A stretch of DNA of 64,000 bases. Source: Gemmobacter megaterium (lineage in GTDB: Bacteria > Pseudomonadota > Alphaproteobacteria > Rhodobacterales > Rhodobacteraceae). Where the stretch lies: positions 372,001 through 436,000 of the forward strand of contig NZ_FTOT01000003.1 of assembly GCF_900156815.1 (NCBI RefSeq). Reading direction: 5' to 3'. Position numbers and translations under genes: made by a program. The notes under the pieces were generated by a model, which was given only the letters and a program-made list of their open reading frames with translations, ran no database searches and was not told the origin of the DNA. Shown here in pieces: positions 1 through 64,000 of this stretch. Each line of letters opens with the position of its first letter. Within the stretch, counting starts at the first letter, position 1.

Positions 1-1368
1 GCCGCCGCCATTGCCGCCGCCGTAGACACTCTGGCCAGTGGCCGGTTCAAGGCTGACCTCGCTCGACGTGTGGCGATGCCGACGGTTTCCCGCGAAGCCG
101 CACATGCCCCGGATCTGCAACGTTATCTGGACGACGAGTTGGCGCCGATCTTTGCCCGCATGGGGTTCGACCAGCGCCAGTTCCGCCGCGATCCGGCGCC
201 CGGCGGCTTTCTGCTGGCCTCCCGGATCGAAGATCCTGCACTGCCGACGGTGCTGATGTATGGCCACGGCGATGTGGTCACGGGCGTTCCCGAAATGTGG
301 TCCGCAGGCTTGTCCCCGTTCGAGTTGACCGAACGCGATGGTGTTTGGTACGGGCGCGGCACTGCGGACAACAAGGGGCAGCATTCGGTCAACCTGGCGG
401 CGATCGAGGCTGTTCTGTCGGTGAACGGGCGTCTTGGCTTCAACCTCAAGTTCCTGATGGAAATGGGCGAGGAATACGGCTCGCCGGGCCTTGCAGATCT
501 GGTGGCCGAGAACCCCGAGGCGTTTGCCGCCGACATGCTGATCGCCTCGGACGGGCCGCGTATCGGGCGGTTGCAGCCCACGATCTTTCTGGGCGCGCGC
601 GGCGGGCTGAACATCCATCTCGAAGTGGTGGCACGCGAGGGGTATCACCATTCGGGCAACTGGGGCGGCCTGCTGGCCAATCCCGGCGTGGAACTCGCCC
701 ATGCCATCGCCGCGCTGATCGGCCCGACCGGCGAATGCCTGGTGCCCGAATTGACCCCCGGCCGCATTCCGGCGGATGTCCAAGAGGCACTGGCGCGCTG
801 CACCATCGAAACCTCGCCCGGCGATCCGCCGTTGGACCCGTGGTGGGGCGCGCCCGGACTGTCCCAGGCCGAGCGTGTCTATGGCTGGTCCACGCTGGAG
901 GTGATGGAGATGGAATGCGGCAACATCGCCAAGCCGCTGTATGCCATTCCTCCATGGGCGCGGGCGCGGCTGCAACTGCGCCATCCGGTCGGGGTGGATA
1001 CCGATGCCGTACTCCCCGCCGTGCGCCGCACACTGGACGCCGCCGGTTTCCAGCGGGTCCGGATCGTGCCTGCGACCGATGCCGCCTTTCCGGCCAGCCG
1101 GTCCGATCTTCAGAATGACTGGGTGCGGTTTGCCAGCGCCTCGCTGGAACGCACCTTGGGCAAGCCCCCGGTAATTCTGCCCAATCTGGGTGGATCGCTG
1201 CCCAATACGATCTTTACCGACACGCTGGGCCTGCCGACCATATGGGTGCCGCATTCCTATCCGGGCTGCGGCCAACACGGCGCCGACGAGCATCTTCCGG
1301 TGTCGATCGTGCACGAAGGTCTGGCCATGATGGCCGGGCTGTTCTGGGATCTGGGGCACCGGGCATGA
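1..1368 (+). CDS. M20 family metallopeptidase (5' end outside window)
   Basis: Zinc-dependent amidase/dipeptidase of the M20 family, cytoplasmic. The frame is open from base 1 (455 residues visible), and the sequence before the first GTG (base 70) already looks like family sequence (FKADLARRVAMPT), so the true start lies left of the window. Metal-site motifs are visible: YGHGDVV (His and Asp near visible residues 89 and 91), GTADNKG, MGEEYGSPG (catalytic Glu pair), ASDGPR, and a late histidine in GCGQHGADEH. Its stop overlaps the next start (ATGA at 1365-1368), so it is co-transcribed with a PLP enzyme. The substrate is unknown; a dipeptide or N-acyl amino acid would suit the neighbouring importer. 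Confidence 0.9.
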   Translation, partial: AAAIAAAVDTLASGRFKADLARRVAMPTVSREAAHAPDLQRYLDDELAPIFARMGFDQRQFRRDPAPGGFLLASRIEDPALPTVLMYGHGDVVTGVPEMWSAGLSPFELTERDGVWYGRGTADNKGQHSVNLAAIEAVLSVNGRLGFNLKFLMEMGEEYGSPGLADLVAENPEAFAADMLIASDGPRIGRLQPTIFLGARGGLNIHLEVVAREGYHHSGNWGGLLANPGVELAHAIAALIGPTGECLVPELTPGRIPADVQEALARCTIETSPGDPPLDPWWGAPGLSQAERVYGWSTLEVMEMECGNIAKPLYAIPPWARARLQLRHPVGVDTDAVLPAVRRTLDAAGFQRVRIVPATDAAFPASRSDLQNDWVRFASASLERTLGKPPVILPNLGGSLPNTIFTDTLGLPTIWVPHSYPGCGQHGADEHLPVSIVHEGLAMMAGLFWDLGHRA

Positions 1369-2465
1369 GCTATTTTCTCTATCATTCCATCGGAACCTTT
1401 CCCGGCAAGGAAGCGGCGGTGAACCGGGCCGTCGCCGAATTCACCCGCCACTGGTGCGCCCAGGATGATGGTCAATGGCCCGACGCCATGGCACGGCGGG
1501 CCACCTTCATCACCGCCTGGCAACGGCTCATCGGCGCGCCGGACAGCACCCTGACCCTGGCGGAAAGCGTGACGGGCGCGCTCTATTCCCTGATGCGCGG
1601 GCTACCGGAAAGGCGACTGGCGGGCGGCGTGGTTCTGGTGGCGCAGGATTGCTTTCCCAGCTTGCACTTCCTGCTCGCCGAACTGGCGCGGCGCATCGGC
1701 TTTACCCTGCGCACCGTCGCCCCGACCGGCGGGCGCGCCTATGTGACCGATGACGACTTCATCGCCGAATGGGGCCCGGAGGTGCGGCTGGCGCTGATCA
1801 CCTGGGTCACATCCACCGCCTCGCACCGGGCCGATCTGGACCGCCTTCTCGATCACGGCCGCCGCATGGGCAGCCTGGTGGGCGTGGACATCACCCAAGG
1901 GGTGGGGATCCGCCCCTATTCCGCACATGCCGACTTCACCGTCGGCTCCTCGCTGAAATGGTTGTGCGGCGTGTCCGGGGCAGGGGTCTTGCAGGTGATG
2001 CCCGACCTGCTGGCCGACTGCGCGCCGGAATTCCGCGGCTGGTTCAGCCAGGCAAATCCGTTTTCCTGGGATCTGGATGCCTTTGCCTTTGCACCTGACG
2101 CGCGGCGGTTCGACAATGGCACGCCGAACATACTGCCGGCAATCGCCAGCCAGCCGGGGCTCGACCATGTTCTGCACACCGGCCTTGCGGGGCTCGAGGC
2201 GCAGAACCGGCAATTGACCGGCCTGCTGCGGGATGGCGCGGCGGATCTGGGCCTGTCTCTGGCCTCCCCCGCCGAAGCCGATCGCCGCGGCGGCAGCCTG
2301 ATGTTGCACATCAAGGGCAATGCCGTGGCTTTGGTCGACGAACTGCGCCGTCGTGGCATCCATACCGATGCCCGAGGGGCCATCCTGCGGTTGTCACCTG
2401 GCAGCGTCACGACACCGGATCACTGTGCAGAACTTCTGGCAGCCTTGAAAAGCCTGCTGGACTGA
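1365..2465 (+). CDS. Class V aminotransferase-fold PLP enzyme
   Basis: PLP-dependent enzyme of the class V aminotransferase/kynureninase/cysteine desulfurase group, 366 aa. The start is ATG 1365, overlapping the upstream stop; a longer open frame back to 1242 would run into the peptidase and is not used. The probable PLP lysine is Lys198 in VGSSLKWLCG, preceded by the PLP-ring aspartate Asp175 in VGVDITQGVG. The N-terminal part (about 40-110) carries the large-domain substrate region and the C-terminal RLSPG segment is typical of the fold. The exact reaction (transamination, beta-elimination or racemisation) cannot be told. It probably processes the amino acid released by the coupled M20 peptidase. 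Confidence 0.82.
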   Translation: MSYFLYHSIGTFPGKEAAVNRAVAEFTRHWCAQDDGQWPDAMARRATFITAWQRLIGAPDSTLTLAESVTGALYSLMRGLPERRLAGGVVLVAQDCFPSLHFLLAELARRIGFTLRTVAPTGGRAYVTDDDFIAEWGPEVRLALITWVTSTASHRADLDRLLDHGRRMGSLVGVDITQGVGIRPYSAHADFTVGSSLKWLCGVSGAGVLQVMPDLLADCAPEFRGWFSQANPFSWDLDAFAFAPDARRFDNGTPNILPAIASQPGLDHVLHTGLAGLEAQNRQLTGLLRDGAADLGLSLASPAEADRRGGSLMLHIKGNAVALVDELRRRGIHTDARGAILRLSPGSVTTPDHCAELLAALKSLLD

Positions 2466-2507
2466 CCCGCTTCGGCCTTTCATCTTGCCCGAAATACCCC
2501 AAGGGGT

Positions 2508-2527
2508 CCGGGGGGCTGGCCCCCCGG
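2508..2527. terminator. Hairpin between convergent genes
   Basis: CCGGGGGGC and GCCCCCCGG form a 9-bp perfect inverted repeat with a very tight loop (effectively 8 bp with CTGG). It sits between two convergent PLP-enzyme genes, so it could terminate both strands. The preceding CATCTTGCCCGAAATACCCC resembles an intergenic sequence I associate with Rhodobacteraceae gene ends; that link is from memory. Confidence 0.6.
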
Positions 2528-2552
2528 CGGTCCATGCCAGACACCCGGCCGG

Positions 2553-3722
2553 TCAGAGCGCGCCAAAGAACCGTTGCATCCGGTCCATCGCTTCGGTGAT
2601 GTCCTCTTCGGACAAGGAGCCAAAGCAGACACGCAGATGGCCCTCGCCGGTCGGCCCGTAAAAGCTGCCCGCCTCGACCGCGACCCCTGCATCTTCCAGC
2701 AGCCTTTCGGCCACCTCTTGCGAGGACAGGCCGGTTTCGCGGATGTCGGGAAAGGCATAGATGGTGCCTTCGGGCCAGGCGCAGCGCACCCCCGCCATCT
2801 GGTTCAGGCGGCTGACCACGATATCGCGTTTTGCCTTGTCCTCGGCCACCAGCCCTGCCAGCACCGCCGGATCGCCGGTCAGCGCGGCGGTCGCACCATC
2901 CTGGATGAAGGTGTTGACATGGGTCACATCGTTTGCGGTGATCTTCAGCAGCGGCCCGATGGCCCAATCGGGCGCAACCATATAGCCAATGCGCCATCCA
3001 TCCATGGCATAGCTCTTGGTAAAGGCGAACATGCTGATCGTGCGCGCCTCCATCCCCGGCAACGACGCGATGGAGATATGCTCGGCACCGTCGAACAGGA
3101 TATCCTCGTAGACCTCATCCGACACCACCAGCAGATCATGCCGGATCGCCAGATCGGCCAGGCCTTGCAATTCGGCGCGGGTATAGACGCGGCCGGTGGG
3201 ATTGCAGGGGTTGATCAGCACGATCATCTTGGTGCGCGGGGTGATCTTTGCCTCGATCCGCGCCGGGTCGATGGCAAAATTGTTCGCGGCATCCAGCCCG
3301 GCGGTGACGACCGAGCCGCCTGCCAGTTCGATCTTGCCGATATGCTGGGGATAATAAGGCTCCAGCAGGATCGCCTCGTCCCCGTCGTCGATCAGGGCCA
3401 TGATCGCGGCATAGGAGGCATGGGTCAGCCCGTTGGTCACGATGATCCGGTCCACCGGCACATCCAGCGCGTTCTTGCGTTTCAGCTTGTCGCGCGCAGC
3501 TTCACGAAAGTGCAGCTCGCCCGGCAAATTGGAATAATGCACCTTGCCAGCCAACAAGGCGTCAATCGTGGCCTGCTTGATATGCGCCGGTGTGTCGGAA
3601 TGGGGCATCCCGACCTCCATCCGCAGCAAGGGCCGGCCGGCCGCGGCCAATGCGGCGGCCCGCCCGAACATCCCGAAGGATTTTCCTGAAGTTTCGGTAA
3701 TGCGGCGGGCAAGATAAGGCAT
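2553..3722 (-). CDS. Class I/II aminotransferase (PLP)
   Basis: Fold-type I aminotransferase of the AspC/aromatic-aminotransferase group, 389 aa, normal length. Motifs in order: NPCNPTG (171-177, cofactor and substrate binding), SDEVYED (201-207, Asp to the PLP pyridine N), FTKSYAMDG with Lys236 as Schiff-base lysine, and Arg244 in WRIGY. It should move an amino group from an amino acid to a 2-oxoacid; specificity is unknown. The gene is monocistronic, convergent with the class V enzyme, and about 80 bp from the ArgE-type gene upstream. Its 5' region holds the operator-like ATCATTTGATCA about 24 bp before the start, shared with the deacetylase at 4967 and the binding protein at 10475. Confidence 0.9.
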   Translation of the reverse strand: MPYLARRITETSGKSFGMFGRAAALAAAGRPLLRMEVGMPHSDTPAHIKQATIDALLAGKVHYSNLPGELHFREAARDKLKRKNALDVPVDRIIVTNGLTHASYAAIMALIDDGDEAILLEPYYPQHIGKIELAGGSVVTAGLDAANNFAIDPARIEAKITPRTKMIVLINPCNPTGRVYTRAELQGLADLAIRHDLLVVSDEVYEDILFDGAEHISIASLPGMEARTISMFAFTKSYAMDGWRIGYMVAPDWAIGPLLKITANDVTHVNTFIQDGATAALTGDPAVLAGLVAEDKAKRDIVVSRLNQMAGVRCAWPEGTIYAFPDIRETGLSSQEVAERLLEDAGVAVEAGSFYGPTGEGHLRVCFGSLSEEDITEAMDRMQRFFGAL

Positions 3723-3744
3723 GAGGGATCACCAACTCGTTTCG

Positions 3745-3757
3745 GATCATTTGATCA
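3745..3757. promoter_or_regulatory. Operator-like palindrome upstream of aminotransferase
   Basis: GATCA-TT-TGATC is a perfect 12-bp palindrome (3745-3756), and ATCATTTGATCA occupies 3746-3757. On the minus strand a -35-like TTGACC lies at 3779-3774, so the palindrome sits where the -10 would be. The same 12-mer occurs at 10431-10442 and a variant pair at 4979-4998. Confidence 0.55.
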
Positions 3758-3800
3758 CACTATTGGCGCCCCAGGTCAAGCCTTTAGTCCGCAGCCCAGG

Positions 3801-4967
3801 CTATCCGGTGCAACTGTCGGTCAGGCGATCAAGAAAGTCTGTGCAACGGTGCAACATGGCCACTTCGACATATTCGTCGGGCTGGTGCGGCTGTGTGTTG
3901 TCGCCCGGTCCGATCACAAGCGACGGGATGCCCTGCACAGTAAAGATTCCCGCCTCGGTTCCGCCCGATTTGGTCAACGGCTGTTGTGTACCCGTCAGGT
4001 CGAGCATCTCGCGCAAAAGGGCCGCGTCGCTGACCGGGTTCAGCGGCGGAATTCGGGCCTGGGTGATGAACGTGATACCGGCCTCGGGGCTAATCTTTTT
4101 CATCGCCGGTTCAAGTGTGGCGGCAAAGGCTTTCATTCGTTCCAGGACGGCAAGATCGCTGTCGGGCGGGCTGCCAGGGGTGATGCGCATCTCCCAGAAG
4201 AACTCGCAATCCTCGGCCACGATATTGCCATGCAGGCCACCGCGGATCTGGTTGACCTGAATGGTGGACCATGGCGGCGTCGCGGCGGCATAGCGCGGGC
4301 CATCGCGCATGTCGTCGCGGATGCGGTTGATCTCGGCCACGACTTCTGCGGCGATCATCACCGCGTTGACATATTTGTCGGGCTGCGACGAATGACCGGG
4401 CAGGCCCTTGACCTTGCACCAGCCGATCAGCCCGCCCTTATGCGCATTCGCCACATGCATCTCGGTCGGCTCGCCGATCACGGCGAGGCGCGGCCGCATG
4501 TGGCTTTTGCCGATCCATTCGGCCATGTCCCATACGCCGGTGCAGCCGACCTCCTCGTCATAAGAGAATGCGAAATGGACAGGTTTGGTCAGCGTCTTGG
4601 CAGCAATCGTCGGCAAGGCGGCCAGACAACAGGCGATGAACCCCTGCATGTCGCTGGCCCCCCGCCCGATCAGGCGGCCATTCTCGACGCGCGCCAACCA
4701 GGGATCGCCGCTCCAGCTCTGACCCTCGCACGGGACCACATCGGTATGGCCACTGAACAGAACGCCGCCCGGCACCTCTGGTCCGAGCGTCAGAAGCAGG
4801 CTGGCCTTGCGCCCCGTCGGATCGGGAAAGCGGCGGGCGGTCACACCATAGGGCCGCGCGACATCTTCGATCCAGTCCAGCAGCGGCAGGTTCGACTCTG
4901 CGCTGATGGTGCGGAACGAAATGATCTTCGCCAGAAGGTCGACGACAGTCTTGCGGTCCGGGGTCAT
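3801..4967 (-). CDS. argE: ArgE/DapE-type M20 deacylase (acetylornithine deacetylase-like)
   Basis: Co-catalytic metallohydrolase of the ArgE branch of M20, 388 aa, hydrolysing an N-acyl amino acid; N-acetylornithine is the family default, not proven here. ATG 4967 is chosen because GGAG lies six bases upstream; the in-frame TTG at 4979 has no such site. Metal and catalytic motifs: SGHTDVVPC (His74, Asp76), ASDMQG (Asp106), SYDEEVGCTG (Glu138/139), GEPTEM, PGHSSQPD (dimerisation-domain His), and a C-terminal His in TQPHQPDE. The usual Lys of DMKG is Gln. It is strongly similar to the gene at 12104, for example the shared block SSQPDKYVNAVM, indicating a duplication. Its promoter carries the shared ATCATTTGATCA-like sites. 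Confidence 0.88.
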   Translation of the reverse strand: MTPDRKTVVDLLAKIISFRTISAESNLPLLDWIEDVARPYGVTARRFPDPTGRKASLLLTLGPEVPGGVLFSGHTDVVPCEGQSWSGDPWLARVENGRLIGRGASDMQGFIACCLAALPTIAAKTLTKPVHFAFSYDEEVGCTGVWDMAEWIGKSHMRPRLAVIGEPTEMHVANAHKGGLIGWCKVKGLPGHSSQPDKYVNAVMIAAEVVAEINRIRDDMRDGPRYAAATPPWSTIQVNQIRGGLHGNIVAEDCEFFWEMRITPGSPPDSDLAVLERMKAFAATLEPAMKKISPEAGITFITQARIPPLNPVSDAALLREMLDLTGTQQPLTKSGGTEAGIFTVQGIPSLVIGPGDNTQPHQPDEYVEVAMLHRCTDFLDRLTDSCTG

Positions 4968-4978
4968 GCTATTCTCCA

Positions 4979-5023
4979 ATCATTCGATGGTTTGATCACA
5001 TATTGCATTGCGGAGTATTTCAA
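4979..5023 (-). promoter_or_regulatory. Promoter with two operator-like sites before the deacetylase
   Basis: Reading the minus strand: -35 TTGAAA (5023-5018), 17-base spacer, -10 TGTGAT (5000-4995). The operator-like TGATCAAACCAT (4998-4987) overlaps the -10, and a second half-overlapping copy ATCGAATGAT (4988-4979) follows. These match ATCATTTGATCA at 10 of 12 and its 10-base core at 9 of 10 positions. The region also lies upstream of the divergent FAD oxidase at 5117. Confidence 0.5.
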
Positions 5024-5116
5024 GGTCAAACTGCCCTGAATGCAAGAATGAGGGAATTGCATGGTCAGCGATCTCGGACCAGGGCCGCGCCCTGCAACCG
5101 CCCCTAGGGCAGGCGC

Positions 5117-6343
5117 ATGACCGGGCCAATCGGCATTCTTGGCGCCGGTATCGCAGGCGTCTCCATGGCGTTGCAGCTTCAGGCCAGGGGCGTTCCGGTG
5201 ATCTTGCTGGATCGCGGCAAACCCGGCGGCGGCACCAGCTATGGCAATGCCGGGTTGATAGAGATGTCCGCTCTTCTGCCTCATCCCTGTCCGCAGGACA
5301 TTGGCACGCTGGCGCGCTACGCGCTCAACCTCTCGCCGGATCTGCGCTGGACATGGGCGGGGCTGGGGGCGGGTCTTTATCAGTACTGGCGCAATTCGCG
5401 CGCTGACCGCATCGACACGATCGGCGCCAGCTTTCGCACGCTTATGCGGGTGGCGCTGGCCGAACATCGGGCCCTTGCGCACAAGGCGGGGGCGCTTGAC
5501 CTTTTGCGCGCCTGTGGCTGGCTGGAGCTGATCCGCGATCCCCGCGCCCTGGAAATCGACCGTGCGGCCGATATGGCGCAGCATGGTATTGCGGTTGCCC
5601 GGCTGGACAGTGCCGCGCTTCGGGCGGCGGAGCCCGATCTGCGCCAACCCTTCGCCGGTGCATTCCATTGGCAGGGAACCGTCTCGATCACCGATCCGGG
5701 CGCCTATGTGGCCCGGATGGCCGAGGCATTTCGCACCGCTGGGGGCGAGGTGGTATCGGCGAACGTGACCGATCTGGTCCGCAGGGGGGCCGGCTGGCGG
5801 ATCGCATCCTCGAAGGGTGCCATGGATGTTGCGCAGGTGGTGGTCGCCCTGGGCCCGTGGAGCCCGGATCTGTTGCAGCCGCTGGGGCTTTCGGTGCCGA
5901 TGTTGTTCAAGCGCGGCTATCACCAGCATTTCGCCGCCGCACCGGGTTGCAGGCTGCGCCATCCGGTTCACCTGCCCGGCAGCGGGCATCTCGTGGTGCC
6001 CATGGCCATGGGGCTCAGAGTGTTGACGGGCGTGGAACTTGCGCGCCGCGATGCCCCGCCGGATCTGCGCCAGATCCAAGCTGCCGCGCGGGCCGCACAT
6101 ACATATCTACCGCTTGGCGCCCCGGTCGATCCTCCGTGGCTTGGCAGCCGTCCCTGCCTGCCCGACATGCTGCCGCTGATCGGTGAGACGACGGCACAAC
6201 CGGGCCTGTGGTGCCTGTTCGGCCACGGTCATCACGGCCTGACCCAAGGCCCCGCCAGTGCCCGGTTGCTTGCAGAGATGATGACCGGCGAGGCCCCCTT
6301 TATCGACCCCACACCCTTTGCCCCGTCACGGATGGGGCTGTAG
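5117..6343 (+). CDS. DadA-like FAD-dependent amino-acid oxidoreductase
   Basis: FAD enzyme of the DAO superfamily (DadA, glycine/sarcosine oxidase group), 408 aa. It would oxidise an amino acid or secondary amine to an imine, which hydrolyses to an oxoacid. The N-terminal dinucleotide fold is clear: GILGAGIAGVS (residues 6-16) with the ribose-binding acidic residue in ILLDRG. GTSYGNAGLIE (about 40-50) is the flavin-contact segment usual in DadA-type enzymes, and the C-terminal GHGHHGLTQGPASA binds FAD again. AGGGCAGG provides the ribosome site. It is divergent from the ArgE-type gene across 149 bp of shared control DNA and convergent with the ABC ATPase genes. The D-amino acid or N-alkyl substrate is unknown. 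Confidence 0.88.
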   Translation: MTGPIGILGAGIAGVSMALQLQARGVPVILLDRGKPGGGTSYGNAGLIEMSALLPHPCPQDIGTLARYALNLSPDLRWTWAGLGAGLYQYWRNSRADRIDTIGASFRTLMRVALAEHRALAHKAGALDLLRACGWLELIRDPRALEIDRAADMAQHGIAVARLDSAALRAAEPDLRQPFAGAFHWQGTVSITDPGAYVARMAEAFRTAGGEVVSANVTDLVRRGAGWRIASSKGAMDVAQVVVALGPWSPDLLQPLGLSVPMLFKRGYHQHFAAAPGCRLRHPVHLPGSGHLVVPMAMGLRVLTGVELARRDAPPDLRQIQAAARAAHTYLPLGAPVDPPWLGSRPCLPDMLPLIGETTAQPGLWCLFGHGHHGLTQGPASARLLAEMMTGEAPFIDPTPFAPSRMGL

Positions 6344-6345
6344 GG

Positions 6346-6361
6346 CGCCAGCACTCTGGCG
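6346..6361. terminator. Short hairpin between convergent genes
   Basis: CGCCAG-CACT-CTGGCG, a 6-bp stem with a 4-base loop just after the FAD oxidase stop and before the convergent ABC ATPase stop. No U-tract is evident, so it is a weak candidate. Confidence 0.35.
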
Positions 6362-6378
6362 AATGCGGGCGCGGCCTC

Positions 6379-7395
6379 TCAACCTGCCACACCCTCGCCG
6401 ATCAGGTCACAGGCCGCCAGCCGGCCACCCGGCAACTCGCGCAGCGCCGGTCGCCGCGTGGCACAAGCGGGCACGGCCACGGAACAGCGCGGGTGGAAAT
6501 GGCAGCCCGAAGGCGGGTTCAGCGGCGACGGCATCTCGCCCTTGATGCCGGTGAACTGACGTTTCTTGGGTTCCAGCCGCGGGACTTCGGCCAGCAGGGC
6601 GCGGGTGTACGGATGCTGGGGGTCGGCGAACAGCTCTTCGGCGCCCGCCAGTTCCACGACCCGGCCCAGATACATCACGGCGATCCGGTCCGAGATATGC
6701 TGGACCACCCCCAGATCATGGCTGACAAAGATATAGGTCAGCCCCATCTGCGCACGCAGATCCATGAACAGGTTGAGGATCTGCGACTGGATCGAGACAT
6801 CCAGCGCCGCGGTCGATTCATCGCAGATCAGGACGCGCGGCTGGACTGCCAGCGCACGGGCAATGCCGATGCGCGCCCGCTGTCCGCCCGAAAACTGGTG
6901 CGCATACAGATAGCGCGTCGAAGGGTCGAGGCCCACGCGCTCCATCATCTCGCAGACATATCCATCCTGATCGGCAGGCTTGACCAGCCCATGCGCCACC
7001 GGCGCCTCGCCGATGATGTCCACCACCCGCAAGCGGGGGTTCAGCGAGGACATCGGATCCTGAAACACCATCTGCACGGCCAGCCCCGCCCGGCGCCGCT
7101 CGGCGGCCGACATGGCCGCCATGTCGGCGCCTTCGAACCTGATCCTGCCCGAGGTGGGCGACAGGATGCCGCTGATCATCCGGGCGAGGGTGGACTTGCC
7201 GCAGCCGGATTCTCCGACCAGCCCCAGCACCTCGCCCTGCCGGACGGTGAAGCTGACATCATCCACCGCCCGCACACGCGGGGGCAGGGGGCTGCCCACC
7301 AGCTTGTGGGCGATGCGCGCCGCAATGTCGGGTTTGCGGGCAAAGACGCGGCCCACGCCTTCAAGCTGAAGGATCGGGGGGGCGGTGTCGGTCAT
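6379..7395 (-). CDS. Peptide-type ABC transporter ATPase (DppF-like)
   Basis: ATPase of the oligopeptide/dipeptide importer family, 338 aa from the chosen start. In-frame ATGs exist at 7425, 7404 and 7395; the last has GGGA eight bases upstream and starts a normal MTDTAPP N-terminus, and the others overlap the upstream gene. Walker A is GESGCGKST, the signature FSGGQRAR, and Walker B is followed by DESTAALD. The C-terminal oligo_HPY extension carries the CHFHPRC cysteine cluster seen in DppD/DppF-type subunits. It is the last gene of the minus-strand order permease-permease-ATPase-ATPase beginning at 10286 and energises import together with the next ATPase. Confidence 0.92.
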   Translation of the reverse strand: MTDTAPPILQLEGVGRVFARKPDIAARIAHKLVGSPLPPRVRAVDDVSFTVRQGEVLGLVGESGCGKSTLARMISGILSPTSGRIRFEGADMAAMSAAERRRAGLAVQMVFQDPMSSLNPRLRVVDIIGEAPVAHGLVKPADQDGYVCEMMERVGLDPSTRYLYAHQFSGGQRARIGIARALAVQPRVLICDESTAALDVSIQSQILNLFMDLRAQMGLTYIFVSHDLGVVQHISDRIAVMYLGRVVELAGAEELFADPQHPYTRALLAEVPRLEPKKRQFTGIKGEMPSPLNPPSGCHFHPRCSVAVPACATRRPALRELPGGRLAACDLIGEGVAG

Positions 7396-7411
7396 GTGGG
7401 TCATCCCGGTT

Positions 7412-8395
7412 TCAGGCCGTGGCATGGGCAGTCAGGGGGTGATGGCAGGCAACGGTGCGCCCGGCCACGGGGCGGGGCGGCGGCACCTCGGCACGGCAGA
7501 CGGCATCGGCGTGGTCGCAACGCGGGTGGAACGGGCAACCCGTCGGCATCGCAACCAGCGACGGCGTTGTTCCCGCGATCTGTGCCAGCCGTGCCCCCCG
7601 GCGATTCCGGCTGGGAACCGAGGCGATCAGGCCCGCCGTATAGGGATGGCGCGGATCCGACAGGATGTCGGTCACGGTGCCGGTCTCGACAATGCGGCCT
7701 GCATACATCACCGCGATACGGTCTGCGAGGCCGGCGACAACCGACAGATCGTGCGTGATCCAGACCAGTGCCGTGCCGGTTTCCGCGGCCAGTTGCTGGA
7801 CTTCGCCCAGAACCTGGCTCTGGATCGTGACATCCAGCGCCGTTGTCGGCTCGTCCGCGATCAGCACCGCAGGGCGGTTCAGCAGCGCGATGGCAATCGC
7901 CAGCCGCTGGCGCATCCCGCCGGAAAACTGATGCGGATAGCCCAACAGCCGTTCCTCGGGTGACGGAATGCCCACAGCCGCCAAGGCCGCAAGGCATTTT
8001 TCCCGCGCCGCCCTGGTGGACAGGCCAGGCTCATGCGCGCGCAGCGCCTCGATCATCTGGGTATCGACGCGCAGAACCGGGTTCAGCGTCGTCGAGGGAT
8101 CTTGGAAGATCATCGAGATCTCGCGCCCGCGTTTCTTGCGCAGCTCTGCCTCGGAAAGACCGACCAATTCATGGCCGTTCACCTTGACAGAGCCCGAGAC
8201 GATACGCCCCGGCGGGTCGATCAGGCCCATGGTGGCAAGGCCAGTTATCGACTTGCCAGACCCTGATTCACCGACCAGCCCCAGTACCTCGCCCGGCATC
8301 ACGTGAAACTCTATGCCACGCACCGCCGCCAGGTCGCCACGACGGGTGGCGAAGGATACGGCAAGGTTCGTGACCTGCAAGGCGGGTTGGCTCAT
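7412..8395 (-). CDS. Peptide-type ABC transporter ATPase (DppD-like)
   Basis: Partner ATPase of the importer, 327 aa. ATG 8395 opens MSQPALQVTNLAVSF, the usual N-terminus; an open frame continuing further upstream lies inside the permease gene and is rejected. GESGSGKSI (Walker A), FSGGMRQR (signature) and ADEPTTALD (Walker B) are intact, and the oligo_HPY tail has CPFHPRCDHAD and a second Cys. It starts 11 bases after the permease stop and ends just before the DppF-like gene, so the two ATPases are co-expressed and should form the heterodimeric motor. Confidence 0.92.
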   Translation of the reverse strand: MSQPALQVTNLAVSFATRRGDLAAVRGIEFHVMPGEVLGLVGESGSGKSITGLATMGLIDPPGRIVSGSVKVNGHELVGLSEAELRKKRGREISMIFQDPSTTLNPVLRVDTQMIEALRAHEPGLSTRAAREKCLAALAAVGIPSPEERLLGYPHQFSGGMRQRLAIAIALLNRPAVLIADEPTTALDVTIQSQVLGEVQQLAAETGTALVWITHDLSVVAGLADRIAVMYAGRIVETGTVTDILSDPRHPYTAGLIASVPSRNRRGARLAQIAGTTPSLVAMPTGCPFHPRCDHADAVCRAEVPPPRPVAGRTVACHHPLTAHATA

Positions 8396-8406
8396 GGCAG
8401 GCCCCT

Positions 8407-9312
8407 TCACGACGACAGACGGGGGTTGAGGATGATGCGCAGCCGGTCGCCCACAAGGTTGATGGCGATGATCACCAGAACCAGCAGCACGCCGGGAAAC
8501 ACCGCAATCCAGTACTTGCCCGACAGCATGTAGCTGTAGCCCTGCGAAATCAGCATTCCCAGCGAAGGCTCGGTCACAGGCACCCCGGCCCCCAGAAACG
8601 ACAGGGTGGATTCCAGCAGGATGGCCCCGGCGACCTGAACAGTGGCCACAACGATCAGCGGCGGAATGCAATTGGGCAGCAAATGGCGGAACAGCACCCG
8701 CCAGCGCGGCAGTTGCAGCACCGAACAGGCGGCGATGTAATCCTTGCGCGTTTCAACCAGGGCCGATCCCCGCACCGTGCGCGCATAATAGGCCCATTGC
8801 ACGATCACCAGCGCGATGATCACCTTGTCGATGCCGCGCCCGAAGGCCGACAGCAGAACCAGGGCGATAAGGATCGACGGAAACGCCAGATGCAGATCGA
8901 CGATCCGCATGACGATGGATTCGAACCGGCCTCCGATAAAGGCCGCAGCCACCCCCACCGTCGCCCCGATCGCCCCAGCGATCAGCACCGTGACAAGCCC
9001 GACCGACAACGAGATCCGCAGCCCGTACAGCATGGCCGACAACATGTCGCGCCCCTGTGCATCGGTGCCCAGCCAGGCGATCTGCCCCGACATCATCTCG
9101 CCGCCCGGTGGCAGCATGTTGTCCATGATGTCGATCTGCATCAGATCATAGGGGTTCTGCGGCGCGATCCATGGCGCAAGCACGGCGATCAGCGCGGCCA
9201 GCAACAGAACGACGATGCCTACAATGGCCGTCGGGCTTTCGATGAACTTCGCGGCCTGAATGCGCAGGATGTTCTGTTTGGGCAGGGCCGGGGTTGCGGC
9301 TGGTGTGCTCAT
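8407..9312 (-). CDS. Peptide-type ABC transporter permease (DppC-like)
   Basis: Inner-membrane permease, 301 aa. ATG 9312 overlaps the stop of the previous permease (ATGA, 9309-9312). One hydrophobic segment (about 30-50, AIVGIVVLLLAAL) precedes the periplasmic stretch AWLGTDAQGRDMLSA, which marks DppC-type subunits, then further membrane segments surround the ATPase-coupling loop (EAA-like region around VLQLPRWRVLFRHLLPN). The C-terminus NLVGDRLRIILNPR is typical. It forms the channel with the DppB-like protein. Confidence 0.93.
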   Translation of the reverse strand: MSTPAATPALPKQNILRIQAAKFIESPTAIVGIVVLLLAALIAVLAPWIAPQNPYDLMQIDIMDNMLPPGGEMMSGQIAWLGTDAQGRDMLSAMLYGLRISLSVGLVTVLIAGAIGATVGVAAAFIGGRFESIVMRIVDLHLAFPSILIALVLLSAFGRGIDKVIIALVIVQWAYYARTVRGSALVETRKDYIAACSVLQLPRWRVLFRHLLPNCIPPLIVVATVQVAGAILLESTLSFLGAGVPVTEPSLGMLISQGYSYMLSGKYWIAVFPGVLLVLVIIAINLVGDRLRIILNPRLSS

Positions 9313-10286
9313 GCGCTTTCCTCCGACAGCCGGATCCGGGGATCCAGCACCGCATACAGGATATCGACCACCAGATTGATGCCGACGAACATCACTGTGG
9401 TGAACAGCAGGTAGGTGACAACGACAGGACGATCCAGCCGGTTGATCGAGCTGATCAGCAACTCGCCCATGCCCTGATAGGCAAAGATCGTTTCCACGAC
9501 GACCGAAAAGGCCAGCAAGCCGCCGAACTCCATCCCCATGATGGTGACAACCGGGATCAGCACGTTCTTGAAAATATGGACGGAAACGATACGCCAGAAC
9601 CCCAGCCCCTTGGCGCGGGCAAAGCGGATGTAATCCTGCGACATCACCTCTCGCGTGCCGGATTCGCACACCCGGATCACCAGCGACGCCTTGTAAAGCG
9701 CAAGCGTCGTGGCAGGGAGAATCATGTGTTTCAGCCCGTCCAGCGTCAGCGACGCCAGATTGATGCCGAACACCTGAACCGTCTGGCCACGCCCACCCGA
9801 CGGCAGCACCTGCAACTGCACGGCAAAGATCAGCACCAGCATCAATCCGACCCAGAACGCAGGCAGCGAAAACCCAAGGATCGACCCGCCCATGATGGTC
9901 TTGCCTGCGAAACTGCCTGGCCGCATTCCGGCGATGATGCCCAGCGGAATACCGATGACCAGCGCCAGCACCATGGCAAAGACCGCAAGCTCCAACGTGG
10001 TCGGCAGGCGCAGGAACAGCACCTCGATCGCCGGAATGCCATAGACAAAGGATGTCCCGAGATCGCCACGCACGGCATTCCACAGGAACAGGCCGAATTG
10101 CTCGTGCAGCGGCCGGTCCAGACCCAGCCGCGCGATGGCGGCCGCACGCTCGATCTGGTCGGAATCGGGGCTGAGCAACGCATCCACCGGATTGCCCAGC
10201 ATATAGACGGCGGCAAACACCAGAACGGCCATCGCCAGCATTGTGAACAGCGCCTGGAACACCCGGCGAATCAGATAGGCAGTCAT
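9309..10286 (-). CDS. Peptide-type ABC transporter permease (DppB-like)
   Basis: Inner-membrane permease, 325 aa. The family N-terminus MTAYLIRRVFQALFTML is followed by a periplasmic domain (LGLDRPLHEQFGLFLWNAV, GDLGTSF) and five further hydrophobic segments. The coupling loop RFARAKGLGFWRIVSVHIFKN is clear, and the protein ends in VDILYAVLDPRIRL as usual for DppB. It is the first gene of the minus-strand transport operon and is divergent from its likely binding protein at 10475, with 188 bp between. Confidence 0.93.
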   Translation of the reverse strand: MTAYLIRRVFQALFTMLAMAVLVFAAVYMLGNPVDALLSPDSDQIERAAAIARLGLDRPLHEQFGLFLWNAVRGDLGTSFVYGIPAIEVLFLRLPTTLELAVFAMVLALVIGIPLGIIAGMRPGSFAGKTIMGGSILGFSLPAFWVGLMLVLIFAVQLQVLPSGGRGQTVQVFGINLASLTLDGLKHMILPATTLALYKASLVIRVCESGTREVMSQDYIRFARAKGLGFWRIVSVHIFKNVLIPVVTIMGMEFGGLLAFSVVVETIFAYQGMGELLISSINRLDRPVVVTYLLFTTVMFVGINLVVDILYAVLDPRIRLSEESA

Positions 10287-10405
10287 ATACGGCCCCCGTC
10301 GCGCCCCTGGCGCGATGCCGCAGGTATCCTATGGTCCAAGCGTGGGTCCTTCCTGTTCTGTTCGGGTCTTTCGGACTCTGCCGGGCGGATGGTCGAAAGT
10401 AATGG

Positions 10406-10442
10406 TTGAAACTCAAATTAACAGCGTTGTATCATTTGATCA
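10406..10442 (+). promoter_or_regulatory. Strong sigma-70-like promoter with overlapping operator
   Basis: -35 TTGAAA (10406-10411), 18-base spacer, -10 TATCAT (10430-10435, five of six consensus). The operator-like ATCATTTGATCA at 10431-10442 covers the -10, the position expected for a repressor. It drives the binding-protein gene starting at 10475. The 12-mer recurs at 3746-3757 and in a variant at 4987-4998. Confidence 0.65.
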
Positions 10443-10474
10443 AGGAAACACTCAACAACAGGGAAGCCATAGAA

Positions 10475-12040
10475 ATGACCTATGCAAAAAGGCTTTTGTC
10501 CTCGGCGGCGCTTGCACTCGTCCTGAGCGGCGGTGCCGTTCAGGCCGCAGATCTGACCTATGCGATCAGCGCGCCCGTGACAGCGGTCGACCCGCATTAC
10601 CAGAATGCCACGCCGAACAACGCCGCCCTCAGCAACATCTTTGAATCGCTGACGGTGATCGGCCCCGATGGCATGGTGGAGCCTTCGCTGGCCAAGGAAT
10701 GGCGCCTGATCGACGACGTGACCTGGGAATTTGATCTGGTCCCGGCCATGTTCCATGACGGCACGCCCATGACGGCTGCGGATGTAGAGTTTTCGCTGCT
10801 GCGCCCGGCGACGATCACCAACAGCCCCTCGGCCTTCACGATCTACACCCGGCCGATCAAGGAAATCCAGATCGTCGATGATCACACCATTCGGCTGATC
10901 ACCAATGCGCCGTTCCCGCAGTTCCCGCGCGACCTGACCCGCGTGGCCATCGTCAAGAAAGACCTGGTCGAAGGCGCGAGCACGCCAGAATTCAACAGTG
11001 GCAAGGCCGCCATCGGCACCGGGCCCTACAAGTTCACCGGCTATACCCCCGACGACCAACTGAACATGACCCGCTTTGACGGATACTGGGGCGACGCACC
11101 CGCGTGGGACAATGTGCGCATCCGCTTCATCACCGACGATGGTGCGCGCTCGGCTGCGCTGTTGTCCGGTTCGGTCGATGCGATCGAGAACGTACCGACC
11201 TCGGATCTGGAGCGTTTCCAGTCGAACCCCGATCTTGTCTATGAATCGGCCAAGTCGATGCGCGTGGTGTTCCTGTTCGTCGACTCGGGCCGTGATCAGG
11301 CGCCGACGATCCTGAGCCATGATGGCAAGCCGCTGGACAAGAACCCGCTCAAGGACGTGCGGGTGCGGCAAGCGATCAACCTTGCGATCAACCGCGATGC
11401 CATCCGCGACCGGCTGATGTCCGGCCTGGCATGGCCGACCAACAATATCGTCTTTGACGGCGGCGAAGGCTATATCGAGGCGCTGGACGCCCCTGCCTTC
11501 GATGCGGACAAGGCCAAGGCCCTGCTGGCAGAGGCCGGATACCCGGACGGGTTCCAGGTAACGCTGGCCACCCCGAACAACCGCCTGATCAACGACGAAC
11601 AGGTCGCACAGGGCATTGCCCAGATGTTGACCCGCGCAGGCATCCGCACGCAGGTGGATTCCATGCCCTTCACCATGGTCAATACCCGCGGCAATGGCGG
11701 TGAATTCGCCATGAGCATGATGGCTTGGGGCAATACGGCCGATGCGGCTGGCGGCATCCGCGCCATGATCGCCTGCAAGGACAAGGACAAGGGCATGGGC
11801 CCGGTCAACTGGGGCAATTACTGCAACCCCAAACTGGACGAAGTGACGATGAAGGCCATGGCCACCATGGACGAAGGCGAGCGCCGGGGCCTGATGGCCG
11901 AAGCTGCGCAGATCGTGCATGACGACATGGCCATCGTTCCGCTCTACTGGCAGGGGTCCACCTGGGCGGCACGCAAGGGCATCGACATCCTGCCGCGTGC
12001 CGACGAGCAGACCCGCCCGTCGTCGTTCGTGCCGAACTGA
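10475..12040 (+). CDS. Peptide-type ABC transporter substrate-binding protein (family 5)
   Basis: Periplasmic binding protein of the DppA/OppA family (SBP_bac_5), 521 aa. ATG 10475 is preceded by AGGGAAG at a good distance and starts a Sec signal peptide (MTYAKRLLSSAALALVLSGG, cleavage probably after AVQA, residue 24); a longer frame from 10406 covers the promoter and is rejected. Conserved parts: VDPHYQNATPN near the mature N-terminus, LAKEWRLIDDVTWEF, FHDGTPMTAADVEFS, GTGPYKF, and VRQAINLAINRDAI. It delivers substrate to the divergent permease/ATPase operon. A hairpin and then an ArgE-type gene follow on the same strand. Confidence 0.93.
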   Translation: MTYAKRLLSSAALALVLSGGAVQAADLTYAISAPVTAVDPHYQNATPNNAALSNIFESLTVIGPDGMVEPSLAKEWRLIDDVTWEFDLVPAMFHDGTPMTAADVEFSLLRPATITNSPSAFTIYTRPIKEIQIVDDHTIRLITNAPFPQFPRDLTRVAIVKKDLVEGASTPEFNSGKAAIGTGPYKFTGYTPDDQLNMTRFDGYWGDAPAWDNVRIRFITDDGARSAALLSGSVDAIENVPTSDLERFQSNPDLVYESAKSMRVVFLFVDSGRDQAPTILSHDGKPLDKNPLKDVRVRQAINLAINRDAIRDRLMSGLAWPTNNIVFDGGEGYIEALDAPAFDADKAKALLAEAGYPDGFQVTLATPNNRLINDEQVAQGIAQMLTRAGIRTQVDSMPFTMVNTRGNGGEFAMSMMAWGNTADAAGGIRAMIACKDKDKGMGPVNWGNYCNPKLDEVTMKAMATMDEGERRGLMAEAAQIVHDDMAIVPLYWQGSTWAARKGIDILPRADEQTRPSSFVPN

Positions 12041-12063
12041 CCCATCGGACATACCCAAATCCG

Positions 12064-12083
12064 CGGGCGGCTTCGGCCGCCCG
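12064..12083 (+). promoter_or_regulatory. UUCG-loop hairpin after binding-protein gene
   Basis: CGGGCGGC-TTCG-GCCGCCCG: an 8-bp stem closed by the very stable UUCG tetraloop, 23 bases after the binding-protein stop and 20 before the next gene. There is no T-run, so mRNA stabilisation or partial termination is more likely than full termination. Confidence 0.65.
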
Positions 12084-12103
12084 TTCCATGACCGGAGCCT
12101 GAA

Positions 12104-13264
12104 ATGACGCCATCTGCCCCGCTGTCCGTGACCGATCATCTTGCCCGACTGGTGGCGTTTCCCACCGTCAGCGCCGCCAGCAACCTGGAGATGGCGGCAG
12201 CCATCGAAGCCGCGGTCGCCCCCTATGGCGGGCGGTGTCGCCGCTTTGCCAATGCCGAGAGAACCAAGACGAACCTGCTTGTGACCTTTGGTCCCGAGGT
12301 GCCGGGGGGCGTGCTGTTCAGCGGCCATATGGATGTGGTCCCCTGCGCCGGACAGGACTGGACGGCCGACCCCTGGACCCTGCGCCACGTCGGTCCGCGC
12401 GTGATCGGGCGGGGCGTGACGGATATGAAGGGCTTTCTGGCCTGCTGTCTGGCTGCCATGCCGGCAATCGCAGCCGCACCGCTTACCAAGCCCGTGCATT
12501 TCGCGTTTTCTTACGACGAGGAAGTGGGCTGTACCGGCGTCCCGCCCATGGCCGACTGGATCGGCGCCAGCGCGATGCGCCCCCGGCTGGCCGTGATCGG
12601 CGAGCCCAGCAACATGGACCTGATCACGGCCCACAAGGGCGGCATGATCGGATGGGCGCATGTCAAAGGCGTGCCCGGCCATTCCTCGCAACCAGACAAA
12701 TATGTCAACGCGGTCATGGTCGCTGCCGAACTGGTGGCCGAGATCAACCGCATCCGCGACGATATGAAAACGGGCCCGCAACTGGACCTGTTCGATCCGC
12801 CCTTTTCGACGATTCAGGTCAACCAGATCAACGGGGGCCTGCACGGCAATATCGTGGCCGAGGATTGCGCCTTTTTCTGGGAAATGCGCGTGGTGCCGGG
12901 AACCGATGATCGGGCGGTGTTCGACCGCTTTGCCCGCTATGCGTCCGATGTGCTGGAACCCGCGATGAAACGGGTTTCCGAAACGGCGGGCATTCGCTTT
13001 GACGTGATGGCACGCATTCCGCTGCTGGCGCCGACCGGCGACGCGGCGCTGGAGGCCGAACTTCTGACGCTGCTGGACCAGAGCGCACCGCGCGGCGTTT
13101 CCTATGGCACAGAGGCCGGACATTTCGCCGTTGCGGGGATTCCGGCTGTCGTTTGCGGCCCTGGGGATATTGCCGATGCCCACCAGCCTGATGAAAGCAT
13201 CGCCGTCAGCCAGCTTGACGCCTGCGTCACCTTTCTGGAAAGGCTCGTGGCGACCTGCCGCTAG
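12104..13264 (+). CDS. argE: ArgE-type M20 deacylase, paralogue of the gene at 3801
   Basis: Second ArgE-branch M20 hydrolase, 386 aa, about the family's normal length. Motifs: SGHMDVVPC (His75, Asp77), TDMKGFLACC (Asp107; the usual Lys is present here, unlike the 3801 copy), SYDEEVGCTG (Glu139/140), GEPSNM, PGHSSQPD and a C-terminal His in ADAHQPDE. Long stretches match the 3801 product almost residue for residue. It follows the binding protein on the same strand after a hairpin, suggesting that the imported compound is the N-acyl substrate. N-acetylornithine deacetylation remains only the default guess. Confidence 0.9.
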   Translation: MTPSAPLSVTDHLARLVAFPTVSAASNLEMAAAIEAAVAPYGGRCRRFANAERTKTNLLVTFGPEVPGGVLFSGHMDVVPCAGQDWTADPWTLRHVGPRVIGRGVTDMKGFLACCLAAMPAIAAAPLTKPVHFAFSYDEEVGCTGVPPMADWIGASAMRPRLAVIGEPSNMDLITAHKGGMIGWAHVKGVPGHSSQPDKYVNAVMVAAELVAEINRIRDDMKTGPQLDLFDPPFSTIQVNQINGGLHGNIVAEDCAFFWEMRVVPGTDDRAVFDRFARYASDVLEPAMKRVSETAGIRFDVMARIPLLAPTGDAALEAELLTLLDQSAPRGVSYGTEAGHFAVAGIPAVVCGPGDIADAHQPDESIAVSQLDACVTFLERLVATCR

Positions 13265-13284
13265 TACCTGCCACCCTGTCATTG

Positions 13285-13310
13285 CGCCCCCCCCCGCATC
13301 GGGGGGGGCG
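13285..13310. terminator. Strong hairpin between convergent genes
   Basis: CGCCCCCCCC and GGGGGGGGCG form a 10-bp perfect stem around a CGCATC loop. It lies between the plus-strand deacylase stop and the minus-strand FAD oxidase stop, so it is suited to block both transcripts. Confidence 0.7.
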
Positions 13311-13316
13311 TCCGCC

Positions 13317-14645
13317 TCAGAACTCCGCCACCTTGCCCCAGGCCGCGCTGGCAAAGCGCGACAGACGGTAATCGGCCATGTCGACAAAGCCGGGGCGCCC
13401 TGTCACCAGATCCGCGATCATCAACCCGGCGCCGGGGCCGATGCCGAACCCATGGCCGCTGAACCCCGCCGCAAGGACAAAACCGGGGAGTGCGGGTATT
13501 TCACCGATCACCGGCACCCCGTCCGGCGTGCTGTCGATATACCCGGCCCAGGCGGCCTCTAACCTGCGCTCCGCCAATGCAGGCAACAGTTTGCGCACAC
13601 GGCGCAGGGTGTCGTCGATGATCGCCTGCGACGGGCGCGGGTCCAGGATGCGGGCGCGTTCCATCGGCGTTGGCTGATCCAGCGCCCAGCGGCGGCGGCG
13701 TTCATGCCCCCACCCCAGCGCCTGCAACCCGCCGGGCGTGACGGCCTTGCGCCGCTTGAAGAACATCGGCAGGAAATGCCGACCATAGCGCAGGGTCTGG
13801 AATGTCGGGTCCATCTGGCCCCGCCCGCTGATCGCCACGGTATATCCACCATTGGTGCGCCGGGTTACGGCCGCCTCTGGCGTATAGAGCGCATCAGGCA
13901 CCGGCGCGGCGTCACCGGGCGCCAGCGACAGGATGGAGGACCGCATCGACGCCTGCGGAAAGCTGATCCCCAACTGGCGACAGAAGGACGAGGCCCAGGC
14001 CCCCCCCGCCATCACCACCTGCGCGGTGCGGATCACCCCCTTTTCGGTGATCACGCCGCTGACCCTGCCCGCCGAGGTTTCGATCCCGCGCGCGGCGCAC
14101 ATCTGCACCACCGTGCCGCCGAACTTCTGAACACCCTGCGCGATGACCGGACAGGCGCGCGAGGGGTCGGCGGTGCCATCGGTCGGCGACCAGACACCAC
14201 CTTGCCAGCGCCGCCCAGTGGCCGCCGCCCGCGCCTCCAGTTCAGCACCCGAAAGCATGTGGGTTTCCACCCCCTGACCGATGGCGAACCGCCGCCATTC
14301 GGCCCAACTGTCCAGTTGGGCCTGATCGTCGGACAGATAGGTCAGCCCACAGCGACGAAAGCCGACATCCGCGCCGATGTCCGCGGCCATCGCCTCCCAC
14401 AGGTCAAGGCTGCGGGTCGCAACCGGCAATTCGCGCGCATCGCGGTTCTGCTGACGGCACCATCCCCAGTTGCGGCTGGATTGTTCCGCACCGATCCGGC
14501 CTTTCTCCAGCAGCACCACCCGCACACCACGCTGCGCCAGATAATAGGCCGCGCAGGTGCCGATGATGCCGCCCCCGATGACGACAACCTCCGCCTCGGG
14601 CGGAAGATCGCCGGGGGTGTCAATGCTCAGAAGTGGCGCGCCCAT
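13317..14645 (-). CDS. FAD-dependent amine/amino-acid oxidase (DAO family)
   Basis: FAD oxidoreductase of the DAO/sarcosine oxidase-beta type, 442 aa. The Rossmann motif VVVIGGGIIGTC lies at 20-31 and its partner acid is Glu47 in VVLLEKG. The segment SSRNWGWCRQQNRD (about 56-70) is characteristic of a subgroup of DAO-family enzymes and includes flavin contacts. The C-terminus has the second FAD element (AAGFSGHGFGIGPGAG). It ends the minus-strand operon that starts with the XRE/cupin regulator at 18576, 22 bp after the tandem-GNAT gene. It likely oxidises an N-substituted or D-amino acid; the substrate cannot be read from the sequence. Confidence 0.88.
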   Translation of the reverse strand: MGAPLLSIDTPGDLPPEAEVVVIGGGIIGTCAAYYLAQRGVRVVLLEKGRIGAEQSSRNWGWCRQQNRDARELPVATRSLDLWEAMAADIGADVGFRRCGLTYLSDDQAQLDSWAEWRRFAIGQGVETHMLSGAELEARAAATGRRWQGGVWSPTDGTADPSRACPVIAQGVQKFGGTVVQMCAARGIETSAGRVSGVITEKGVIRTAQVVMAGGAWASSFCRQLGISFPQASMRSSILSLAPGDAAPVPDALYTPEAAVTRRTNGGYTVAISGRGQMDPTFQTLRYGRHFLPMFFKRRKAVTPGGLQALGWGHERRRRWALDQPTPMERARILDPRPSQAIIDDTLRRVRKLLPALAERRLEAAWAGYIDSTPDGVPVIGEIPALPGFVLAAGFSGHGFGIGPGAGLMIADLVTGRPGFVDMADYRLSRFASAAWGKVAEF

Positions 14646-14667
14646 AAGGGTGTCTCCGGCTAGGGGG

Positions 14668-15519
14668 TCAGCACAGGGCCTGGCTGGCCAGCGTATAGGT
14701 TTCGGCCCCCGACGGTGCAGGGCATCGGGTGGCGCCGGGTCGGGTCATCGCCACGCCGCCGCCAACAGGCAGCAGACCTGCGGCCTGCACAAGGTCGGCA
14801 TGGCGGGCGCCTGCCGCGCTCAGATCCACCCGCAGAAAGCGCCCGGCATGACGGGCGATGGCCGCACGCATCAACAGATCTGCCGCATCGTCATCCCGCG
14901 CGGCAAGCGGCCCCATCAGATCGCCCCGACCAAAGGCCCGGCAGGCAACGAACCCTCGCAACCCACTGCCCGCGCGCAGCACAAAGACCGGCCCTTCGGC
15001 CATCAACCGCCCCAACAACACGCTGCGATCCATGCCGGTTGCGTCACGATCCAGCGCACAGATTTCCGGCAGATCGTCACCACGGGCAAGAACCGGGCCG
15101 TCCGGCGCGGGCAGCCCGATGGCCATGCCCTGAAACTGCCGGATCCGGCCTGTGGGGACAAAACCCAGCTTGGCATACAGCGGCTGACCGCTTTCCGTTG
15201 CGACCAGACGACATTCCCTGTCGCCGGCCTCGGCCACCAGTGCCTCCATCAGCTTGCGGCCCAGACCATGGCCGCGCATCGTGTCATCCACGATGATCAT
15301 GTTGCAGGTCGCCGCATCGGTGCCATAGGGGGTCAGCACGGCGGTGCCGACCAGCCGGTCGCCTGCCAGAATGCCGAACCCTGGACCCATCGCCAGCAAG
15401 AAGGCCCACTCCTCGCGCCGATGCGGCCAGCTTTCCTGCGCAGACAGACGCTGCGCGGCGTCGAGATGGGTGGCATCAAGCCGGATCAGGGCGATTTCGG
15501 GCAAGGCGACGGTGGGCAT
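14668..15519 (-). CDS. Tandem GNAT-domain acetyltransferase
   Basis: 283 aa with two GNAT folds. The first (about 10-135) has the acetyl-CoA pyrophosphate loop in MRGHGLGRKLMEALV and the downstream LYAKLGFVPTG. The second (about 140-270) is degenerate in the CoA loop (AARDDDAADLLMRAA). ATG 15519 is fixed by AGGAG five bases upstream; a longer upstream frame lacks a site. It resembles the protein at 42930 in architecture and in the C-terminus (SQALC against SQALN). It would acetylate a small amine or amino acid, perhaps detoxifying an intermediate of the flanking FAD oxidases. There is a 139-bp gap to the reductase gene upstream. Confidence 0.82.
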   Translation of the reverse strand: MPTVALPEIALIRLDATHLDAAQRLSAQESWPHRREEWAFLLAMGPGFGILAGDRLVGTAVLTPYGTDAATCNMIIVDDTMRGHGLGRKLMEALVAEAGDRECRLVATESGQPLYAKLGFVPTGRIRQFQGMAIGLPAPDGPVLARGDDLPEICALDRDATGMDRSVLLGRLMAEGPVFVLRAGSGLRGFVACRAFGRGDLMGPLAARDDDAADLLMRAAIARHAGRFLRVDLSAAGARHADLVQAAGLLPVGGGVAMTRPGATRCPAPSGAETYTLASQALC

Positions 15520-15658
15520 GGCAACTCCTGCGGTCTTGGCCCAGGATAGCGCCGTGTCGCGGTGGTTCGGCGCCAAACCCGGTACCAGCCCGAAAGATTC
15601 TGCCAAAATCGCCCCCCCGCCCGGCGCAACCTGCCGTCCTGTGGGCCTGACGGCGGCC

Positions 15659-16585
15659 TCAGTATCCGCGCGCCGGATCCACCAGGCCCTTGGGGTCCAG
15701 CCCGGCCAGATGCAGACGCATGTTGGCAACCGTCGCCTCGGCGGCGCTGTCGGCCCGCGTATGTCCTGCGACATGCGGGGTCAGGATCACCTTGGGGTGG
15801 GACCAGAGCGGATGGTCCGCCGGCAGCGGCTCGGGCACCGTCACATCGACGAACGCGGCATCCAGATGTCCACTGTCCAGCGCCGCCAGCAAGGCATCCT
15901 GATCCATATGCGCGCCGCGCCCGATCTGCACCAATGCGGCACCTTTGGGCAGTCGGGCGAACAGATCGGCGTTCAGGATCCCCTTGGTCTCCGGGGTCAG
16001 CGGCAGCAGGCAGATCAGAATATCGGTCTGGGCCAACATCTGTGCCAGACCATCGGCGCCATGATGACAGTGCACGCCCTCGATCTCTTTGGGGGACCGG
16101 CTCCAGCCCGACAACTGGAATCCAAAGGGCCGCAGCGCCTCTAGCGAGGCAAGGCCAAGTTCCCCCAGCCCCAGAACCCCGACACGCCGCTGGTCGGCCC
16201 ACTGGAACGGCAGATTCTTCCATTCGCCGCGCCGCTGCTGGTCGATATAGGCAGGCAGACGCCGATGCAGGGCCAGAACGCTCATCACCACATAGTCGCG
16301 CATCAGGGTGGTCAGCCCGCTTTCCACCATACGCACCAGCCGGGCCTTGGGGGGGATGGGCTTGCCCACGACCTGATCAATACCCGCCCCGACCGAAAAG
16401 ATCAGTTCCAGATTGGGATAGAGGGTTTCAAGCTGGTCGGGAAAGCTCCAGGTCATCAGATAGCGCACATCCAGCGGGTCCACCGCTGCGGCATCGCTGA
16501 CAAAGGGAACCTCGGGCAGATCACGCTCGAAATGGCGGCGGAACACCTCGACCCGTTCGGGAAAGGAAAGCATCAGGAAGGTCAT
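15659..16585 (-). CDS. GhrA-like glyoxylate/hydroxypyruvate reductase
   Basis: D-isomer-specific 2-hydroxyacid dehydrogenase of the GhrA type, 308 aa, reducing glyoxylate or hydroxypyruvate with NAD(P)H. It shows the nucleotide motif GVLGLGELG (136-144), SRSPKEIEG after beta-B (suggesting NADPH use), the catalytic Arg in QIGRGAHMD and the catalytic His in TPHVAGHT near residue 279. Lying between two FAD-oxidase genes in one operon, it may reduce glyoxylate produced by oxidative cleavage of an N-carboxymethyl compound; that is inference. Confidence 0.88.
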   Translation of the reverse strand: MTFLMLSFPERVEVFRRHFERDLPEVPFVSDAAAVDPLDVRYLMTWSFPDQLETLYPNLELIFSVGAGIDQVVGKPIPPKARLVRMVESGLTTLMRDYVVMSVLALHRRLPAYIDQQRRGEWKNLPFQWADQRRVGVLGLGELGLASLEALRPFGFQLSGWSRSPKEIEGVHCHHGADGLAQMLAQTDILICLLPLTPETKGILNADLFARLPKGAALVQIGRGAHMDQDALLAALDSGHLDAAFVDVTVPEPLPADHPLWSHPKVILTPHVAGHTRADSAAEATVANMRLHLAGLDPKGLVDPARGY

Positions 16586-16633
16586 GGCAGATCCTGTGGT
16601 AAGGCACCGCGCGGACCGCGCGGCGCGAGGGGG

Positions 16634-17941
16634 TCAGCGGGTTGCCCGTGCCATCGCGATCCGGTCCTGCATCCGGTACACCTGGATGAAGGCCGGCATG
16701 AAATAGGGCTTGCCGTTGTAGAACGGAATGAACGGCGGCGCCCGGAAATCAAAGGCAGACCGCGATGTGTCGTCATTGAGCAGCTTGAGCGCCGCCCGGC
16801 TGCCGATCCATGGTGCCCAGACCACCCCCGAGCCGCAAAAGCCGGTGGCATAGGTCAGGCCCTTGTTCTCGAAAATCCGTGGCAGCATGTCGCGGTGCAT
16901 CGCCACATTGCCGAACCAGCTGTGGCTGAGGCCGACATCGGCCAGTTCGGGGAACAGTTCCACCAGCCCCTTGCGCAGCATATCCGTAGGCGCGGCAGGA
17001 TCACCCGATTGCGAGGCATCGCGGCCCCCCAGCAGGATGCGCTTGCCATCCGGCGAGGGCCGGTAGTAGTAGCCCAACACCTTGCTTTCCCCACACATCA
17101 TCAGCTTGGGCATCAGTTGGGACATCAGGCCCGGCGACAGTTCCTCGGTTGCAATGATGCGGCTGCGCACCGGCACCATCCGGCGGCGCAGGAACGGCGC
17201 CGCGCCATCGGTGTAGCCATTGGTGCAGATCAACACTTGCCGCGCCTTGATGGCCCCGGCCGAGGTGGTCACCTTGAACCCCGATACGTCCTTGTCGATG
17301 TTGGTGACGGCCACACCCGAATGCACACTGGCCCCAGCGGCCAGCGTCACCCGCAGAATCTCGGCATGGTATTTCGCAGGGTGCAACCCGCCGATATCCA
17401 TACGGACCGAACCACCCCGGTAGTGATCGGTTCCAACATAGTTGCGCTGTTCGGCGTGGGGCACGGCATGGGACTCGATGCCCAGCGATTTCGCCAATGC
17501 TTCGGCGCTGCGGGCGAGGGCTTCGTAGTTTTCCTTGCCAATGGCACCATAGAACCGCCCGGTCATCTGGAAATCGCAGTCCAGTCCTTCGGTGCGGATG
17601 AAGTCATAGATGAATTCACGCGCGGCCTTGCCCTCGGCCTCGATGGCCTTGGCGCGGGCTTCGCCGTATTTCTTGACCAGTTCAGCGTAGGACAGCCGGA
17701 TGTTACCACTGGTGATACCCCCGTTGCGGGACGAGGCACCCTCGCCGGGATTCATCTTGTCGAGTATCGTCACCGACCGGCCCGCGCGTGCCAGCGTCAG
17801 CCCCGCCGTCAACCCGGCATAGCCTGCGCCGACGATCACGACATCGGCCTGCCGGGCCAGCGGCTGGTCGGGCAGCGGCCGCACCGGCGCCGCCTCCCAC
17901 CAATAGGGCGTGCTTTTTGCGGCGATGCGGGACTTTTCCAT
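16634..17941 (-). CDS. PuuB-like FAD-dependent amine oxidase
   Basis: 435-aa FAD oxidoreductase of the gamma-glutamylputrescine oxidase group. The N-terminal STPYWWEAAP precedes the Rossmann motif VVIVGAGYAGLTAG (34-47). ASSRNGGITSGN follows, corresponding to the flavin-contact region of PuuB-type enzymes. The C-terminal FCGSGVVWAPWIGSRAA is the second FAD-binding part. The gene directly follows an XRE/cupin regulator (23 bp), the same pairing as PuuR with PuuB in enterobacteria. A polyamine derivative or other N-alkyl amine is the likely substrate, though the protein equally resembles other glycine-oxidase-like enzymes. Confidence 0.87.
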   Translation of the reverse strand: MEKSRIAAKSTPYWWEAAPVRPLPDQPLARQADVVIVGAGYAGLTAGLTLARAGRSVTILDKMNPGEGASSRNGGITSGNIRLSYAELVKKYGEARAKAIEAEGKAAREFIYDFIRTEGLDCDFQMTGRFYGAIGKENYEALARSAEALAKSLGIESHAVPHAEQRNYVGTDHYRGGSVRMDIGGLHPAKYHAEILRVTLAAGASVHSGVAVTNIDKDVSGFKVTTSAGAIKARQVLICTNGYTDGAAPFLRRRMVPVRSRIIATEELSPGLMSQLMPKLMMCGESKVLGYYYRPSPDGKRILLGGRDASQSGDPAAPTDMLRKGLVELFPELADVGLSHSWFGNVAMHRDMLPRIFENKGLTYATGFCGSGVVWAPWIGSRAALKLLNDDTSRSAFDFRAPPFIPFYNGKPYFMPAFIQVYRMQDRIAMARATR

Positions 17942-17964
17942 GATGGCCTTCTTGTGCTGGCGGG

Positions 17965-18576
17965 TCAGAGATGCCGGTCGAACTGGACGGCCCCGATGAT
18001 CCAGAGGACCTCGGCTGGCGCGTCGCTGGAATTGCGCAGGAAATGCGGGCGCACGCTGTCAAAGACAAAGCTGTCGCCCTCGGTCATTTCGGCGACTTCA
18101 CCATCGACGCTGAGCATCACCTTGCCCGCAAGGACAAGGCCACCCTTTTCCGCCGGATAGCTCAGCGCCTTGCCGCCCGATTCACCACCCGGTTCCAGAC
18201 GCAGGATCATGATCTGAAGGTGATGGCGGTCTGTCGGGGTCAGCAGTTCCTTGTGCAGCGTCCCCAGGTCAATCACAGGGCGGTTTTCACGACGCCGGAC
18301 GAAATGGGGGTCGGCATTGGACGGTGCGGCGGTGGCGACATCCCCGAACAGTTCCTGCATGGAGATGTTGAGCGCCCGCCGCAACGACGTCAGCAGCCGC
18401 ATCGACGGATTGGCAAGCCCGCGTTCGACCTGACTGATCATCCCGACCGAAACACCCGACGCCTCGGCCAGACGTTGCAAGGACAGGCCCTTGGCCTTGC
18501 GCAGGTTGCGCAAGTTGCTTCCGACATGAGGGTCAGAGGCGCGTCCGTCGTCTGGCGGCGTGATACGCTCGTTCAT
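17965..18576 (-). CDS. XRE-family regulator with cupin domain (PuuR-like)
   Basis: 203-aa DNA-binding protein: HTH_3 domain at about 21-75 (LRKAKGLSLQRLAEASGVS, SQVERGLANPS) and a cupin effector domain at about 110-200 (GGLVLAGKVMLSVDGE, GDSFVFDSVRPH). Proteins of this build, such as PuuR, sense small nitrogen metabolites. It heads the minus-strand operon of two FAD oxidases, a reductase and a GNAT, and is divergent from the second peptide-type importer, so it probably controls both. The intergenic DNA contains GAAA/TTTC dyads that could be its sites. Confidence 0.9.
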   Translation of the reverse strand: MNERITPPDDGRASDPHVGSNLRNLRKAKGLSLQRLAEASGVSVGMISQVERGLANPSMRLLTSLRRALNISMQELFGDVATAAPSNADPHFVRRRENRPVIDLGTLHKELLTPTDRHHLQIMILRLEPGGESGGKALSYPAEKGGLVLAGKVMLSVDGEVAEMTEGDSFVFDSVRPHFLRNSSDAPAEVLWIIGAVQFDRHL

Positions 18577-18876
18577 TGCTCCTCCGCTCCTCGGGGCGTC
18601 AATGCCCGTGTGAGGGGACAGTCAGTGCAAAATAGTGAAATGCCCGTCGAAAACTTTCAATAGTGATAACGACCTGTGCACAGATAAAATTCCGAGTGAA
18701 AATGTGGCACCCCCTCGGATCAGGCAATAAATCAAGTAATACCAATACTATAGACGATTCTCGCCGCAGGAGCCACGCTTTCTTCACAAATTCAATTTCA
18801 ATGGCTCTTGCTGAAATTTTCAATATATGTTCCATTTTCATGAGTCGCATCATCACGCGGTCAACAGGAGGCGCAT
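18577..18876. promoter_or_regulatory. Divergent AT-rich control region with GAAA/TTTC dyads
   Basis: Three hundred bases between the XRE regulator and the ABC ATPase, clearly AT-richer than the surroundings from about 18630 to 18850. Two small dyads are present: GAAA-AC-TTTC (18649-18658) and TGAAA-T-TTTCA (18812-18822). I see no reading frame I trust and no promoter hexamers good enough to name. AGGAGG at 18866-18871 is the ribosome site of the downstream gene. Confidence 0.5.
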
Positions 18877-20520
18877 GTGGGTTCAGCACCGGCAACCATC
18901 ACGGCGGATGTGCAGGCCACGCTGTCGGTCCGCGATCTGACGGTCAGCCTGCCTGCCGGAATGGAACGGGCCCATGCTGTCGAACGCATCTCGTTCGACC
19001 TGATCTCGGGCCAGATCCTGTGCATCATCGGGGAATCAGGATCGGGAAAATCGGTAACGGCCAATGCGATCATGGGGTTGCTGCCCCGCGCGATCCGCGT
19101 TGCGGGCGGGTCGATCCGTCTGGGCGACACCGATATCCTGACCGCCGACCGCGAACATCTGCGCGGATTGCGCGGTCGCGTGGTGTCGATGATCTTTCAG
19201 GATCCGCTGTCGGCGCTGAACCCGCTGATGACGGTCGGCGCCCAGATCACAGAGGCGATGATGGCCCACGGGGTCGGCACCGCCGAATCGCGCCGTGCCC
19301 GCGCCATCGAACTGCTGACCGAAGTGGGCCTGCCCGACCCCGCGCTGATGTTCCACCAGTATCCCTTCCGCCTGTCCGGCGGGCAGCGCCAGCGCGTGAT
19401 GATCGCCATGGCACTGGCGTTGGAGCCGTCGATCCTGATCGCGGACGAACCGACAACAGCTCTGGACGTGACCACTCAGGCACAAATCCTGGAACTGATC
19501 CGCGACATCCAGCGCCGCAAAGGCATGAGCGTGATGTTCATCACCCATGATTTCGGCGTGGTGGCCGAAATCGCCGACAGCGTCGTGGTGATGGAAAAGG
19601 GGCATATCGTCGAACAGGGCCCTGCCTCCAAGGTGCTCCGAACCCCCGATCATCCCTATACCAAGCGCCTGATTGCTGCGGTGCCGCATCTGACAGGCCA
19701 GGATCGTGTCCCGCCAACCACCAACGAGGTGGCACCGATCCTGACGGTAGAAAATCTGGTCAAGACCTATCGCAGCGGCAGCAAATGGCTGGGCAATGAA
19801 CGCGTCGTGCCTGCGGTGAATGACATTTCCTTTGCCTTGCAACCGGGGCGCACGCTGGGCGTGGTGGGCGAAAGCGGTTCGGGCAAATCCTCGCTTGGCC
19901 GGCTGCTGGTCAAGCTGATGGACAGTGACAGTGGCCGTATCCTGTTCGAGGGCGCCGATATTGCCGCGATGAAGGAAGACCAGTTCCGCGCCTTGCGCCC
20001 CAAAATCCAGATGATCTTTCAGGATCCCTTCGCCTCGTTGAACCCCCGTTCGACCATCGGGCATATCCTGACGGTGGGCCCCATGGCGCACGGCGTGCCC
20101 CATGATCAGGCGCGGCAGGATGCGGTGGCCCTGTTGACCCATGTCGGGCTGGACGGTGGCGCCTATGGCCGCTACCCGCACGAATTTTCTGGCGGCCAGC
20201 GTCAGCGTATCGGCATTGCCCGCGCGTTGATGTTCAAGCCGAAGCTGCTGGTGGCGGATGAATCCGTCTCGGCGCTGGACGTGTCGATTCAGGCGCAAAT
20301 CCTGAAGCTGCTGGATCAGGTTCAGCGCGAAACTGGCGTGGCGATGGTGTTCATCACCCATGACCTGCGCGTCGCCAGCCAGATTTGCGACGAAATCGCC
20401 GTGATGCAAAAGGGCAAGGTCGTAGAGATCGGCCCGCCTTCGCAAATATTCCTCAACCCCAAATCGGCCTACACCCGAGAGCTGGTGGCCGCCATTCCGG
20501 GCGAAGACCCCGGTGCATGA
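18877..20520 (+). CDS. Fused double-ATPase of a peptide-type ABC importer
   Basis: 547 aa with two complete ABC ATPase domains, the DppD- and DppF-like halves joined in one chain. The first Walker A is GESGSGKSV (52-60), the second GESGSGKSS near 331. Both have the signature (LSGGQRQR, FSGGQRQR) and Walker B (ADEPTTALD, ADESVSALD). The start is GTG 18877 with AGGAGG five bases upstream; the ATG at 18875 is out of frame. It is the first gene of ATPase-binding protein-permease-permease on the plus strand. Such fusions occur in the GsiA/YejF group, so import of peptides, glutathione or related compounds is possible. Confidence 0.93.
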   Translation: MGSAPATITADVQATLSVRDLTVSLPAGMERAHAVERISFDLISGQILCIIGESGSGKSVTANAIMGLLPRAIRVAGGSIRLGDTDILTADREHLRGLRGRVVSMIFQDPLSALNPLMTVGAQITEAMMAHGVGTAESRRARAIELLTEVGLPDPALMFHQYPFRLSGGQRQRVMIAMALALEPSILIADEPTTALDVTTQAQILELIRDIQRRKGMSVMFITHDFGVVAEIADSVVVMEKGHIVEQGPASKVLRTPDHPYTKRLIAAVPHLTGQDRVPPTTNEVAPILTVENLVKTYRSGSKWLGNERVVPAVNDISFALQPGRTLGVVGESGSGKSSLGRLLVKLMDSDSGRILFEGADIAAMKEDQFRALRPKIQMIFQDPFASLNPRSTIGHILTVGPMAHGVPHDQARQDAVALLTHVGLDGGAYGRYPHEFSGGQRQRIGIARALMFKPKLLVADESVSALDVSIQAQILKLLDQVQRETGVAMVFITHDLRVASQICDEIAVMQKGKVVEIGPPSQIFLNPKSAYTRELVAAIPGEDPGA

Positions 20521-20576
20521 TCGCGCACCGTCCCGACCAAGAACCAAGTGACAAAGCCAGACAGGGAGCTATCAAA

Positions 20577-22232
20577 ATGGCAGCACAGAATGGAACGACC
20601 CGGCGCAGCGCGCTGAAACTGATGGGGATTCTTGGCGCGACGGGGCTGGTGGCCCCGCATCTGCTGGGCAAACCCGCCTTTGCCGCCGACAAGGCCGCGC
20701 CGTCGGGACGGATCATCGTCGGCATCTCGCAGGAGGTCACGGTTCTCAACCCGCTGATGGTCAAGATCGAAGTCGATGACGCGGTGCATTTCTCGGTCTT
20801 TGACGCGCTGTTCCGTGTCATGCCGGATGGCACGATCGTGCCGAACCTGGCTGCCGAAGTGCCGACACAGGACAATGGCGGCATTTCCGCCGACGGTCTG
20901 GAATGGCGGGTCAAGCTGCGTGACGACGTGAAGTGGCACGATGGGGCCCCCTTTACGGCAGAAGACGTGAAATACACGCTGGAGCTGATCGTCAACCCGA
21001 ACTTCCGCAGCTGGCGCACCATTGGCCATTCGCTGGTCAAGGACATCACCGTCGTCTCGCCGACCGAGATCACGTGGAAGATGGAGCGCCCGTTCGCGCC
21101 CTATATGTCCTTCCTGACCGAGACCTTCATGGTGCCCAAGCACATCCTGGAAGCCGAGGCCGACCCGAACACCGCAGCGTTCAACCAGAACCCGATCGGC
21201 ACCGGCGCCTTCAAGTTCCAGAACCGTGTTGCGGGTGACCTGGTCTCGTTGGTGGCCAACACCGACTATCACGGCGAAGGGCCCTATATCGAACAGCTGG
21301 TGTTCAAGTACATTCCCGATGGCACCGTGCTCTATACCCAGTTCAAGAGCGGCGACATCGACCTGCTGGGCCGTCAGTACATCACGCCTGACAACTATGA
21401 AGAAGCCTCGAAACTGCCGGGCAGGGTCGTGACTCTGGTGCCGTCGTCGTCGGTGGAATGCATCTACCTGAACAACGAGCGCCCGCAGTTCAAGGAACTC
21501 GCTGTGCGCGAGGCGATCTATGCCGCGATCGACAAATCCTCGATCATCGACGCGCTGTACTATGGCCTGCCGGAATCGGTCGAAACCTTCATGCCGCGCA
21601 CGTCCTATTACAACAAGGCCGACCTGCCCAAGCATGAATTCAACCTGGATCATGCCCGCAAGCTACTGGACGATGCCGGCTGGGTGCCGGGTGCCGACGG
21701 GATTCGCGTCAAGGACGGTGTGCGGCTGGCCTTCAAGAACTCGACCACCTCGGGCAACCAGCTGCGCGAGCAACTGCAACAATTCATGCAGCAGACCCTG
21801 CGCGAAATCGGCGTCGAGATGACGATCGAGAACCTGCCCGCCGCCGTGATCTGGGGAGAGTTCTGGACCCAATCGCAGTTCGACAGCGTGGTTGTCGGCA
21901 TCACCTTCCTGATTGGCGCCGATCCCGATGTGACCAACCGTTTCCATTCCACCGCCATCGCGGCACAGGGCGGACGCGGGTCCAACAACTCGCAGTTCAA
22001 GAACGCGCGGGTGGATGAACTGCTGGAGCAGGGCAGCCGTACATTCGACCCCGAGGCCCGCAAGGCGATCTATGACGAGGTGCAGGACATCATCCGCGCC
22101 GAACTGCCGTTCCTGCCGCTGTTCTCGGACAACTCCGCCCGCGGCTGGAAAGCCGGGATCGAAGGGGTCGAGCACAACGGCAACACCCGCAGCGAATCCT
22201 GGCACGCCGCTGCCTGGAAATGGGTAGGCTGA
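20577..22232 (+). CDS. Tat-exported substrate-binding protein of peptide-type ABC importer
   Basis: 551-aa SBP_bac_5 protein. ATG 20577 has GGGAG eight bases upstream. The N-terminus has the twin-arginine TTRRSALKLMG (Arg9-Arg10), a hydrophobic stretch and an AFA-type cleavage site near residue 37, so export is probably through Tat, in contrast to the Sec signals of the other two family-5 binding proteins here. Core motifs: TVLNPLMVKI, LRDDVKWHDGAPFTAEDVKY, GTGAFKF and VREAIYAAIDKSSII. A 12-bp hairpin separates it from the permease genes. The ligand is unknown. Confidence 0.93.
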   Translation: MAAQNGTTRRSALKLMGILGATGLVAPHLLGKPAFAADKAAPSGRIIVGISQEVTVLNPLMVKIEVDDAVHFSVFDALFRVMPDGTIVPNLAAEVPTQDNGGISADGLEWRVKLRDDVKWHDGAPFTAEDVKYTLELIVNPNFRSWRTIGHSLVKDITVVSPTEITWKMERPFAPYMSFLTETFMVPKHILEAEADPNTAAFNQNPIGTGAFKFQNRVAGDLVSLVANTDYHGEGPYIEQLVFKYIPDGTVLYTQFKSGDIDLLGRQYITPDNYEEASKLPGRVVTLVPSSSVECIYLNNERPQFKELAVREAIYAAIDKSSIIDALYYGLPESVETFMPRTSYYNKADLPKHEFNLDHARKLLDDAGWVPGADGIRVKDGVRLAFKNSTTSGNQLREQLQQFMQQTLREIGVEMTIENLPAAVIWGEFWTQSQFDSVVVGITFLIGADPDVTNRFHSTAIAAQGGRGSNNSQFKNARVDELLEQGSRTFDPEARKAIYDEVQDIIRAELPFLPLFSDNSARGWKAGIEGVEHNGNTRSESWHAAAWKWVG

Positions 22233-22244
22233 TCCGACCATAAC

Positions 22245-22275
22245 GTGCCGCCCGGCCCTGACTGCCGGGCGGCAC
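22245..22275 (+). promoter_or_regulatory. Intercistronic hairpin after binding-protein gene
   Basis: GTGCCGCCCGGC and GCCGGGCGGCAC pair perfectly over 12 bp around a 7-base loop, 12 bases after the stop and 40 before the permease start. There is no U-tract. Similar structures follow the binding-protein genes at 12040, 31950 and 61149, fitting 3'-end protection that keeps binding protein in excess. Confidence 0.7.
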
Positions 22276-22315
22276 ACCCAACCCTGCCTGTTGTCCGGGT
22301 CGAATAGAGGGCCGA

Positions 22316-23266
22316 ATGCTAGTATTCCTGCTGAACCGTCTGTGGCAGAGCATCATCCTGCTGGTGATCGTGTCGATCATCGGGTTCCTGGTGCTGAACC
22401 TCATGCCCGGTGGGCCGCTGGCGCAATTCACGCTGGACCCAGGCATGACCCAGGCTGACATCGAACGACTGTCCGAGCAGATGGGCCTGAACCGCCCGCT
22501 GCCCGTGCAATATGCCGACTGGGCCTGGCGGATGCTGCAAGGCGATTGGGGGACATCCTACCGCGATGGCGCCCCGGTGCTGGAGGTGATCCGCCGCCAC
22601 CTGTTCGCCACGCTGTTGCTGATGGGGTCGTCCACGGTGATCGCCATCGCGCTTGGCACCTGGATCGGCATCCGCGGCGCGACGCACCAGTATTCCGGCT
22701 TTGACTATGCTGCGACCGTCGGCGCCATGATCGCCCTGTCGATCCCGACGTTCTGGTTCGGCCTGATCGGCATCTATGTCTTTTCGCTGGAACTTGGCTG
22801 GGTGCCAGCGGGCAACATGTACACGATCGGCAAGGAATCGGCGCTGAACTACCTGCACCACCTGATCCTGCCCAGCATCGTCCTGTCGCTGGTCAATGTC
22901 GCCACCTGGAGCCGCTACATGCGCTCGGCCACGCTGGACGTGATCAGCCAGGATTTCATCAAGACCGCCCGCGCCAAGGGCGTCCCGGAGCGCCGCGTGC
23001 TGCGCAAGCATGTGGTGGGCAATGCGCTGTTGCCGATGATCACCCTTGCGGGGATGCACCTGCCCTCGATTCTGGGTGGCGCGCTGGTGACCGAAACCGT
23101 GTTCACCTGGCCCGGCATGGGGCGGCTGTTCCTGGATAGCCTGGGGTACAGCGACTATCCCGTCGTGATGGGGTTGCTGATGTTTTCGGCCATCCTGACC
23201 CTGCTTGGAAACCTGATCGCCGATATCGTCGTGGCGATGGTTGATCCGCGCATCCGCCTTGGCTGA
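22316..23266 (+). CDS. Peptide-type ABC transporter permease (DppB-like)
   Basis: 316-aa inner-membrane permease: N-terminal MLVFLLNRLWQSIILLV, periplasmic region with MGLNRPLPVQYADW and GDWGTSYRDG, coupling loop KTARAKGVPERRVLRKHVVGN, and C-terminal DIVVAMVDPRIRLG, all as in DppB. AGAGGG precedes the ATG. It is followed 21 bp later by the partner permease. Confidence 0.93.
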   Translation: MLVFLLNRLWQSIILLVIVSIIGFLVLNLMPGGPLAQFTLDPGMTQADIERLSEQMGLNRPLPVQYADWAWRMLQGDWGTSYRDGAPVLEVIRRHLFATLLLMGSSTVIAIALGTWIGIRGATHQYSGFDYAATVGAMIALSIPTFWFGLIGIYVFSLELGWVPAGNMYTIGKESALNYLHHLILPSIVLSLVNVATWSRYMRSATLDVISQDFIKTARAKGVPERRVLRKHVVGNALLPMITLAGMHLPSILGGALVTETVFTWPGMGRLFLDSLGYSDYPVVMGLLMFSAILTLLGNLIADIVVAMVDPRIRLG

Positions 23267-23287
23267 CGCGACCCGGAGGATTTATCC

Positions 23288-24169
23288 ATGACTACCCTTG
23301 CCGCTTCCTCGTCGGGCCGCAGCCGCTGGTGGCAGAACCGCGCCGTGCGCAAGTTCATGCGCCACCGTCTGGCCCTGGTGGGCATGGTGATGATCACGGC
23401 GCTGACCTTGGCCTGCATCGTCGGCCCGTGGCTGCTGCCCTATGATTCACTGCACATCGACCTGCGCGCGCGTTTTGCCCCGCCGCTGACCGGACAGCAT
23501 TATCTGGGCACCGACCCGCTGGGCCGCGATATTGCCGCACGTCTGCTGGAGGCCGGGCGCATCTCGCTGCTGGTCGGCTTTGCCGCGATGCTGTTGTCAA
23601 CGCTGATCGGTGCGGTGATCGGCGTGGTCGCGGGCTATCGCGGCGGTTGGATCGGCGCCACGCTGATGCGTCTTGTGGACGCGTTTCTGGCCTTTCCCTC
23701 GATCTTTCTGGTTCTGGCGCTGGCCGCGCTGCTAAAGCCCAGCCCGACGATGATCACCGTGATCATTGCCGTCACCAGTTGGATGGAGGTGGCGCGCATC
23801 GTCGAGGCAGAGGTTCGGTCACTTCGCGAGCGGGAATTCGTGCTGGCGGGCCGTATGCTGGGCCTTTCGGGCGCGCATATCATGTTCCGCGAGATCCTGC
23901 CGAATGTCATCGGCCCGATCATCGTGGCGGCAACGCTGACCGTTGCCCGTGCCATCCTGCTAGAGGCCTATGTCAGCTTTCTGGGCTATGGCATCCAGCC
24001 ACCGCTGCCAAGCTGGGGCAACATGCTGAACGGCGCGCAACAGTATCTGGACAAGGCGCCATGGCTGGCCATCATTCCCGGCCTGACCATCACTATCGCC
24101 GTGACCAGCTTCAACTTCATTGGCGATGGCTTGCGCGACGCGCTGGATGTGCGCAACGACCGGATGTAG
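23288..24169 (+). CDS. Peptide-type ABC transporter permease (DppC-like)
   Basis: 293-aa permease with GGAGG upstream of ATG 23288. A first membrane segment (about 35-55) is followed by the DppC hallmark HYLGTDPLGRDIAARLL, then segments around the coupling region (GRMLGLSGAHIMFREILPN) and the C-terminal FNFIGDGLRDALDVR. It ends the plus-strand transporter operon before a bidirectional terminator. Confidence 0.93.
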   Translation: MTTLAASSSGRSRWWQNRAVRKFMRHRLALVGMVMITALTLACIVGPWLLPYDSLHIDLRARFAPPLTGQHYLGTDPLGRDIAARLLEAGRISLLVGFAAMLLSTLIGAVIGVVAGYRGGWIGATLMRLVDAFLAFPSIFLVLALAALLKPSPTMITVIIAVTSWMEVARIVEAEVRSLREREFVLAGRMLGLSGAHIMFREILPNVIGPIIVAATLTVARAILLEAYVSFLGYGIQPPLPSWGNMLNGAQQYLDKAPWLAIIPGLTITIAVTSFNFIGDGLRDALDVRNDRM

Positions 24170-24191
24170 GATGTGAGGGTTGAATGTGAAA

Positions 24192-24212
24192 ACGGGGGCC
24201 AATGGCCCCCGT
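24192..24212. terminator. Bidirectional hairpin terminator
   Basis: ACGGGGGCC-AAT-GGCCCCCGT, a 9-bp perfect stem with a 3-base loop, between the plus-strand permease stop (24169) and the minus-strand dehydrogenase stop (24243). Confidence 0.75.
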
Positions 24213-24242
24213 ATCTGCATGATGTTCTGGCCGGGTGCGGCC

Positions 24243-25286
24243 TCAGCCCAGACGGGCCAGCACGGCTGCCGCGATCGCATCTGTCTTGTCCTTGCCCGGC
24301 ACGGTTCCGATACCCGCTGCCGTCGCGCCTTCGATCGCCGCCATCACGCGCGCGGCTGCCGCGCCTTCGCCCAGATGCTCCAGCATCATCGCGCCCGACC
24401 AGATCGTGGCAATGGGGTTGGCGATGCCCAGATGCGCAATATCGGGGGCCGACCCATGCACCGGCTCGAACATCGACGGCGCCGAACGGTCGGGGTTGAT
24501 ATTGGCCGAGGCCGCATAGCCCAGCCCGCCCTGAATGGCCGCGCCCAGATCGGTCAGGATGTCGCCAAACAGGTTCGAGGCGACAACCACGTCCAGGCTT
24601 TCAGGGGCCATGACCATCCGCGCGGCCATGGCGTCGATGTGATAGCGGCTGACCTCGACGTCGGGGTAATCGGTGGCCAGCCGGTCGGTCATCTCGTCCC
24701 AGAACACCATCGAATATTTCTGCGCATTGGATTTCGTGACCGAGGCCAGCTTGCCCCGCCGCTTGCGCGCCTGTTCAAAGCCAAAGCGCAAAATCCGTTC
24801 GACCCCCGCCCGCGTGAAGATCGAGGTTTCCACCGCCACCTCGTCCGCCGTGCCCTGATGCACGCGGCCGCCCGCGCCGGAATATTCGCCTTCGGTGTTC
24901 TCGCGGATGCACAGGATGTCGAACCCTTCGGCACGCAGGGGGCCGGTGACGCAGGGCAACAGGCGATGCGGGCGGATGTTGGCATATTGCACGAACGCCT
25001 TGCGGATCGGCAGCAGCAACCCGTGCAGCGATACCGCATCCGGCACCGTCGCAGGCCAGCCAACCGCGCCCAGCAGGATGGCATCATATCCGCGCAGGAT
25101 TTCGATGCCATCTTCGGGCATCATGCGGCCGGTCTTGACCCAGGTTTCGCAAGACCAGTCGAACCACTCTCCCTCCAGCGTGGCCCCGTCCAGCGCCGTG
25201 GCGCGGGTCAGCACCTCCCATGCGGCGCGGGTCACATCGGGGCCGATTCCGTCACCGGGAATAAGGGCGATACGGTGGGCGGGCAT
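24243..25286 (-). CDS. ttuC: Tartrate/D-malate-type dehydrogenase
   Basis: Beta-decarboxylating dehydrogenase of the isopropylmalate/isocitrate superfamily, tartrate dehydrogenase/D-malate dehydrogenase branch, 347 aa. ATG 25286 is set by AAGGAG six bases upstream. IALIPGDGIGPDV opens the protein. IRENTEGEYSGAGGR near residue 130 is the loop that marks the tartrate/D-malate branch. DILTDLGAAIQGGLGYA holds the metal aspartates, and FEPVHGSAPDIAHLGIANP is the NAD-binding region. It oxidises a 2-hydroxy-dicarboxylate with NAD. Its place among aldehyde dehydrogenases suggests carbon disposal from amine catabolism. Confidence 0.85.
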   Translation of the reverse strand: MPAHRIALIPGDGIGPDVTRAAWEVLTRATALDGATLEGEWFDWSCETWVKTGRMMPEDGIEILRGYDAILLGAVGWPATVPDAVSLHGLLLPIRKAFVQYANIRPHRLLPCVTGPLRAEGFDILCIRENTEGEYSGAGGRVHQGTADEVAVETSIFTRAGVERILRFGFEQARKRRGKLASVTKSNAQKYSMVFWDEMTDRLATDYPDVEVSRYHIDAMAARMVMAPESLDVVVASNLFGDILTDLGAAIQGGLGYAASANINPDRSAPSMFEPVHGSAPDIAHLGIANPIATIWSGAMMLEHLGEGAAAARVMAAIEGATAAGIGTVPGKDKTDAIAAAVLARLG

Positions 25287-25448
25287 GGCGGTCTCCTTCT
25301 GCATTTGCCCCAGCATCGCAGGAATGCACGCGATATGCTGCCGTCATGCAGGCAATTCCAGCAGGACCTGCGGCGAAACAGGGCGGAACGGCAGGAGTTT
25401 TCGGCCGAACCGATCCATCCTGCCAGAATGGCAACCAAGGAAAACACC

Positions 25449-26903
25449 ATGCATGGACTGGCCGACACCGATCTTTTCCGCGACACCTGCCTGATCGGGG
25501 GCCAATGGCGCGCAGCGTCGGACGGGGCAACCATTGCCGTGCTGAATCCGGCGACAGGCAAGGAACTGGGCCGCGTGCCGGACTGCACCGCCGACGATAC
25601 CCGCGCCGCCATCGCCGCTGCCGGGGCCGCTTTTGGCCCGTGGAAGGCCCGGACCGCCGCCGACCGCGCCGCGTTGCTGGACCGCTGGTTTGCGCTGGTG
25701 GCCGCACATGCCGACGATCTGGCCCGCCTGCTGACATTGGAACAAGGCAAGCCACTGGCCGAGGCGAAGGGCGAGATCGCCTATGGCAATTCCTTCATCA
25801 AATGGTTCGCCGAAGAGGCGCGGCGCATTTGCGGATCCACCATCCCGTCCCCCACGGCCAACCGCCGGATCCTTGTGCTGAAAGAGGCGGTCGGTGTCTG
25901 CGCCATCATCACACCTTGGAACTTTCCCAACGCCATGATCACCCGCAAGGTGGCGCCCGCGCTGGCGGCGGGTTGCACCGTGGTGATCAAGCCGTCGGAT
26001 TTCACCCCCTATTCGGCGCTGGCACTGGCCGTGCTGGCCGAACGCGCAGGGATCCCGCCGGGCGTGATCAACGTGCTGACCGGGATGCCGCAGGCGATTG
26101 GCGCAGAATTGACCGCCAACCCCGTCGTGCGCAAACTGTCCTTCACCGGATCCACCCGCATCGGCGCGCTGCTGATGGAACAATGCGCCCCCACGCTGAA
26201 GCGGCTGTCGCTGGAACTGGGCGGCAACGCGCCGTTCATCGTGTTCGACGATGCCGATCTGGACGCCGCGGTCGAAGGCGCGATCCAGTCGAAATTCCGC
26301 AACGGTGGCCAGACCTGCGTCTGCGCCAACCGCATTCTGGTGCAGGACGGCATCTATGACGCCTTTGCCGACCGTCTGGCCGCCCGTGTCAACGCGATGA
26401 AGGTCGGCGACGGCTTGGCACAGGGCACCGAGATCGGCCCCATGATCAACGCCGCTGCGGTGGACAAGATCAACCGCCATGTCGCAGATGCGCTGGCCAA
26501 GGGCGCCAGCGTGATGTCCGGCGCCGCCCCCGGCCCCGATGGCGCGCAATATGTGACCCCCGTGGTCCTGCGCGATGCCACCACCGCCATGCAACTGGCC
26601 ACCGAGGAAACCTTTGGCCCCGTCGCCCCCCTGTTCAGGTTTGAAACCGAGGATCAGGCGGTAGCGATGGCCAATGATACCCCCTTTGGCCTTGCCGCCT
26701 ATTTCTACACCCGCGATCTGGCCCGCGCCTTCCGTGTCGGCGAGGCGTTGGACTCCGGGATGGTCGGGCTGAACACCGGCCTGATCTCGACCGAGGTGGC
26801 GCCCTTTGGCGGCGTCAAGCAATCGGGGCTGGGCCGCGAAGGCTCGCATCTGGGGATCGAGGAATATCTCGAGGTCAAGACGTTCCATATCGGCGGTCTC
26901 TGA
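25449..26903 (+). CDS. gabD: Succinate-semialdehyde dehydrogenase (GabD-type)
   Basis: 484-aa NAD(P)-dependent aldehyde dehydrogenase of the GabD family, oxidising succinic semialdehyde to succinate, the last step of GABA breakdown. ATG 25449 has AAGGA seven bases upstream. Oxyanion Asn158 is in PWNFP, the general base Glu256 in LELGGN, and nucleophile Cys290 in NGGQTCVCANR. The second Cys two residues later is common in GabD proteins and can form a redox-sensing disulfide. The C-terminal PFGGVKQSGLGREGSHLGIEEY is typical of GabD. The PotABCD-type importer, class III aminotransferase and second ALDH nearby support a polyamine/GABA route. Confidence 0.92.
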   Translation: MHGLADTDLFRDTCLIGGQWRAASDGATIAVLNPATGKELGRVPDCTADDTRAAIAAAGAAFGPWKARTAADRAALLDRWFALVAAHADDLARLLTLEQGKPLAEAKGEIAYGNSFIKWFAEEARRICGSTIPSPTANRRILVLKEAVGVCAIITPWNFPNAMITRKVAPALAAGCTVVIKPSDFTPYSALALAVLAERAGIPPGVINVLTGMPQAIGAELTANPVVRKLSFTGSTRIGALLMEQCAPTLKRLSLELGGNAPFIVFDDADLDAAVEGAIQSKFRNGGQTCVCANRILVQDGIYDAFADRLAARVNAMKVGDGLAQGTEIGPMINAAAVDKINRHVADALAKGASVMSGAAPGPDGAQYVTPVVLRDATTAMQLATEETFGPVAPLFRFETEDQAVAMANDTPFGLAAYFYTRDLARAFRVGEALDSGMVGLNTGLISTEVAPFGGVKQSGLGREGSHLGIEEYLEVKTFHIGGL

Positions 26904-26933
26904 CCACCGGGGCGGATGCTCCCCCGCCTTGTG

Positions 26934-26962
26934 AAACGGGCCCGGTCCTGCCGGGCCCGTTT
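26934..26962. terminator. Bidirectional hairpin terminator
   Basis: AAACGGGCCCGG-TCCTG-CCGGGCCCGTTT: a perfect 12-bp stem flanked by A-run and T-run on opposite sides, so it works as an intrinsic terminator on both strands for the two convergent aldehyde dehydrogenase genes. Confidence 0.85.
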
Positions 26963-26965
26963 CCC

Positions 26966-28429
26966 TTACAGCCCGATCAGGACCGATTTCTGACGCCGGT
27001 TCGCCTGATAGGCCGCGCGGCCCAGATCCTTGCCCAGCCCCGAGGATTTGTAGCCCCCCGTCGGCAGGATATGGTCCAGCGAACGGTTGTAGCGGTTGAC
27101 CCAGACGGTCCCGGCCTCCAACGCGCGCGTCACCCGCACCGCCCGCGACAGATCCCGCGTGAAGACGCCTGCGCACAGGCCATAGGTAGGATGGCTGGCC
27201 AGCGCAATCGCCTCGTCCTCGGTGGCGAATGTCTGCACCGTCAGGACGGGGCCAAAGATTTCCTCGGTTACGGCAGGAGAGGTTTCGCCGACCCCCGACA
27301 GGATCGTCGGGCGGTAGAAATACCCCGGCCTGTCGAACCGTTCGCCGCCGCAGATCAACTCGGCGCCCTGGGCCACCGCAGCCTGCACGATACCGTCGAT
27401 CCGGTCCAACTGGCGGGCCGAGATGATGGGCGAAAACGGCGTGCCACCATCCCAGGTATTGCCCGGCACCAGCAGGGCCATCGCCGCGCGGATGCGGTCG
27501 ACCAGCGCGCCAGCCACGCTTTCATGCACCAGCAGGCGCGATCCCGAAACGCAAGCCTGCCCGGCGTTCGAGGTGATGCCCGCCGCCACACAGCGCGCGG
27601 CCAGGTCCAGATCGGCGTCGTCGAACACCAGTTGCGGGGATTTGCCGCCCAGTTCCAGCGTCATCGGCTTGACCCCATGACGGGCGATATTGGCCATGAT
27701 CGCCTGCCCTGCCCCGGTCGATCCGGTAAAGCTGATCTTGGCAATCTCTGGGTGCCCGGTGATGGCGTTTCCGGTGACAGGCCCATTGCCCAGTACGACA
27801 TTCACCAGCCCCGGCGGCAAGCCCGCGCGTTCGGCCAATTCCACCATGTACAATGTGGAAAACGGTGTCATTTCAGACGGTTTCAGCACAACTGCATTCC
27901 CCGCCGCCAGGGCCGGCCCCAGTTTCCACGCGGCCATCGAGACCGGAAAGTTCCACGGGGTGATGGCGCCCACCACGCCATAGGGTTCCGACAGGATCAT
28001 GCCAAGCGAGCTGTCATCGGTCGGCACGACATCGCCGCCTTCCTTGTCGGCGAATTCGGCAAAGAACCGGATCTGTTCGGCGGAAATGGCAATGTCGCCT
28101 GCTGCTGCCGCATCGACCGGGCGGGTGGAGGCCACCGCCTCCAGCTGCGCCAGCCGTGGCGCCTCGGCCAGCATCAGATCGGCCCAGGCGTGCAGCACCC
28201 TGACCCGGTCGCGTGGGCGGATGCCGGCCCAGCCGCTGGATTTCAGCGCCGCGCGGGCGGTCTGTACCGCCTCGTCCACCAGCACCGCATCGGCGACAGG
28301 ACAGTCGGCAAACCCTGCGCCATCGCTGGGCCGCTGCAACGCCAGTTGCCCCACCGCCGGGCGATAGCGCCCACCGACATAATGGCCCTGGGGCAGCGAG
28401 AGGTCATCGGGGGCAAAGCGCAGGGTCAT
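26966..28429 (-). CDS. NAD-dependent aldehyde dehydrogenase
   Basis: 487-aa ALDH-superfamily enzyme of the betaine-aldehyde/aminoaldehyde dehydrogenase type (PuuC-like). Asn160 in TPWNFP, Glu259 in LELGGKSP and nucleophile Cys293 in NAGQACVSGSR are all present, and the C-terminus ends ANRRQKSVLIGL. It would oxidise an amino-aldehyde such as 4-aminobutanal to the amino acid, feeding the convergent GabD gene. It is divergent from a cupin gene, with 252 bp between. Substrate assignment is by context. Confidence 0.9.
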   Translation of the reverse strand: MTLRFAPDDLSLPQGHYVGGRYRPAVGQLALQRPSDGAGFADCPVADAVLVDEAVQTARAALKSSGWAGIRPRDRVRVLHAWADLMLAEAPRLAQLEAVASTRPVDAAAAGDIAISAEQIRFFAEFADKEGGDVVPTDDSSLGMILSEPYGVVGAITPWNFPVSMAAWKLGPALAAGNAVVLKPSEMTPFSTLYMVELAERAGLPPGLVNVVLGNGPVTGNAITGHPEIAKISFTGSTGAGQAIMANIARHGVKPMTLELGGKSPQLVFDDADLDLAARCVAAGITSNAGQACVSGSRLLVHESVAGALVDRIRAAMALLVPGNTWDGGTPFSPIISARQLDRIDGIVQAAVAQGAELICGGERFDRPGYFYRPTILSGVGETSPAVTEEIFGPVLTVQTFATEDEAIALASHPTYGLCAGVFTRDLSRAVRVTRALEAGTVWVNRYNRSLDHILPTGGYKSSGLGKDLGRAAYQANRRQKSVLIGL

Positions 28430-28681
28430 GTCAGGCTCCTTCAGGTCGGCGTCAGTCTAGCAGGGGTGGTGCGCGGTGGTGAGGGCGCAGTGAGGGGCAT
28501 GGCAGAAGCGGCTGCTTTCCTGTCCGACATCCGCGCAACAATCTGCGGCATGCCGATCTGCGCCATGATCGGCCGCCGGATGGGTGCCGAACGAAAGGAT
28601 CGGCTGTTCCGGCCCGCGCTTTGGCACGATGTCCTGCGCAAGCCGTGCAAGACTGGACCCTCCGAAATCCTTGGAGCAACC

Positions 28682-29035
28682 ATGTCCCTTCTCAAGACCA
28701 TTTCCATCGCCAATGCCGCCGAAGCGCGTCAGTCGAAATCCGACCCGGATCGTCTGATTGCGGGCGACCCTAGCTTTACCACATGGGCCGTCGACGCCTC
28801 GCGCGATGGGCAGGTGGATACCGGCATCTGGGAGGCCACGCCCGGCACCACCCGGTCGATCAAGGGCGAAGCCTATGAATTCTGCCACATTCTTGAAGGT
28901 GTGGTCGAACTGACCGAGGATGGCCATGATCCGGTGATCTATCGTGCCGGGGACAGTTTTGTCATGAAACCCGGCTATGTGGGCACCTGGCACACCATTG
29001 AAAAGGTGCGCAAGATCTACGTCTTTGTGACCTGA
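28682..29035 (+). CDS. Small cupin protein (Cupin_3/DUF861-like)
   Basis: 117-aa single-domain cupin. ATG 28682 has GGAG five bases upstream; earlier in-frame codons have no site. The cupin core runs from about 45 to 110: GIWEATPG, EAYEFCHILEGVVELT, YRAGDSFVMKPGYVGTWH. Proteins of this size often sit beside amine-oxidising FAD enzymes and aldehyde dehydrogenases, but their reaction is not established. The gene stands alone between a divergent ALDH and the convergent PotA-like gene. Confidence 0.85.
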   Translation: MSLLKTISIANAAEARQSKSDPDRLIAGDPSFTTWAVDASRDGQVDTGIWEATPGTTRSIKGEAYEFCHILEGVVELTEDGHDPVIYRAGDSFVMKPGYVGTWHTIEKVRKIYVFVT

Positions 29036-29045
29036 ACGGCACGCA

Positions 29046-29071
29046 GGGGGTAGGCGGCACCGCCTGCCCCC
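29046..29071. terminator. Hairpin between convergent genes
   Basis: GGGGGTAGGCGG and CCGCCTGCCCCC pair over 12 positions with one G-U, the apex being GCAC. It is placed between the cupin stop and the minus-strand ABC ATPase stop. Confidence 0.7.
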
Positions 29072-29073
29072 GT

Positions 29074-30162
29074 TCAGGTCGCGGCAGAGCGCGGCACGAT
29101 CTCCGTATCCTGGACATGCAGCTTCAGCCGCACGGTTTCGCCCGGACGCGGCAGGGTTGCCGTGTTGTAGTGGTGACTGGGAATGCGGAACCCGATCTCG
29201 GCCCCGCCGGGCAACGCGACCTCGGCCTTCAGGCTTTCCCCCTGGAATACCACATCGCGCACCGTGCCGGACAGATAGTTGCTGTCCGCCGCCGCCTCGT
29301 CCGGCTCGCAGGGCAACAGCGCCTCGGCCTGCAACGCGATCAGCAGTTGATCGCCGGACGGCAATGCCCGCGCGCTGCGCAGGACGGCATCCCCCAGCCG
29401 CACCGTATCCACCCCTGCACGGGCAACCGGCACAAGGGTGGACTCGCCGACGAACCCGGCAACGAAATCATCCGCCGGGCTGGCATACAGCGCGCGCGGA
29501 CTGTCGATCTGGACGATACGGCCCGCATTCATCACGGCGACCCGGTCCGACATGGTCAGCGCCTCGCGCTGGTCATGGGTGACATAGACGATGGTCGCGC
29601 CCAGCTTGGCATGGAGGCTGCGCAGCTCCATCTGCATCGTCTCGCGCAGGTTCTTGTCCAGTGCCGACAGCGGTTCGTCCATCAGGATCAGCCGCGGTTC
29701 GAAGACGATGGCGCGCGCCAGGGCCACACGTTGCCGTTGGCCGCCGGACAACTTGGCGATGGGCCGCGCGCCATAGCCCGACAGTTCCACCGTGGCCAGC
29801 GCCTTGTCCACACGGGCCATAATCTCGGCATTCAGCATCTTGCGGGCCCGCAGCGGAAAGGCGATGTTTTCCGCCACCGACAGATGCGGGAACAGCGCGT
29901 AGTTCTGAAAGACGACGCCGATATCACGTTTTTGCGGCGGCAACAGCGTCACATCGGCATCGCCAAACCAGACCCGCCCCGAGCTGGGCCGCGCAAAGCC
30001 GCCGATGATTTGCAGCATGGTTGTCTTGCCGGATCCCGAAGGGCCAAGGATCGACACGAACTCGCCCGCGCGGATATCCAGCGACACCCCTTTGAGCGCA
30101 TGGAACGTGCCATAGGTCTTGGTCAGGTCGGCCACCCGGACGGGAACGAAATTGGTGGTCAT
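29074..30162 (-). CDS. PotA-like ABC transporter ATPase
   Basis: 362-aa ATPase of the spermidine/putrescine importer family. ATG 30162 has AAGGA upstream; the longer frame to 30234 enters the permease gene. Walker A is GPSGSGKTT (40-48), with Q-loop QNYALFPHLSV, signature LSGGQRQR, Walker B LILMDEPLSALD, and His-loop THDQREALTMSD. A TOBE-type C-terminal domain follows (about 240-362). It is the last gene of a minus-strand operon in the order binding protein, PotB, PotC, PotA. Polyamines are likely but not certain; close relatives carry other amines or thiamine. Confidence 0.92.
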   Translation of the reverse strand: MTTNFVPVRVADLTKTYGTFHALKGVSLDIRAGEFVSILGPSGSGKTTMLQIIGGFARPSSGRVWFGDADVTLLPPQKRDIGVVFQNYALFPHLSVAENIAFPLRARKMLNAEIMARVDKALATVELSGYGARPIAKLSGGQRQRVALARAIVFEPRLILMDEPLSALDKNLRETMQMELRSLHAKLGATIVYVTHDQREALTMSDRVAVMNAGRIVQIDSPRALYASPADDFVAGFVGESTLVPVARAGVDTVRLGDAVLRSARALPSGDQLLIALQAEALLPCEPDEAAADSNYLSGTVRDVVFQGESLKAEVALPGGAEIGFRIPSHHYNTATLPRPGETVRLKLHVQDTEIVPRSAAT

Positions 30163-30175
30163 GCAGGTGGTCCTT

Positions 30176-30964
30176 TCATGCGTGCCCGGTCCGGGCCTTG
30201 CGGCCGCGCAGGCTGGAGATGATGACAAGCGCAAAGGAGATCGAGATCAGAACCGAACTGATCGCCGCGATGGTCGGGTCAATCTCGTTGCGCAGGCTCA
30301 TGAACATGCGGCGCGGCAGGGTCTGGTTCTCGCCCCCGGCGATAAAGATCGACACGACGGTTTCGTCCAGCGCGCCGATAAAGGCGAACAGGCCGCCCGT
30401 GATGACCGAAGGCCGGATCTGCGGCAGCGTCACCTTCATGAAGGCGGTCAGGCGGCTCACCCCCAGACTGCGCGCCACGTCTTCCTGGTTCATGTCGAAC
30501 GACCGCAGGCCGGCCAGCACGGCGATGAACACATAGGGCAGGTTCATCATGGCAAAGGCGAACACCAACCCGGTCTTGGTCGCCACCAGCCCGACCTGCG
30601 CATAGACCATGTAAAGCCCCGCTGCCAGGATGATCACCGGCACCATCACCGGCGTCAGCAGCACGATCTGCATCCGCCGCACCAGTTTCGACTGCGAGAC
30701 ATTGGCGGCATAGGCCGCAGCGGTGCCGATGGGCACGGTGATCAGCGTGGTGAGCGTGGCCAGCAGAAAGCTGTTCCACGTCGCATCCATCCAGTCACGG
30801 TTGCCGAAATACGCCTCGTACCAACGCAGGCTGAGCACCTTGGGCGGAAAAGACAGGAAGCGCGAGTCGGAGAACGACATCACAAAGACGATGACGATGG
30901 GCATCACCATGAAGAACAGGATCAGCGCCGTAACGATCCACAGGGCAAGGCGGGACAGGGTCAT
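30176..30964 (-). CDS. PotC-like ABC transporter permease
   Basis: 262-aa inner-membrane permease. ATG 30964 opens a hydrophobic N-terminus (LALWIVTALILFFMVMPIVI); the longer open frame overlaps the PotB-like gene. FMVMPIVIVFVMSFSDSRFLSFPP and WYEAYF mark the PotC type, and the coupling loop is VARSLGVSRLTAFMKVTLPQ. It starts 10 bp after the PotB-like gene. Confidence 0.92.
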   Translation of the reverse strand: MTLSRLALWIVTALILFFMVMPIVIVFVMSFSDSRFLSFPPKVLSLRWYEAYFGNRDWMDATWNSFLLATLTTLITVPIGTAAAYAANVSQSKLVRRMQIVLLTPVMVPVIILAAGLYMVYAQVGLVATKTGLVFAFAMMNLPYVFIAVLAGLRSFDMNQEDVARSLGVSRLTAFMKVTLPQIRPSVITGGLFAFIGALDETVVSIFIAGGENQTLPRRMFMSLRNEIDPTIAAISSVLISISFALVIISSLRGRKARTGHA

Positions 30965-30974
30965 GGCATGGTCC

Positions 30975-31850
30975 TCAGCGCATTCCGACGATTTTCTCGA
31001 CCGGCAACACCCGGTCCACCGCCCAGAAGATCGTGCAGACCAGCGCCAGCAGCACCATGGCCACCGCACTTGCCGCCCCGAATTGCAGGTAAAGTTCGAC
31101 GTTCCGCTGCACCAGCGACGACACCATGATCGTCTTGCCCCCGCCCAACAGTTCCGGTGTCAGGTAAAAGCCAAGGCACAGGATGAACACCAGCACCGAC
31201 CCGGCCATCATCCCCGGCGCCGACAAGGGCAGCACGACGCGGCGGAACACATAGAACGCCCCGCCCCCCAGCGAATGCCCGGCCTGGGTAAGTTCCTGCG
31301 GGATCTTGGACAGGGCGGCGTAAAGCGGGAATACCATGAACGGGATCATCACATGCAGCATCCCGATCAGCACGGCGGTAAAGTTGTGCGACAGCGACAG
31401 CGGCGCGTCGATCACGCCCAGGTTCAGCAGGGTTGTGTTGATGATCCCCCGCCGTTGCAGCACCACCAGCCAGGCATAGGTCCGCACCAGAACGCTGGTC
31501 CAGAACGGCAGCATCACCAGCGCCAGGATCAGCGTGGACCACCCGCGCGAGGCGACGGCGGCAGCATAGGCCAGCGGGAACCCCAGCAGGATCGACAGGA
31601 CGGTCACGATCAGGCTGATCTTCAGCGTCTCGGAATAGGTCCGCCAGTAGATCGGTTCGTCCAGGATCCGGGCATAGTGGATCAGCGAAAAGCTGTCCCC
31701 CTCGCGCAGTGACTGGACGAACAGCAACCCAAGAGGCGCCCCCAGGAACACCAGCACCAAAAGCAACGCCGGCAGGAACAATAGCAAATAGCCGCGTTGT
31801 TCGGCACGTTCCGCGCGCGCAATCCCGGCTGCGTTGGAAAGATCGGTCAT
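30975..31850 (-). CDS. PotB-like ABC transporter permease
   Basis: 291-aa permease with six predicted membrane segments: LLLFLPALLLVLVFLGAPL near the N-terminus, then the MLPFWTSVLVRTYAW stretch strongly conserved in PotB/PotH proteins, and the coupling loop AGHSLGGGAFYVFRRVVLP. The start is ATG 31850 with AGGA seven bases upstream. A 99-bp spacer with a hairpin separates it from the binding-protein gene upstream. Confidence 0.92.
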   Translation of the reverse strand: MTDLSNAAGIARAERAEQRGYLLLFLPALLLVLVFLGAPLGLLFVQSLREGDSFSLIHYARILDEPIYWRTYSETLKISLIVTVLSILLGFPLAYAAAVASRGWSTLILALVMLPFWTSVLVRTYAWLVVLQRRGIINTTLLNLGVIDAPLSLSHNFTAVLIGMLHVMIPFMVFPLYAALSKIPQELTQAGHSLGGGAFYVFRRVVLPLSAPGMMAGSVLVFILCLGFYLTPELLGGGKTIMVSSLVQRNVELYLQFGAASAVAMVLLALVCTIFWAVDRVLPVEKIVGMR

Positions 31851-31913
31851 GAGGGATCCTGTATGGTCATCCGGGGCGGAACCCGCGCGGATCGTGCCTG
31901 TGGGGCAAATGTG

Positions 31914-31941
31914 CCCGGACGCACCGCCTGGCGCGTCCGGG
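31914..31941 (-). promoter_or_regulatory. Intercistronic hairpin after binding-protein gene
   Basis: CCCGGACGC and GCGTCCGGG form a 9-bp perfect stem around a 10-base loop, within ten bases after the binding-protein stop on the minus strand and before the PotB-like start. No U-tract is present. It is analogous to 22245-22275 and 61116-61141. Confidence 0.65.
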
Positions 31942-31949
31942 GCGTGCGA

Positions 31950-32984
31950 TCACTTCTGCATGAAGTCCAGCCAGCGGCGCTCGGCTGCCTCACCTTCGGA
32001 CGACGCCCACCATGCGGCATTCAGCGGCACCTGAATGGCGATGTTCGCAGGCGCGGTGGTCAGGCTTTCAAGGCGCGCTGGCTCCATGAACTCGGCAAAG
32101 GCGGTGTTCAGCGGGCCGGTGGTATAATCGGTCGCCCAGCCTGCCTGCCCTTTGGGATCCAGCAGTTCGTTCATGAATTTCAAGGTGGCTTCCTTGTTCT
32201 GGGTGCCTTTCAGCACGGCCAGGCAGGTATACTCCATGATCGCCTGATTGCGGGTAAAGGTCGCGGGCGCACCTTCGCCCACGGCCGTCGCCGCGCGGCC
32301 ATCCCACAACGGCAGCATGTCCACCTCGCCATCGACCAGCAACTGCGCGGTTTCGGCGCCCGAGGTCCACCAGACGGCGATATGCGGCTTGATCTCTTCC
32401 AGCTTGGCATAGGCGCGGTCCACATCCAGCGGATAGAGATCCGCCGGGGCCACACCATCGGCCAGCAGCGCCAGTTCCAGTGTGGGGCGGGCATAGTTGC
32501 GCAGGGCGCGGCGGCCAGGGAACTTTTCGACATCCCAGAAATCGGCCCAGCTTTGCGGCCCTGCATCGCCGAAAGTGTCGGTGTTGTAAGCCAGCACGGT
32601 GGCATAGGCCGACAGCCCGACCGAATGTTCGTCCTTGAACGCATCGGGCACGGTTTCTGCATTGGGCAGCAGGCTGTAGTCCAGCGGCTCCAGCAGCCCT
32701 TCCATCACACCGCGGGCGCAATAGCCGGCCGAGGCGTCAAAAATATCCCAGATCGGCTTGCCCGAGGCGACCTGTGCCTTGACCACCGGATAGCGGTCGG
32801 CGCTGGGATCAGTGATGACGCGGATGCCCAGCTTGTCTTCGGCTGGTTTGATCAACGTCTTGTTCATCACATCCAGGATGGTTCCGCCATCGGTGGCATA
32901 GGTCACAGTCTGGGCGGCGACGGGTAGCGCTGTGGCGGTGGCCAGCGTGGCGGCCATCAGGGTCAGTCGGCAAAGTTTTGTCAT
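31950..32984 (-). CDS. PotD-like extracellular substrate-binding protein
   Basis: 344-aa periplasmic binding protein of the spermidine/putrescine class (SBP_bac_8-like). ATG 32984 starts a Sec signal (MTKLCRLTLMAATLATATAL, cleavage near residue 24). The mature part opens VTYATDGGTILDVMNKTLIKP, and includes WDIFDASAGYCARG, AYNTDTFG and SWADFWDVEKFPGRRALR, the last a common block in PotD/PotF-type proteins. It is first in the importer operon. The ligand is probably a polyamine or related cationic amine. An ATAA-N7-TTAT dyad lies about 100 bp upstream. Confidence 0.9.
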   Translation of the reverse strand: MTKLCRLTLMAATLATATALPVAAQTVTYATDGGTILDVMNKTLIKPAEDKLGIRVITDPSADRYPVVKAQVASGKPIWDIFDASAGYCARGVMEGLLEPLDYSLLPNAETVPDAFKDEHSVGLSAYATVLAYNTDTFGDAGPQSWADFWDVEKFPGRRALRNYARPTLELALLADGVAPADLYPLDVDRAYAKLEEIKPHIAVWWTSGAETAQLLVDGEVDMLPLWDGRAATAVGEGAPATFTRNQAIMEYTCLAVLKGTQNKEATLKFMNELLDPKGQAGWATDYTTGPLNTAFAEFMEPARLESLTTAPANIAIQVPLNAAWWASSEGEAAERRWLDFMQK

Positions 32985-33082
32985 GGCGTGGTCTTCCCTG
33001 TTGTCGGTCGGGCTCTGAGGTCCGGTGCCAGAAAACCTGAACCCTTGGGGCGCGCGCGGCCAATCAAAACAGTGGGGCAGCG

Positions 33083-33099
33083 CATAACCCTGAATTATG
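33083..33099. promoter_or_regulatory. LysR-type dyad CATAA-N7-TTATG upstream of PotD-like gene
   Basis: A 17-base element with inverted CATAA/TTATG arms, containing the T-N11-A pattern of LysR-type regulator sites. It is about 100 bp upstream of the binding-protein start. It has the same outer geometry as the perfect palindrome at 52980-52996. Confidence 0.45.
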
Positions 33100-33180
33100 G
33101 GTGGGGGTGAACCTTCGGCAGATGCCGCAGGAAACGGCGCATATGCAGGCCGGATGATGCGATCCGCGTCGCACAGGAAA

Positions 33181-33201
33181 AGGCGCCCCGGCGGGGCGCC
33201 T
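33181..33201 (-). terminator. Intrinsic terminator after class III aminotransferase
   Basis: AGGCGCCCC and GGGGCGCCT form a 9-bp stem with a 3-base loop. On the minus strand the stem is followed by TTTTCC, giving a proper U-tract downstream of the aminotransferase stop at 33270. Confidence 0.8.
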
Positions 33202-33269
33202 GAGCTCATCGGGCGGTTCGGACACGACAGCGGCGCGGCGCCAGTACGATTCGGCGCCTTGCCACCCGC

Positions 33270-34646
33270 CTAGCTGCGCATGGCGGCACGAACGTCGGGC
33301 GCGTCCAGCACCTCGTCCAGCGTGGCGCGCAGGCGCGCGACCAGATCGTCCACATCGGACAGGCTGTAGTTCAGGCTGGGTGCAAGGCCGATGGTTCCGT
33401 TCGGAAAGGCGCGAAAGATCACACCTTGCCGGTTGCCCGCCGCCGCCATGCGCGCCCCGATGCCCAGATCGGCGGGGAACAGCGCCTTGGTATCCTTGTT
33501 CGCCACCACTTCCAACGCGGCCAGCATCGAAATGCCGCGCACATCGCCCACCAGCGGATGGTCGGCAAATTCCACCAGCCGCGCCATCAGATGCGCGCCG
33601 GAGGCCTGGCCATTGGCCAGCAACCCGTCCTCATACAGCTTCAGCGCCGCCAGACCCACGGCGGCACTGACCGGATGGGCGGAATAGGTGAACCCGTGCC
33701 CCACCATCGCCGCTCCGGCCCCGTCCGCCATTGCCTGATAGATGCGGTCAGAAAGAAACACGGCGCCCATCGGCACATAGCCCGAAGTCAGGCCCTTGGC
33801 CGCCGTGATCATGTCAGGCTCCAGCCCCTCGACCTCGCAGCCGAACAGCGGGCCGATGCGGCCGAACCCGGTGATCACCTCGTCCACGATGAACAGGATC
33901 CCCAGGTCGCGGCAGGCGGCCTGCATGGCCGGCAGCCAGCCGGTGGGCGGCACCAGAACCCCGCCCGAGCCTTGCACGGGTTCGCAGATGAACGCGGCGA
34001 CGGTGTCGGCCCCCAGCTCTGCCACCTTGTCGCGCAAGGCTTGTACCGAGGCCGCAATGATGGCCGCCGGATCGGTGCCCACCGGGTTGCGATAGGCATA
34101 ATGCGAGGGGATCTTGTGCTGGTTCGGCAACGGCACATTGAACCCGGCGTGGAACACCGGCAGCGCCGTCAGCCCCGATCCGGTGGTGCTGGACCCATGA
34201 TAGCCGTACTCCAGCGAGATGAAATTGCGCCGCGCACCCTGCCCGATGGCGTTGAAATAATAGTGGGTAAAGCGCACCGCACTATCCACCGCATCCGACC
34301 CGCCCAACGTGAAATACACGTGGTTCAGATCGCCCGGCGCACGGTCGGCCAGTTCGGCGGCCAGCCGGATGGCAGGCTCGTTGGAAAAGTGGAAATAGCC
34401 GGTGGCATAGGGCAATTGCGCCATCTGATGGGTTGCCGCATTGACCAGCGCCTGTTGGCCATAACCTGCGTTCACGCACCACAGGCCCGCAAAGCCGTCC
34501 AGATACCTGTTCCCAGCCTCGTCGAACAGATGCACGCCAGAGGCGGATTTCAGCACCGTCGCACCGCGTTCCTCATGCGTGCGGTATGCGGTGACAGGGT
34601 GGACCAGATGGCGGCGGTCCAGTTCGACCAAAGCGTTGGGGATCAT
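33270..34646 (-). CDS. Class III aminotransferase (omega-amino acid/polyamine:pyruvate type)
   Basis: 458-aa PLP enzyme of the ornithine/beta-alanine/putrescine-pyruvate transaminase group, transferring a terminal amino group to pyruvate. Conserved parts: YLDGFAGLWCVNAGYG (48-63), GGSDAVDSA (115-123; SpuC-type enzymes usually have GSEAN here), EYGYHGS (PLP-stacking), VDEVITGFGR with Asp255, and the Schiff-base Lys284 in TAAKGLTSGY. Placed between the PotABCD-type importer and an M20/PuuB-like pair, it fits deamination of putrescine or a similar diamine to an aminoaldehyde. It ends at a clear terminator. Confidence 0.9.
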   Translation of the reverse strand: MIPNALVELDRRHLVHPVTAYRTHEERGATVLKSASGVHLFDEAGNRYLDGFAGLWCVNAGYGQQALVNAATHQMAQLPYATGYFHFSNEPAIRLAAELADRAPGDLNHVYFTLGGSDAVDSAVRFTHYYFNAIGQGARRNFISLEYGYHGSSTTGSGLTALPVFHAGFNVPLPNQHKIPSHYAYRNPVGTDPAAIIAASVQALRDKVAELGADTVAAFICEPVQGSGGVLVPPTGWLPAMQAACRDLGILFIVDEVITGFGRIGPLFGCEVEGLEPDMITAAKGLTSGYVPMGAVFLSDRIYQAMADGAGAAMVGHGFTYSAHPVSAAVGLAALKLYEDGLLANGQASGAHLMARLVEFADHPLVGDVRGISMLAALEVVANKDTKALFPADLGIGARMAAAGNRQGVIFRAFPNGTIGLAPSLNYSLSDVDDLVARLRATLDEVLDAPDVRAAMRS

Positions 34647-34773
34647 GGGTTGGCTCCGTTGTGTTGGTCAAAGTCTAGCGGGCCGGGCCGGTAGTTCCTG
34701 CCGAACAGGCCGCGCGCTGCGTGCCCGGTAATGGCGTTTCGCGGCCGGTCCATGGCAGATCGTGCTGCGCGGC

Positions 34774-35901
34774 TCAGCGGCACAGCTCGGCGCCAAGGGC
34801 GCGCAGCATGGCCATGCAGGCATTCAGTTCGCTGTCCAGAATATACTCGTCAGGCTTGTGCGCGCGGGTGATCGAACCGGGGCCGCAGATGATGGCGGGA
34901 ATGCCCGCGCGGGCAAACAGCCCCGCCTCGGTGCCATAGCTGACCGACTGGCGCGGGGGCAGGCCCGAAATCCGGGCGGCCAGTGCCGCCAGTTCGTCGC
35001 TTTGCGCGGCCAATGCAGGATAGCGCGACAGCTCGCGCCGCAGTATCCCAGCGCCGGTTTCTGCGGCAAGCCGGTCTTGTTCGGCCAGCAGGATAGACAG
35101 AACCTCGTCCGCGTCCTGTCCCGGAATGGTGCGCAGCTCCACCTCCATCACGCAGCGATCCGGGATGACGTTCACCCCGATGCCGCCGCGGATGGTGCCA
35201 ACCTGAAGCGTGGAATGCGGCGGATCAAACAGCGCGTCCTGAACCGGGCCAGTGGCCAGCGCCGCCGCCATGTCGCCTGCACAGGCAGCCAGCCGTGCCG
35301 CCGGATAGATCGCGTTCAATCCCTGCGCCGGGGTCGAGGAATGGCCGCTTTGCCCGGCAAAGCCCAGTTCCATCGCCACCTTGCCCTTGTGCGACAGCAC
35401 AGGCTGCATGTCGCTGGGTTCGCCCACGATACACCCCATGGGCCGGGCGCAGAACTCGTCGATCCGGGCCAACAGGTGCGGAACACCCCGGCAGCCCAGT
35501 TCCTCGTCATAGGAAAATGCCAGATGAACGGGCCGTTGCAGTGGCATCGCCAGGAACTCGGGCACCATGGCAATCATACAGGCAAGAAAGCCCTTCATGT
35601 CCACGGCACCCCGGCCCGTAAGCCGCCCGCCTGCCTGCACCAGCCGGAATGGATCGCTGCCCCAGCCCGCCGGATCGGCAGGCACCACATCCATATGGCC
35701 CGACAAAACTTGGCCAGGCCGATCCGCCGGGCCAATGGTTGCAAACAGGTTTGCGCGGTCGGCCTCTGGCCCTGGCACAACATGGCAAGGCAGGCCATGC
35801 GCGGCAAGCGCGGCCTGAACCCGTGCGGCAATCTCGCCATTCGGCGTGCCACAGACAGAGGGGATGGCAACCAGATCTGCAAGGATGGCGGTCGGTGTCA
35901 T
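34774..35901 (-). CDS. ArgE-type M20 deacylase (third copy)
   Basis: 375-aa M20 hydrolase, more diverged than the pair at 3801 and 12104. ATG 35901 has AGGAG six bases upstream. Motifs: LSGHMDVVPAD, GAVDMKGFLACM, SYDEELGCRGV, GEPSDM, SGHSSTPAQG and a late His in TRAHKPDE. It should cleave an N-acyl amino acid or N-acyl diamine. It is upstream of the class III aminotransferase on the same strand (127-bp gap) and divergent from a PuuB-like oxidase, suggesting deacylation before transamination; E. coli handles putrescine with glutamyl groups rather than acetyl, so the parallel is only loose. Confidence 0.88.
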   Translation of the reverse strand: MTPTAILADLVAIPSVCGTPNGEIAARVQAALAAHGLPCHVVPGPEADRANLFATIGPADRPGQVLSGHMDVVPADPAGWGSDPFRLVQAGGRLTGRGAVDMKGFLACMIAMVPEFLAMPLQRPVHLAFSYDEELGCRGVPHLLARIDEFCARPMGCIVGEPSDMQPVLSHKGKVAMELGFAGQSGHSSTPAQGLNAIYPAARLAACAGDMAAALATGPVQDALFDPPHSTLQVGTIRGGIGVNVIPDRCVMEVELRTIPGQDADEVLSILLAEQDRLAAETGAGILRRELSRYPALAAQSDELAALAARISGLPPRQSVSYGTEAGLFARAGIPAIICGPGSITRAHKPDEYILDSELNACMAMLRALGAELCR

Positions 35902-36068
35902 GGCGGGCTCCTGCTTTGGGCCATTGAACACCGGCCCGCTGCGCAGAAGCTGCCGAAGGGACATCGACATACGGCATTCCCTGCGCCCATCGCCCTGCAA
36001 AACCCCGCTTCCCTGCGCCGAAACGGGGCCTAGACTGACCTGACACCCCATTGCCGAAAGCGCCCCCG

Positions 36069-37349
36069 ATGAAACTCGTCCCCTACTGGCTCGATACCCG
36101 CACCCCCTTTGCCTCTGCCGCGCAAGGCCCGGTAGAGGGGCGGGCTGATGTGGTTGTGATCGGCGGCGGATTTGCCGGCCTGTCCTGTGCGTTGGAACTG
36201 GCGCGGCGGGGCACCGATGTTGTGCTGCTGGAGGCAGGCGATGTGGGCGGGCTGGCCTCGGGGCGCAACGGGGGCCAGTGCAACACCGGCTTTTTCCATG
36301 ACTATGCCGAGATCATGCGCAAATATGGCGCAGAGACCGCACGCGGACTATTCCACAGCTACAACGCCGCCGTGGACGAGGTCGAGGCGATTGCAACGCG
36401 CGAGGGGATCGACTGTTCCTTTCGCCGGGTGGGCAAGCTGAAACTGGCCATGTCGCCTGCGGCCTTTGACGGGTTCCGCAAATATGTGGATCTGGTCAAC
36501 CGCGAAGCCGACCCCGAGGTCTATACCGTTCCCGCCAAGGATATCCGGTCGGAAATCGGGTCGGACATGTTCCACGGCGGGGTGATCTATCCGCGCAGTG
36601 GCATGTTGCATGTCGGCCGCTTCACCGTGGGAATGGCCGAAGCCGCCGTGCGCCATGGCGCCCGCATTCACACCGATACGCCGGTCACGGGACTTGTGCG
36701 GCTGAACGGCCATCGCCACCGGGTGGAAACCGCGCGCGGAACCATCGAGGCGGATCGCGTGGTTGTCGCCACCGGCATCTCCGCCAAGGGCCCGTTCGGC
36801 TGGTTCCGCCGCCGCATCGTACCGATCGGCAGCTTTGTCATCGCCACCGAACAGCTGCCGCAAGCGATGATCGACAGCGTCATCCCGAACCACCGCACGG
36901 TCACGGTGGCCAAGGGGCTGGGCCACTACTACCGCATCTCGCCCGACAACCGCATCATCTTTGGCGGGCGGGCGCAATTCGCCATCTCGTCGCCCAAGGT
37001 CGATGTCAGCAGCGGCGATATTCTTGTAAAGTCGATGAAGGAGATCCACCCCCAGCTGCGCGATGTGAAAATCGACTATTGCTGGGGCGGCATGATCGAG
37101 GCGACACGAGACCGTTTCGCCCGCGTCGGCGAACATGATGGGCTGTTCCATGTGCTGGGCTTCAGCGGCTCGGGTGTCCAGGAGGCCACGCATATGGGCA
37201 CCGAGGTCGCGCGGATGCTGTGCGGCGACACCATTGCCAACCCCTACCGCGCCCTTCCCTGGCCCGCGATCCCCGGTCATTTCGGCACGCCATGGTTCCT
37301 GCCGCTGGTCGGCGCGTGGTACAAGGCCAAGGAGATCATGGGCCGATGA
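36069..37349 (+). CDS. PuuB-like FAD-dependent oxidoreductase
   Basis: 426-aa FAD enzyme similar to gamma-glutamylputrescine oxidase. ATG 36069 is used: MKLVPYWLDTRTPF matches the aromatic N-terminal stretch before the Rossmann motif VVVIGGGFAGLSCA (28-41). ASGRNGGQCNTGF follows as the flavin-contact loop, and FSGSGVQEATHMG near the C-terminus is the second FAD element. The stop overlaps the next ATG (ATGA, 37346-37349), coupling it to a GNAT gene. It would oxidise an amine to aldehyde plus ammonia or amine; the exact amine is unknown. Confidence 0.88.
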   Translation: MKLVPYWLDTRTPFASAAQGPVEGRADVVVIGGGFAGLSCALELARRGTDVVLLEAGDVGGLASGRNGGQCNTGFFHDYAEIMRKYGAETARGLFHSYNAAVDEVEAIATREGIDCSFRRVGKLKLAMSPAAFDGFRKYVDLVNREADPEVYTVPAKDIRSEIGSDMFHGGVIYPRSGMLHVGRFTVGMAEAAVRHGARIHTDTPVTGLVRLNGHRHRVETARGTIEADRVVVATGISAKGPFGWFRRRIVPIGSFVIATEQLPQAMIDSVIPNHRTVTVAKGLGHYYRISPDNRIIFGGRAQFAISSPKVDVSSGDILVKSMKEIHPQLRDVKIDYCWGGMIEATRDRFARVGEHDGLFHVLGFSGSGVQEATHMGTEVARMLCGDTIANPYRALPWPAIPGHFGTPWFLPLVGAWYKAKEIMGR

Positions 37350-37804
37350 GCTTTGACCCGCGCACCATCGCGCCACAGGTCTGGCACCGCGATGGATACA
37401 CGCTGACGACCGACCGCACGCAGTTGGACATTGACCGCGTGCTGGGCTTTCTGACGCAGGATAGCTATTGGGCCAGCACCATGACGCGCGCACGGCTGGA
37501 ACGCGCGCTGGACGCGTCGCTGCCCATGGTGATCCACGATCCGTCAGGCGCGTTTGCGGGGTTTGGCCGTCTGGTGACCGACTACGCAACCTTCGCCTAC
37601 CTGCGCGATGTGTTCATCCTGCGTGACCATCGCGGCAAGGGGCTGGCCTCCTGGCTGGCCGTGGTCATCCGCACCCATCCCGAACTGACGCAGGTGACGA
37701 ACTGGCTGCTGTTCACCCGCGATGCGCAAGGCATCTATGAAAGGGCCGGATTCCGCCCCGTGCCCTACCCGGACGGCTATATGAAGGTTCCGCCCACCGC
37801 ATAA
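37346..37804 (+). CDS. Single-domain GNAT acetyltransferase
   Basis: 152-aa GNAT-fold protein translated from an ATG overlapping the stop of the FAD oxidase. The acetyl-CoA loop is RDHRGKGLASWLAVV (about 94-108), and the family's late motif is IYERAGFRPVPYP. Likely substrates are the amine or aldehyde-derived amines of the coupled oxidase. Nothing in the sequence defines the acceptor. Confidence 0.85.
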   Translation: MSFDPRTIAPQVWHRDGYTLTTDRTQLDIDRVLGFLTQDSYWASTMTRARLERALDASLPMVIHDPSGAFAGFGRLVTDYATFAYLRDVFILRDHRGKGLASWLAVVIRTHPELTQVTNWLLFTRDAQGIYERAGFRPVPYPDGYMKVPPTA

Positions 37805-37842
37805 CCACAGGCTATCCCTGCCATTCCCCTTTGAATTGGCCG

Positions 37843-37891
37843 TGCCTGCCGCCCCGGTGCAACCTGCGACGGCAACCAGACGAGGCAGGCA
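37843..37891 (+). promoter_or_regulatory. Inverted repeat enclosing the hyuA ribosome site
   Basis: TGCCTGCC (37843-37850) and GGCAGGCA (37884-37891) are perfect 8-bp inverted repeats. The right arm covers the purine-rich ribosome site and the A of the start codon. Folding would hide the start; the lysR leader at 41877-41926 has a similar arrangement with the same TGCCTGCC core. Confidence 0.45.
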
Positions 37892-39921
37892 TGGCATATC
37901 GTATCGGGGTCGATGTCGGCGGATCCTTCACCGACTTTGCAGTGTTCAACGAGGCGGATGCCTCGATCACCACGCTCAAGGTGTTCTCCCGCCCCGACGC
38001 ACCGGGGCAAGAGATTGTCGCGGGGCTGCGGGCCCTGGCAGACCGGCACGGGATCGACCCGCGCGAGGTGGCCTATTTCACCCATGGCACCACGGTGGGG
38101 GTCAACACCGTGATCCAGCGCAACGGCCATGACATCGCGCTGTTCACGACCCGCAACTTCGAGGATGTGCTTCAGGTTGCGCGTCTGAAAATTCCGCAGA
38201 TCCACAACCTCTACTCCCGCCGCCCCGATCCGTTGATTCCGCGCAACCGTGTGTTCGGTATCGACGAGCGGACAGAGGCGACGGGCACCGTGCTTAAATC
38301 CCCCGACCCCGAGGATGTGGCGCAGGCGGTGGCGGCAGCACGGGCGGCGGGCTGTGCGGGGATCGTGCTGGCATTCCTGCATTCCTACCGCAATCCGGCC
38401 AACGAGCGCGCCGTGCGCGACATGATTGCCGACATTGCGCCCGATCTGCCGGTGTTCTCGTCGGCCCAAACCTGGCCGATCATCCGCGAATACGAACGGA
38501 CCATCACGGCGGTGATTTCCGGTTACGTCCAGCCGCGCGTCGCCACCTATCTGGACCGTTTCGAAGAGGTGCTGCGCGCCCAGGGTGTCGCCTGCCCGCT
38601 GCACATCACCAAGACCAACGGCGGCGTCATGGGCATTGAACAGGCCCGCGCCGAATGCGTGCAGATGATCCTGTCGGGCACCGCCTCGGGCGTGATCGGC
38701 GCGGGCTATCTGGCGCAGGCCTACGGCTATCCGCGCGTCCTTAGCCTCGACATCGGCGGCACTTCGGCGGATGTGGCCGTCATCCTCGACGGGCAGGCGC
38801 AATATGGCGTGGGCGAGGTGATCGGGGATTTCCAGATCCACGTGCCGTCGGTGTCGGTCTCGTCTGTCGGGCAAGGGGGCGGGTCGGTTGCCTGGATCGA
38901 CCCTTTGGGCATCTTGAAGGTGGGGCCGGACTCAGCCGGTTCCACCCCCGGCCCCGCCTGCTATGGCCGGGGCGGCACACGGCCCACGATCACCGATGCG
39001 ATGGCGGCCTCGAACCTGATCGGCCACACCCCCCTTGGTTATGGCGCTGTCACGGTGGACCACACCGCAGCCCGCAACGCGCTGGCACCGCTGGCAAGCC
39101 GGCTGGGCATCTCGGTCGAGGACGTGGCATCGGACATCATCGCCATCTCGGTTTCGTCCATGTATGCCGAGGTTTCGGGCCTGACCTCGCGCTTTGGCAT
39201 CGACCCGCGGGAATTCCACCTGTTCGCCTTTGGCGGGGCGGGGGCGATGCTGGCCTGTTTTCTGGCGCGCGAATTGAACATGCAGGGCGTTGTCGTCCCG
39301 CCGACACCGGGCGTGGTGTCCGCCTTGGGCGGGCTGATCGCGGATCTCAAGAACGACTTCATCCGAACGCTCTATCTCGATGTGACTCCGGCCGGGCTGG
39401 CCACCTTGCCGGACGCGGTGGCAGCCTTGCAGACAACGGCGCGCGACTGGCTTCGGTCCCAGCAATTTTCTGGCGAAGGGCAGATCCGGCTGTCGGCCGA
39501 CATGCGCTATGCCGGGCAAAGCTACGAGATCGAAACCCCGCTGGATCCGGCCGACCTGTCGGTTCAGGCCATCGGCGCGGCCTTTCATGCCGAACATACC
39601 CGGCTTTACGGCCATGCCGATGCCCACGCGCCCATGCAGTTGGTGAACCTGCGGCTGGTGATCGCCGGCGCGACGCCGAAACCGGCGATCCGCGAAATTC
39701 CGGTTGCCACCGCCCACGCGCGGCCCGTGGCAACCGTTGCCGCCTGGTTTGATGGCGTCGCACATCAAGTGCCCGTCTATGCCCGTGCGGATCTGCGCGC
39801 CGGGCATCACCTGCACGCGCCCGCGATCATCGGGCAGGACGATACCACCACCGTTGTCCCCCCCGGCTTTGCCATTGCCGTCGAGCGGTTCGGCAACCTT
39901 GTCATCACCCCGGAGGCCTGA
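37891..39921 (+). CDS. hyuA: HyuA: hydantoinase/oxoprolinase family, subunit A
   Basis: 676-aa ATP-dependent subunit of the N-methylhydantoinase/5-oxoprolinase/acetone carboxylase family, which phosphorylates and opens a cyclic amide or activates a carbonyl. N-terminal Hydant_A_N domain: IGVDVGGSFTDFAVF (phosphate 1 motif), YFTHGTTVGVNTVIQR. Central actin-like fold: LDIGGTSADVAVI (phosphate 2), SSVGQGGGSVAW, DSAGSTPGPACYGRGGT. The C-terminal part carries MRYAGQSYEIETPL. It is 3 bp from hyuB, so the two form the usual AB enzyme. Hydantoin, N-methylhydantoin, oxoproline or a lactam are possible substrates. Confidence 0.93.
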   Translation: MAYRIGVDVGGSFTDFAVFNEADASITTLKVFSRPDAPGQEIVAGLRALADRHGIDPREVAYFTHGTTVGVNTVIQRNGHDIALFTTRNFEDVLQVARLKIPQIHNLYSRRPDPLIPRNRVFGIDERTEATGTVLKSPDPEDVAQAVAAARAAGCAGIVLAFLHSYRNPANERAVRDMIADIAPDLPVFSSAQTWPIIREYERTITAVISGYVQPRVATYLDRFEEVLRAQGVACPLHITKTNGGVMGIEQARAECVQMILSGTASGVIGAGYLAQAYGYPRVLSLDIGGTSADVAVILDGQAQYGVGEVIGDFQIHVPSVSVSSVGQGGGSVAWIDPLGILKVGPDSAGSTPGPACYGRGGTRPTITDAMAASNLIGHTPLGYGAVTVDHTAARNALAPLASRLGISVEDVASDIIAISVSSMYAEVSGLTSRFGIDPREFHLFAFGGAGAMLACFLARELNMQGVVVPPTPGVVSALGGLIADLKNDFIRTLYLDVTPAGLATLPDAVAALQTTARDWLRSQQFSGEGQIRLSADMRYAGQSYEIETPLDPADLSVQAIGAAFHAEHTRLYGHADAHAPMQLVNLRLVIAGATPKPAIREIPVATAHARPVATVAAWFDGVAHQVPVYARADLRAGHHLHAPAIIGQDDTTTVVPPGFAIAVERFGNLVITPEA

Positions 39922-39924
39922 GCC

Positions 39925-41868
39925 ATGGCGATCGACCAGCGCAACCTGTCGGTACTTGCGAATTTTTGCGGGGCGGCGGCCGATGCCATGGCCTTTACCC
40001 TGATGCGCACCGCGCATTCCGCCTTTGTGAAGGAAACCGAGGATTTCTCGTGCACCATCGTGACAAAGGACGGGCTTGCCTTTGCCAACCCGCGCCAGTT
40101 CGGGGCGCCATGGTATTCCGGTATCGACTATGGCCCCTTGCTGCGGATGTTCGACTATGCCGAAGGCGACATCTGCATCACCAATGACCCCTACGAGGGG
40201 CACGTGGCCACCCATACCCCCGACATCCACATCTGGAAGCCGGTGTTCTGGCAGGGCCAACTGGCCTGTTTCGTTGTCGGCCACATCCATAACACCGATG
40301 TCGGCGGCGCAGTCCCCGCCAGCCTGTCGCGCAGCCTGTCCGAGATAGAGCAGGAAGGCATCCGCATTCCGCCGGTGAAGCTGGTGGAAGGGGGCGTGAT
40401 GAACGCGTTTGTCGCCCGCGTGCTGCGCACCAATGTTCGGATGCCGGATCAGAACTGGGGCGATCTGACCGCACAGATCGCATCGGTCAACATCGGTGAA
40501 CGCAAGATCCACGAGATCATCCGCCGTTTTGGCTATGACGATTTCATGGATGGGGTGGAACAGATCCTCGACTATGCCGAGGCGCAGGCCCGCGCCATTC
40601 TGGCCCGCGTGCCGGATGGCGATTATTTCTTTGCCGATTACGCCGACGAGGATTCCGTGGGCGGCAAACCTTGCCGCATCGCCCTGACGCTGAAAGTGCG
40701 CGGCGACGAAGTGGTGCTGGACTACACCGGATCCGACCCGCAACTGGGATCGTCGCTGAACATGCCCACAGGCGGGGTGGAACGCCACCCGCTGGTGATG
40801 GTGGGGCTGACCTATGTGCTGTTCACGCTGGACAATTCCCTGTTGCTGAACGCTGGCACCCTGCGCCCGGCGCGCGCCATCCTGCCCGAAGGCACCGTGG
40901 TCAACTGTCAGAAACCCGCGGCTGTCGGAATGCGCTCGCTGACCTGCGCCATGACGCAGATTGTGACGGTCGGCGCCTTTGTGCAGGCGCTGCCGGATCT
41001 GATGCCTGCCGCATCGCCGGGCGGGAATGCGATCATGAACGTCAAGACCGCGGCGCGGAACGGCAAGCCCATCATGGCCTCGATCGGGCCAGTTGGCGGC
41101 GGGGGCGGGGGCACGCCCTTTGGCGACGGGTCGGACGGCGCAGGCGGCGCCACCGGGTTTCTGCGCAATACCCCGATCGAAATCACCGAGGCCGAGGTGC
41201 CGATCCGCTTTCTGCGCTATGGGCTGGAGCCGGACACCGGCGCACCGGGCAAATATCGGGGCGGTCTGTCGGCGGTGATGGAATTTCACATCACCCAGCC
41301 CGAAACCGTGGTCACGGCGCGCAACCGCAACCGTTCGGTCATGCCGGGCTGGGGGGTGGCGGGGGCGCAACCGGGCAAGGTCTCGCAGTTCATCCGCAAC
41401 CCCGGACAGGGCGCACAACACCTGCGCAACACCGATCTGGTGGCATGCCAGCCCGATGACGTGATCCGCGTCATCGGCCCCGGCGCCGGCGGTTGGGGCC
41501 ATCCGTTCGACCGCGACCCTGAACAGGTCTTGCAGGATGTGCGTCAGGGCTATGTCTCGGCGGCCAGCGCGCTGGCGGATTATGGGGTGGTTCTGGCGGG
41601 GAACGCCATCGACACGACCGCAACCGCCGCCCGCCGCGCCACCCGTACCATCCCACCCGGCCCCTACAGCTTTGGCGCAGAGCGCATGGCCTTCGAAGCG
41701 GTCTGGACGCCGGATCGCTATGCCCTGCTGACAGCATTCCTCGCATCGGTTCCGGTCGGTTGGCGGTTCTTTCTGAAACACCGCGTGTTCGATGCGGTGG
41801 CTGCGGCGCCCGAAACGGCGGATCTGCCCGCGATTTTCGCGGGGCTGCGCGCCCGGTATGCGCTGTAA
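39925..41868 (+). CDS. hyuB: HyuB: hydantoinase/oxoprolinase family, subunit B
   Basis: 647-aa hydrolytic partner of HyuA. AFTLMRTAHSAFVKETEDFS, ITNDPYEGHVATHTPD, HIHNTDVGGAVPASLSR (metal-binding region in acetone-carboxylase-type relatives), LDYTGSDPQLGSSLNMPTGG and the glycine-rich GGGGGGTPFGDGSDGAGG all match Hydantoinase_B. The end GWGHPFDRDP is typical. It is followed after 60 bp by lysR on the same strand, and the pair probably answers to that regulator. Confidence 0.93.
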   Translation: MAIDQRNLSVLANFCGAAADAMAFTLMRTAHSAFVKETEDFSCTIVTKDGLAFANPRQFGAPWYSGIDYGPLLRMFDYAEGDICITNDPYEGHVATHTPDIHIWKPVFWQGQLACFVVGHIHNTDVGGAVPASLSRSLSEIEQEGIRIPPVKLVEGGVMNAFVARVLRTNVRMPDQNWGDLTAQIASVNIGERKIHEIIRRFGYDDFMDGVEQILDYAEAQARAILARVPDGDYFFADYADEDSVGGKPCRIALTLKVRGDEVVLDYTGSDPQLGSSLNMPTGGVERHPLVMVGLTYVLFTLDNSLLLNAGTLRPARAILPEGTVVNCQKPAAVGMRSLTCAMTQIVTVGAFVQALPDLMPAASPGGNAIMNVKTAARNGKPIMASIGPVGGGGGGTPFGDGSDGAGGATGFLRNTPIEITEAEVPIRFLRYGLEPDTGAPGKYRGGLSAVMEFHITQPETVVTARNRNRSVMPGWGVAGAQPGKVSQFIRNPGQGAQHLRNTDLVACQPDDVIRVIGPGAGGWGHPFDRDPEQVLQDVRQGYVSAASALADYGVVLAGNAIDTTATAARRATRTIPPGPYSFGAERMAFEAVWTPDRYALLTAFLASVPVGWRFFLKHRVFDAVAAAPETADLPAIFAGLRARYAL

Positions 41869-41876
41869 GGCAGTTG

Positions 41877-41926
41877 TGCCTGCCCCGGCCCTGTGGGATC
41901 CTTGGCCGATACCATCGGGGCAGGCA
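41877..41926 (+). promoter_or_regulatory. 11-bp inverted repeat before lysR start
   Basis: TGCCTGCCCCG (41877-41887) and CGGGGCAGGCA (41916-41926) pair perfectly around 28 bases. The right arm contains the lysR ribosome site (ATG at 41929) and the left arm begins eight bases after the hyuB stop. It may act as attenuator, translation gate or autoregulatory operator. Confidence 0.5.
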
Positions 41927-41928
41927 GG

Positions 41929-42801
41929 ATGAACGCGCGCCAGCTTGAAGTTTTTCGGGCCATCATGCGGGACGGATCGGTCACTGGCGCGGCCAATTCG
42001 CTGGCTGTGTCGCAACCCGCCGTCAGCAAGGTGTTGCACCATCTGGAAAGCCAGTTGAACTACCACCTGTTCGAACGTATCGGCGGGCGTCTTGTGCCGA
42101 CGATGGAGGCGCATCTGCTGTACGAGGATGCAGACCGCGTGTTCCGCGAGATCGAAAGCCTCAAGCATCTGGCTCATAGCATCGGGGAACACAAGATCGG
42201 CCTGTTGCGCATCGGGGCCAGCCCTCCCATCACCTATTCCGTGCTGGCGCAGGCACTGGTCCAGTTCCGCGCCAGCCACCCGACGGTCAAGGTGCATCTG
42301 CACGCCCTGCCCAAGAAGGAAATCACCGAACAGTTGATCCTAGGCGAGATAGATCTGGCCGTTACCCTATCCACCATCCAGGCGCCGACCGTCCGGACAG
42401 AGATCCTGGCACCGATCCCCGTGATGGTCGTGCTGCGTGAGGATGATCCGCTGGCCGCACTGGAACGGATCGGCCCGCCCGACCTGGCCGGAAGAGAGCT
42501 GATCTCATACGGCAACCATGCCGATGTCGCCCCGGCCTTGAACGCAGCATTCGCGCAGCACGGCATGGTGCGCGAAGTCTCGATCCAGATCGGGTCGTCC
42601 ATCGGGGCCGTCCCGCTTGTATCCGGGGGGCTGGGCATCGGGTTGGTTGACGGGCTGGTCCGGTGGAGCAACTTTGCCGGGCTGGTCGCGCGGCCCTTTG
42701 CACCGACCGTGAACATGAACGTCGCCATTTCCACCAATGCCGCGCGTCCGATGTCGCGGTTCTACGAGCCGTTCCTGAAATCCATCCGCGCCCTGCTGTA
42801 G
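41929..42801 (+). CDS. LysR-type transcriptional regulator
   Basis: 290-aa LTTR: winged HTH at about 4-62 (RQLEVFRAIMRDGSVTGAAN, SQPAVSKVLHHLES) and a periplasmic-binding-protein-like effector domain from about 90. ATG 41929 is taken; the alternative at 41893 lies inside the inverted repeat and lacks a ribosome site. It lies downstream of hyuAB rather than divergent, so it may control that operon, its own gene, or distant sites such as the CATAA-N7-TTATG dyads. The effector is unknown. Confidence 0.92.
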   Translation: MNARQLEVFRAIMRDGSVTGAANSLAVSQPAVSKVLHHLESQLNYHLFERIGGRLVPTMEAHLLYEDADRVFREIESLKHLAHSIGEHKIGLLRIGASPPITYSVLAQALVQFRASHPTVKVHLHALPKKEITEQLILGEIDLAVTLSTIQAPTVRTEILAPIPVMVVLREDDPLAALERIGPPDLAGRELISYGNHADVAPALNAAFAQHGMVREVSIQIGSSIGAVPLVSGGLGIGLVDGLVRWSNFAGLVARPFAPTVNMNVAISTNAARPMSRFYEPFLKSIRALL

Positions 42802-42805
42802 CCTT

Positions 42806-42822
42806 GCCAAAGGAACTTTGGC
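42806..42822. terminator. Small dyad after lysR
   Basis: GCCAAAG-GAA-CTTTGGC, a 7-bp perfect inverted repeat just behind the lysR stop. It could be a weak terminator or an operator for the GNAT gene at 42930. Confidence 0.35.
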
Positions 42823-42929
42823 GCCAGACCCGCGAAACGCCAGATCCTGCGGCAGAGGCACAGGGCTGGGGGCTGGTCGCGTGGCGGGCTCCGTGCGAAA
42901 AGAATACAGACCAGCAGGGGGAGGGGCCG

Positions 42930-43811
42930 ATGTCTCAGCACGATTCGATGGATCTCGACCATTATTCCATCACTGCGCGACCGCTGACGGACACCGACCT
43001 GCCACGCCTGCACGAACTGACGGTCGGGGTTGGCTGGCCCCATCGCACCGAAGATCTGCGCATGTTGATGACGCTGGCGCAGGGCTATGTCGCCTGCGAT
43101 GAAATCGGGCGCGTCAGCGGATCGGCCCTGTGGTTCCCGATGGGCGATCATGCGGCCAGCGTCGGGATGGTGATCACGACGCCCCGGATGCAATCGCGCG
43201 GGGCGGGGCGCTGGCTGATGGATCTGGTGCTGCGCGACGCAGGCGACCGGGAAATCGTGCTGAACGCCACTCCGCAGGGAGTGCGGCTGTATGAACAGCT
43301 TGGCTTTCAGACCTGTCAGATCGGCCATCAGCGACAGGGCGAAGCGATGGCCCCGCCACCGCCGCCGCCACTGCCCGGCCTGACCCTGCGCGCGATGGCG
43401 CCCGAGGACAGCCCTGCGATCCTGCGGCTGGATCGCGCGGCAACCGGACACCCGCGCGACGCCGCGCTGCACGAGATCCTGCCGCATTCCGAAGGCGTGG
43501 TCCTGCTGGATGCGACGGGCGGGATCGTGGGCCATGCCCTGTTGCGCACGTTCGGGCGCGGACAACTGATCGGGCCGCTGGCCGCCCGAAACGACGCCGA
43601 GGCAATTGCCCTGGCCAGCAGCCTGATCGCGGCCCATACCGGGCAATTCCTGCGCATCGACACACTGATGCTGAAAGGTCCGTTCGCGGATTTCCTCGAT
43701 CATTGCGGAATGCCGGTCGCCAGCACCATGACGCATATGTGGCTCAACCGCCGCCTGCGCGAACCGACCGGGCCGCGCAACTATGCAATGATCAGTCAGG
43801 CGCTGAACTAG
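42930..43811 (+). CDS. Tandem GNAT-domain acetyltransferase (second copy)
   Basis: 293 aa with two GNAT folds, preceded by GGGGAGGGG before ATG 42930. Domain 1 (about 10-145) contains the CoA loop MQSRGAGRWLMDLV and LYEQLGFQTCQIG; domain 2 (about 155-280) holds GQLIGPLAARNDAEAIALAS. The linker is a seven-proline run (residues about 142-150). The architecture and the C-terminal SQALN match the protein at 14668 (SQALC), so both belong to one small family found beside FAD oxidases and hyuAB here. The acceptor is unknown. Confidence 0.83.
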   Translation: MSQHDSMDLDHYSITARPLTDTDLPRLHELTVGVGWPHRTEDLRMLMTLAQGYVACDEIGRVSGSALWFPMGDHAASVGMVITTPRMQSRGAGRWLMDLVLRDAGDREIVLNATPQGVRLYEQLGFQTCQIGHQRQGEAMAPPPPPPLPGLTLRAMAPEDSPAILRLDRAATGHPRDAALHEILPHSEGVVLLDATGGIVGHALLRTFGRGQLIGPLAARNDAEAIALASSLIAAHTGQFLRIDTLMLKGPFADFLDHCGMPVASTMTHMWLNRRLREPTGPRNYAMISQALN

Positions 43812-43826
43812 GAACGTCCATTGCCG

Positions 43827-43845
43827 CGCCCGCTTGCAGCGGGTG
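43827..43845. terminator. Hairpin between convergent genes
   Basis: CGCCCGC-TTGCA-GCGGGTG forms a 7-bp stem with one G-U between the GNAT stop and the minus-strand Lrp stop. Confidence 0.5.
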
Positions 43846-43856
43846 GCGGGCCGTGC

Positions 43857-44348
43857 CTAATCGTCGTCGCGTTCAAAGATCTGGCGCAGCGGCACCGGCT
43901 GGCGGCGGATCGGGGTCTTGATCACCACATAGCTGAAATACTGCGCAATGCCCGCATGATCGTCGGTCAGCGCCTCGATGATCGATTGGTAATGCGACAG
44001 GTCGCGCACCACGAAAGTGACCAGATAGTCGAAGCCGCCGCTGATCAGGTGGCACTCCACCACCTCGCGGAATTTGCGCAGGCGGGTTTCAAAGCGCTGA
44101 AAGCTCTCTGCCCGGTGCTTTTCCAGCGTCACCTCGACCAGAATCGTCAGGCTGTCCCCCAGCTTGCGCAGGTCCAGGTCGGCGGAATAGCCGGTGATGA
44201 ACCCCTCGGCCTGCAACCGCTTTACCCGCATCAGACAGGGCGAGGGCGACAGCCCCACGGCATCGGCCAACTGCGCATTGGTGATCCGCCCGTTCTGCTG
44301 CAACTGGGTCAGGATGTTCATGTCGATGCGGTCAAGTCGGGCGGCCAA
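43857..44348 (-). CDS. Lrp/AsnC-family regulator (TTG start)
   Basis: 163-aa feast/famine regulator: HTH at about 5-55 (LDRIDMNILTQLQQNGRITN, LSPSPCLMRVKRLQ) and an RAM/AsnC ligand domain from about 65. The start is a TTG with AAGGA eight bases upstream; an ATG further up is out of frame and the next internal Met would cut off the conserved LDRID. Such proteins sense amino acids and usually control a neighbour, here probably the divergent HAD gene 205 bp away. Confidence 0.9.
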   Translation of the reverse strand: MAARLDRIDMNILTQLQQNGRITNAQLADAVGLSPSPCLMRVKRLQAEGFITGYSADLDLRKLGDSLTILVEVTLEKHRAESFQRFETRLRKFREVVECHLISGGFDYLVTFVVRDLSHYQSIIEALTDDHAGIAQYFSYVVIKTPIRRQPVPLRQIFERDDD

Positions 44349-44462
44349 GGGCGCGGTCCTTCATGGCGGGGGACGCTGCTTGGTTCTAGGCGGGGCCGTG
44401 GTTTGCGTCCAGCCCCGCAAGGGCGATCCGCCGGGCTGGCGTGCTGAATCCTGCCTGCATTT

Positions 44463-44483
44463 CGGAACGATATTGTGCGGAAC
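44463..44483. promoter_or_regulatory. Direct repeats in the Lrp/HAD intergenic region
   Basis: Two CGGAAC hexamers (44463-44468 and 44478-44483) are 15 bp apart, on either side of GATATTGTG. The AT-rich centre with flanking repeats is the kind of site Lrp proteins bind, but the assignment is weak. Confidence 0.3.
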
Positions 44484-44553
44484 CCTTCGATTGGCCCAAA
44501 CCTGCGCGGCACGGCTGCGCTAGGCTGCCCATGACAGCCCCACGAGGATACCC

Positions 44554-45222
44554 ATGGCCCAGTTCAGCCCGAAATACATCACCTTTGACTGCTACGGCAC
44601 GCTGACCAACTTCGACATGGCCGGCGGCGCCCGCATCGTCTATGGCGACCGCCTGTCGCCCGACCAGATGACCGCCTTCATCGAGAGCTTTCGCGGCTAC
44701 CGGATCGACGAAGTCCTCGGGCCGTGGAAGCCCTTCCGCGAGGTGGTCTGCAATGCGGTCGAGCGGTCGTGCAAGAAACACCGCATCCCCTATGATCGCG
44801 CCGATGGCGAACGGATCTATGCGATGGTGCCATCCTGGGGCCCGCACCCCGATGTAACCGAGGGCCTGTCGCGGATCGCCGACAAGATCCCGCTGGTGAT
44901 CCTGTCCAATGCCGCTAATGAACAGATCCACCACAATGTCGCGCTGCTGGGGGTTCCGTTCCACAAGGTGCTGACGGCCGAGGATGCCCAATCCTACAAG
45001 CCGCGCTATCGCGGATTCGAATACATGCTGGATACGCTGGGCTGTGGCCCCGAGGATATTCTGCACGTGTCCTCGTCGTTCCGGTATGATCTGATGACGG
45101 CCTATGATCTGGGCATCACATCCAAGGCCTGGGTCAACCGTGGCCATGAGCCTGCGAACCCGTTCTATGGCTATGCCGAGATTCCCGACACGCGCGGTCT
45201 TGCGGGACTTGTCGGGCTTTGA
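44554..45222 (+). CDS. HAD-superfamily hydrolase, type II 2-haloacid dehalogenase-like
   Basis: 222-aa HAD enzyme. Nucleophile Asp12 is in TFDCYGTLTNFD, with Thr16 following, the second motif is LVILSNAAN, the Lys motif is SYKPRYRGFEY, and HVSSSFRYDLMTAYDLGI holds the late acidic/Ser residues. Length and motifs fit the L-2-haloacid dehalogenase branch, but many members are phosphatases and the Arg that steers haloacids cannot be placed with certainty. A divergent Lrp gene suggests an amino-acid-linked inducer. Confidence 0.85.
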   Translation: MAQFSPKYITFDCYGTLTNFDMAGGARIVYGDRLSPDQMTAFIESFRGYRIDEVLGPWKPFREVVCNAVERSCKKHRIPYDRADGERIYAMVPSWGPHPDVTEGLSRIADKIPLVILSNAANEQIHHNVALLGVPFHKVLTAEDAQSYKPRYRGFEYMLDTLGCGPEDILHVSSSFRYDLMTAYDLGITSKAWVNRGHEPANPFYGYAEIPDTRGLAGLVGL

Positions 45223-45234
45223 GCCACGTAGGAC

Positions 45235-45259
45235 CACAGGCCGCGCCGGGCGGCCTGTG
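45235..45259. terminator. Hairpin between convergent genes
   Basis: CACAGGCCGC-GCCGG-GCGGCCTGTG, a perfect 10-bp stem between the HAD stop and the aldo/keto reductase stop. Confidence 0.7.
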
Positions 45260-45271
45260 ATCGCGGGGCGG

Positions 45272-46113
45272 TCAGTCCCAGCTTTCGACCCATGCCGGGC
45301 TGAACTGCCGCCCGTCAGGCCGGGCGAGGCCAGAAATCGCGGCCATGTCGGCATCGGTCAAGGTGAAACCGGCAAGGTCGATGTTCTGCGCCACCCGCGC
45401 GGGGTTGGACGACCGGGGAATGGCCACCGTACCTTGCTGGACATGCCAGCGCAGCACGATCTGCGCAGGCGTCCTGTCATGGCGTGCCGCGATGGTCGCC
45501 AACAGCGGATCATCCAGCAGGTTGCCGCTGCCGATGGGTGCATAGCCGACAAAGGCCACCCCGTGGCGACGGCAGGCCGCAATCAGCGCCGACTGGTCCA
45601 GCCGGGGATGATATTCACACTGGTTGGCCACCAGCGGCTCATCCGCCAATGCCACGGCATCCGCCAGGCGGCTTGCCGAAAAGTTGGACACGCCGATATG
45701 CCGCGCCAGCCCGTCACGCCTGGCCTGGCACAGCGCGCCGATGGTTTCCGCCAGCGGCACCGCCGGATTGGGCCAGTGGATCAGCAACAGATCGACCGGC
45801 CCGACGCCCAGCACTTGCACACTGCGCTCGGCGGAACGGCGGAACGGCGAAAGGCGTCGGCCGTCAGATCGGTGTGCCAAACCTTGGTGGTCAGAAAATA
45901 GCTGTCACGCGCCAGTCCGCTGGCCCGCAGCGCCGCGCCCACCTCCGCTTCGTTCTCGTAGCGCGGCGCGGTGTCGAAATGGCGATACCCTGCCGCAACC
46001 GCCGCCTGAACCGAGGCCGCAAGGACATCTCCGGCCAGTTGCCAGGTGCCCAGGCCGACGGGCGGGATTTGCGCGCCATTGGCGGCAACGGGGGTAAGCG
46101 CGGATTGCATCAT
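45272..46113 (-). pseudogene. Aldo/keto reductase disrupted by an 8-bp tandem duplication
   Basis: The sequence encodes an AKR of the DkgA/DkgB type split between two frames. The N-terminal part (46113 down to about 45846) has PPVGLGTWQLAGDV, GYRHFDTAPRYENEAEVG (catalytic Asp and Tyr) and FLTTKVWHTDL (Lys). The C-terminal part in another frame continues VDLLLIHWPNP (catalytic His), HIGVSNFSA, NQCEYHP, GYAPIGSG and IPRSSNPAR. Between them GGCGGAAC occurs twice in tandem (plus strand 45830-45837 and 45838-45845). Removing one copy restores one frame of 277 codons, the normal AKR length. The gene is therefore probably inactive unless this is a sequencing error. It is divergent from a LysR gene. 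Confidence 0.88.
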
Positions 46114-46239
46114 TGGTGTGATCCTCTGATCCGGGTTCCGGGCGGCGATCGTCCCGCCGCCCTTGTCAACGCCCCCGAAAGGAGGCCCAATTCAATCGCC
46201 CCGGCCCTTGCGTCGTGGCGCCATTGACAGGAGCACGTG

Positions 46240-47142
46240 ATGCGCGCGCGACAACTCGAGGTGTTCTGTATGCTGATGCGCAGCGGCACCGTGACAGGGG
46301 CAGCGGCGATGCTCAATATCTCGCAGCCTGCCCTCAGCCAGATTCTGCTTCATGCCGAGGATCAACTTGGCTTCAAGCTGTTCAACCGGGTGCGCGGCCG
46401 TCTGGTCGCCACGCAGGAAGCGGAAGAACTGTACCCCGAGGCAGAGCGGATCTTCTCCGAACTGGGCGCATTGCGGCGGCGCACACAGGACATGCGGTTC
46501 GGGCGCACCGGGCTGGTCCGGTTGGGGGCCTCTGCCCCGCCGGCCATGGCCATCGTTCCCAAGGCGTTGATGTCCTTCCGCGAAGCGCATCCCGACATCG
46601 TCGTAAGGTCGCTGATCGCACCCATGCTGAACGTGGTGGACATGCTGCGCACGGGCGAGATCTCGATGGGGATCGTCATGAACAACATGCCGCACCATGA
46701 TATCGAGGTGGAAACCGTGGGGCAGGTGGAACTGGTCTGCGTGATGCCCGACGGCCATGCACTGGCAACGCACGAGGTGATCGGCTTTGCCGATCTGGCG
46801 CAGGATACGCTGATCTCCTACCGGGCCGATACACTGCCTGCCCGCCTGTTGGCCAGCGCCGCCGAGGCAGAGGATCTGGACTTTGCGCCGGGGATCGAAA
46901 TCGACGTGTCGATGACCGCGCTTCCCTTTGTCCGCAGTGGGTTGGGGGTGGCGGTGGTGGACGGATTGCTGCCGTGGTCGGAATTTCCCGGCATCGTCTG
47001 CCGACCGCTTCGGCCCCGGATCACGGTGCCCATCGCGTTTCTGACGCACAAGAGCCGCCCGTTGACCGGCGGAACCGCGATGATGCGCGACTACCTCCGC
47101 ATGGCCTGCGCAACGGTGGGGCCGGCGATGCGCCGGGCCTGA
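46240..47142 (+). CDS. LysR-type transcriptional regulator
   Basis: 300-aa LTTR. ATG 46240 has AGGAG six bases upstream (a GTG precedes it directly). HTH at about 3-62: RARQLEVFCMLMRSGTVTGA, SQPALSQILLHAEDQLG. The effector domain follows from about 90, with SGLGVAVVDGLLPW near the end. It lies divergent from the broken aldo/keto reductase (126 bp between), the classic position for its regulator, and convergent with the HcnB-like operon. With the reductase broken, its remaining target may be elsewhere, for example the hyuA operon. Confidence 0.92.
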   Translation: MRARQLEVFCMLMRSGTVTGAAAMLNISQPALSQILLHAEDQLGFKLFNRVRGRLVATQEAEELYPEAERIFSELGALRRRTQDMRFGRTGLVRLGASAPPAMAIVPKALMSFREAHPDIVVRSLIAPMLNVVDMLRTGEISMGIVMNNMPHHDIEVETVGQVELVCVMPDGHALATHEVIGFADLAQDTLISYRADTLPARLLASAAEAEDLDFAPGIEIDVSMTALPFVRSGLGVAVVDGLLPWSEFPGIVCRPLRPRITVPIAFLTHKSRPLTGGTAMMRDYLRMACATVGPAMRRA

Positions 47143-47150
47143 CAGGCCCG
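47134..47150. terminator. Hairpin overlapping lysR stop
   Basis: CGGGCCT-GAC-AGGCCCG, a 7-bp stem with 3-base loop spanning the lysR stop codon and facing the convergent oxidoreductase gene. Confidence 0.5.
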
Positions 47151-47155
47151 CCGTG

Positions 47156-48523
47156 TCAGCCTGACCCCCCGGACCGCGCCAAGGCACCCGCCAATACGGG
47201 CCGCACAGGCGCCTGATCGCGCAGGCGCCCCACCTGTGCGGGATCCGTGCCGGCATGGGCCGCGATCAGTTCCGCCGCCGCCAACTGGCAGAACCGGCCC
47301 TGGCAGCGCCCCATGCCGATACGTCCCAGCGACTTCACCCGGTTCGCATCGGCCCCGCCATGGTCCACCGTGGCGCGCAGCGTGCCCGCCGTGACACCTT
47401 CGCAGCGGCAGACCACAGCGGTATCTGGCAAACTGCGGACCATGGCCGCGGGCCAGGGAAAGGCGCGCGCCAGACCCTGGGCAAAGCGTTCCAGCCGGGC
47501 GAGCCGGGCCAGATCGGCGGCGATCTCGGGCGCGGGGCGGCCCATATCCGCCAGACAGGCGGCGGCGGCCAGACGACCCGCCACTTCTGCCCCGTCGGCC
47601 CCCAGAATGCGCAGGCCATCGCCCGCCAGATACACCCCCGGCCGCAACCGGCCCAGCCGGTCGGTGCGCGGCAGCCATTGGGCCCAGATTTCGCTATGGT
47701 CGAACTCTGCCCCGGCCAAGCCAGCCAACTGGGTTTCCGCCCGCAGATGCCACCCCATGCCCACCGTATCGCACAGGCTGCGCTTTCCCCGGCCAGAGGC
47801 ACTGGACCAACGCACCGCGACCGGCCCTCGTACATCGGTCTCGATCTCGTGCAATGTCACGCCCGCATGATAGCGCCGCCCCAGCCGTGCGCGCATCGAC
47901 AGCCCGCGCAGCGCAAGGGCAGGGCGCGCGAACATGGCAGGCAGGGCCGCGATCTGCGCCGACAGCGGGGCGGTGTCGAGCACCGCCTCGACCACAGCCC
48001 CGGCCCCGAGCATCTGATAGGCCACCAGCGTCAGCAGCGGCCCCGAACCCATCAGGACGACGCGCTGGCCCAATGCCACCCCCTGGGCCTTGAGCGCGAT
48101 CTGCGTGGCGCCCAGGCTGTAGACGCCGGGGGCCTGCCAGCCGGGCACCGGGGCAAGCCGGTCGGTGGCGCCGGTTGCAAGGATCAACTGATCATGGGCG
48201 ATCACCCGGCTGCCCTGCGGCCCCGTCACATGCGCCCCGGCGGTTGAAAATCCCAGGACCGCGCTTTGCGGCAGATGTTCCACCCGCCCTTCGGCCACCA
48301 GCCTGTCGAACACCCCATGCAGCGCGCGGGCCTTGGGGGCCTCGGGCCCGTAAAGCACCTCGGGCGGGCGGGTAAAGCCTTCGGGCGGGCGGCGGTAGAT
48401 CTGGCCCCCGGCCCGCGCACCTTCATCCACCACGACCGGCCGCAGCCCGGCTGCCACCAGCGTTTCGGCTGCCCGAATGCCCGCAGGCCCCGCCCCGACG
48501 ATCAGGATGCGCGGATCGGTCAT
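47156..48523 (-). CDS. HcnB/OoxA-like FAD/NAD(P)-binding dehydrogenase subunit with Fe-S domain
   Basis: 455-aa pyridine-nucleotide-type flavoprotein similar to the B subunit of cyanide synthase, opine oxidase subunit A and related proline/hydroxyproline dehydrogenases. ILIVGAGPAGIRAAETL (6-22) is the first dinucleotide fold, AGGQIYRR follows, and VVLMGSGPLLTLVAY is the second. The C-terminal BFD-like [2Fe-2S] domain has CRC (372, 374) and CQGRFC (407, 412). The start ATG 48523 overlaps the stop of the ferredoxin-like gene. It should pass electrons from the FAD oxidase subunit through the Fe-S proteins. The usual third subunit (HcnC-like) is found divergent at 53172. Confidence 0.9.
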   Translation of the reverse strand: MTDPRILIVGAGPAGIRAAETLVAAGLRPVVVDEGARAGGQIYRRPPEGFTRPPEVLYGPEAPKARALHGVFDRLVAEGRVEHLPQSAVLGFSTAGAHVTGPQGSRVIAHDQLILATGATDRLAPVPGWQAPGVYSLGATQIALKAQGVALGQRVVLMGSGPLLTLVAYQMLGAGAVVEAVLDTAPLSAQIAALPAMFARPALALRGLSMRARLGRRYHAGVTLHEIETDVRGPVAVRWSSASGRGKRSLCDTVGMGWHLRAETQLAGLAGAEFDHSEIWAQWLPRTDRLGRLRPGVYLAGDGLRILGADGAEVAGRLAAAACLADMGRPAPEIAADLARLARLERFAQGLARAFPWPAAMVRSLPDTAVVCRCEGVTAGTLRATVDHGGADANRVKSLGRIGMGRCQGRFCQLAAAELIAAHAGTDPAQVGRLRDQAPVRPVLAGALARSGGSG

Positions 48524-48834
48524 GGCCAGCTCTCTGGTGGATGTGTCAGCAGGCGCATTCCTTCGGCAATCGGGGTGGAACAGCCGCGCAGGCGGGCGCC
48601 ATCCTCTTGCCAGATCCAGCAATCCTGGCAGGCGCCCATCAGACAAAAACCTGCGCGCACTTCGGCCCCGAATTCCGACCAGCGCAGGACGGGGGCAACC
48701 GTCAGCACGGCGGTCAGCACGGTATCGCCCGCCATGCCGACCTGGGCCACGCCATCCAGCGTGAACGCCACAGAGGCGCGGCCCGTCTCGGCAAGGCGAT
48801 GAATGCGGCCCTTGGTCGGAAGCGGTGTGATCAT
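48520..48834 (-). CDS. HcnA-like [2Fe-2S] ferredoxin-fold subunit
   Basis: 104-aa small subunit of an HcnABC-type amino-acid dehydrogenase. Four cysteines, Cys64-x4-Cys69-x2-Cys72-x12-Cys85 (FCLMGACQDCW and GCSTP), match a plant-type [2Fe-2S] cluster with shortened spacing. Start and stop overlap both neighbours by four bases (hyuB before it, hcnB-like after it), so the Fe-S subunit is made in step with them. No signal peptide; cytoplasmic or peripheral to the membrane. Confidence 0.9.
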   Translation of the reverse strand: MITPLPTKGRIHRLAETGRASVAFTLDGVAQVGMAGDTVLTAVLTVAPVLRWSEFGAEVRAGFCLMGACQDCWIWQEDGARLRGCSTPIAEGMRLLTHPPESWP

Positions 48835-50816
48835 TCGGCAGCCTCTTGCAGGAACCCGGACGGGGCGGGCATATCGGGAAAGCGCGCGCGCACTTCGGCA
48901 AAAGCCAGTTCCACGCCCTTGGCCCCAGAACGCCCGGCCATGCGGCGGAATATCTCCGTCTTGGCAAAGAAACGCCAGTGGATCGGCAGGCCGCCCAGAA
49001 TTTCGGTCAGCAGATCATAGGCGGCGGGTGTCCATTGCGTCTCATAGCCCTCGCGCTCGGGGCCGTAGTGAAAGGGCTGTGTCGCGGGGGGCATCGTGGC
49101 GCGCAGCGCCGCCGTTGCCGCCTCGTCCACCACGCCATCCACGATCACCACGCCATAGTCGCGCGCCGCGGCCGGGACAGAGACATAGCCACGCGCCACG
49201 TCCTGCGCCACGCGCCACAGCTCGCGCTGAAGCGGATCGCCGCGCCCGCCGCCCCCGGCCGAGCGCACTTCAAGCACATCGCCGGGTTGCAGCACCGCCG
49301 TATCCACATTGCCCAGCCGCCGGGCCCGGTCGGTGCCGGGGTTCAGCCACATGTCGGACAGCCCCGCCGCCCGCCCGCCTAGCGCGCCCCAGGGACGAAA
49401 GAACGAACGGTCGCGGTTGCGCGCGGTGATCCGGCTGTCGGGGGCAAAGACGCGAAACGCCATTTCCGTCGCCAGCCCGCCACGCCAGCGGCCCGCCCCC
49501 CCGGTGTCCTGCGCCAGCGCATATTTCACGAATTCGACCGGCGTCTCGGTCTCGGTGATCTCGATGGGGGTGTTCTTGAGATAGGCCGCATCGGCACCCG
49601 ACCCGTTGGTGCCATCGCGGTGTGGCATTCCGCCACCGCCGCCGACCACCGGGTTCACCGCCGCAATGATGCTGCGCCCCCGCGCATCGGTCGTCATCAC
49701 ATTGACGATGCAATTGTTGCCCGCAGGGGCCGCAGGCAGCCGGTCGGGCAGCGCCTGCACAAAGCCGCCAAAGATCACCGAACGCAGCCGGGCGCAGGTC
49801 AATGACCGCATCCCCACGGCCGCCGGACTGACCGGATTCAGCACCGATCCCTGCGGCGCGATGCAGGTAAAGGGCCGCGTCAGGCCGGTGTTCAGCAGGA
49901 TCCGGGGGTTGAGCGTATAGAGAATGTAGTAGATCGCCACCAGCAACACCGAATGCCGCGGATCGCCCCCCGTCGGCACGTTCAACGATGACCCAAGCTG
50001 CGGATCCGACCCGGTAAAATCCAGCACCGCACTATCGCCGGCGATGGTCAGCTTCAGCTTCAACCGACAGGGATTGGCCTCGACCGAATCCTCGTCGGCG
50101 TAATCGGTGAAGTCCCATGTGCCATCGGGAATCGCGCGCAGCACGTCGCGCGCCTGCGCCTCGGCATGGTCCAGCAACTGGTCCACGCCTGCCAGGAACG
50201 CCGCCTTGCCGAACTTTTCCACCATGGCCAGGATCTTGCGCTCTCCGGTGGTCAGGGCCCCGACCATCGCCTTGATATCGCCCATGTTCAGATCGGGCTT
50301 GCGCACGTTGGTGGACATGATGCGCAGGATCTGGTCGTCATAGACCCCTTCGTTCATGATCTTCATGGGTGGAAAGCGGATGCCTTCCTGATGGATTTCC
50401 GTCAACGCCCGCGACAGCGAGGCAGGCACCGCACCCCCCATATCGGTGTTATGGATATGCCCGCCGGTAAAGGCGATAAGCTCGCCCTCATGGAACACCG
50501 GCTTCCACAGCACGGTATCGGGCGTGTGGGTCGCCACAAAGCTGGAATAGGCATCGTTGGTAAAGGCCACATCGCCGGGTTTGTAGTCGGCAATCTGGTC
50601 GATGGCGCGGCCAAAGGTCAGGCCGGCATACCAGGTGGCGCCCAGATCCATCGGCACGGCAAAAGTTTCGCCCCGCCGGTTCAGCAGCATGACCGTAAAG
50701 TCCTCGGTCTCCTTGACAAACGCGGAATGGGCGGTGCGTTGCAGGGTGTAGCCCATGTTCTCGGCGGCGGCCCGCGCATGGTTGGCCAGCACCTGAAGGT
50801 TCATCCGGTCGAACAT
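48831..50816 (-). CDS. hyuB: HyuB-type hydantoinase/oxoprolinase subunit B (second copy)
   Basis: 661-aa Hydantoinase_B protein. ATG 50816 has GGGAG seven bases upstream, just behind the hyuA stop. Motifs: YTLQRTAHSAFVKETEDFTV, FTNDAYSSFVATHTPD, HIHNTDMGGAVPASLSR, LDFTGSDPQLGSSLNVPTGG and GGGGGMPHRDGTNGSGA. It is clearly related to the 39925 copy but diverged. Its stop overlaps the start of the [2Fe-2S] gene, tying ring-opening hydrolysis to an amino-acid dehydrogenase. Confidence 0.93.
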   Translation of the reverse strand: MFDRMNLQVLANHARAAAENMGYTLQRTAHSAFVKETEDFTVMLLNRRGETFAVPMDLGATWYAGLTFGRAIDQIADYKPGDVAFTNDAYSSFVATHTPDTVLWKPVFHEGELIAFTGGHIHNTDMGGAVPASLSRALTEIHQEGIRFPPMKIMNEGVYDDQILRIMSTNVRKPDLNMGDIKAMVGALTTGERKILAMVEKFGKAAFLAGVDQLLDHAEAQARDVLRAIPDGTWDFTDYADEDSVEANPCRLKLKLTIAGDSAVLDFTGSDPQLGSSLNVPTGGDPRHSVLLVAIYYILYTLNPRILLNTGLTRPFTCIAPQGSVLNPVSPAAVGMRSLTCARLRSVIFGGFVQALPDRLPAAPAGNNCIVNVMTTDARGRSIIAAVNPVVGGGGGMPHRDGTNGSGADAAYLKNTPIEITETETPVEFVKYALAQDTGGAGRWRGGLATEMAFRVFAPDSRITARNRDRSFFRPWGALGGRAAGLSDMWLNPGTDRARRLGNVDTAVLQPGDVLEVRSAGGGGRGDPLQRELWRVAQDVARGYVSVPAAARDYGVVIVDGVVDEAATAALRATMPPATQPFHYGPEREGYETQWTPAAYDLLTEILGGLPIHWRFFAKTEIFRRMAGRSGAKGVELAFAEVRARFPDMPAPSGFLQEAAE

Positions 50817-50820
50817 CGGC

Positions 50821-52902
50821 TCACTCCCCAAAGGTCAGATACAGGTTCAGATGCCGGTCGACATGCGCCCGCGCCCCGGCCGGAATGGCCAGGGTGGTGT
50901 CATCCTGCGCCACGACGGCGGGGCCGGAGAATACCGCACCCGGCCCCAGATCGCGGCGGCGATACAGCCCGATGGGTTGCACGCGGCCCCCGGTATGCAC
51001 CGGCACATCGCGCCGGGGCCTTGCCTGCACCGCCACCTCCTCGGCCTCGGGAAACCGCAGGGCCGGACCCGCCCCGATAGCGGACAGGCGCAGGTTCACC
51101 AACTCGATCTCCCCTGCCGCGTCGTGAAAATCATACAGCCGGTCGTGCATGTCGTGAAACGCGGCGGCCATGCCCGACAGGTTCCCCTCGGCAATCCAGC
51201 CGGGCTGCAAGGGCACCTCGATCTCGTAGCTTTGCCCGGCATAGCGCATATCGGCCGACAGGCGCAGATCGGCGCCGCCGCGATGGCCCTGCGCGGCCAG
51301 CCAGCCCCGGCCCTCGTCCATCAGCCCGTCCATCGCGGCGCGCAACAGGGGGGCGGTGGCACTGTCCAGCGGGGCAAAGATCGTACGGATGAAATCGCCG
51401 CGCAGATCGGCAACCAAACCGCCAAGCGCCGACACCACACCGGGGCGACGCGGCGCCATCACGCGGCGCATCCCCATTTCCTGCGCCAAAAAGGCCCCCA
51501 GCATTGGCCCGCCGCCACCAAACGGCATCAGGGTGAACTCCCGCAGGTCAACGCCAGCGCGCGAAGCAAGCTTTTCCACCTCGACGAACATCTCTGAAAT
51601 CGCAATGTCCAGAATGGCTTGCGCGGTCTCTTGCAGGGGCCGGGCCAAGCGCCGGGCCAATTCGCCCACCGCGCGTTCGGCCAGCGCCCTGTCCATCTGC
51701 AACTGGCCATAGGCCATCTGACTGTGCCCCAGCCAGCCACAGACAACCATCGCATCCGTCACGGTCGCCTGCGTGCCGCCCCGACCATAGCAAGCGGGCC
51801 CCGGCGTCGATCCTGCCGAGTCCGGCCCGACGCGCAGCACACCGCGCTCGTCCACCTGCGCGATGGACCCGCCGCCGATCCCGATGGAACTGACCGAGAC
51901 CGAAGGGATAAACAGCGGAAACTCCCCGATCAGCTCACCCGTGCCGAACTGCGGCTCTCCGTCGATGATCAACGCGAAATCAGCCGAGGTGCCGCCGATA
52001 TCCAGCGTCAGCACCCGTGTCTCGCCAGCCTGACGCGCCAGCCAGGCGGCACCGATCACCCCCGATGCCGTGCCCGACAACAACATGTTGACGCAGGACC
52101 GCTTGCCTTCGGCGGCATTCATCAACCCGCCGTTGGATTTGGTCAGCATCGGCCGCGCAGGAACGCCCTGCCCCGCCAGCCTGTGCTCCAGCGCCGTCAG
52201 ATACCCCGCCACCCTGGGGTGAACATATCCGTTCAGGATTGCCGTTGTCGTCCGCTCGTACTCGCGGATCACCGGCCAGACCTCGGAAGAGGTAAAGACG
52301 AACATGTCAGGCGCGATCCGCGCGATTTCCTCCTTTACCGCAGCCTCTTGCGACCCATCGCGCCAGGCATGAAGCAGGGACACGATGATGCCCTGCGCCC
52401 CGCGCGCCCGTGCGCTGGCAACGGCACCGGCCAGCGCGGCCATGTCGGGTGCCACCGTCTCCCGGCCATCCGCCCGCAGGCGGGCCGGCATCCCGAACAC
52501 CCGGTCGCGCGGGATCAGTTGCTCCGGCCGGGCGCAGAACAGCGAATAGACTTCGGGCATCCGCAGGCGGGCCAGTTCGATCACATCCTCGAACCCCGCG
52601 TTGGTGATCAGCGCCAGATCCACACCCCGCCGCTGGATGATCGTATTGATCCCCACCGTCGTGCCATGGACAAACCGGCTGACCTGCGCGGGATCCAGCC
52701 CTTCGCGTTCGATCAGCAGGGAAAGGCCGGTCAGCAGTTCGGCACCGGGATCGTCCGGCGTGGTCAAAACCTTGAGCGACGCAACCCGCCCTGTCCGGGT
52801 CTCCAGCGCGCAGAAATCCATGAAGGTTCCGCCGATATCGACACCGATCTTCCAGTCGGCCTCTGCCGTGACTCTGGCCGTAGGGGTCATCGCGCCGTCC
52901 AT
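50821..52902 (-). CDS. hyuA: HyuA-type hydantoinase/oxoprolinase subunit A (second copy)
   Basis: 693-aa ATP-binding subunit. ATG 52902 has AAAGGG six bases upstream. IGVDIGGTFMDFCAL and FVHGTTVGINTIIQRRG lie in the N-terminal domain, LDIGGTSADFALI and DSAGSTPGPACYGRGGT in the actin-like core, and LSADMRYAGQSYEIE near the end. It heads the minus-strand order hyuA-hyuB-[2Fe-2S]-hcnB-like. A 17-bp perfect palindrome lies 78 bp upstream. The substrate is a cyclic amide or similar; 5-oxoproline, hydantoins and lactams are all possible. Confidence 0.93.
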   Translation of the reverse strand: MDGAMTPTARVTAEADWKIGVDIGGTFMDFCALETRTGRVASLKVLTTPDDPGAELLTGLSLLIEREGLDPAQVSRFVHGTTVGINTIIQRRGVDLALITNAGFEDVIELARLRMPEVYSLFCARPEQLIPRDRVFGMPARLRADGRETVAPDMAALAGAVASARARGAQGIIVSLLHAWRDGSQEAAVKEEIARIAPDMFVFTSSEVWPVIREYERTTTAILNGYVHPRVAGYLTALEHRLAGQGVPARPMLTKSNGGLMNAAEGKRSCVNMLLSGTASGVIGAAWLARQAGETRVLTLDIGGTSADFALIIDGEPQFGTGELIGEFPLFIPSVSVSSIGIGGGSIAQVDERGVLRVGPDSAGSTPGPACYGRGGTQATVTDAMVVCGWLGHSQMAYGQLQMDRALAERAVGELARRLARPLQETAQAILDIAISEMFVEVEKLASRAGVDLREFTLMPFGGGGPMLGAFLAQEMGMRRVMAPRRPGVVSALGGLVADLRGDFIRTIFAPLDSATAPLLRAAMDGLMDEGRGWLAAQGHRGGADLRLSADMRYAGQSYEIEVPLQPGWIAEGNLSGMAAAFHDMHDRLYDFHDAAGEIELVNLRLSAIGAGPALRFPEAEEVAVQARPRRDVPVHTGGRVQPIGLYRRRDLGPGAVFSGPAVVAQDDTTLAIPAGARAHVDRHLNLYLTFGE

Positions 52903-52979
52903 TCCATGCCCTTTCGAAACTCCGCCCCGACGCTGGCATGTCAGGACCGGAGGGGTCCAAGTCACAAACGGCGCCCCGA

Positions 52980-52996
52980 CATAAGCATTGCTTATG
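52980..52996. promoter_or_regulatory. 17-bp perfect palindrome with LysR-box features
   Basis: CATAAGCA-T-TGCTTATG, perfect over 8+1+8, with the T-N11-A signature of LysR-type sites. It lies in the 269-bp divergent region between hyuA (start 52902) and the FAD oxidase (start 53172). A degenerate version of the same geometry is at 33083-33099. Confidence 0.65.
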
Positions 52997-53171
52997 CAGG
53001 CGCCGACCGGGCCCGTCGCGCGCCTCGTCGCTGGTCCCACCCGAAGCATCCGGCAGCGGCAACCGGCGCCAGCGGCATAGGTGCACCTTATGGCCGGGCT
53101 GCGATCCAGTCCTTGCCTCTGGCCGCGCCCGCGATCAGGCTGGCGGCGAGAAACGAACCGGCGAGGGCAGG

Positions 53172-54284
53172 ATGAGCGCAATCGTGATCGGCGGCGGGCT
53201 GATGGGCAGCGCCAGCGCCTTTTTCCTGGCCCGCCGGGGGGTGCGCGTCACCCTGCTGGAACGCAACCGCATCGGAACCGGGGCGACCGTCGCCTCGTTC
53301 GGCAACATCCGGCGCACGGGACGGTTCCTGCCGCAGATGCCGCTGGCGCATCATTCGCGCGCGCTGTGGGCCGAAGCCGAGGCGCTGCTGGGCCGCGACG
53401 TCGAGTTTCGCGCGACCGGCCATCTCCGGCTGATCTTTGGCGACAAGGGCCTGGCCGACATGCGCCGCTTTCGCCAAGCGGCCCAGCCCTGGGGGCTGGA
53501 CATCGAGGAACTGGACGCGGCGCAGGTGCACCGCCGCTTTCCCGGCCTTGGGCCCGGCGCCATTGGTGCCTCGTTCTCCCCCCATGACGGCAGCGGCAAC
53601 CCGCGGCTGATCTCGCCCGCCTTTGCGACTGCCGCTGCCCGGCTGGGCGCAAATGTGGTCGAGGGGGCCGAGGTGCTGGACATCGCCGTCACCGATGCCG
53701 GCTTCCGGGTGCAGACCGCCCGCGGCAGTTTCACCGCGGCGCAGGTGCTGAACGCGGCCGGTGCGTGGGGTGGACGCCTTGCGGAACGGTTTGGCGAAAG
53801 GGTGCCGATCCGGCCGCATGGTCCACAGATGGGTGTCACCGAACCCCTGCCCCACCGCATCCTGCCCGTGGTCGGGGTCTGGGCCGAAACCGGGCACGGC
53901 GGCTATCTGCGGCAGGTGGAACGCGGCAACATCGTCTTTGGCGGCGGTGTGGCACGCACCGATGTGGATCTGGAGACCGGCCACGCGCAGTATGACCTTG
54001 CCGGTCTGCCCGCACAGCTTGCCAGCCTGATCCCGCTGTTCCCGGCGCTGGCCGGGGTCGCGGTGATCCGCACCTGGTCGGGCTGCGAAGGATATGTCGC
54101 CGATGACCTGCCGGTGATGGGTGCCTCTGCCACCACGCCGGGGCTGTTCCACGCCTTTGGCTTTTGCGGCCACGGCTTCCAGCTCGGGCCGGGCGTCGGC
54201 GATGTGATGGCCGAGATGATGGCCACCGGGCGGGGCCTGGTGCCACTCGACCCGTTCCGCATCGACCGCTTTCCGACAGGCTGA
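53172..54284 (+). CDS. HcnC/OoxB-like FAD-dependent amino-acid oxidase subunit
   Basis: 370-aa DAO-family flavoprotein like the catalytic subunit of HcnABC-type dehydrogenases and opine oxidases. MSAIVIGGGLMGSASAFFLARR at the very N-terminus is the FAD motif (the start is fixed by it), the acid is in VTLLERN, and ATVASFGNIRRTGR is the flavin-contact loop. The C-terminal FGFCGHGFQLGPGVGD is the second FAD element. It is divergent from the hyuAB/[2Fe-2S]/HcnB-like operon, so the three-subunit enzyme appears split over two transcripts. It probably oxidises the amino acid or opine-like product of HyuAB. Confidence 0.88.
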   Translation: MSAIVIGGGLMGSASAFFLARRGVRVTLLERNRIGTGATVASFGNIRRTGRFLPQMPLAHHSRALWAEAEALLGRDVEFRATGHLRLIFGDKGLADMRRFRQAAQPWGLDIEELDAAQVHRRFPGLGPGAIGASFSPHDGSGNPRLISPAFATAAARLGANVVEGAEVLDIAVTDAGFRVQTARGSFTAAQVLNAAGAWGGRLAERFGERVPIRPHGPQMGVTEPLPHRILPVVGVWAETGHGGYLRQVERGNIVFGGGVARTDVDLETGHAQYDLAGLPAQLASLIPLFPALAGVAVIRTWSGCEGYVADDLPVMGASATTPGLFHAFGFCGHGFQLGPGVGDVMAEMMATGRGLVPLDPFRIDRFPTG

Positions 54285-54297
54285 GCCACGCAAACGT

Positions 54298-55098
54298 TCA
54301 GCGGCGCACCTCGGGGCGCGGGACTGCTGCCAGCAGGCGCTGTGTGTAGGGGTCGCGGGTGGCTGCGAACAACTGGTCTGTAGGCCCCGCCTCGACGACA
54401 CGGCCCCGGTGCATGACGACGATCTCGTCAGAGATATGGCGGACGACCGACAGATCATGGCTGATGAACAGATAGGCCAAGCCCAGCCGCGCCTGCAATG
54501 CCAGCAGCAGGTTCAGGATCTGCGACTGGATCGAGACATCCAGCGCCGAGACCGCCTCGTCACAGACGATGACTTCGGGGTTCAGCGCCAATGCACGGGC
54601 TATGACGATACGCTGTTTCTGGCCGCCGGAAAATTCGCGCGGCAGCCGGTCAAGCGCCGAGGCAGGCAGGCCCACCAGATCCAGCAGTTCCTGCACGCGC
54701 GCCGCGCGGCTGGCAGCGGTGCCGATGCGGTGGATTTCCAGCGGTTCGGCAATGCAATCGCGCACCCTCATGCGCGGATTCAGCGCCGAGGCCGGATCCT
54801 GGAACACGATCTGCAACCGCCGCGTCACGGCCCGCGCCTCGGCGGCGGTCATGGTAGCGCGGTCCTTGCCGTCAATCAGCACCTGACCGGCGGTCGGCGT
54901 TTCCATTCCCATCACCGCATAGCCGGTGGTGGATTTTCCGCTGCCGGATTCACCCACGATGGCCACCGTGCGACCGGGGTAAAGGTCAAAGCTGACACCA
55001 TCCACCGCGCGAACGTGGTCGGTCACACGCCCCAGCACGCCGCCCCGGATCGGGAAATGCACCTTCAGGTCACGGACAGAAACAATGGGGGTGGTCAT
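54298..55098 (-). CDS. Peptide-type ABC transporter ATPase (DppF-like)
   Basis: 266-aa ATPase with GESGSGKSTTG (Walker A), QDPASALNPRMRV, FSGGQKQRIVIARAL (signature) and CDEAVSALD (Walker B). It is shorter than most DppF proteins because the C-terminal oligo_HPY tail is nearly absent, ending soon after DPYTQRLLAAVP. ATG 55098 overlaps the stop of the preceding ATPase. It is the last gene of the nine-gene minus-strand operon. Confidence 0.92.
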   Translation of the reverse strand: MTTPIVSVRDLKVHFPIRGGVLGRVTDHVRAVDGVSFDLYPGRTVAIVGESGSGKSTTGYAVMGMETPTAGQVLIDGKDRATMTAAEARAVTRRLQIVFQDPASALNPRMRVRDCIAEPLEIHRIGTAASRAARVQELLDLVGLPASALDRLPREFSGGQKQRIVIARALALNPEVIVCDEAVSALDVSIQSQILNLLLALQARLGLAYLFISHDLSVVRHISDEIVVMHRGRVVEAGPTDQLFAATRDPYTQRLLAAVPRPEVRR

Positions 55099-56081
55099 GG
55101 CGCAAGCTCCGTCTCGATCCGGTCGCGGTTCCAGCAGGCGCTGGCATGGCCGGGACTGCCCGAAGGTTCCAGCAGAGGCACCGCGCTGCGGCACTGCTCG
55201 GTGGCCAGCGGGCAGCGAGTGTTGAACCGGCACCCCTTTGGCCAGCTCCGAATATCGGGCACAGCGCCGGGAATGGCAGGCAGCGGCACCTTGCGCGTGC
55301 CATCCAGCCGGGGGATCGTGCGCAGGAGCATAGTGGTATAGGGGTGGCGCGGCCGGGCGAACACCTGCGCCACCGGCCCGGTTTCCACCACGCGCCCGGC
55401 ATACATCACCGCCACACGGTCGGCGCTTTCGGCCACCACGCCCATGTCATGGGTGATCAGCATCACCGCCGCCCCGGTGTCGTGCCGCATCTTGGCCATC
55501 AGGTCCAGAATCTGCTTCTGGATCGTCACGTCCAGTGCCGTGGTCGGTTCATCGGCGATCAGCAGAACGGGGCGGCGGATCATCGTCATGGCAATCATGA
55601 TCCGCTGGCACATGCCGCCCGAAAGTTCGAACGGATACTGCCGCGCCCGCAACTCGGGCCGGTCAATGCCCACACGCTCCAGCATCTCCAGCATCCGGGG
55701 CTGCACCTCGGCTGTGGGAACCGCACCGTCCAGCGCCAGCGCCTCGGCGATCTGTTTGCCGACGGGCATCAACGGATCCAACGAGGCGACGGGCTCCTGA
55801 AAGATCATGCCGATCCGCGCCCCGCGCAATCCGTTCATCCGGCGTTCCGGCAGCGTGTCGATCCGCGCGCCTTCCAGCATCACCTGCCCGGTGGTCTGGC
55901 GCGCGACATCAGGCAGCAAGCGGATGATGCCCAGCGAGGCCATGCTTTTGCCGCAGCCGGATTCACCGACCACGGCCAGCGTCTCGCCCGCCGCAATGTC
56001 GAATGTCACGCCATCGACCACCGGCTGTCCGGCGATCTCAACGCGCAGATCCTGCACCGACAGGACGGGCGGGGTGGTCAT
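55095..56081 (-). CDS. Peptide-type ABC transporter ATPase (DppD-like)
   Basis: 328-aa ATPase: GESGCGKSM (Walker A), FQEPVASLDPLMPVG, LSGGMCQRIMIAMT (signature with Cys in place of the usual Arg), ADEPTTALD (Walker B), and an oligo_HPY tail with CRFNTRCPLA. It overlaps both neighbours by four bases (GGT-family gene before, DppF-like after). It works with the permeases at 59334 and 60167, which are separated from it by three enzyme genes in the same operon. Confidence 0.92.
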   Translation of the reverse strand: MTTPPVLSVQDLRVEIAGQPVVDGVTFDIAAGETLAVVGESGCGKSMASLGIIRLLPDVARQTTGQVMLEGARIDTLPERRMNGLRGARIGMIFQEPVASLDPLMPVGKQIAEALALDGAVPTAEVQPRMLEMLERVGIDRPELRARQYPFELSGGMCQRIMIAMTMIRRPVLLIADEPTTALDVTIQKQILDLMAKMRHDTGAAVMLITHDMGVVAESADRVAVMYAGRVVETGPVAQVFARPRHPYTTMLLRTIPRLDGTRKVPLPAIPGAVPDIRSWPKGCRFNTRCPLATEQCRSAVPLLEPSGSPGHASACWNRDRIETELAP

Positions 56082-57634
56082 GGTGTGGCCTCCTCGGCGG
56101 GAACGGCGGCAGACCAGGGGTGATTGGGATGCACCATGCCGTGCAGCGTACCATCGGGGCGGCGTTCCACCGCGCTGGGTATGGCGAACTGCACCGGATA
56201 CAGCAGGTCATCCACCAGTTCGACATCATGCGCACGACCGATCAGCCCGGCAGTGCCATCGGGCAGGCGGCGGTCCAGCACGATCCGCGGCCCCGAAGCA
56301 TCCAGCCGCGGATGCGACAGCGCCTGGCCCAGATCCATCCGATGCAGCAGACGATAGGCCAGCAGTTGCACCAGCGCGGGCATGATCTGCCGCCCGCCCG
56401 CCGCCCCGATGGCCAGCGTCCCGCCCTGCGACAGTTCGGCCACCACCGGGCACATGTTGGCCAGCGGCTGGGCGCCGGGCGCCATCGAATTGGGCTGGCC
56501 GGGGCGCGGATCGAACCACATCATACCGTTGTTCAGCAACATGCCGGTGCGCGCTCCCGTCACCTTGGAGCCAAAGCGCGACAACAGCGTATTGGTCAGC
56601 GATACTGCATTGCCGTGCCGGTCGATCACGCTGACATGCGTGGTGCAGCCGGGGTCGATGCCCGCCCGCGAGGCGGCATGGCCCGCAGTATTGAGGCGCG
56701 TGGCATAGGCCGCCCGGATCGCATCGGCCACCTGGGCGTGATGGCGCGCATCGGCACGGTCGTTTGCCCCGATCCGCCCCAGCGCATCCAGCAGCGCAGG
56801 CCCTCCCGACAGGCCCGGCATGGCCAGGATCCGCGCGCCCGCCCAGTCGAGTTCCAGCGGCACCCCCCAGCTTGGCCGATAGACGGCCAGATCTTCCAGC
56901 GTCATGCGACCGCCCAGGTCGGCCATGTCAGCGATCAGATCGCGCGCGATCTGGCCGGTATAGAAATCTGCCGCCCCCGCCAGCGCCAAGCGGCGCAGCG
57001 TTGCAGGCTTGGCGCCCAGCGGCAGGCGCACCTCGGCCCCCGTCCCGCCAACGGCGGGCGCGCGGCCATCGCGCAGCAGCATCGCCGCAGACACCGGATC
57101 GGTCAGCAGGTTGGGCGCGTCAATCGACAGGCACAGATTGGTGAACCAATCCACCATCAGGCCCTTGTCAGCCTCTGCAATCGCGGGGTCCAGCGCCTCG
57201 GCCCAACTGATCGTGCCATGGGTCGCCAACGCCTCTGACAAGCCGGCGATGGCGCCGGGCACACAGATGGAATGCACGCCGATCAGATTGCGCTGACCTT
57301 CGACCTGAGGCCAGTCGAACCAGTCGCCATCCTTGCCGGGCACCAGCGGATAATCTTGCGGATTCAGCCCCAGCGGCGCCCGCATCGCAAAATCCAGCGA
57401 CCGCGCCTGCCCCGTCGCGCCATCGCGCCAGATCAGAAAACCACCGCCGCCAATGCCGCTGAGCCAGGGCTCGACCACCGACAACACCAGCGCCGTGGTG
57501 ACAGCCGCGTCCATCGCATTGCCGCCACGCGCCAGCACGGCGGCCCCCGCCTGTGCCGCGACCTTGTGCTGCGCGGCAACCATGCCACCCGCGCCCTGCG
57601 CCATGACCTTGCCGGGAGTCCAGGTAGAGGTCAT
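56078..57634 (-). CDS. Gamma-glutamyltransferase-family Ntn-hydrolase, cytoplasmic
   Basis: 518-aa Ntn-hydrolase of the GGT family, made as a precursor that cleaves itself before Thr331 (CTTHVSVIDRHGNAVSLT), the new N-terminal nucleophile. GNAMDAAVTTALVLSVVEPWLSG is the large-subunit hallmark and AAGGRQIMPALVQ replaces the usual GSPGG-type late motif. There is no signal peptide, unlike periplasmic GGT. The block that in E. coli GGT reads DFRE (glutamyl-binding Arg) is DFAMRAP here, so the gamma-glutamyl carboxylate may not be the ligand. It could act as another acylase or amidase on an imported compound. Confidence 0.87.
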   Translation of the reverse strand: MTSTWTPGKVMAQGAGGMVAAQHKVAAQAGAAVLARGGNAMDAAVTTALVLSVVEPWLSGIGGGGFLIWRDGATGQARSLDFAMRAPLGLNPQDYPLVPGKDGDWFDWPQVEGQRNLIGVHSICVPGAIAGLSEALATHGTISWAEALDPAIAEADKGLMVDWFTNLCLSIDAPNLLTDPVSAAMLLRDGRAPAVGGTGAEVRLPLGAKPATLRRLALAGAADFYTGQIARDLIADMADLGGRMTLEDLAVYRPSWGVPLELDWAGARILAMPGLSGGPALLDALGRIGANDRADARHHAQVADAIRAAYATRLNTAGHAASRAGIDPGCTTHVSVIDRHGNAVSLTNTLLSRFGSKVTGARTGMLLNNGMMWFDPRPGQPNSMAPGAQPLANMCPVVAELSQGGTLAIGAAGGRQIMPALVQLLAYRLLHRMDLGQALSHPRLDASGPRIVLDRRLPDGTAGLIGRAHDVELVDDLLYPVQFAIPSAVERRPDGTLHGMVHPNHPWSAAVPAEEATP

Positions 57635-58512
57635 GCAATCGGTCCTTTCGGCAGATGGGCAGCCAGATCTTCGAGCCCGGAATGGGCGACAAAACGCCCG
57701 GAATTGGTGGCGCGGTGCCAGTCGGCAATCTGAGCAGCGGTGGCGGCCCAGACATCCGCCTGCGCCGCGATATGTGACAACAGACGCTCCAGCATGGCGA
57801 CCCGCTGCGCGCGGCCAGAAATCCAGGGATGCACCGTCACCATGAACAACTGGCCATGGTGGCGGCCCGCCTCGAATTCATCCAGCCAGCCCTGCCCCAC
57901 CTGCGCAGCAGGCACGGGGGGCCATTTGTCGGCGCCGCCACCAAAGAACTTGAAATAGATCGCATCGTCGATCTGCCACTGCACCGGAATCTCGGTCATG
58001 CCGTCGATGTCATAGGGATGATCCCAACCCATCAGCGAGCTGTCATAGCCGATCCCCCGCACCATCAATGCCGCCAGCATCCCCGGTGTCATTTCCCATG
58101 CTGGCGAGCGAAACCCGACCGGGCGCAACCCGACCTGGGCGTGGAACACCTCCAGCGCGCGGTCGAGCGCGGCCTCGAACATCTCTTGCGGGCACTCGGC
58201 CACCAGCTCGTGCAGATGACCATGCAGGCCCACCTCGTGCCCCCGCCCGACCAGCGCGGGCAGGATCTCGGGGTGCAGTTCCGCCACGACCGATGGCACG
58301 TAGAAGCTGCCGCGAATTCCCACCCGGTCCAGCATGTCCAGAATGCGCCACAGTCCTTCACGCGGGCCAAAGCGGCGCTGTTCCAACTGGCCCAGCGTCG
58401 GCGGCAGCCCGGCGCGGTGCTGCCACAGCCAGGGCGCCTCGGCATCGACATCCACGCTGAAACACAGCGCGGACCGTTTGCCCTCGGGCCAAGTATACGC
58501 AGGCCGGTCCAT
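57631..58512 (-). CDS. NodB-fold deacetylase/PuuE-like amidohydrolase
   Basis: 293-aa polysaccharide-deacetylase (CE4) fold protein without signal peptide, so probably not a cell-wall enzyme. It resembles the PuuE allantoinase/cyclic-imide hydrolase branch, which opens cyclic C-N bonds. Acidic motif SVDVDAEA (Asp21, Asp23), HEVGLHGHLHE (His97, His99, His101), FRSPAWEMTPGML and VTVHPWISGRAQR are present. ATG 58512 has AAGG upstream and shares one base with the SDR stop; a GTG one codon earlier is also possible. Together with the GGT-family gene it suggests two-step hydrolysis of an imported amide. Confidence 0.85.
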   Translation of the reverse strand: MDRPAYTWPEGKRSALCFSVDVDAEAPWLWQHRAGLPPTLGQLEQRRFGPREGLWRILDMLDRVGIRGSFYVPSVVAELHPEILPALVGRGHEVGLHGHLHELVAECPQEMFEAALDRALEVFHAQVGLRPVGFRSPAWEMTPGMLAALMVRGIGYDSSLMGWDHPYDIDGMTEIPVQWQIDDAIYFKFFGGGADKWPPVPAAQVGQGWLDEFEAGRHHGQLFMVTVHPWISGRAQRVAMLERLLSHIAAQADVWAATAAQIADWHRATNSGRFVAHSGLEDLAAHLPKGPIA

Positions 58513-59312
58513 CACAGCGCCTTTTTCTTGTCCTGATGCACAAGGATGGTGCCGGCCGAATTGCCGCCGTCCACCGACAGCGTGGCGCCGGTGACATAAC
58601 TGGCCAGATCGGAGGCGAGGAACAGGATGGAGGCTGTCGCATCCTCATAGCGCGAGGCGCGGCCCAGCGGGATCGCCGCCGTGGTCGCCTTGACATGCGC
58701 CTCGGACAGCGGGCTGGCCTTGCTACCTGCGGCAAAGCCGGGCTCCACCGCATTACAGCGGATGCCGTATTCGGCCAGTTCGACCGCAAAGCCCTTGGTC
58801 AGCCGGTCCAGCGCGGATTTCGAGATGGAATAGGGCGCGGCGGTCGTGCGCATCTTGCGCGAGGCGCCGGACGAGATCATCACGATATTGCCCCTGACCT
58901 GCTGGCGGACCATCTGCGTGGCGATCCCGCGTGTCAGCAGGAAAGGTGCGCGCAGGTTGATGTCAAAGATCCGGTCCCATTCCGCCGCATCCACATCCAG
59001 CAGGAACCCGCTGGGATAGACAGCAGCGTTGTTGACCAGAATATCCGCCGCCCCCCATTCGCGGCCCACCGTTGCAACCAGATCGTCGATGCTGCCAGCA
59101 TCCGTCAACTCGGTCCGATGGGTCAGCGCCGGGCGCGACAAGGTGGTGGCCAGTTCGGCCGTCGCCGCCTCGTCCCGGTCGGACAGCAGCAGCGTGGCCC
59201 CGGCGGCGTCGAACGCCTCGCAGATCCAGCGGCCAAAGACACCGGCGGCGCCGGTCACGATAACCTTCTTGCCGGTAAAGTCGGATCCGGGCAGCGGATT
59301 GGGTTTGGTCAT
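58512..59312 (-). CDS. Short-chain dehydrogenase/reductase
   Basis: 266-aa classical SDR. NAD(P) motif VTGAAGVFGRWI (19-30), an acidic residue in LSDRDE suggesting NAD preference, NNAA (94-97), Ser147/148, Tyr161 and Lys165 in YSISK, and the C-terminal VTGATLSVDGG common to the FabG-like group. It would oxidise a secondary alcohol or reduce a ketone in the pathway served by this operon. There is a 21-bp gap to the permease gene before it. Confidence 0.9.
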   Translation of the reverse strand: MTKPNPLPGSDFTGKKVIVTGAAGVFGRWICEAFDAAGATLLLSDRDEAATAELATTLSRPALTHRTELTDAGSIDDLVATVGREWGAADILVNNAAVYPSGFLLDVDAAEWDRIFDINLRAPFLLTRGIATQMVRQQVRGNIVMISSGASRKMRTTAAPYSISKSALDRLTKGFAVELAEYGIRCNAVEPGFAAGSKASPLSEAHVKATTAAIPLGRASRYEDATASILFLASDLASYVTGATLSVDGGNSAGTILVHQDKKKAL

Positions 59313-59333
59313 GGCTTTGGCCCTTTCAACAGG

Positions 59334-60170
59334 TTAGCGGCGCCCTTCGACCACGTCGCGGACATGATCGCCCAGCACGTTGACCGACAGGATCAGAAGA
59401 AACAGAAAGACACCGGGGAATACCGCGATCCACCAGGCCGTGGTCACGTAGCTACGGCCCGCCGACAGGATGGCGCCCCAGCTTGGGGTTGGCGGCTGTA
59501 CCCCCAGCCCCAGAAAGGACAACCCCGCCTCAAACAGCACCATCAGGCCGAATTCCAGCGTGACGACCACCATGATCGGACCGATGATATTGGGCAGGAT
59601 ATGCCGGATCAGCACCCGCGCCGTCGAGGCCCCCATGAACCGCGACAGTCGCACATAAGGCAGGTTCAACAGGCCCAGGGTCTGGCCATAGGCCACACGG
59701 GCGTAGCGCGGCCAGCGGGTAAAGGCCAGAACGGCCACCACATTCACCAGTCCCGGCCCCATGATCGCCACGGTGATGATCGCCAGCAGGATCGCGGGCA
59801 CCGACAGCACGATATCCACCACCCGCATGATGATCATGCCGACAACGCCGCGATACCAACCCGCGATCATCCCCAATGCCGTACCAAAGATGCCCGAGAC
59901 AATCACCGACAGCGCCGCCACCATCAGCGACACCCGCGCCCCATGGATCAGCCGCGACAGCAGATCCCGCCCCAGCTCGTCCGAGCCAAGCAGATAGGTG
60001 ACGCCGCGCGCCTCGGTCCCCGGCGCCTTCAACCGGCCCAGCAGGTTCTGCACATTCGGATCGCGCGGCGCGATCCAGGGCGCCAGAACGGCGGCCACCA
60101 CCAGCACCACGACAATGCCAAAGAACAGCCACAGCCGTGGGGGCAACCAGCGTTTCAGAGTTGCGGTCAT
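59334..60170 (-). CDS. Peptide-type ABC transporter permease (DppC-like)
   Basis: 278-aa permease. ATG 60170 overlaps the DppB-like stop. LWLFFGIVVVLVVAAVLAPW is the first membrane segment, YLLGSDELGRDLLSRLI is the DppC hallmark, the coupling part is SRFMGASTARVLIRHILPN, and the end is VNVLGDHVRDVVEGR. It forms the channel with the next protein. Confidence 0.93.
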   Translation of the reverse strand: MTATLKRWLPPRLWLFFGIVVVLVVAAVLAPWIAPRDPNVQNLLGRLKAPGTEARGVTYLLGSDELGRDLLSRLIHGARVSLMVAALSVIVSGIFGTALGMIAGWYRGVVGMIIMRVVDIVLSVPAILLAIITVAIMGPGLVNVVAVLAFTRWPRYARVAYGQTLGLLNLPYVRLSRFMGASTARVLIRHILPNIIGPIMVVVTLEFGLMVLFEAGLSFLGLGVQPPTPSWGAILSAGRSYVTTAWWIAVFPGVFLFLLILSVNVLGDHVRDVVEGRR

Positions 60171-61093
60171 TTCCCGCCCTCCAGCCGGATGCGCGGATCG
60201 ACGGCGCTGTACAGCAGATCGGCCGCCAGGTTCAGAAAGATCGACACAAAGGCCCCCAGCAGCACCACCGCCTGCACGATGGGAAAGTCGCGCGCCGCGA
60301 TGGATTGCATGGTCAACTGCCCCAGACCCGGCCAGGCAAACACCGTTTCCACGATCACCGCGCCCGACAGCAGGTTGGCGATTTCCAGCGCCGCAATCGA
60401 AATCACCGGAATCGCCCCGTTGCGCAGCACATGACGGATGACCACACGCGCCATCGGCAGGCCCTTGGCGCGGGCCGCCCGCACATAGGGCTTGGACAGC
60501 TCGTCCAGCACCGCCGTCCGCGCCACGCGGGCAAAGGTGGCCATCGACAGCAGCGACAGGCAGATCGCCGGCAGGATCACGCTGGACACCTGACGCGCGC
60601 CCGATGACGGCAGCCAGCCCAGCCACACGGCAAAGACCAGGATCAACAGGATCCCGCTCCAGAATGTCGGCAGGCTTTGCCCCGCCAGCACGAACCCCAT
60701 GCCGACGCGCGACAGCGGATGGTCGCGCCGCACCGCCATGAACACGCCCAGCGGCACCCCCATTCCCAGCGCCAGCACAAGCGAAGCTGCCGCGAGCCGG
60801 ATCGTATAGGGCAGCCGCGAGGCAACGATATCCACCACCGGCACGTTCTGCACGATGGACTGGCCGAAATCCAACCGCATCAGCCCGGCCATGTAGTCGG
60901 TGAACTGCGCCATTACCGGCCGGTCAAACCCCAACTGCCTGCGCAGGGCGTCAACAGCCTCTTGCGTGGCCCCCTCGGGCACCATCAACAGCACCGGGTC
61001 GCCGGTGAGCCGTTGCAGGAAAAAGATCAGGGCCGTAACGCCCAGCAAGGAGACCGCGGCCTGCAACAGACGGCGGATCAGGAACGCGCTCAT
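60167..61093 (-). CDS. Peptide-type ABC transporter permease (DppB-like)
   Basis: 308-aa permease from ATG 61093 (GGAG eight bases upstream). AFLIRRLLQAAVSLLGVTAL, LGFDRPVMAQFTDYMAGL, LDFGQSIVQNVPV, coupling loop RAARAKGLPMARVVIRHVLRN and terminal DLLYSAVDPRIRL are all DppB features. A 55-bp spacer with a hairpin separates it from the binding-protein gene upstream. Confidence 0.93.
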   Translation of the reverse strand: MSAFLIRRLLQAAVSLLGVTALIFFLQRLTGDPVLLMVPEGATQEAVDALRRQLGFDRPVMAQFTDYMAGLMRLDFGQSIVQNVPVVDIVASRLPYTIRLAAASLVLALGMGVPLGVFMAVRRDHPLSRVGMGFVLAGQSLPTFWSGILLILVFAVWLGWLPSSGARQVSSVILPAICLSLLSMATFARVARTAVLDELSKPYVRAARAKGLPMARVVIRHVLRNGAIPVISIAALEIANLLSGAVIVETVFAWPGLGQLTMQSIAARDFPIVQAVVLLGAFVSIFLNLAADLLYSAVDPRIRLEGGK

Positions 61094-61115
61094 GCCATGG
61101 GCTCCGGTCAAAGGG

Positions 61116-61141
61116 GCGCGCGCCCGGTCAGGGGCGCGCGC
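61116..61141 (-). promoter_or_regulatory. Intercistronic hairpin after binding-protein gene
   Basis: GCGCGCGCCC-GGTCAG-GGGCGCGCGC, a 10-bp perfect stem within ten bases after the binding-protein stop on the minus strand, without U-tract. Confidence 0.65.
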
Positions 61142-61148
61142 GGGCCGG

Positions 61149-62654
61149 TCAGTCGGACCAGCTCATACGGTTGATGAACAGGCTTTCATTCGGTGTGGGC
61201 TGCCATTGCAGGTTGTCGCTTGCGCCATAGATGATCGCGGCCTGATAGAGCGGCACCTGCGAGACATTGTCGCGAATCCACTCCTGCACCTTGCGGTAAT
61301 CCTCCAGCCGCTTGGCCGGATCCAGCTCGCCACGGGCGGACTCCAGCACCGCATCCAGTTCCGTGTTGCGCACCCGCGACCAACTGCTGGACGAATGCAA
61401 CAGCGGATAGACCACGCCATCGGCATCCTGACAGGCGCAGGACCAGCGGCCGAACGACATGTCGGGGCTTTGGGCCGGATCGCTCTGCACCTTCTTCAGA
61501 TAGGTGGCCATGTCGGTCAGCTCGATCTCTACGTTCAGGCCAACATCTGTCAGCATCTGTTGCAGGGCCTGAACGATCCGCTGATCAAACACCGGCGAGG
61601 TGGCAAAGGACAGCGTGCGCTTGGCGGGCTCGCCGACCTCGGCAATCAGCGCGCGGGCCTTGTCTGGGTCATAGGCAACGCCTTCGAACCCTTCGACCCA
61701 GCCGACATGGGCAGGGGTCAGCAACTGGCCGACCGGCTGGTCATAGCCGCCCAGCAAGCCCTCGACGATCAACTCGCGGTCAATCGCATGGGCCATCGCC
61801 TGACGCAGTCGCAAATCGTCCAGCCCCGGCTTGGCACCGTTCACTGCCAGATAGGCCACCCGTTCGGTCAACGCCGACCGCGGGCCGACACCATCGGCCG
61901 CATCAAGCTGCATGGCCAGATCCGGATCCATCGTCACCACCAGATCCGAGGCGCCCGACACCAGGTTCGCCACGCGGGTCGAGGCATCGGGCACCGCACG
62001 GAACACGGCAGCGGGGAAGCTGCCCTTCTGGCCCCAGTAATCCTCGTTCACCGCCAGCCGCACTTCGACGCCGCGATCCCAGCCATCAAACTTGTAAGGG
62101 CCCGACCCGACCGGCGCCTGATTGAACGCCTCTTTTCCCACAGCTTCCACTACGGCCTTGGGCACGATCGACAGTTTGACCAACTGCCCCATCAGTGCCG
62201 GATAAGGCGCGCGGGTTGTCAGCTTGACCTTGTTGCCATCCAGCACTTCGGCGCTGGTGATCGTTGCGAACTGCGACAACTGCGGCGACCCGAAGTCCTT
62301 GTCGGTGATCCGCTGCACCGAAAACACCACATCTTCGGGCGTCAGCGCGGACCCGTCGTGGAATTTCACGTCGTCCCGGATGGTGAACACGATTTCCGTG
62401 GGCGAAAGCTGGATCCATTCGGTTGCGATCTGCGGCACGATATTCCCGTCATCATCCCGCGTCAGCAGATTGTCGAAGATGTTGCGGTAGACGTAATAGC
62501 TGTCCGGGTTCCATTGCAGATGCGGATCAAGCGAGCTGGGTTCGTTCACCAGATCAATGGTCAGGCGGTTGGCATCGGCCCAGACGGCCGGGGCGGTCAG
62601 CGCGGAGGACGCGGCAAGTGCCGCCGCTAGCATGGTGCGATGAATGCGTCTCAC
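61149..62654 (-). CDS. Peptide-type ABC transporter substrate-binding protein (family 5)
   Basis: 501-aa SBP_bac_5 protein. The start is GTG 62654 with AAGGAG seven bases upstream, overlapping the gntR stop (GTGA). A Sec signal (MRRIHRTMLAAALAASSALT, cleavage after AVWA near residue 26) is followed by LTIDLVNEPSSLDPHLQWNP, IRDDVKFHDGSALTPEDVVFS, GSGPYKF and LRQAMAHAID. The ligand-binding half is not diagnostic; a compound needing the GGT-family, PuuE-like and SDR enzymes of the operon is the likely cargo. Confidence 0.93.
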   Translation of the reverse strand: MRRIHRTMLAAALAASSALTAPAVWADANRLTIDLVNEPSSLDPHLQWNPDSYYVYRNIFDNLLTRDDDGNIVPQIATEWIQLSPTEIVFTIRDDVKFHDGSALTPEDVVFSVQRITDKDFGSPQLSQFATITSAEVLDGNKVKLTTRAPYPALMGQLVKLSIVPKAVVEAVGKEAFNQAPVGSGPYKFDGWDRGVEVRLAVNEDYWGQKGSFPAAVFRAVPDASTRVANLVSGASDLVVTMDPDLAMQLDAADGVGPRSALTERVAYLAVNGAKPGLDDLRLRQAMAHAIDRELIVEGLLGGYDQPVGQLLTPAHVGWVEGFEGVAYDPDKARALIAEVGEPAKRTLSFATSPVFDQRIVQALQQMLTDVGLNVEIELTDMATYLKKVQSDPAQSPDMSFGRWSCACQDADGVVYPLLHSSSSWSRVRNTELDAVLESARGELDPAKRLEDYRKVQEWIRDNVSQVPLYQAAIIYGASDNLQWQPTPNESLFINRMSWSD

Positions 62655-63442
62655 GTCTGGTCTCCTTGTTGGGGGGGTCTTTGTTGTTTTGAAGGGTCGG
62701 CGGCAGCGGCCCGGCCATCGGCCGGTCTTGGCGCGGCCTGTCGCGCAGATACGGGGGCGATCTGCACCTCGCTGCGGCTCAGGGCACGGGCGCAACGATC
62801 TGCGAAATCACGACGCATATCGTGCAGGAGTGTCGCGGCCCCCCGCGCATCGCCCTGCGCAAGCGACCGGGCCAGATCGACCACCGGCAACGGCGGACGG
62901 TCGATCCCGAAGCGGAGGTCAAGAAACCGATCGGCCCGCATCGACAGATCCCAGGTATCGGCCAACCAGGCACGCAAACGCGGGGCGGCCATTGTCCGAG
63001 CGCACAGGGCCAGGATTTCGCGTTCCTGATGAAACAACGCCGCCGGCGTCAGATTGACTAGGCTGCCCTGATGGATGTCTGCCCGCTGCGTCAACTCGGC
63101 CCTGAGAGGCGCCGGAGGGAGTTGCCCGGCCAGCGCCGGTTCCAGGCAATCGCGTGCAGCGCGCAAGTCGGCCAGATGCTCGGCCGACATGGGCAGAACG
63201 CGCCACCCCTTGCGCCCCTCTGCCGCGACCCAGCCGGTTGCCGCAAACCGCGCCAGCGCGCTGCGAGTCGCCGCAAGCCCAACCGCGAAACGCTGGTTCA
63301 GTTCCACCTCCGAGACCAGGGCACCGGGGGCAGGATCCCCCGCCACGATAGCGTCACCGAGCAACGTCAGCGCCAGAGACGAGAGGCTTTCTTCACGCCG
63401 CGGGCGCGTCGAGATGGCGAAGGGGGAATTCTTGTCCAGCAT
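62651..63442 (-). CDS. GntR-family regulator (FCD type)
   Basis: 263-aa regulator: winged HTH at about 15-85 (LGDAIVAGDPAPGALVSEVE, LNQRFAVGLAATRSALARF) and an all-helical FCD effector domain at about 90-220 (RAARDCLEPALAG, FHQEREILALCA). The C-terminal 40 residues are a low-complexity Ala/Pro/Gln tail of uncertain role. It is the first gene of the nine-gene operon, translationally coupled to the binding-protein gene, and presumably represses the operon until the substrate appears. Confidence 0.9.
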   Translation of the reverse strand: MLDKNSPFAISTRPRREESLSSLALTLLGDAIVAGDPAPGALVSEVELNQRFAVGLAATRSALARFAATGWVAAEGRKGWRVLPMSAEHLADLRAARDCLEPALAGQLPPAPLRAELTQRADIHQGSLVNLTPAALFHQEREILALCARTMAAPRLRAWLADTWDLSMRADRFLDLRFGIDRPPLPVVDLARSLAQGDARGAATLLHDMRRDFADRCARALSRSEVQIAPVSARQAAPRPADGRAAAADPSKQQRPPQQGDQT

Positions 63443-63465
63443 GTCGAGACGCTAGAACTGATGCT

Positions 63466-63498
63466 TCAACATGTCAATTTGAAACAGTAACATGTTGA
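63466..63498. promoter_or_regulatory. Inverted repeat and promoter upstream of gntR
   Basis: TCAACATG (63466-63473) and CATGTTGA (63491-63498) are perfect inverted repeats 17 bases apart. On the minus strand a consensus -35 TTGACA (63477-63472) lies in the left arm, with TAGCGT 17 bases on as a weak -10 (63454-63449). The start codon at 63442 would then lie at about +1, and no ribosome site precedes it. Confidence 0.5.
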
Positions 63499-63585
63499 TC
63501 GCCCGATCCCGCAGCCACCCTTGCACCTGCCGCAAGCCTCCACCCGCGCCGAAAACTATTTCGCCCACCCCATGCGCCAGACAAC

Positions 63586-63614
63586 TTGCAAAGCCGAACA
63601 GCCACGCATATGAC
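63586..63614 (+). promoter_or_regulatory. Putative tRNA-Ser promoter
   Basis: -35 TTGCAA (63586-63591), 17-base spacer, -10 TATGAC (63609-63614), about ten bases before the tRNA 5' end. Confidence 0.5.
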
Positions 63615-63623
63615 GTCCGTAAC

Positions 63624-63713
63624 GGACAGTTGGCCGAGTGGTCGAAGGCGCACGCCTGGAAAGTGTGTAGGCGGGGAACCGTCTCGAGGGTTCGAATCCC
63701 TCACTGTCCGCCA
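63624..63713 (+). tRNA. tRNA-Ser (anticodon GGA)
   Basis: Class II tRNA of 90 bases with encoded CCA. The acceptor stem GGACAGT pairs with ACTGTCC, followed by discriminator G and CCA. The anticodon stem CACGC/GTGTG encloses CTGGAAA, giving anticodon GGA (reads UCC/UCU). A long variable arm (GGCGGGGAACCGTC region) and the T-loop GGGTTCGAATCCC identify serine. It is intact, and an integrase gene begins about 150 bp downstream, so its 3' end is a likely attachment site. Confidence 0.97.
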
Positions 63714-63754
63714 CCTTCATTTCACCTAACATCTTGTTTTCCTTCGATAATTTC

Positions 63755-63788
63755 GGGGCTTTCGCCTTGTTGCTTAGGGGCTTCCGCC
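63755..63788 (+). repeat. Pair of 12-bp direct repeats between tRNA and integrase
   Basis: GGGGCTTTCGCC (63755-63766) and GGGGCTTCCGCC (63777-63788) match at 11 of 12 positions with starts 22 bp apart (about two helical turns). The position suggests arm-type integrase or excisionase binding sites, without proof. Confidence 0.4.
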
Positions 63789-63867
63789 CAATTTGATGCA
63801 CATATTGGCGCACAATTTGCAGCATAATGCGCTTGCGGAACGGTGTGAAGATCGTCACAAAGGCGCC

Positions 63868-64000
63868 ATGAGCATCCTCAGACGCAACCAGACATTCCAC
63901 CTGCGCCGCCGCGTCCCGCGTCGTTACCGCGACGTTGAGCAGCGCGAGATGATCCTGATCAGCCTGCACACCGATTCCGAGAGTGTGGCGAAGACCAAGG
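63868..64000 (+). CDS. Tyrosine-type site-specific recombinase (integrase), N-terminus only
   Basis: The first 44 codons are visible before the window ends. The start ATG 63868 has AAAGG four bases upstream. The peptide MSILRRNQTFHLRRRVPRRY, then REMILISLHTDSESVAKTK, matches the N-terminal DUF6538-type DNA-binding segment of phage/island integrases, with many Arg residues. It is located directly downstream of tRNA-Ser, in DNA of lower GC than the left side, so it should be the integrase at the end of an inserted element lying to the right. The catalytic domain is outside the window. Confidence 0.8.
   Translation, partial: MSILRRNQTFHLRRRVPRRYRDVEQREMILISLHTDSESVAKTK

Follow-up and report, generated by a model that had tools for sequence, protein, structure and literature searches.

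We cautiously favour the view that five neighbouring genes of Gemmobacter megaterium encode a two-step module, opening a lactam and then oxidising an amine, that serves as an accessory first stage for a catabolic island. The genes lie in a stretch of 64,000 nucleotides (contig NZ_FTOT01000003.1, positions 372,001 to 436,000), hereafter the window. HyuAB would open a lactam at the expense of ATP, and a flavoenzyme of alpha, beta and gamma subunits would oxidise the (secondary) amine that ring opening sets free in the opine-like product, with electrons passed onward via FAD, FMN and [2Fe-2S]. The module would feed an island that has a HAD resembling azetidine-2-carboxylate hydrolase, a transporter of Opp type, additional flavin amine oxidases, an aminotransferase, and dehydrogenases of the semialdehyde and tartrate/D-malate types. 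Gene content, motifs and linkage to the island are conserved in relatives; the catalysis, the order of the steps and the substrate of the module are what we infer.

Four of the genes form one operon, hyuA-hyuB-[2Fe-2S]-hcnB, on the minus strand. It encodes the HyuA-like subunit of an ATP-dependent lactamase/hydantoinase (50821..52902, 693 aa; Pfam Hydant_A_N, Hydantoinase_A and Hydant_A_C), the HyuB-like subunit (48831..50816, 661 aa; Hydantoinase_B), a small [2Fe-2S] protein as gamma subunit (48520..48834, 104 aa; Fer2_4), and an HcnB/NoxA-like flavoprotein with a C-terminal BFD [2Fe-2S] site as alpha subunit (47156..48523, 455 aa; Pyr_redox_2, Fer2_BFD and SO_alpha_A3). The beta subunit, an HcnC/L-proline dehydrogenase-like DAO flavoprotein (370 aa; Pfam DAO), is read divergently on the plus strand (53172..54284), and the region between it and hyuA (52903..53171) is presumed to be a shared control region. 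Open reading frames and Pfam bear out all five gene identities and positions of a preliminary description, as well as the divergence of the HcnC-like subunit. The four-base overlaps that it described are present as ATGA at hyuB/[2Fe-2S] and [2Fe-2S]/hcnB, that is, at both ends of the gamma gene, whereas a four-base gap separates the hyuA stop from the hyuB ATG.

With their Hydantoinase_A and Hydantoinase_B domains, HyuA and HyuB fall within the ATP-dependent HyuAB lactamase/hydantoinase superfamily. Caprolactamase CapAB, which has the same HyuA/HyuB architecture in the available sections of PMC6061476, was their best NCBIfam match; at 407 and 237 bits, below the cut-offs of 1000 each, the CapAB equivalog was rejected. 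The oxidase part carries motifs of the three-subunit flavin amine dehydrogenases (opine, hydroxyproline and proline types), and the genes for all three subunits of the OpnDH, D-HypDH, HCN synthase and L-ProDH kind are present, beta being divergent. Gamma carries CX4CX2CX12C at residue 64, which fits the [2Fe-2S] motif CX4CX2CX11-12C given for such gamma subunits in the excerpted text of PMC4575208. Alpha has GXGXXG and a C-terminal CXCX32CX4C, a Cys motif kept in 84/84 relatives; its X32 spacing, like the X33 of the alpha-type protein of a nopaline Ti plasmid (locus L120), lies outside the CXC-X15~20-CX4C printed in that excerpt. In beta, GXGXXG and the RXW FMN site are invariant in a 17-row alignment, the RxW motif lying at 300 and RxWSG occurring in 83/83 relatives.

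To assess conservation, we chose 80 named loci by HyuB similarity alone (77-85% identity; the best 80 of 156 matches), a sample that represents a close clade, not the whole superfamily. HyuA, HyuB, the [2Fe-2S] protein and HcnB were found in 80/80 of these best matches and HcnC in 79/80; with four plasmid loci added, the counts became 84/84 and 83/84. In 82 of the 84 the genes stood in the same order with the same divergence, the exceptions being a rearranged locus (L109) and a 6.8 kb contig ending before HcnC (L112), so the arrangement, for which the preliminary description had proposed a genome search, is not unique to this genome. The hyuB/[2Fe-2S] ATGA overlap was retained in 78 of 82 relatives examined, and HyuB, HcnB and HcnC at at least 60% identity were found on the same 23 plasmids. 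The co-occurrence of the five genes is not chance. Carriers include rhizobia, Azospirillum, Burkholderiales and marine Rhodobacterales, and the HyuB nearest to that of the window (85%) is from Szabonella. That several carriers are marine Rhodobacterales was counted against our best explanation.

Coupling of HyuAB to the dehydrogenase was also found in separate branches of the HyuA and alpha trees, namely the window clade, a Paraburkholderia plasmid, a second operon of the same genome (HyuA-HyuB-ALDH-gamma-alpha-beta-aminotransferase, with a HyuB 32% identical) and the nopaline Ti plasmid; branches are long and placement unsure for L172, L173 and L120 in the HyuA tree and for L120 in the alpha tree. 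In the Paraburkholderia locus L128, a transporter, HyuAB, ALDH, HAD, DAO and gamma-alpha-beta all read in the same direction. This recurrence, and a coupling and overlap that are invariant in the clade, argue against HyuAB and the dehydrogenase acting on separate substrates and being merely co-regulated. We regard such independence as unlikely, even though HyuAB adjoined 0/12 of the distant alpha-subunit homologues fetched (of 25 non-own matches in a class sample) and clusters of the type of the window's second HyuAB (HyuAB2) occur without a dehydrogenase in the stretch read. The earlier suggestion that ring opening by HyuAB is functionally coupled to amine oxidation by the three-subunit flavoenzyme is supported as probable.

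The substrates suggested with it found no support. Opening of hydantoin or N-methylhydantoin, with immediate oxidation of the product (a sarcosine derivative), would agree with N-methylhydantoinase 7hk5 as the closest PDB relative of HyuA (2e-115) and with sarcosine oxidase among the relatives of the flavoenzyme. However, neither a creatinine-pathway gene nor a hydantoin racemase was recognised among the genes scanned, which cover part of the window, the ArgE-like M20 deacylase (34774..35694, -) matches acetylornithine deacetylase over the NCBIfam cut-off, and the conserved island points to other substrates; we consider hydantoins highly improbable. Nearly as improbable is the salvage of 5-oxoproline or glutathione, which draws on the adjacent minus-strand block (54298..62633) of an Opp-type transporter operon, an SDR, a polysaccharide-deacetylase-like protein and a gamma-glutamyltransferase. 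A dipeptide-type transporter and a gamma-glutamyltransferase-like gene (56078-57634, below the NCBIfam cut-off) speak for it, but this transferase is not among the genes recurring at at least 40% identity in the 84 relatives, and the Pseudomonas jessenii caprolactamase of the HyuAB family does not use 5-oxoproline according to the available part of PMC6061476. Paroceanicella profunda has a similar HyuAB-SDR-deacetylase-Opp set.

What is new is the island setting around the module, comprising the azetidine-hydrolase-like HAD and recurring pathway genes. The set that recurs in relatives includes an Opp transporter, amine oxidases, an aminotransferase, and semialdehyde and tartrate/D-malate dehydrogenases, families that are also present in the window. 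Here they are represented by the DAO-family amine oxidoreductases DAO2 (13317..14645, -; homologue in 65/84 relative loci) and DAO4 (36150..37349, +; adjoining the HAD in other genomes), an Opp-type ABC transporter set of ATPase, binding protein and two permeases (18910..24169, +), a tartrate dehydrogenase family protein (24243..25316, -; TIGR02089, over cut-off), a succinate-semialdehyde dehydrogenase family protein, SSADH (25449..26903, +; TIGR01780, over cut-off), and the class-III aminotransferase-like AT3 (33270..34646, -; PRK05965 family, over cut-off). The tartrate dehydrogenase family is one that we take to have D-malate activity. Further genes encode a GhrA-like 2-hydroxyacid dehydrogenase (15659..16585, -), an aldehyde dehydrogenase (26966..28429, -), a Cupin_3 protein (28682..29035, +) and, labelled from sequence, a partial aldo/keto-reductase-like call (45272..45820, -) and a spermidine/putrescine-type (pot-type) transporter set (29074-32957). 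The second HyuAB pair, HyuA2 (37891..39921, +) and HyuB2 (39925..41868, +; G000:C18:411931-413862; 50% identical to the first HyuB), is adjoined by a GNAT acetyltransferase (37346..37804, +) and a LysR-like regulator (41929..42801, +), the latter named from its sequence and a LysR-annotated homologue. A two-domain GNAT acetyltransferase (42948..43811, +) had no PDB relative at 0.001 in a search for azetidine acetyltransferase. Regulators include an Lrp/AsnC-type protein (43857..44321, -; homologue in 65/84 loci) and a LysR-type protein convergent with the operon (46237..47142, +; homologue of at least 40% identity in 71/84).

The SSADH and the pot-type transporter would also suit polyamine- or GABA-type, pyrrolidone-like lactams oxidised to succinate semialdehyde, and the published N-methylpyrrolidone pathway, reportedly of similar logic, was counted in favour of these substrates. 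We nevertheless judge them distinctly unlikely, as no more than 1-3 of the 84 loci share the pot-type genes, and the azetidine-hydrolase-type HAD and the tartrate/D-malate dehydrogenase are left unexplained. The Opp genes of the window and of relatives share about 22-40% identity and are of the same kind, possibly a different transporter. PDB relatives of the binding protein (20622-22232) were many family-5 proteins (8efz best, AppA, NikA, later AgaA, nickel-binding proteins and AccA) and are not discriminating; a rhizobial binding protein scored 136 bits against the NikA model, whose cut-off is 600. The aga operon is found on octopine Ti plasmids. Searches of the open-licence literature yielded no paper describing agropinic acid together with hydantoin genes.

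The HAD hydrolase (44554..45222, +) has L-azetidine-2-carboxylate hydrolase as its best match (31% identity over 214 columns). It scored 86 bits to the azetidine hydrolase 3smv, as against about 25-32 to classical L-2-haloacid dehalogenases such as 1jud, 1qq5 and 2no4, 40 to the type-II dehalogenase 3um9 and 35-44 to epoxysuccinate hydrolases, some of these chains being assigned to families by their titles; the motif before the last Asp reads SSSFRYD, versus AESLYHD in 3smv. A plain haloacid dehalogenase or cis-epoxysuccinate hydrolase is thus disfavoured by sequence (86 versus 25-44 bits), while by fold azetidine hydrolases (Z 25.5) and true L-2-haloacid dehalogenases (25.2) are tied. The rhizobial HAD is closer to 3smv (137 bits, next family 40), and the window HAD appears to be its divergent relative; the rhizobial type is absent from the genomes of the window and Szabonella at E 1e-15. 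We tested 40 core-bearing genomes that had shown no such HAD in the stretch previously read around the core, and found an azetidine-hydrolase-type HAD on the core's contig in all 40, at most 20.5 kb away (10-21 kb) in 39 of them, as against 0/385 in the class sample. Within one family, 8/8 core genomes and 9/143 others carried it; leaving out the three also among the 40 gives 5/5 (Fisher p 4e-6). In all nine family genomes with the rhizobial HAD and without core HyuB, the 14-19 kb read contained neither HyuAB nor the dehydrogenase; the island can therefore do without the module. Among nine non-own class genomes with a window-type HAD, three were without an alpha subunit at the cut-off, and three more had alpha elsewhere or on another contig. 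The structure ranked first by fold for the window HAD was 8hp7, whose description names (2R)-4-amino-2-hydroxybutanoic acid as the compound trapped in it. By presumed chemistry, transamination and oxidation would turn this compound into D-malate, in keeping with AT3, SSADH and the tartrate dehydrogenase family.

As substrate class for the module we consider N-(carboxyalkyl) amino acids able to cyclise to a gamma-lactam the most likely, and within it azetidine metallophores of the nicotianamine type may fit the island best. We offer as a tentative proposal, which may well be wrong, that bacteria break down nicotianamine and related phytosiderophores by a pathway made up of the island with the module as its entry. 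A metallophore-type transporter would import the compound, HyuAB would open its presumed gamma-lactam, flavin dehydrogenases would cut the two inter-unit C-N bonds, the HAD would open the azetidine ring, and the products would drain to D-malate, aspartate and pyruvate. The absence of the rhizobial-type HAD from the genomes of the window and Szabonella, the 31% identity of the window HAD to the hydrolase, its undecided fold comparison and the distant likeness of the Opp transporters were counted against our best explanation. In the available part of PMC7786132, the authors infer that phytosiderophores are degraded by the rhizosphere bacterium P. fluorescens SBW25, which would possess both enzymes and transporters for mugineic acids; a search of the open-licence literature found no bacterial catabolic genes for nicotianamine or phytosiderophores. 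Should the proposal be true, competition for the iron carriers of plants could be approached directly through this widespread gene set.

Pairing of HyuAB with a three-subunit dehydrogenase is already known. In the nopaline (noc) region of Ti plasmid pTi2788 (L120), a noxBCA-type dehydrogenase is directly divergent from HyuA-HyuB, with LysR genes nearby and the same chemical logic of oxidation and presumed lactam opening, as in the window; the earlier statement that no named system has this composition therefore holds for the exact operon and not for the pairing. This likeness, and OccR as the third-ranked PDB relative (E-value 1e-10, across the effector domain) of the LysR 46237..47142, could suggest classic opines as substrates, nopaline or octopine and their lactams. 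We find this very doubtful, because identity to the Ti plasmid proteins is only 32% (alpha), 30% (beta, NoxB-type) and 37% (HyuA), and beta is nearer L-proline dehydrogenase by sequence and fold: its best PDB match was 1y56_B (3e-39, against 3e-12 for the flavin opine dehydrogenase 7fgp), and its predicted model (pLDDT 87) gave Z 44.7 to 1y56_B and 38.1 to 7fgp, only rank 41 in the fold list. On pTi2788, moreover, the three dehydrogenase genes stand together and HyuAB alone, whereas in the window gamma and alpha join HyuAB; nopaline transporter and arginase genes are present, unlike in the window, and no azetidine-hydrolase-type HAD was matched in the 26 kb fetched.

GNAT-type acetyltransferases include NgnA. 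The HAD of the island has a counterpart in 3smv and in the fungal AzhA pathway, as far as described in the sections at hand of PMC8016842, and both NgnA and the GABA-like downstream steps have parallels in the island, which has many more genes. The flavin-containing opine dehydrogenase OdhABC (PMC4575208, excerpted text) shares subunit types, motifs and the RxW site with the window enzyme, and its reported C-A-B order likewise puts gamma before alpha; unlike OdhABC, the window has beta separate and divergent, gamma overlap-linked to HyuAB, and a substrate class that is predicted. In the succinamopine (sac) region of pTiEU6, compared here by its description in the available part of PMC6733357, a Nox-like three-subunit dehydrogenase and LysR accompany a HyuAB that lies apart from the dehydrogenase genes, beside asparaginase, and that the authors propose to open lactam opines. 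Whatever its substrate, the module is a conserved unit predicted to open lactams and oxidise amines, and it has apparently been assembled more than once. Beyond Ti plasmids, it corresponds to the HyuAB genes that were described next to opine genes in 2019.

The five genes of the preliminary description are present where it placed them, as judged by gene calls and Pfam domains: hyuA (50821-52902), hyuB (48831-50816) and the genes for a 104-residue [2Fe-2S] protein (gamma; 48520-48834) and an HcnB-like flavoprotein (alpha; 47156-48523) lie on the minus strand, and that for an HcnC-like DAO flavoprotein (beta; 53172-54284) is divergent on the plus strand. The four-base overlaps reported along the operon occur in the sequence, as ATGA, at the hyuB/[2Fe-2S] and [2Fe-2S]/hcnB junctions, whilst hyuA and hyuB are spaced four bases apart. 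We scanned genome contigs with HyuB alone, kept the best 80 of 156 relatives as named loci (77-85% identity; rhizobia, Azospirillum, Bosea, Rhodobacterales and others), and mapped the window proteins by tblastn onto these and four plasmid loci, with a cut-off of at least 40% identity over half the length. Across this sample of closest relatives, HyuA, HyuB, the [2Fe-2S] protein and HcnB were each found in 84 of 84 loci and HcnC in 83, the missing one being a 6.8 kb contig. Gene order and orientation were identical in 82 of the 84 (one locus, L109, is rearranged), so that the arrangement proposed for a search does recur in other genomes. The next commonest window genes were LysR (71/84), Lrp (65/84) and a second DAO (13317-14645; 65/84). 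The hyuB stop/start overlap is retained in 78 of 82 relatives, and in the plasmid collection HcnB, HyuB and HcnC, at no less than 60% identity, hit an identical set of 23 records. The core is thus real and conserved. On a Neorhizobium galegae plasmid (L036, CP090555.1), matches to HyuB, HcnC and HAD are fragmented, as if broken or mis-sequenced, and the gene table, incomplete by design, has no HyuA or HyuB entry.

Each subunit carries characteristic motifs: CX4CX2CX12C in gamma, GXGXXG with CXCX32CX4C in alpha, and GXGXXG with RTW in beta. PMC4575208 gives a signature set of this kind for flavin opine dehydrogenase and related enzymes, and prints an alpha cysteine spacing shorter than the window's; the alpha-type protein encoded on the nopaline Ti plasmid also departs from the printed spacing. 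Beta is closest by sequence to the L-proline dehydrogenase 1y56_B, and by fold this enzyme (Z 44.7) and glycine oxidase 4ysh (Z 44.1) are tied; PMC4575208 reports a close relationship of its type-2 opine dehydrogenases to L-proline dehydrogenase. The subunit motifs and the nearest relatives of beta together support placing the enzyme, at class level, among the three-subunit flavin amine dehydrogenases. An alpha-subunit search of 385 genomes of the class (E 1e-70) gave 28 matches in 25 genomes, and HyuAB was absent from the stretch in all 12 that were fetched of the 25 matches outside the window's own genome.

Around such dehydrogenases lies a recurrent set of genes. Loci of Acidovorax (from duckweed), Massilia, Sphingobium and Novosphingobium, whose alpha subunits share about 51-56% identity with that of the window, hold subsets of HAD, DAO4 (a DAO-family oxidoreductase, at 36150-37349 in the window), ALDH, GhrA, aminotransferase, GNAT and Opp transporter; HyuAB was not found in the stretches read there. 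In Paraburkholderia (L128), transporter, HyuAB, ALDH, HAD, DAO and gamma-alpha-beta follow in succession in one direction. These island families are also present in the window at 13317-45222, and its Opp transporters bear only a distant likeness to those of the relatives.

Other genes of these families were seen in the window and beyond. A second HyuAB pair (37891-41868; HyuB 50% identical) stands with DAO, GNAT and LysR, and a like HyuAB cluster on a Paracoccus denitrificans plasmid comes with ArgE, ALDH, tartrate dehydrogenase, SSADH, HAD and cupin; over the 22 kb read there, the three-subunit dehydrogenase was not found. An Opp operon at 54298-62633 includes an SDR, a gamma-glutamyltransferase-like protein and a polysaccharide-deacetylase-like protein with some likeness to allantoinase PuuE, far below the cut-off; Paroceanicella profunda has SDR, deacetylase-like and Opp genes immediately after a HyuAB pair. 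The 64 kb also encode three M20-family deacylases (3801-4967, 12104-13264 and 34774-35694), the last of acetylornithine-deacetylase type.

The HAD hydrolases may bear on the substrate. The window HAD (44554-45222) matches best the L-azetidine-2-carboxylate hydrolase 3smv (86 bits, 31% identity). Epoxysuccinate hydrolases reach 35-44 bits, a single type-II dehalogenase 40 and the classical L-2-haloacid dehalogenases about 25-32. The predicted fold of the window HAD (pLDDT 90), however, ties azetidine hydrolases with haloacid dehalogenases, which weighs against an azetidine link. A different subfamily, the rhizobial HAD, follows the Opp operon within the fetched stretch of 19 of the 80 loci, as well as in plasmid locus L036; its member from locus L059 gives 137 bits against 3smv and 40 against the next family. 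A search of 42 more of the 80 genomes found it on the core's contig in 40 of 40 whose fetched stretch had shown none, 39 times at 10.0-20.5 kb and once at 84 kb; of the other two, Tistlia has it and Szabonella does not. That the window's genome and Szabonella lack this type also speaks against the azetidine link. It was absent at E 1e-70 from all 385 class genomes, the window's own included, with a query that does detect it in core-bearing genomes. Among 151 genomes of one rhizobial family, 17 have this HAD and 8 the core HyuB: it occurs in 8/8 core-HyuB genomes (5/5 when three shared with the 40 are excluded) versus 9/143 others, within 12.4 kb of the core in seven and 419 kb away in one. The nine HAD-only genomes show the island partly or wholly, and no HyuAB-dehydrogenase, in the 14-19 kb read. 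The window-type HAD was found in nine other class genomes (E 1e-45), six of them with the alpha subunit as compared to 24/384 overall (hypergeometric 2e-6); in three of the six the two genes are within 12 kb, and in three far apart or on different contigs.

HyuAB-family enzymes open lactams in an ATP-dependent manner, caprolactamase being an example (PMC6061476). In the putative pathway HyuAB would first do so here. The opened product, a secondary amine bearing carboxylates, would then be oxidised by the three-subunit enzyme, and its fragments would be handled by the remaining island enzymes. According to its description, 8hp7, the top fold match of the window HAD, was trapped with (2R)-4-amino-2-hydroxybutanoic acid. 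Transamination and oxidation would turn that compound into D-malate; the window encodes an aminotransferase of class III, an enzyme of the SSADH family and a dehydrogenase of the tartrate family, a family that accepts D-malate. Nicotianamine combines azetidine-2-carboxylate with a secondary amine whose 3-amino-3-carboxypropyl arm could close to a gamma-lactam. This candidate substrate would suit the island more closely than would hydantoins, 5-oxoproline or pyrrolidones. The coupling of ring opening and oxidation suggested at the outset is probable; the hydantoin and oxoproline examples match less well.

HyuAB is paired with such oxidases elsewhere. On the nopaline Ti plasmid pTi2788, three noxB-C-A-type genes, annotated with general family names, diverge from HyuA-HyuB, and LysR and nopaline transport genes lie alongside. 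A DAO gene stands ahead of HyuAB on another Ti plasmid as well as in Pantoea. The window's own genome carries a second operon (L172, G000:C18:70000-89999, 6420-16065), contiguous as HyuA-HyuB-ALDH-gamma-alpha-beta-aminotransferase and far diverged from the core. Trees of HyuA (22 rows) and the alpha subunit (29 rows) set the paired members apart: the window clade, Paraburkholderia PREW-6R, L172 and the Ti plasmid occupy separate places, with some long branches unsure. The pairing was therefore probably assembled several times. A third alpha-beta-gamma locus of this genome (G000:C27:448203-449564) adjoins a pot-type transporter, and HyuAB was not found over the 19 kb read there.

Of greater interest than the core itself is its setting in the island, because it makes the question of phytosiderophore-catabolism genes testable; we found no description of such genes in literature that mostly excludes subscription journals. 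The idea that these families combine ring opening with oxidation has already appeared in print. A lactam-opening HyuAB with a three-subunit opine-type dehydrogenase is a kind of system already known, of which the window's form is a variant.
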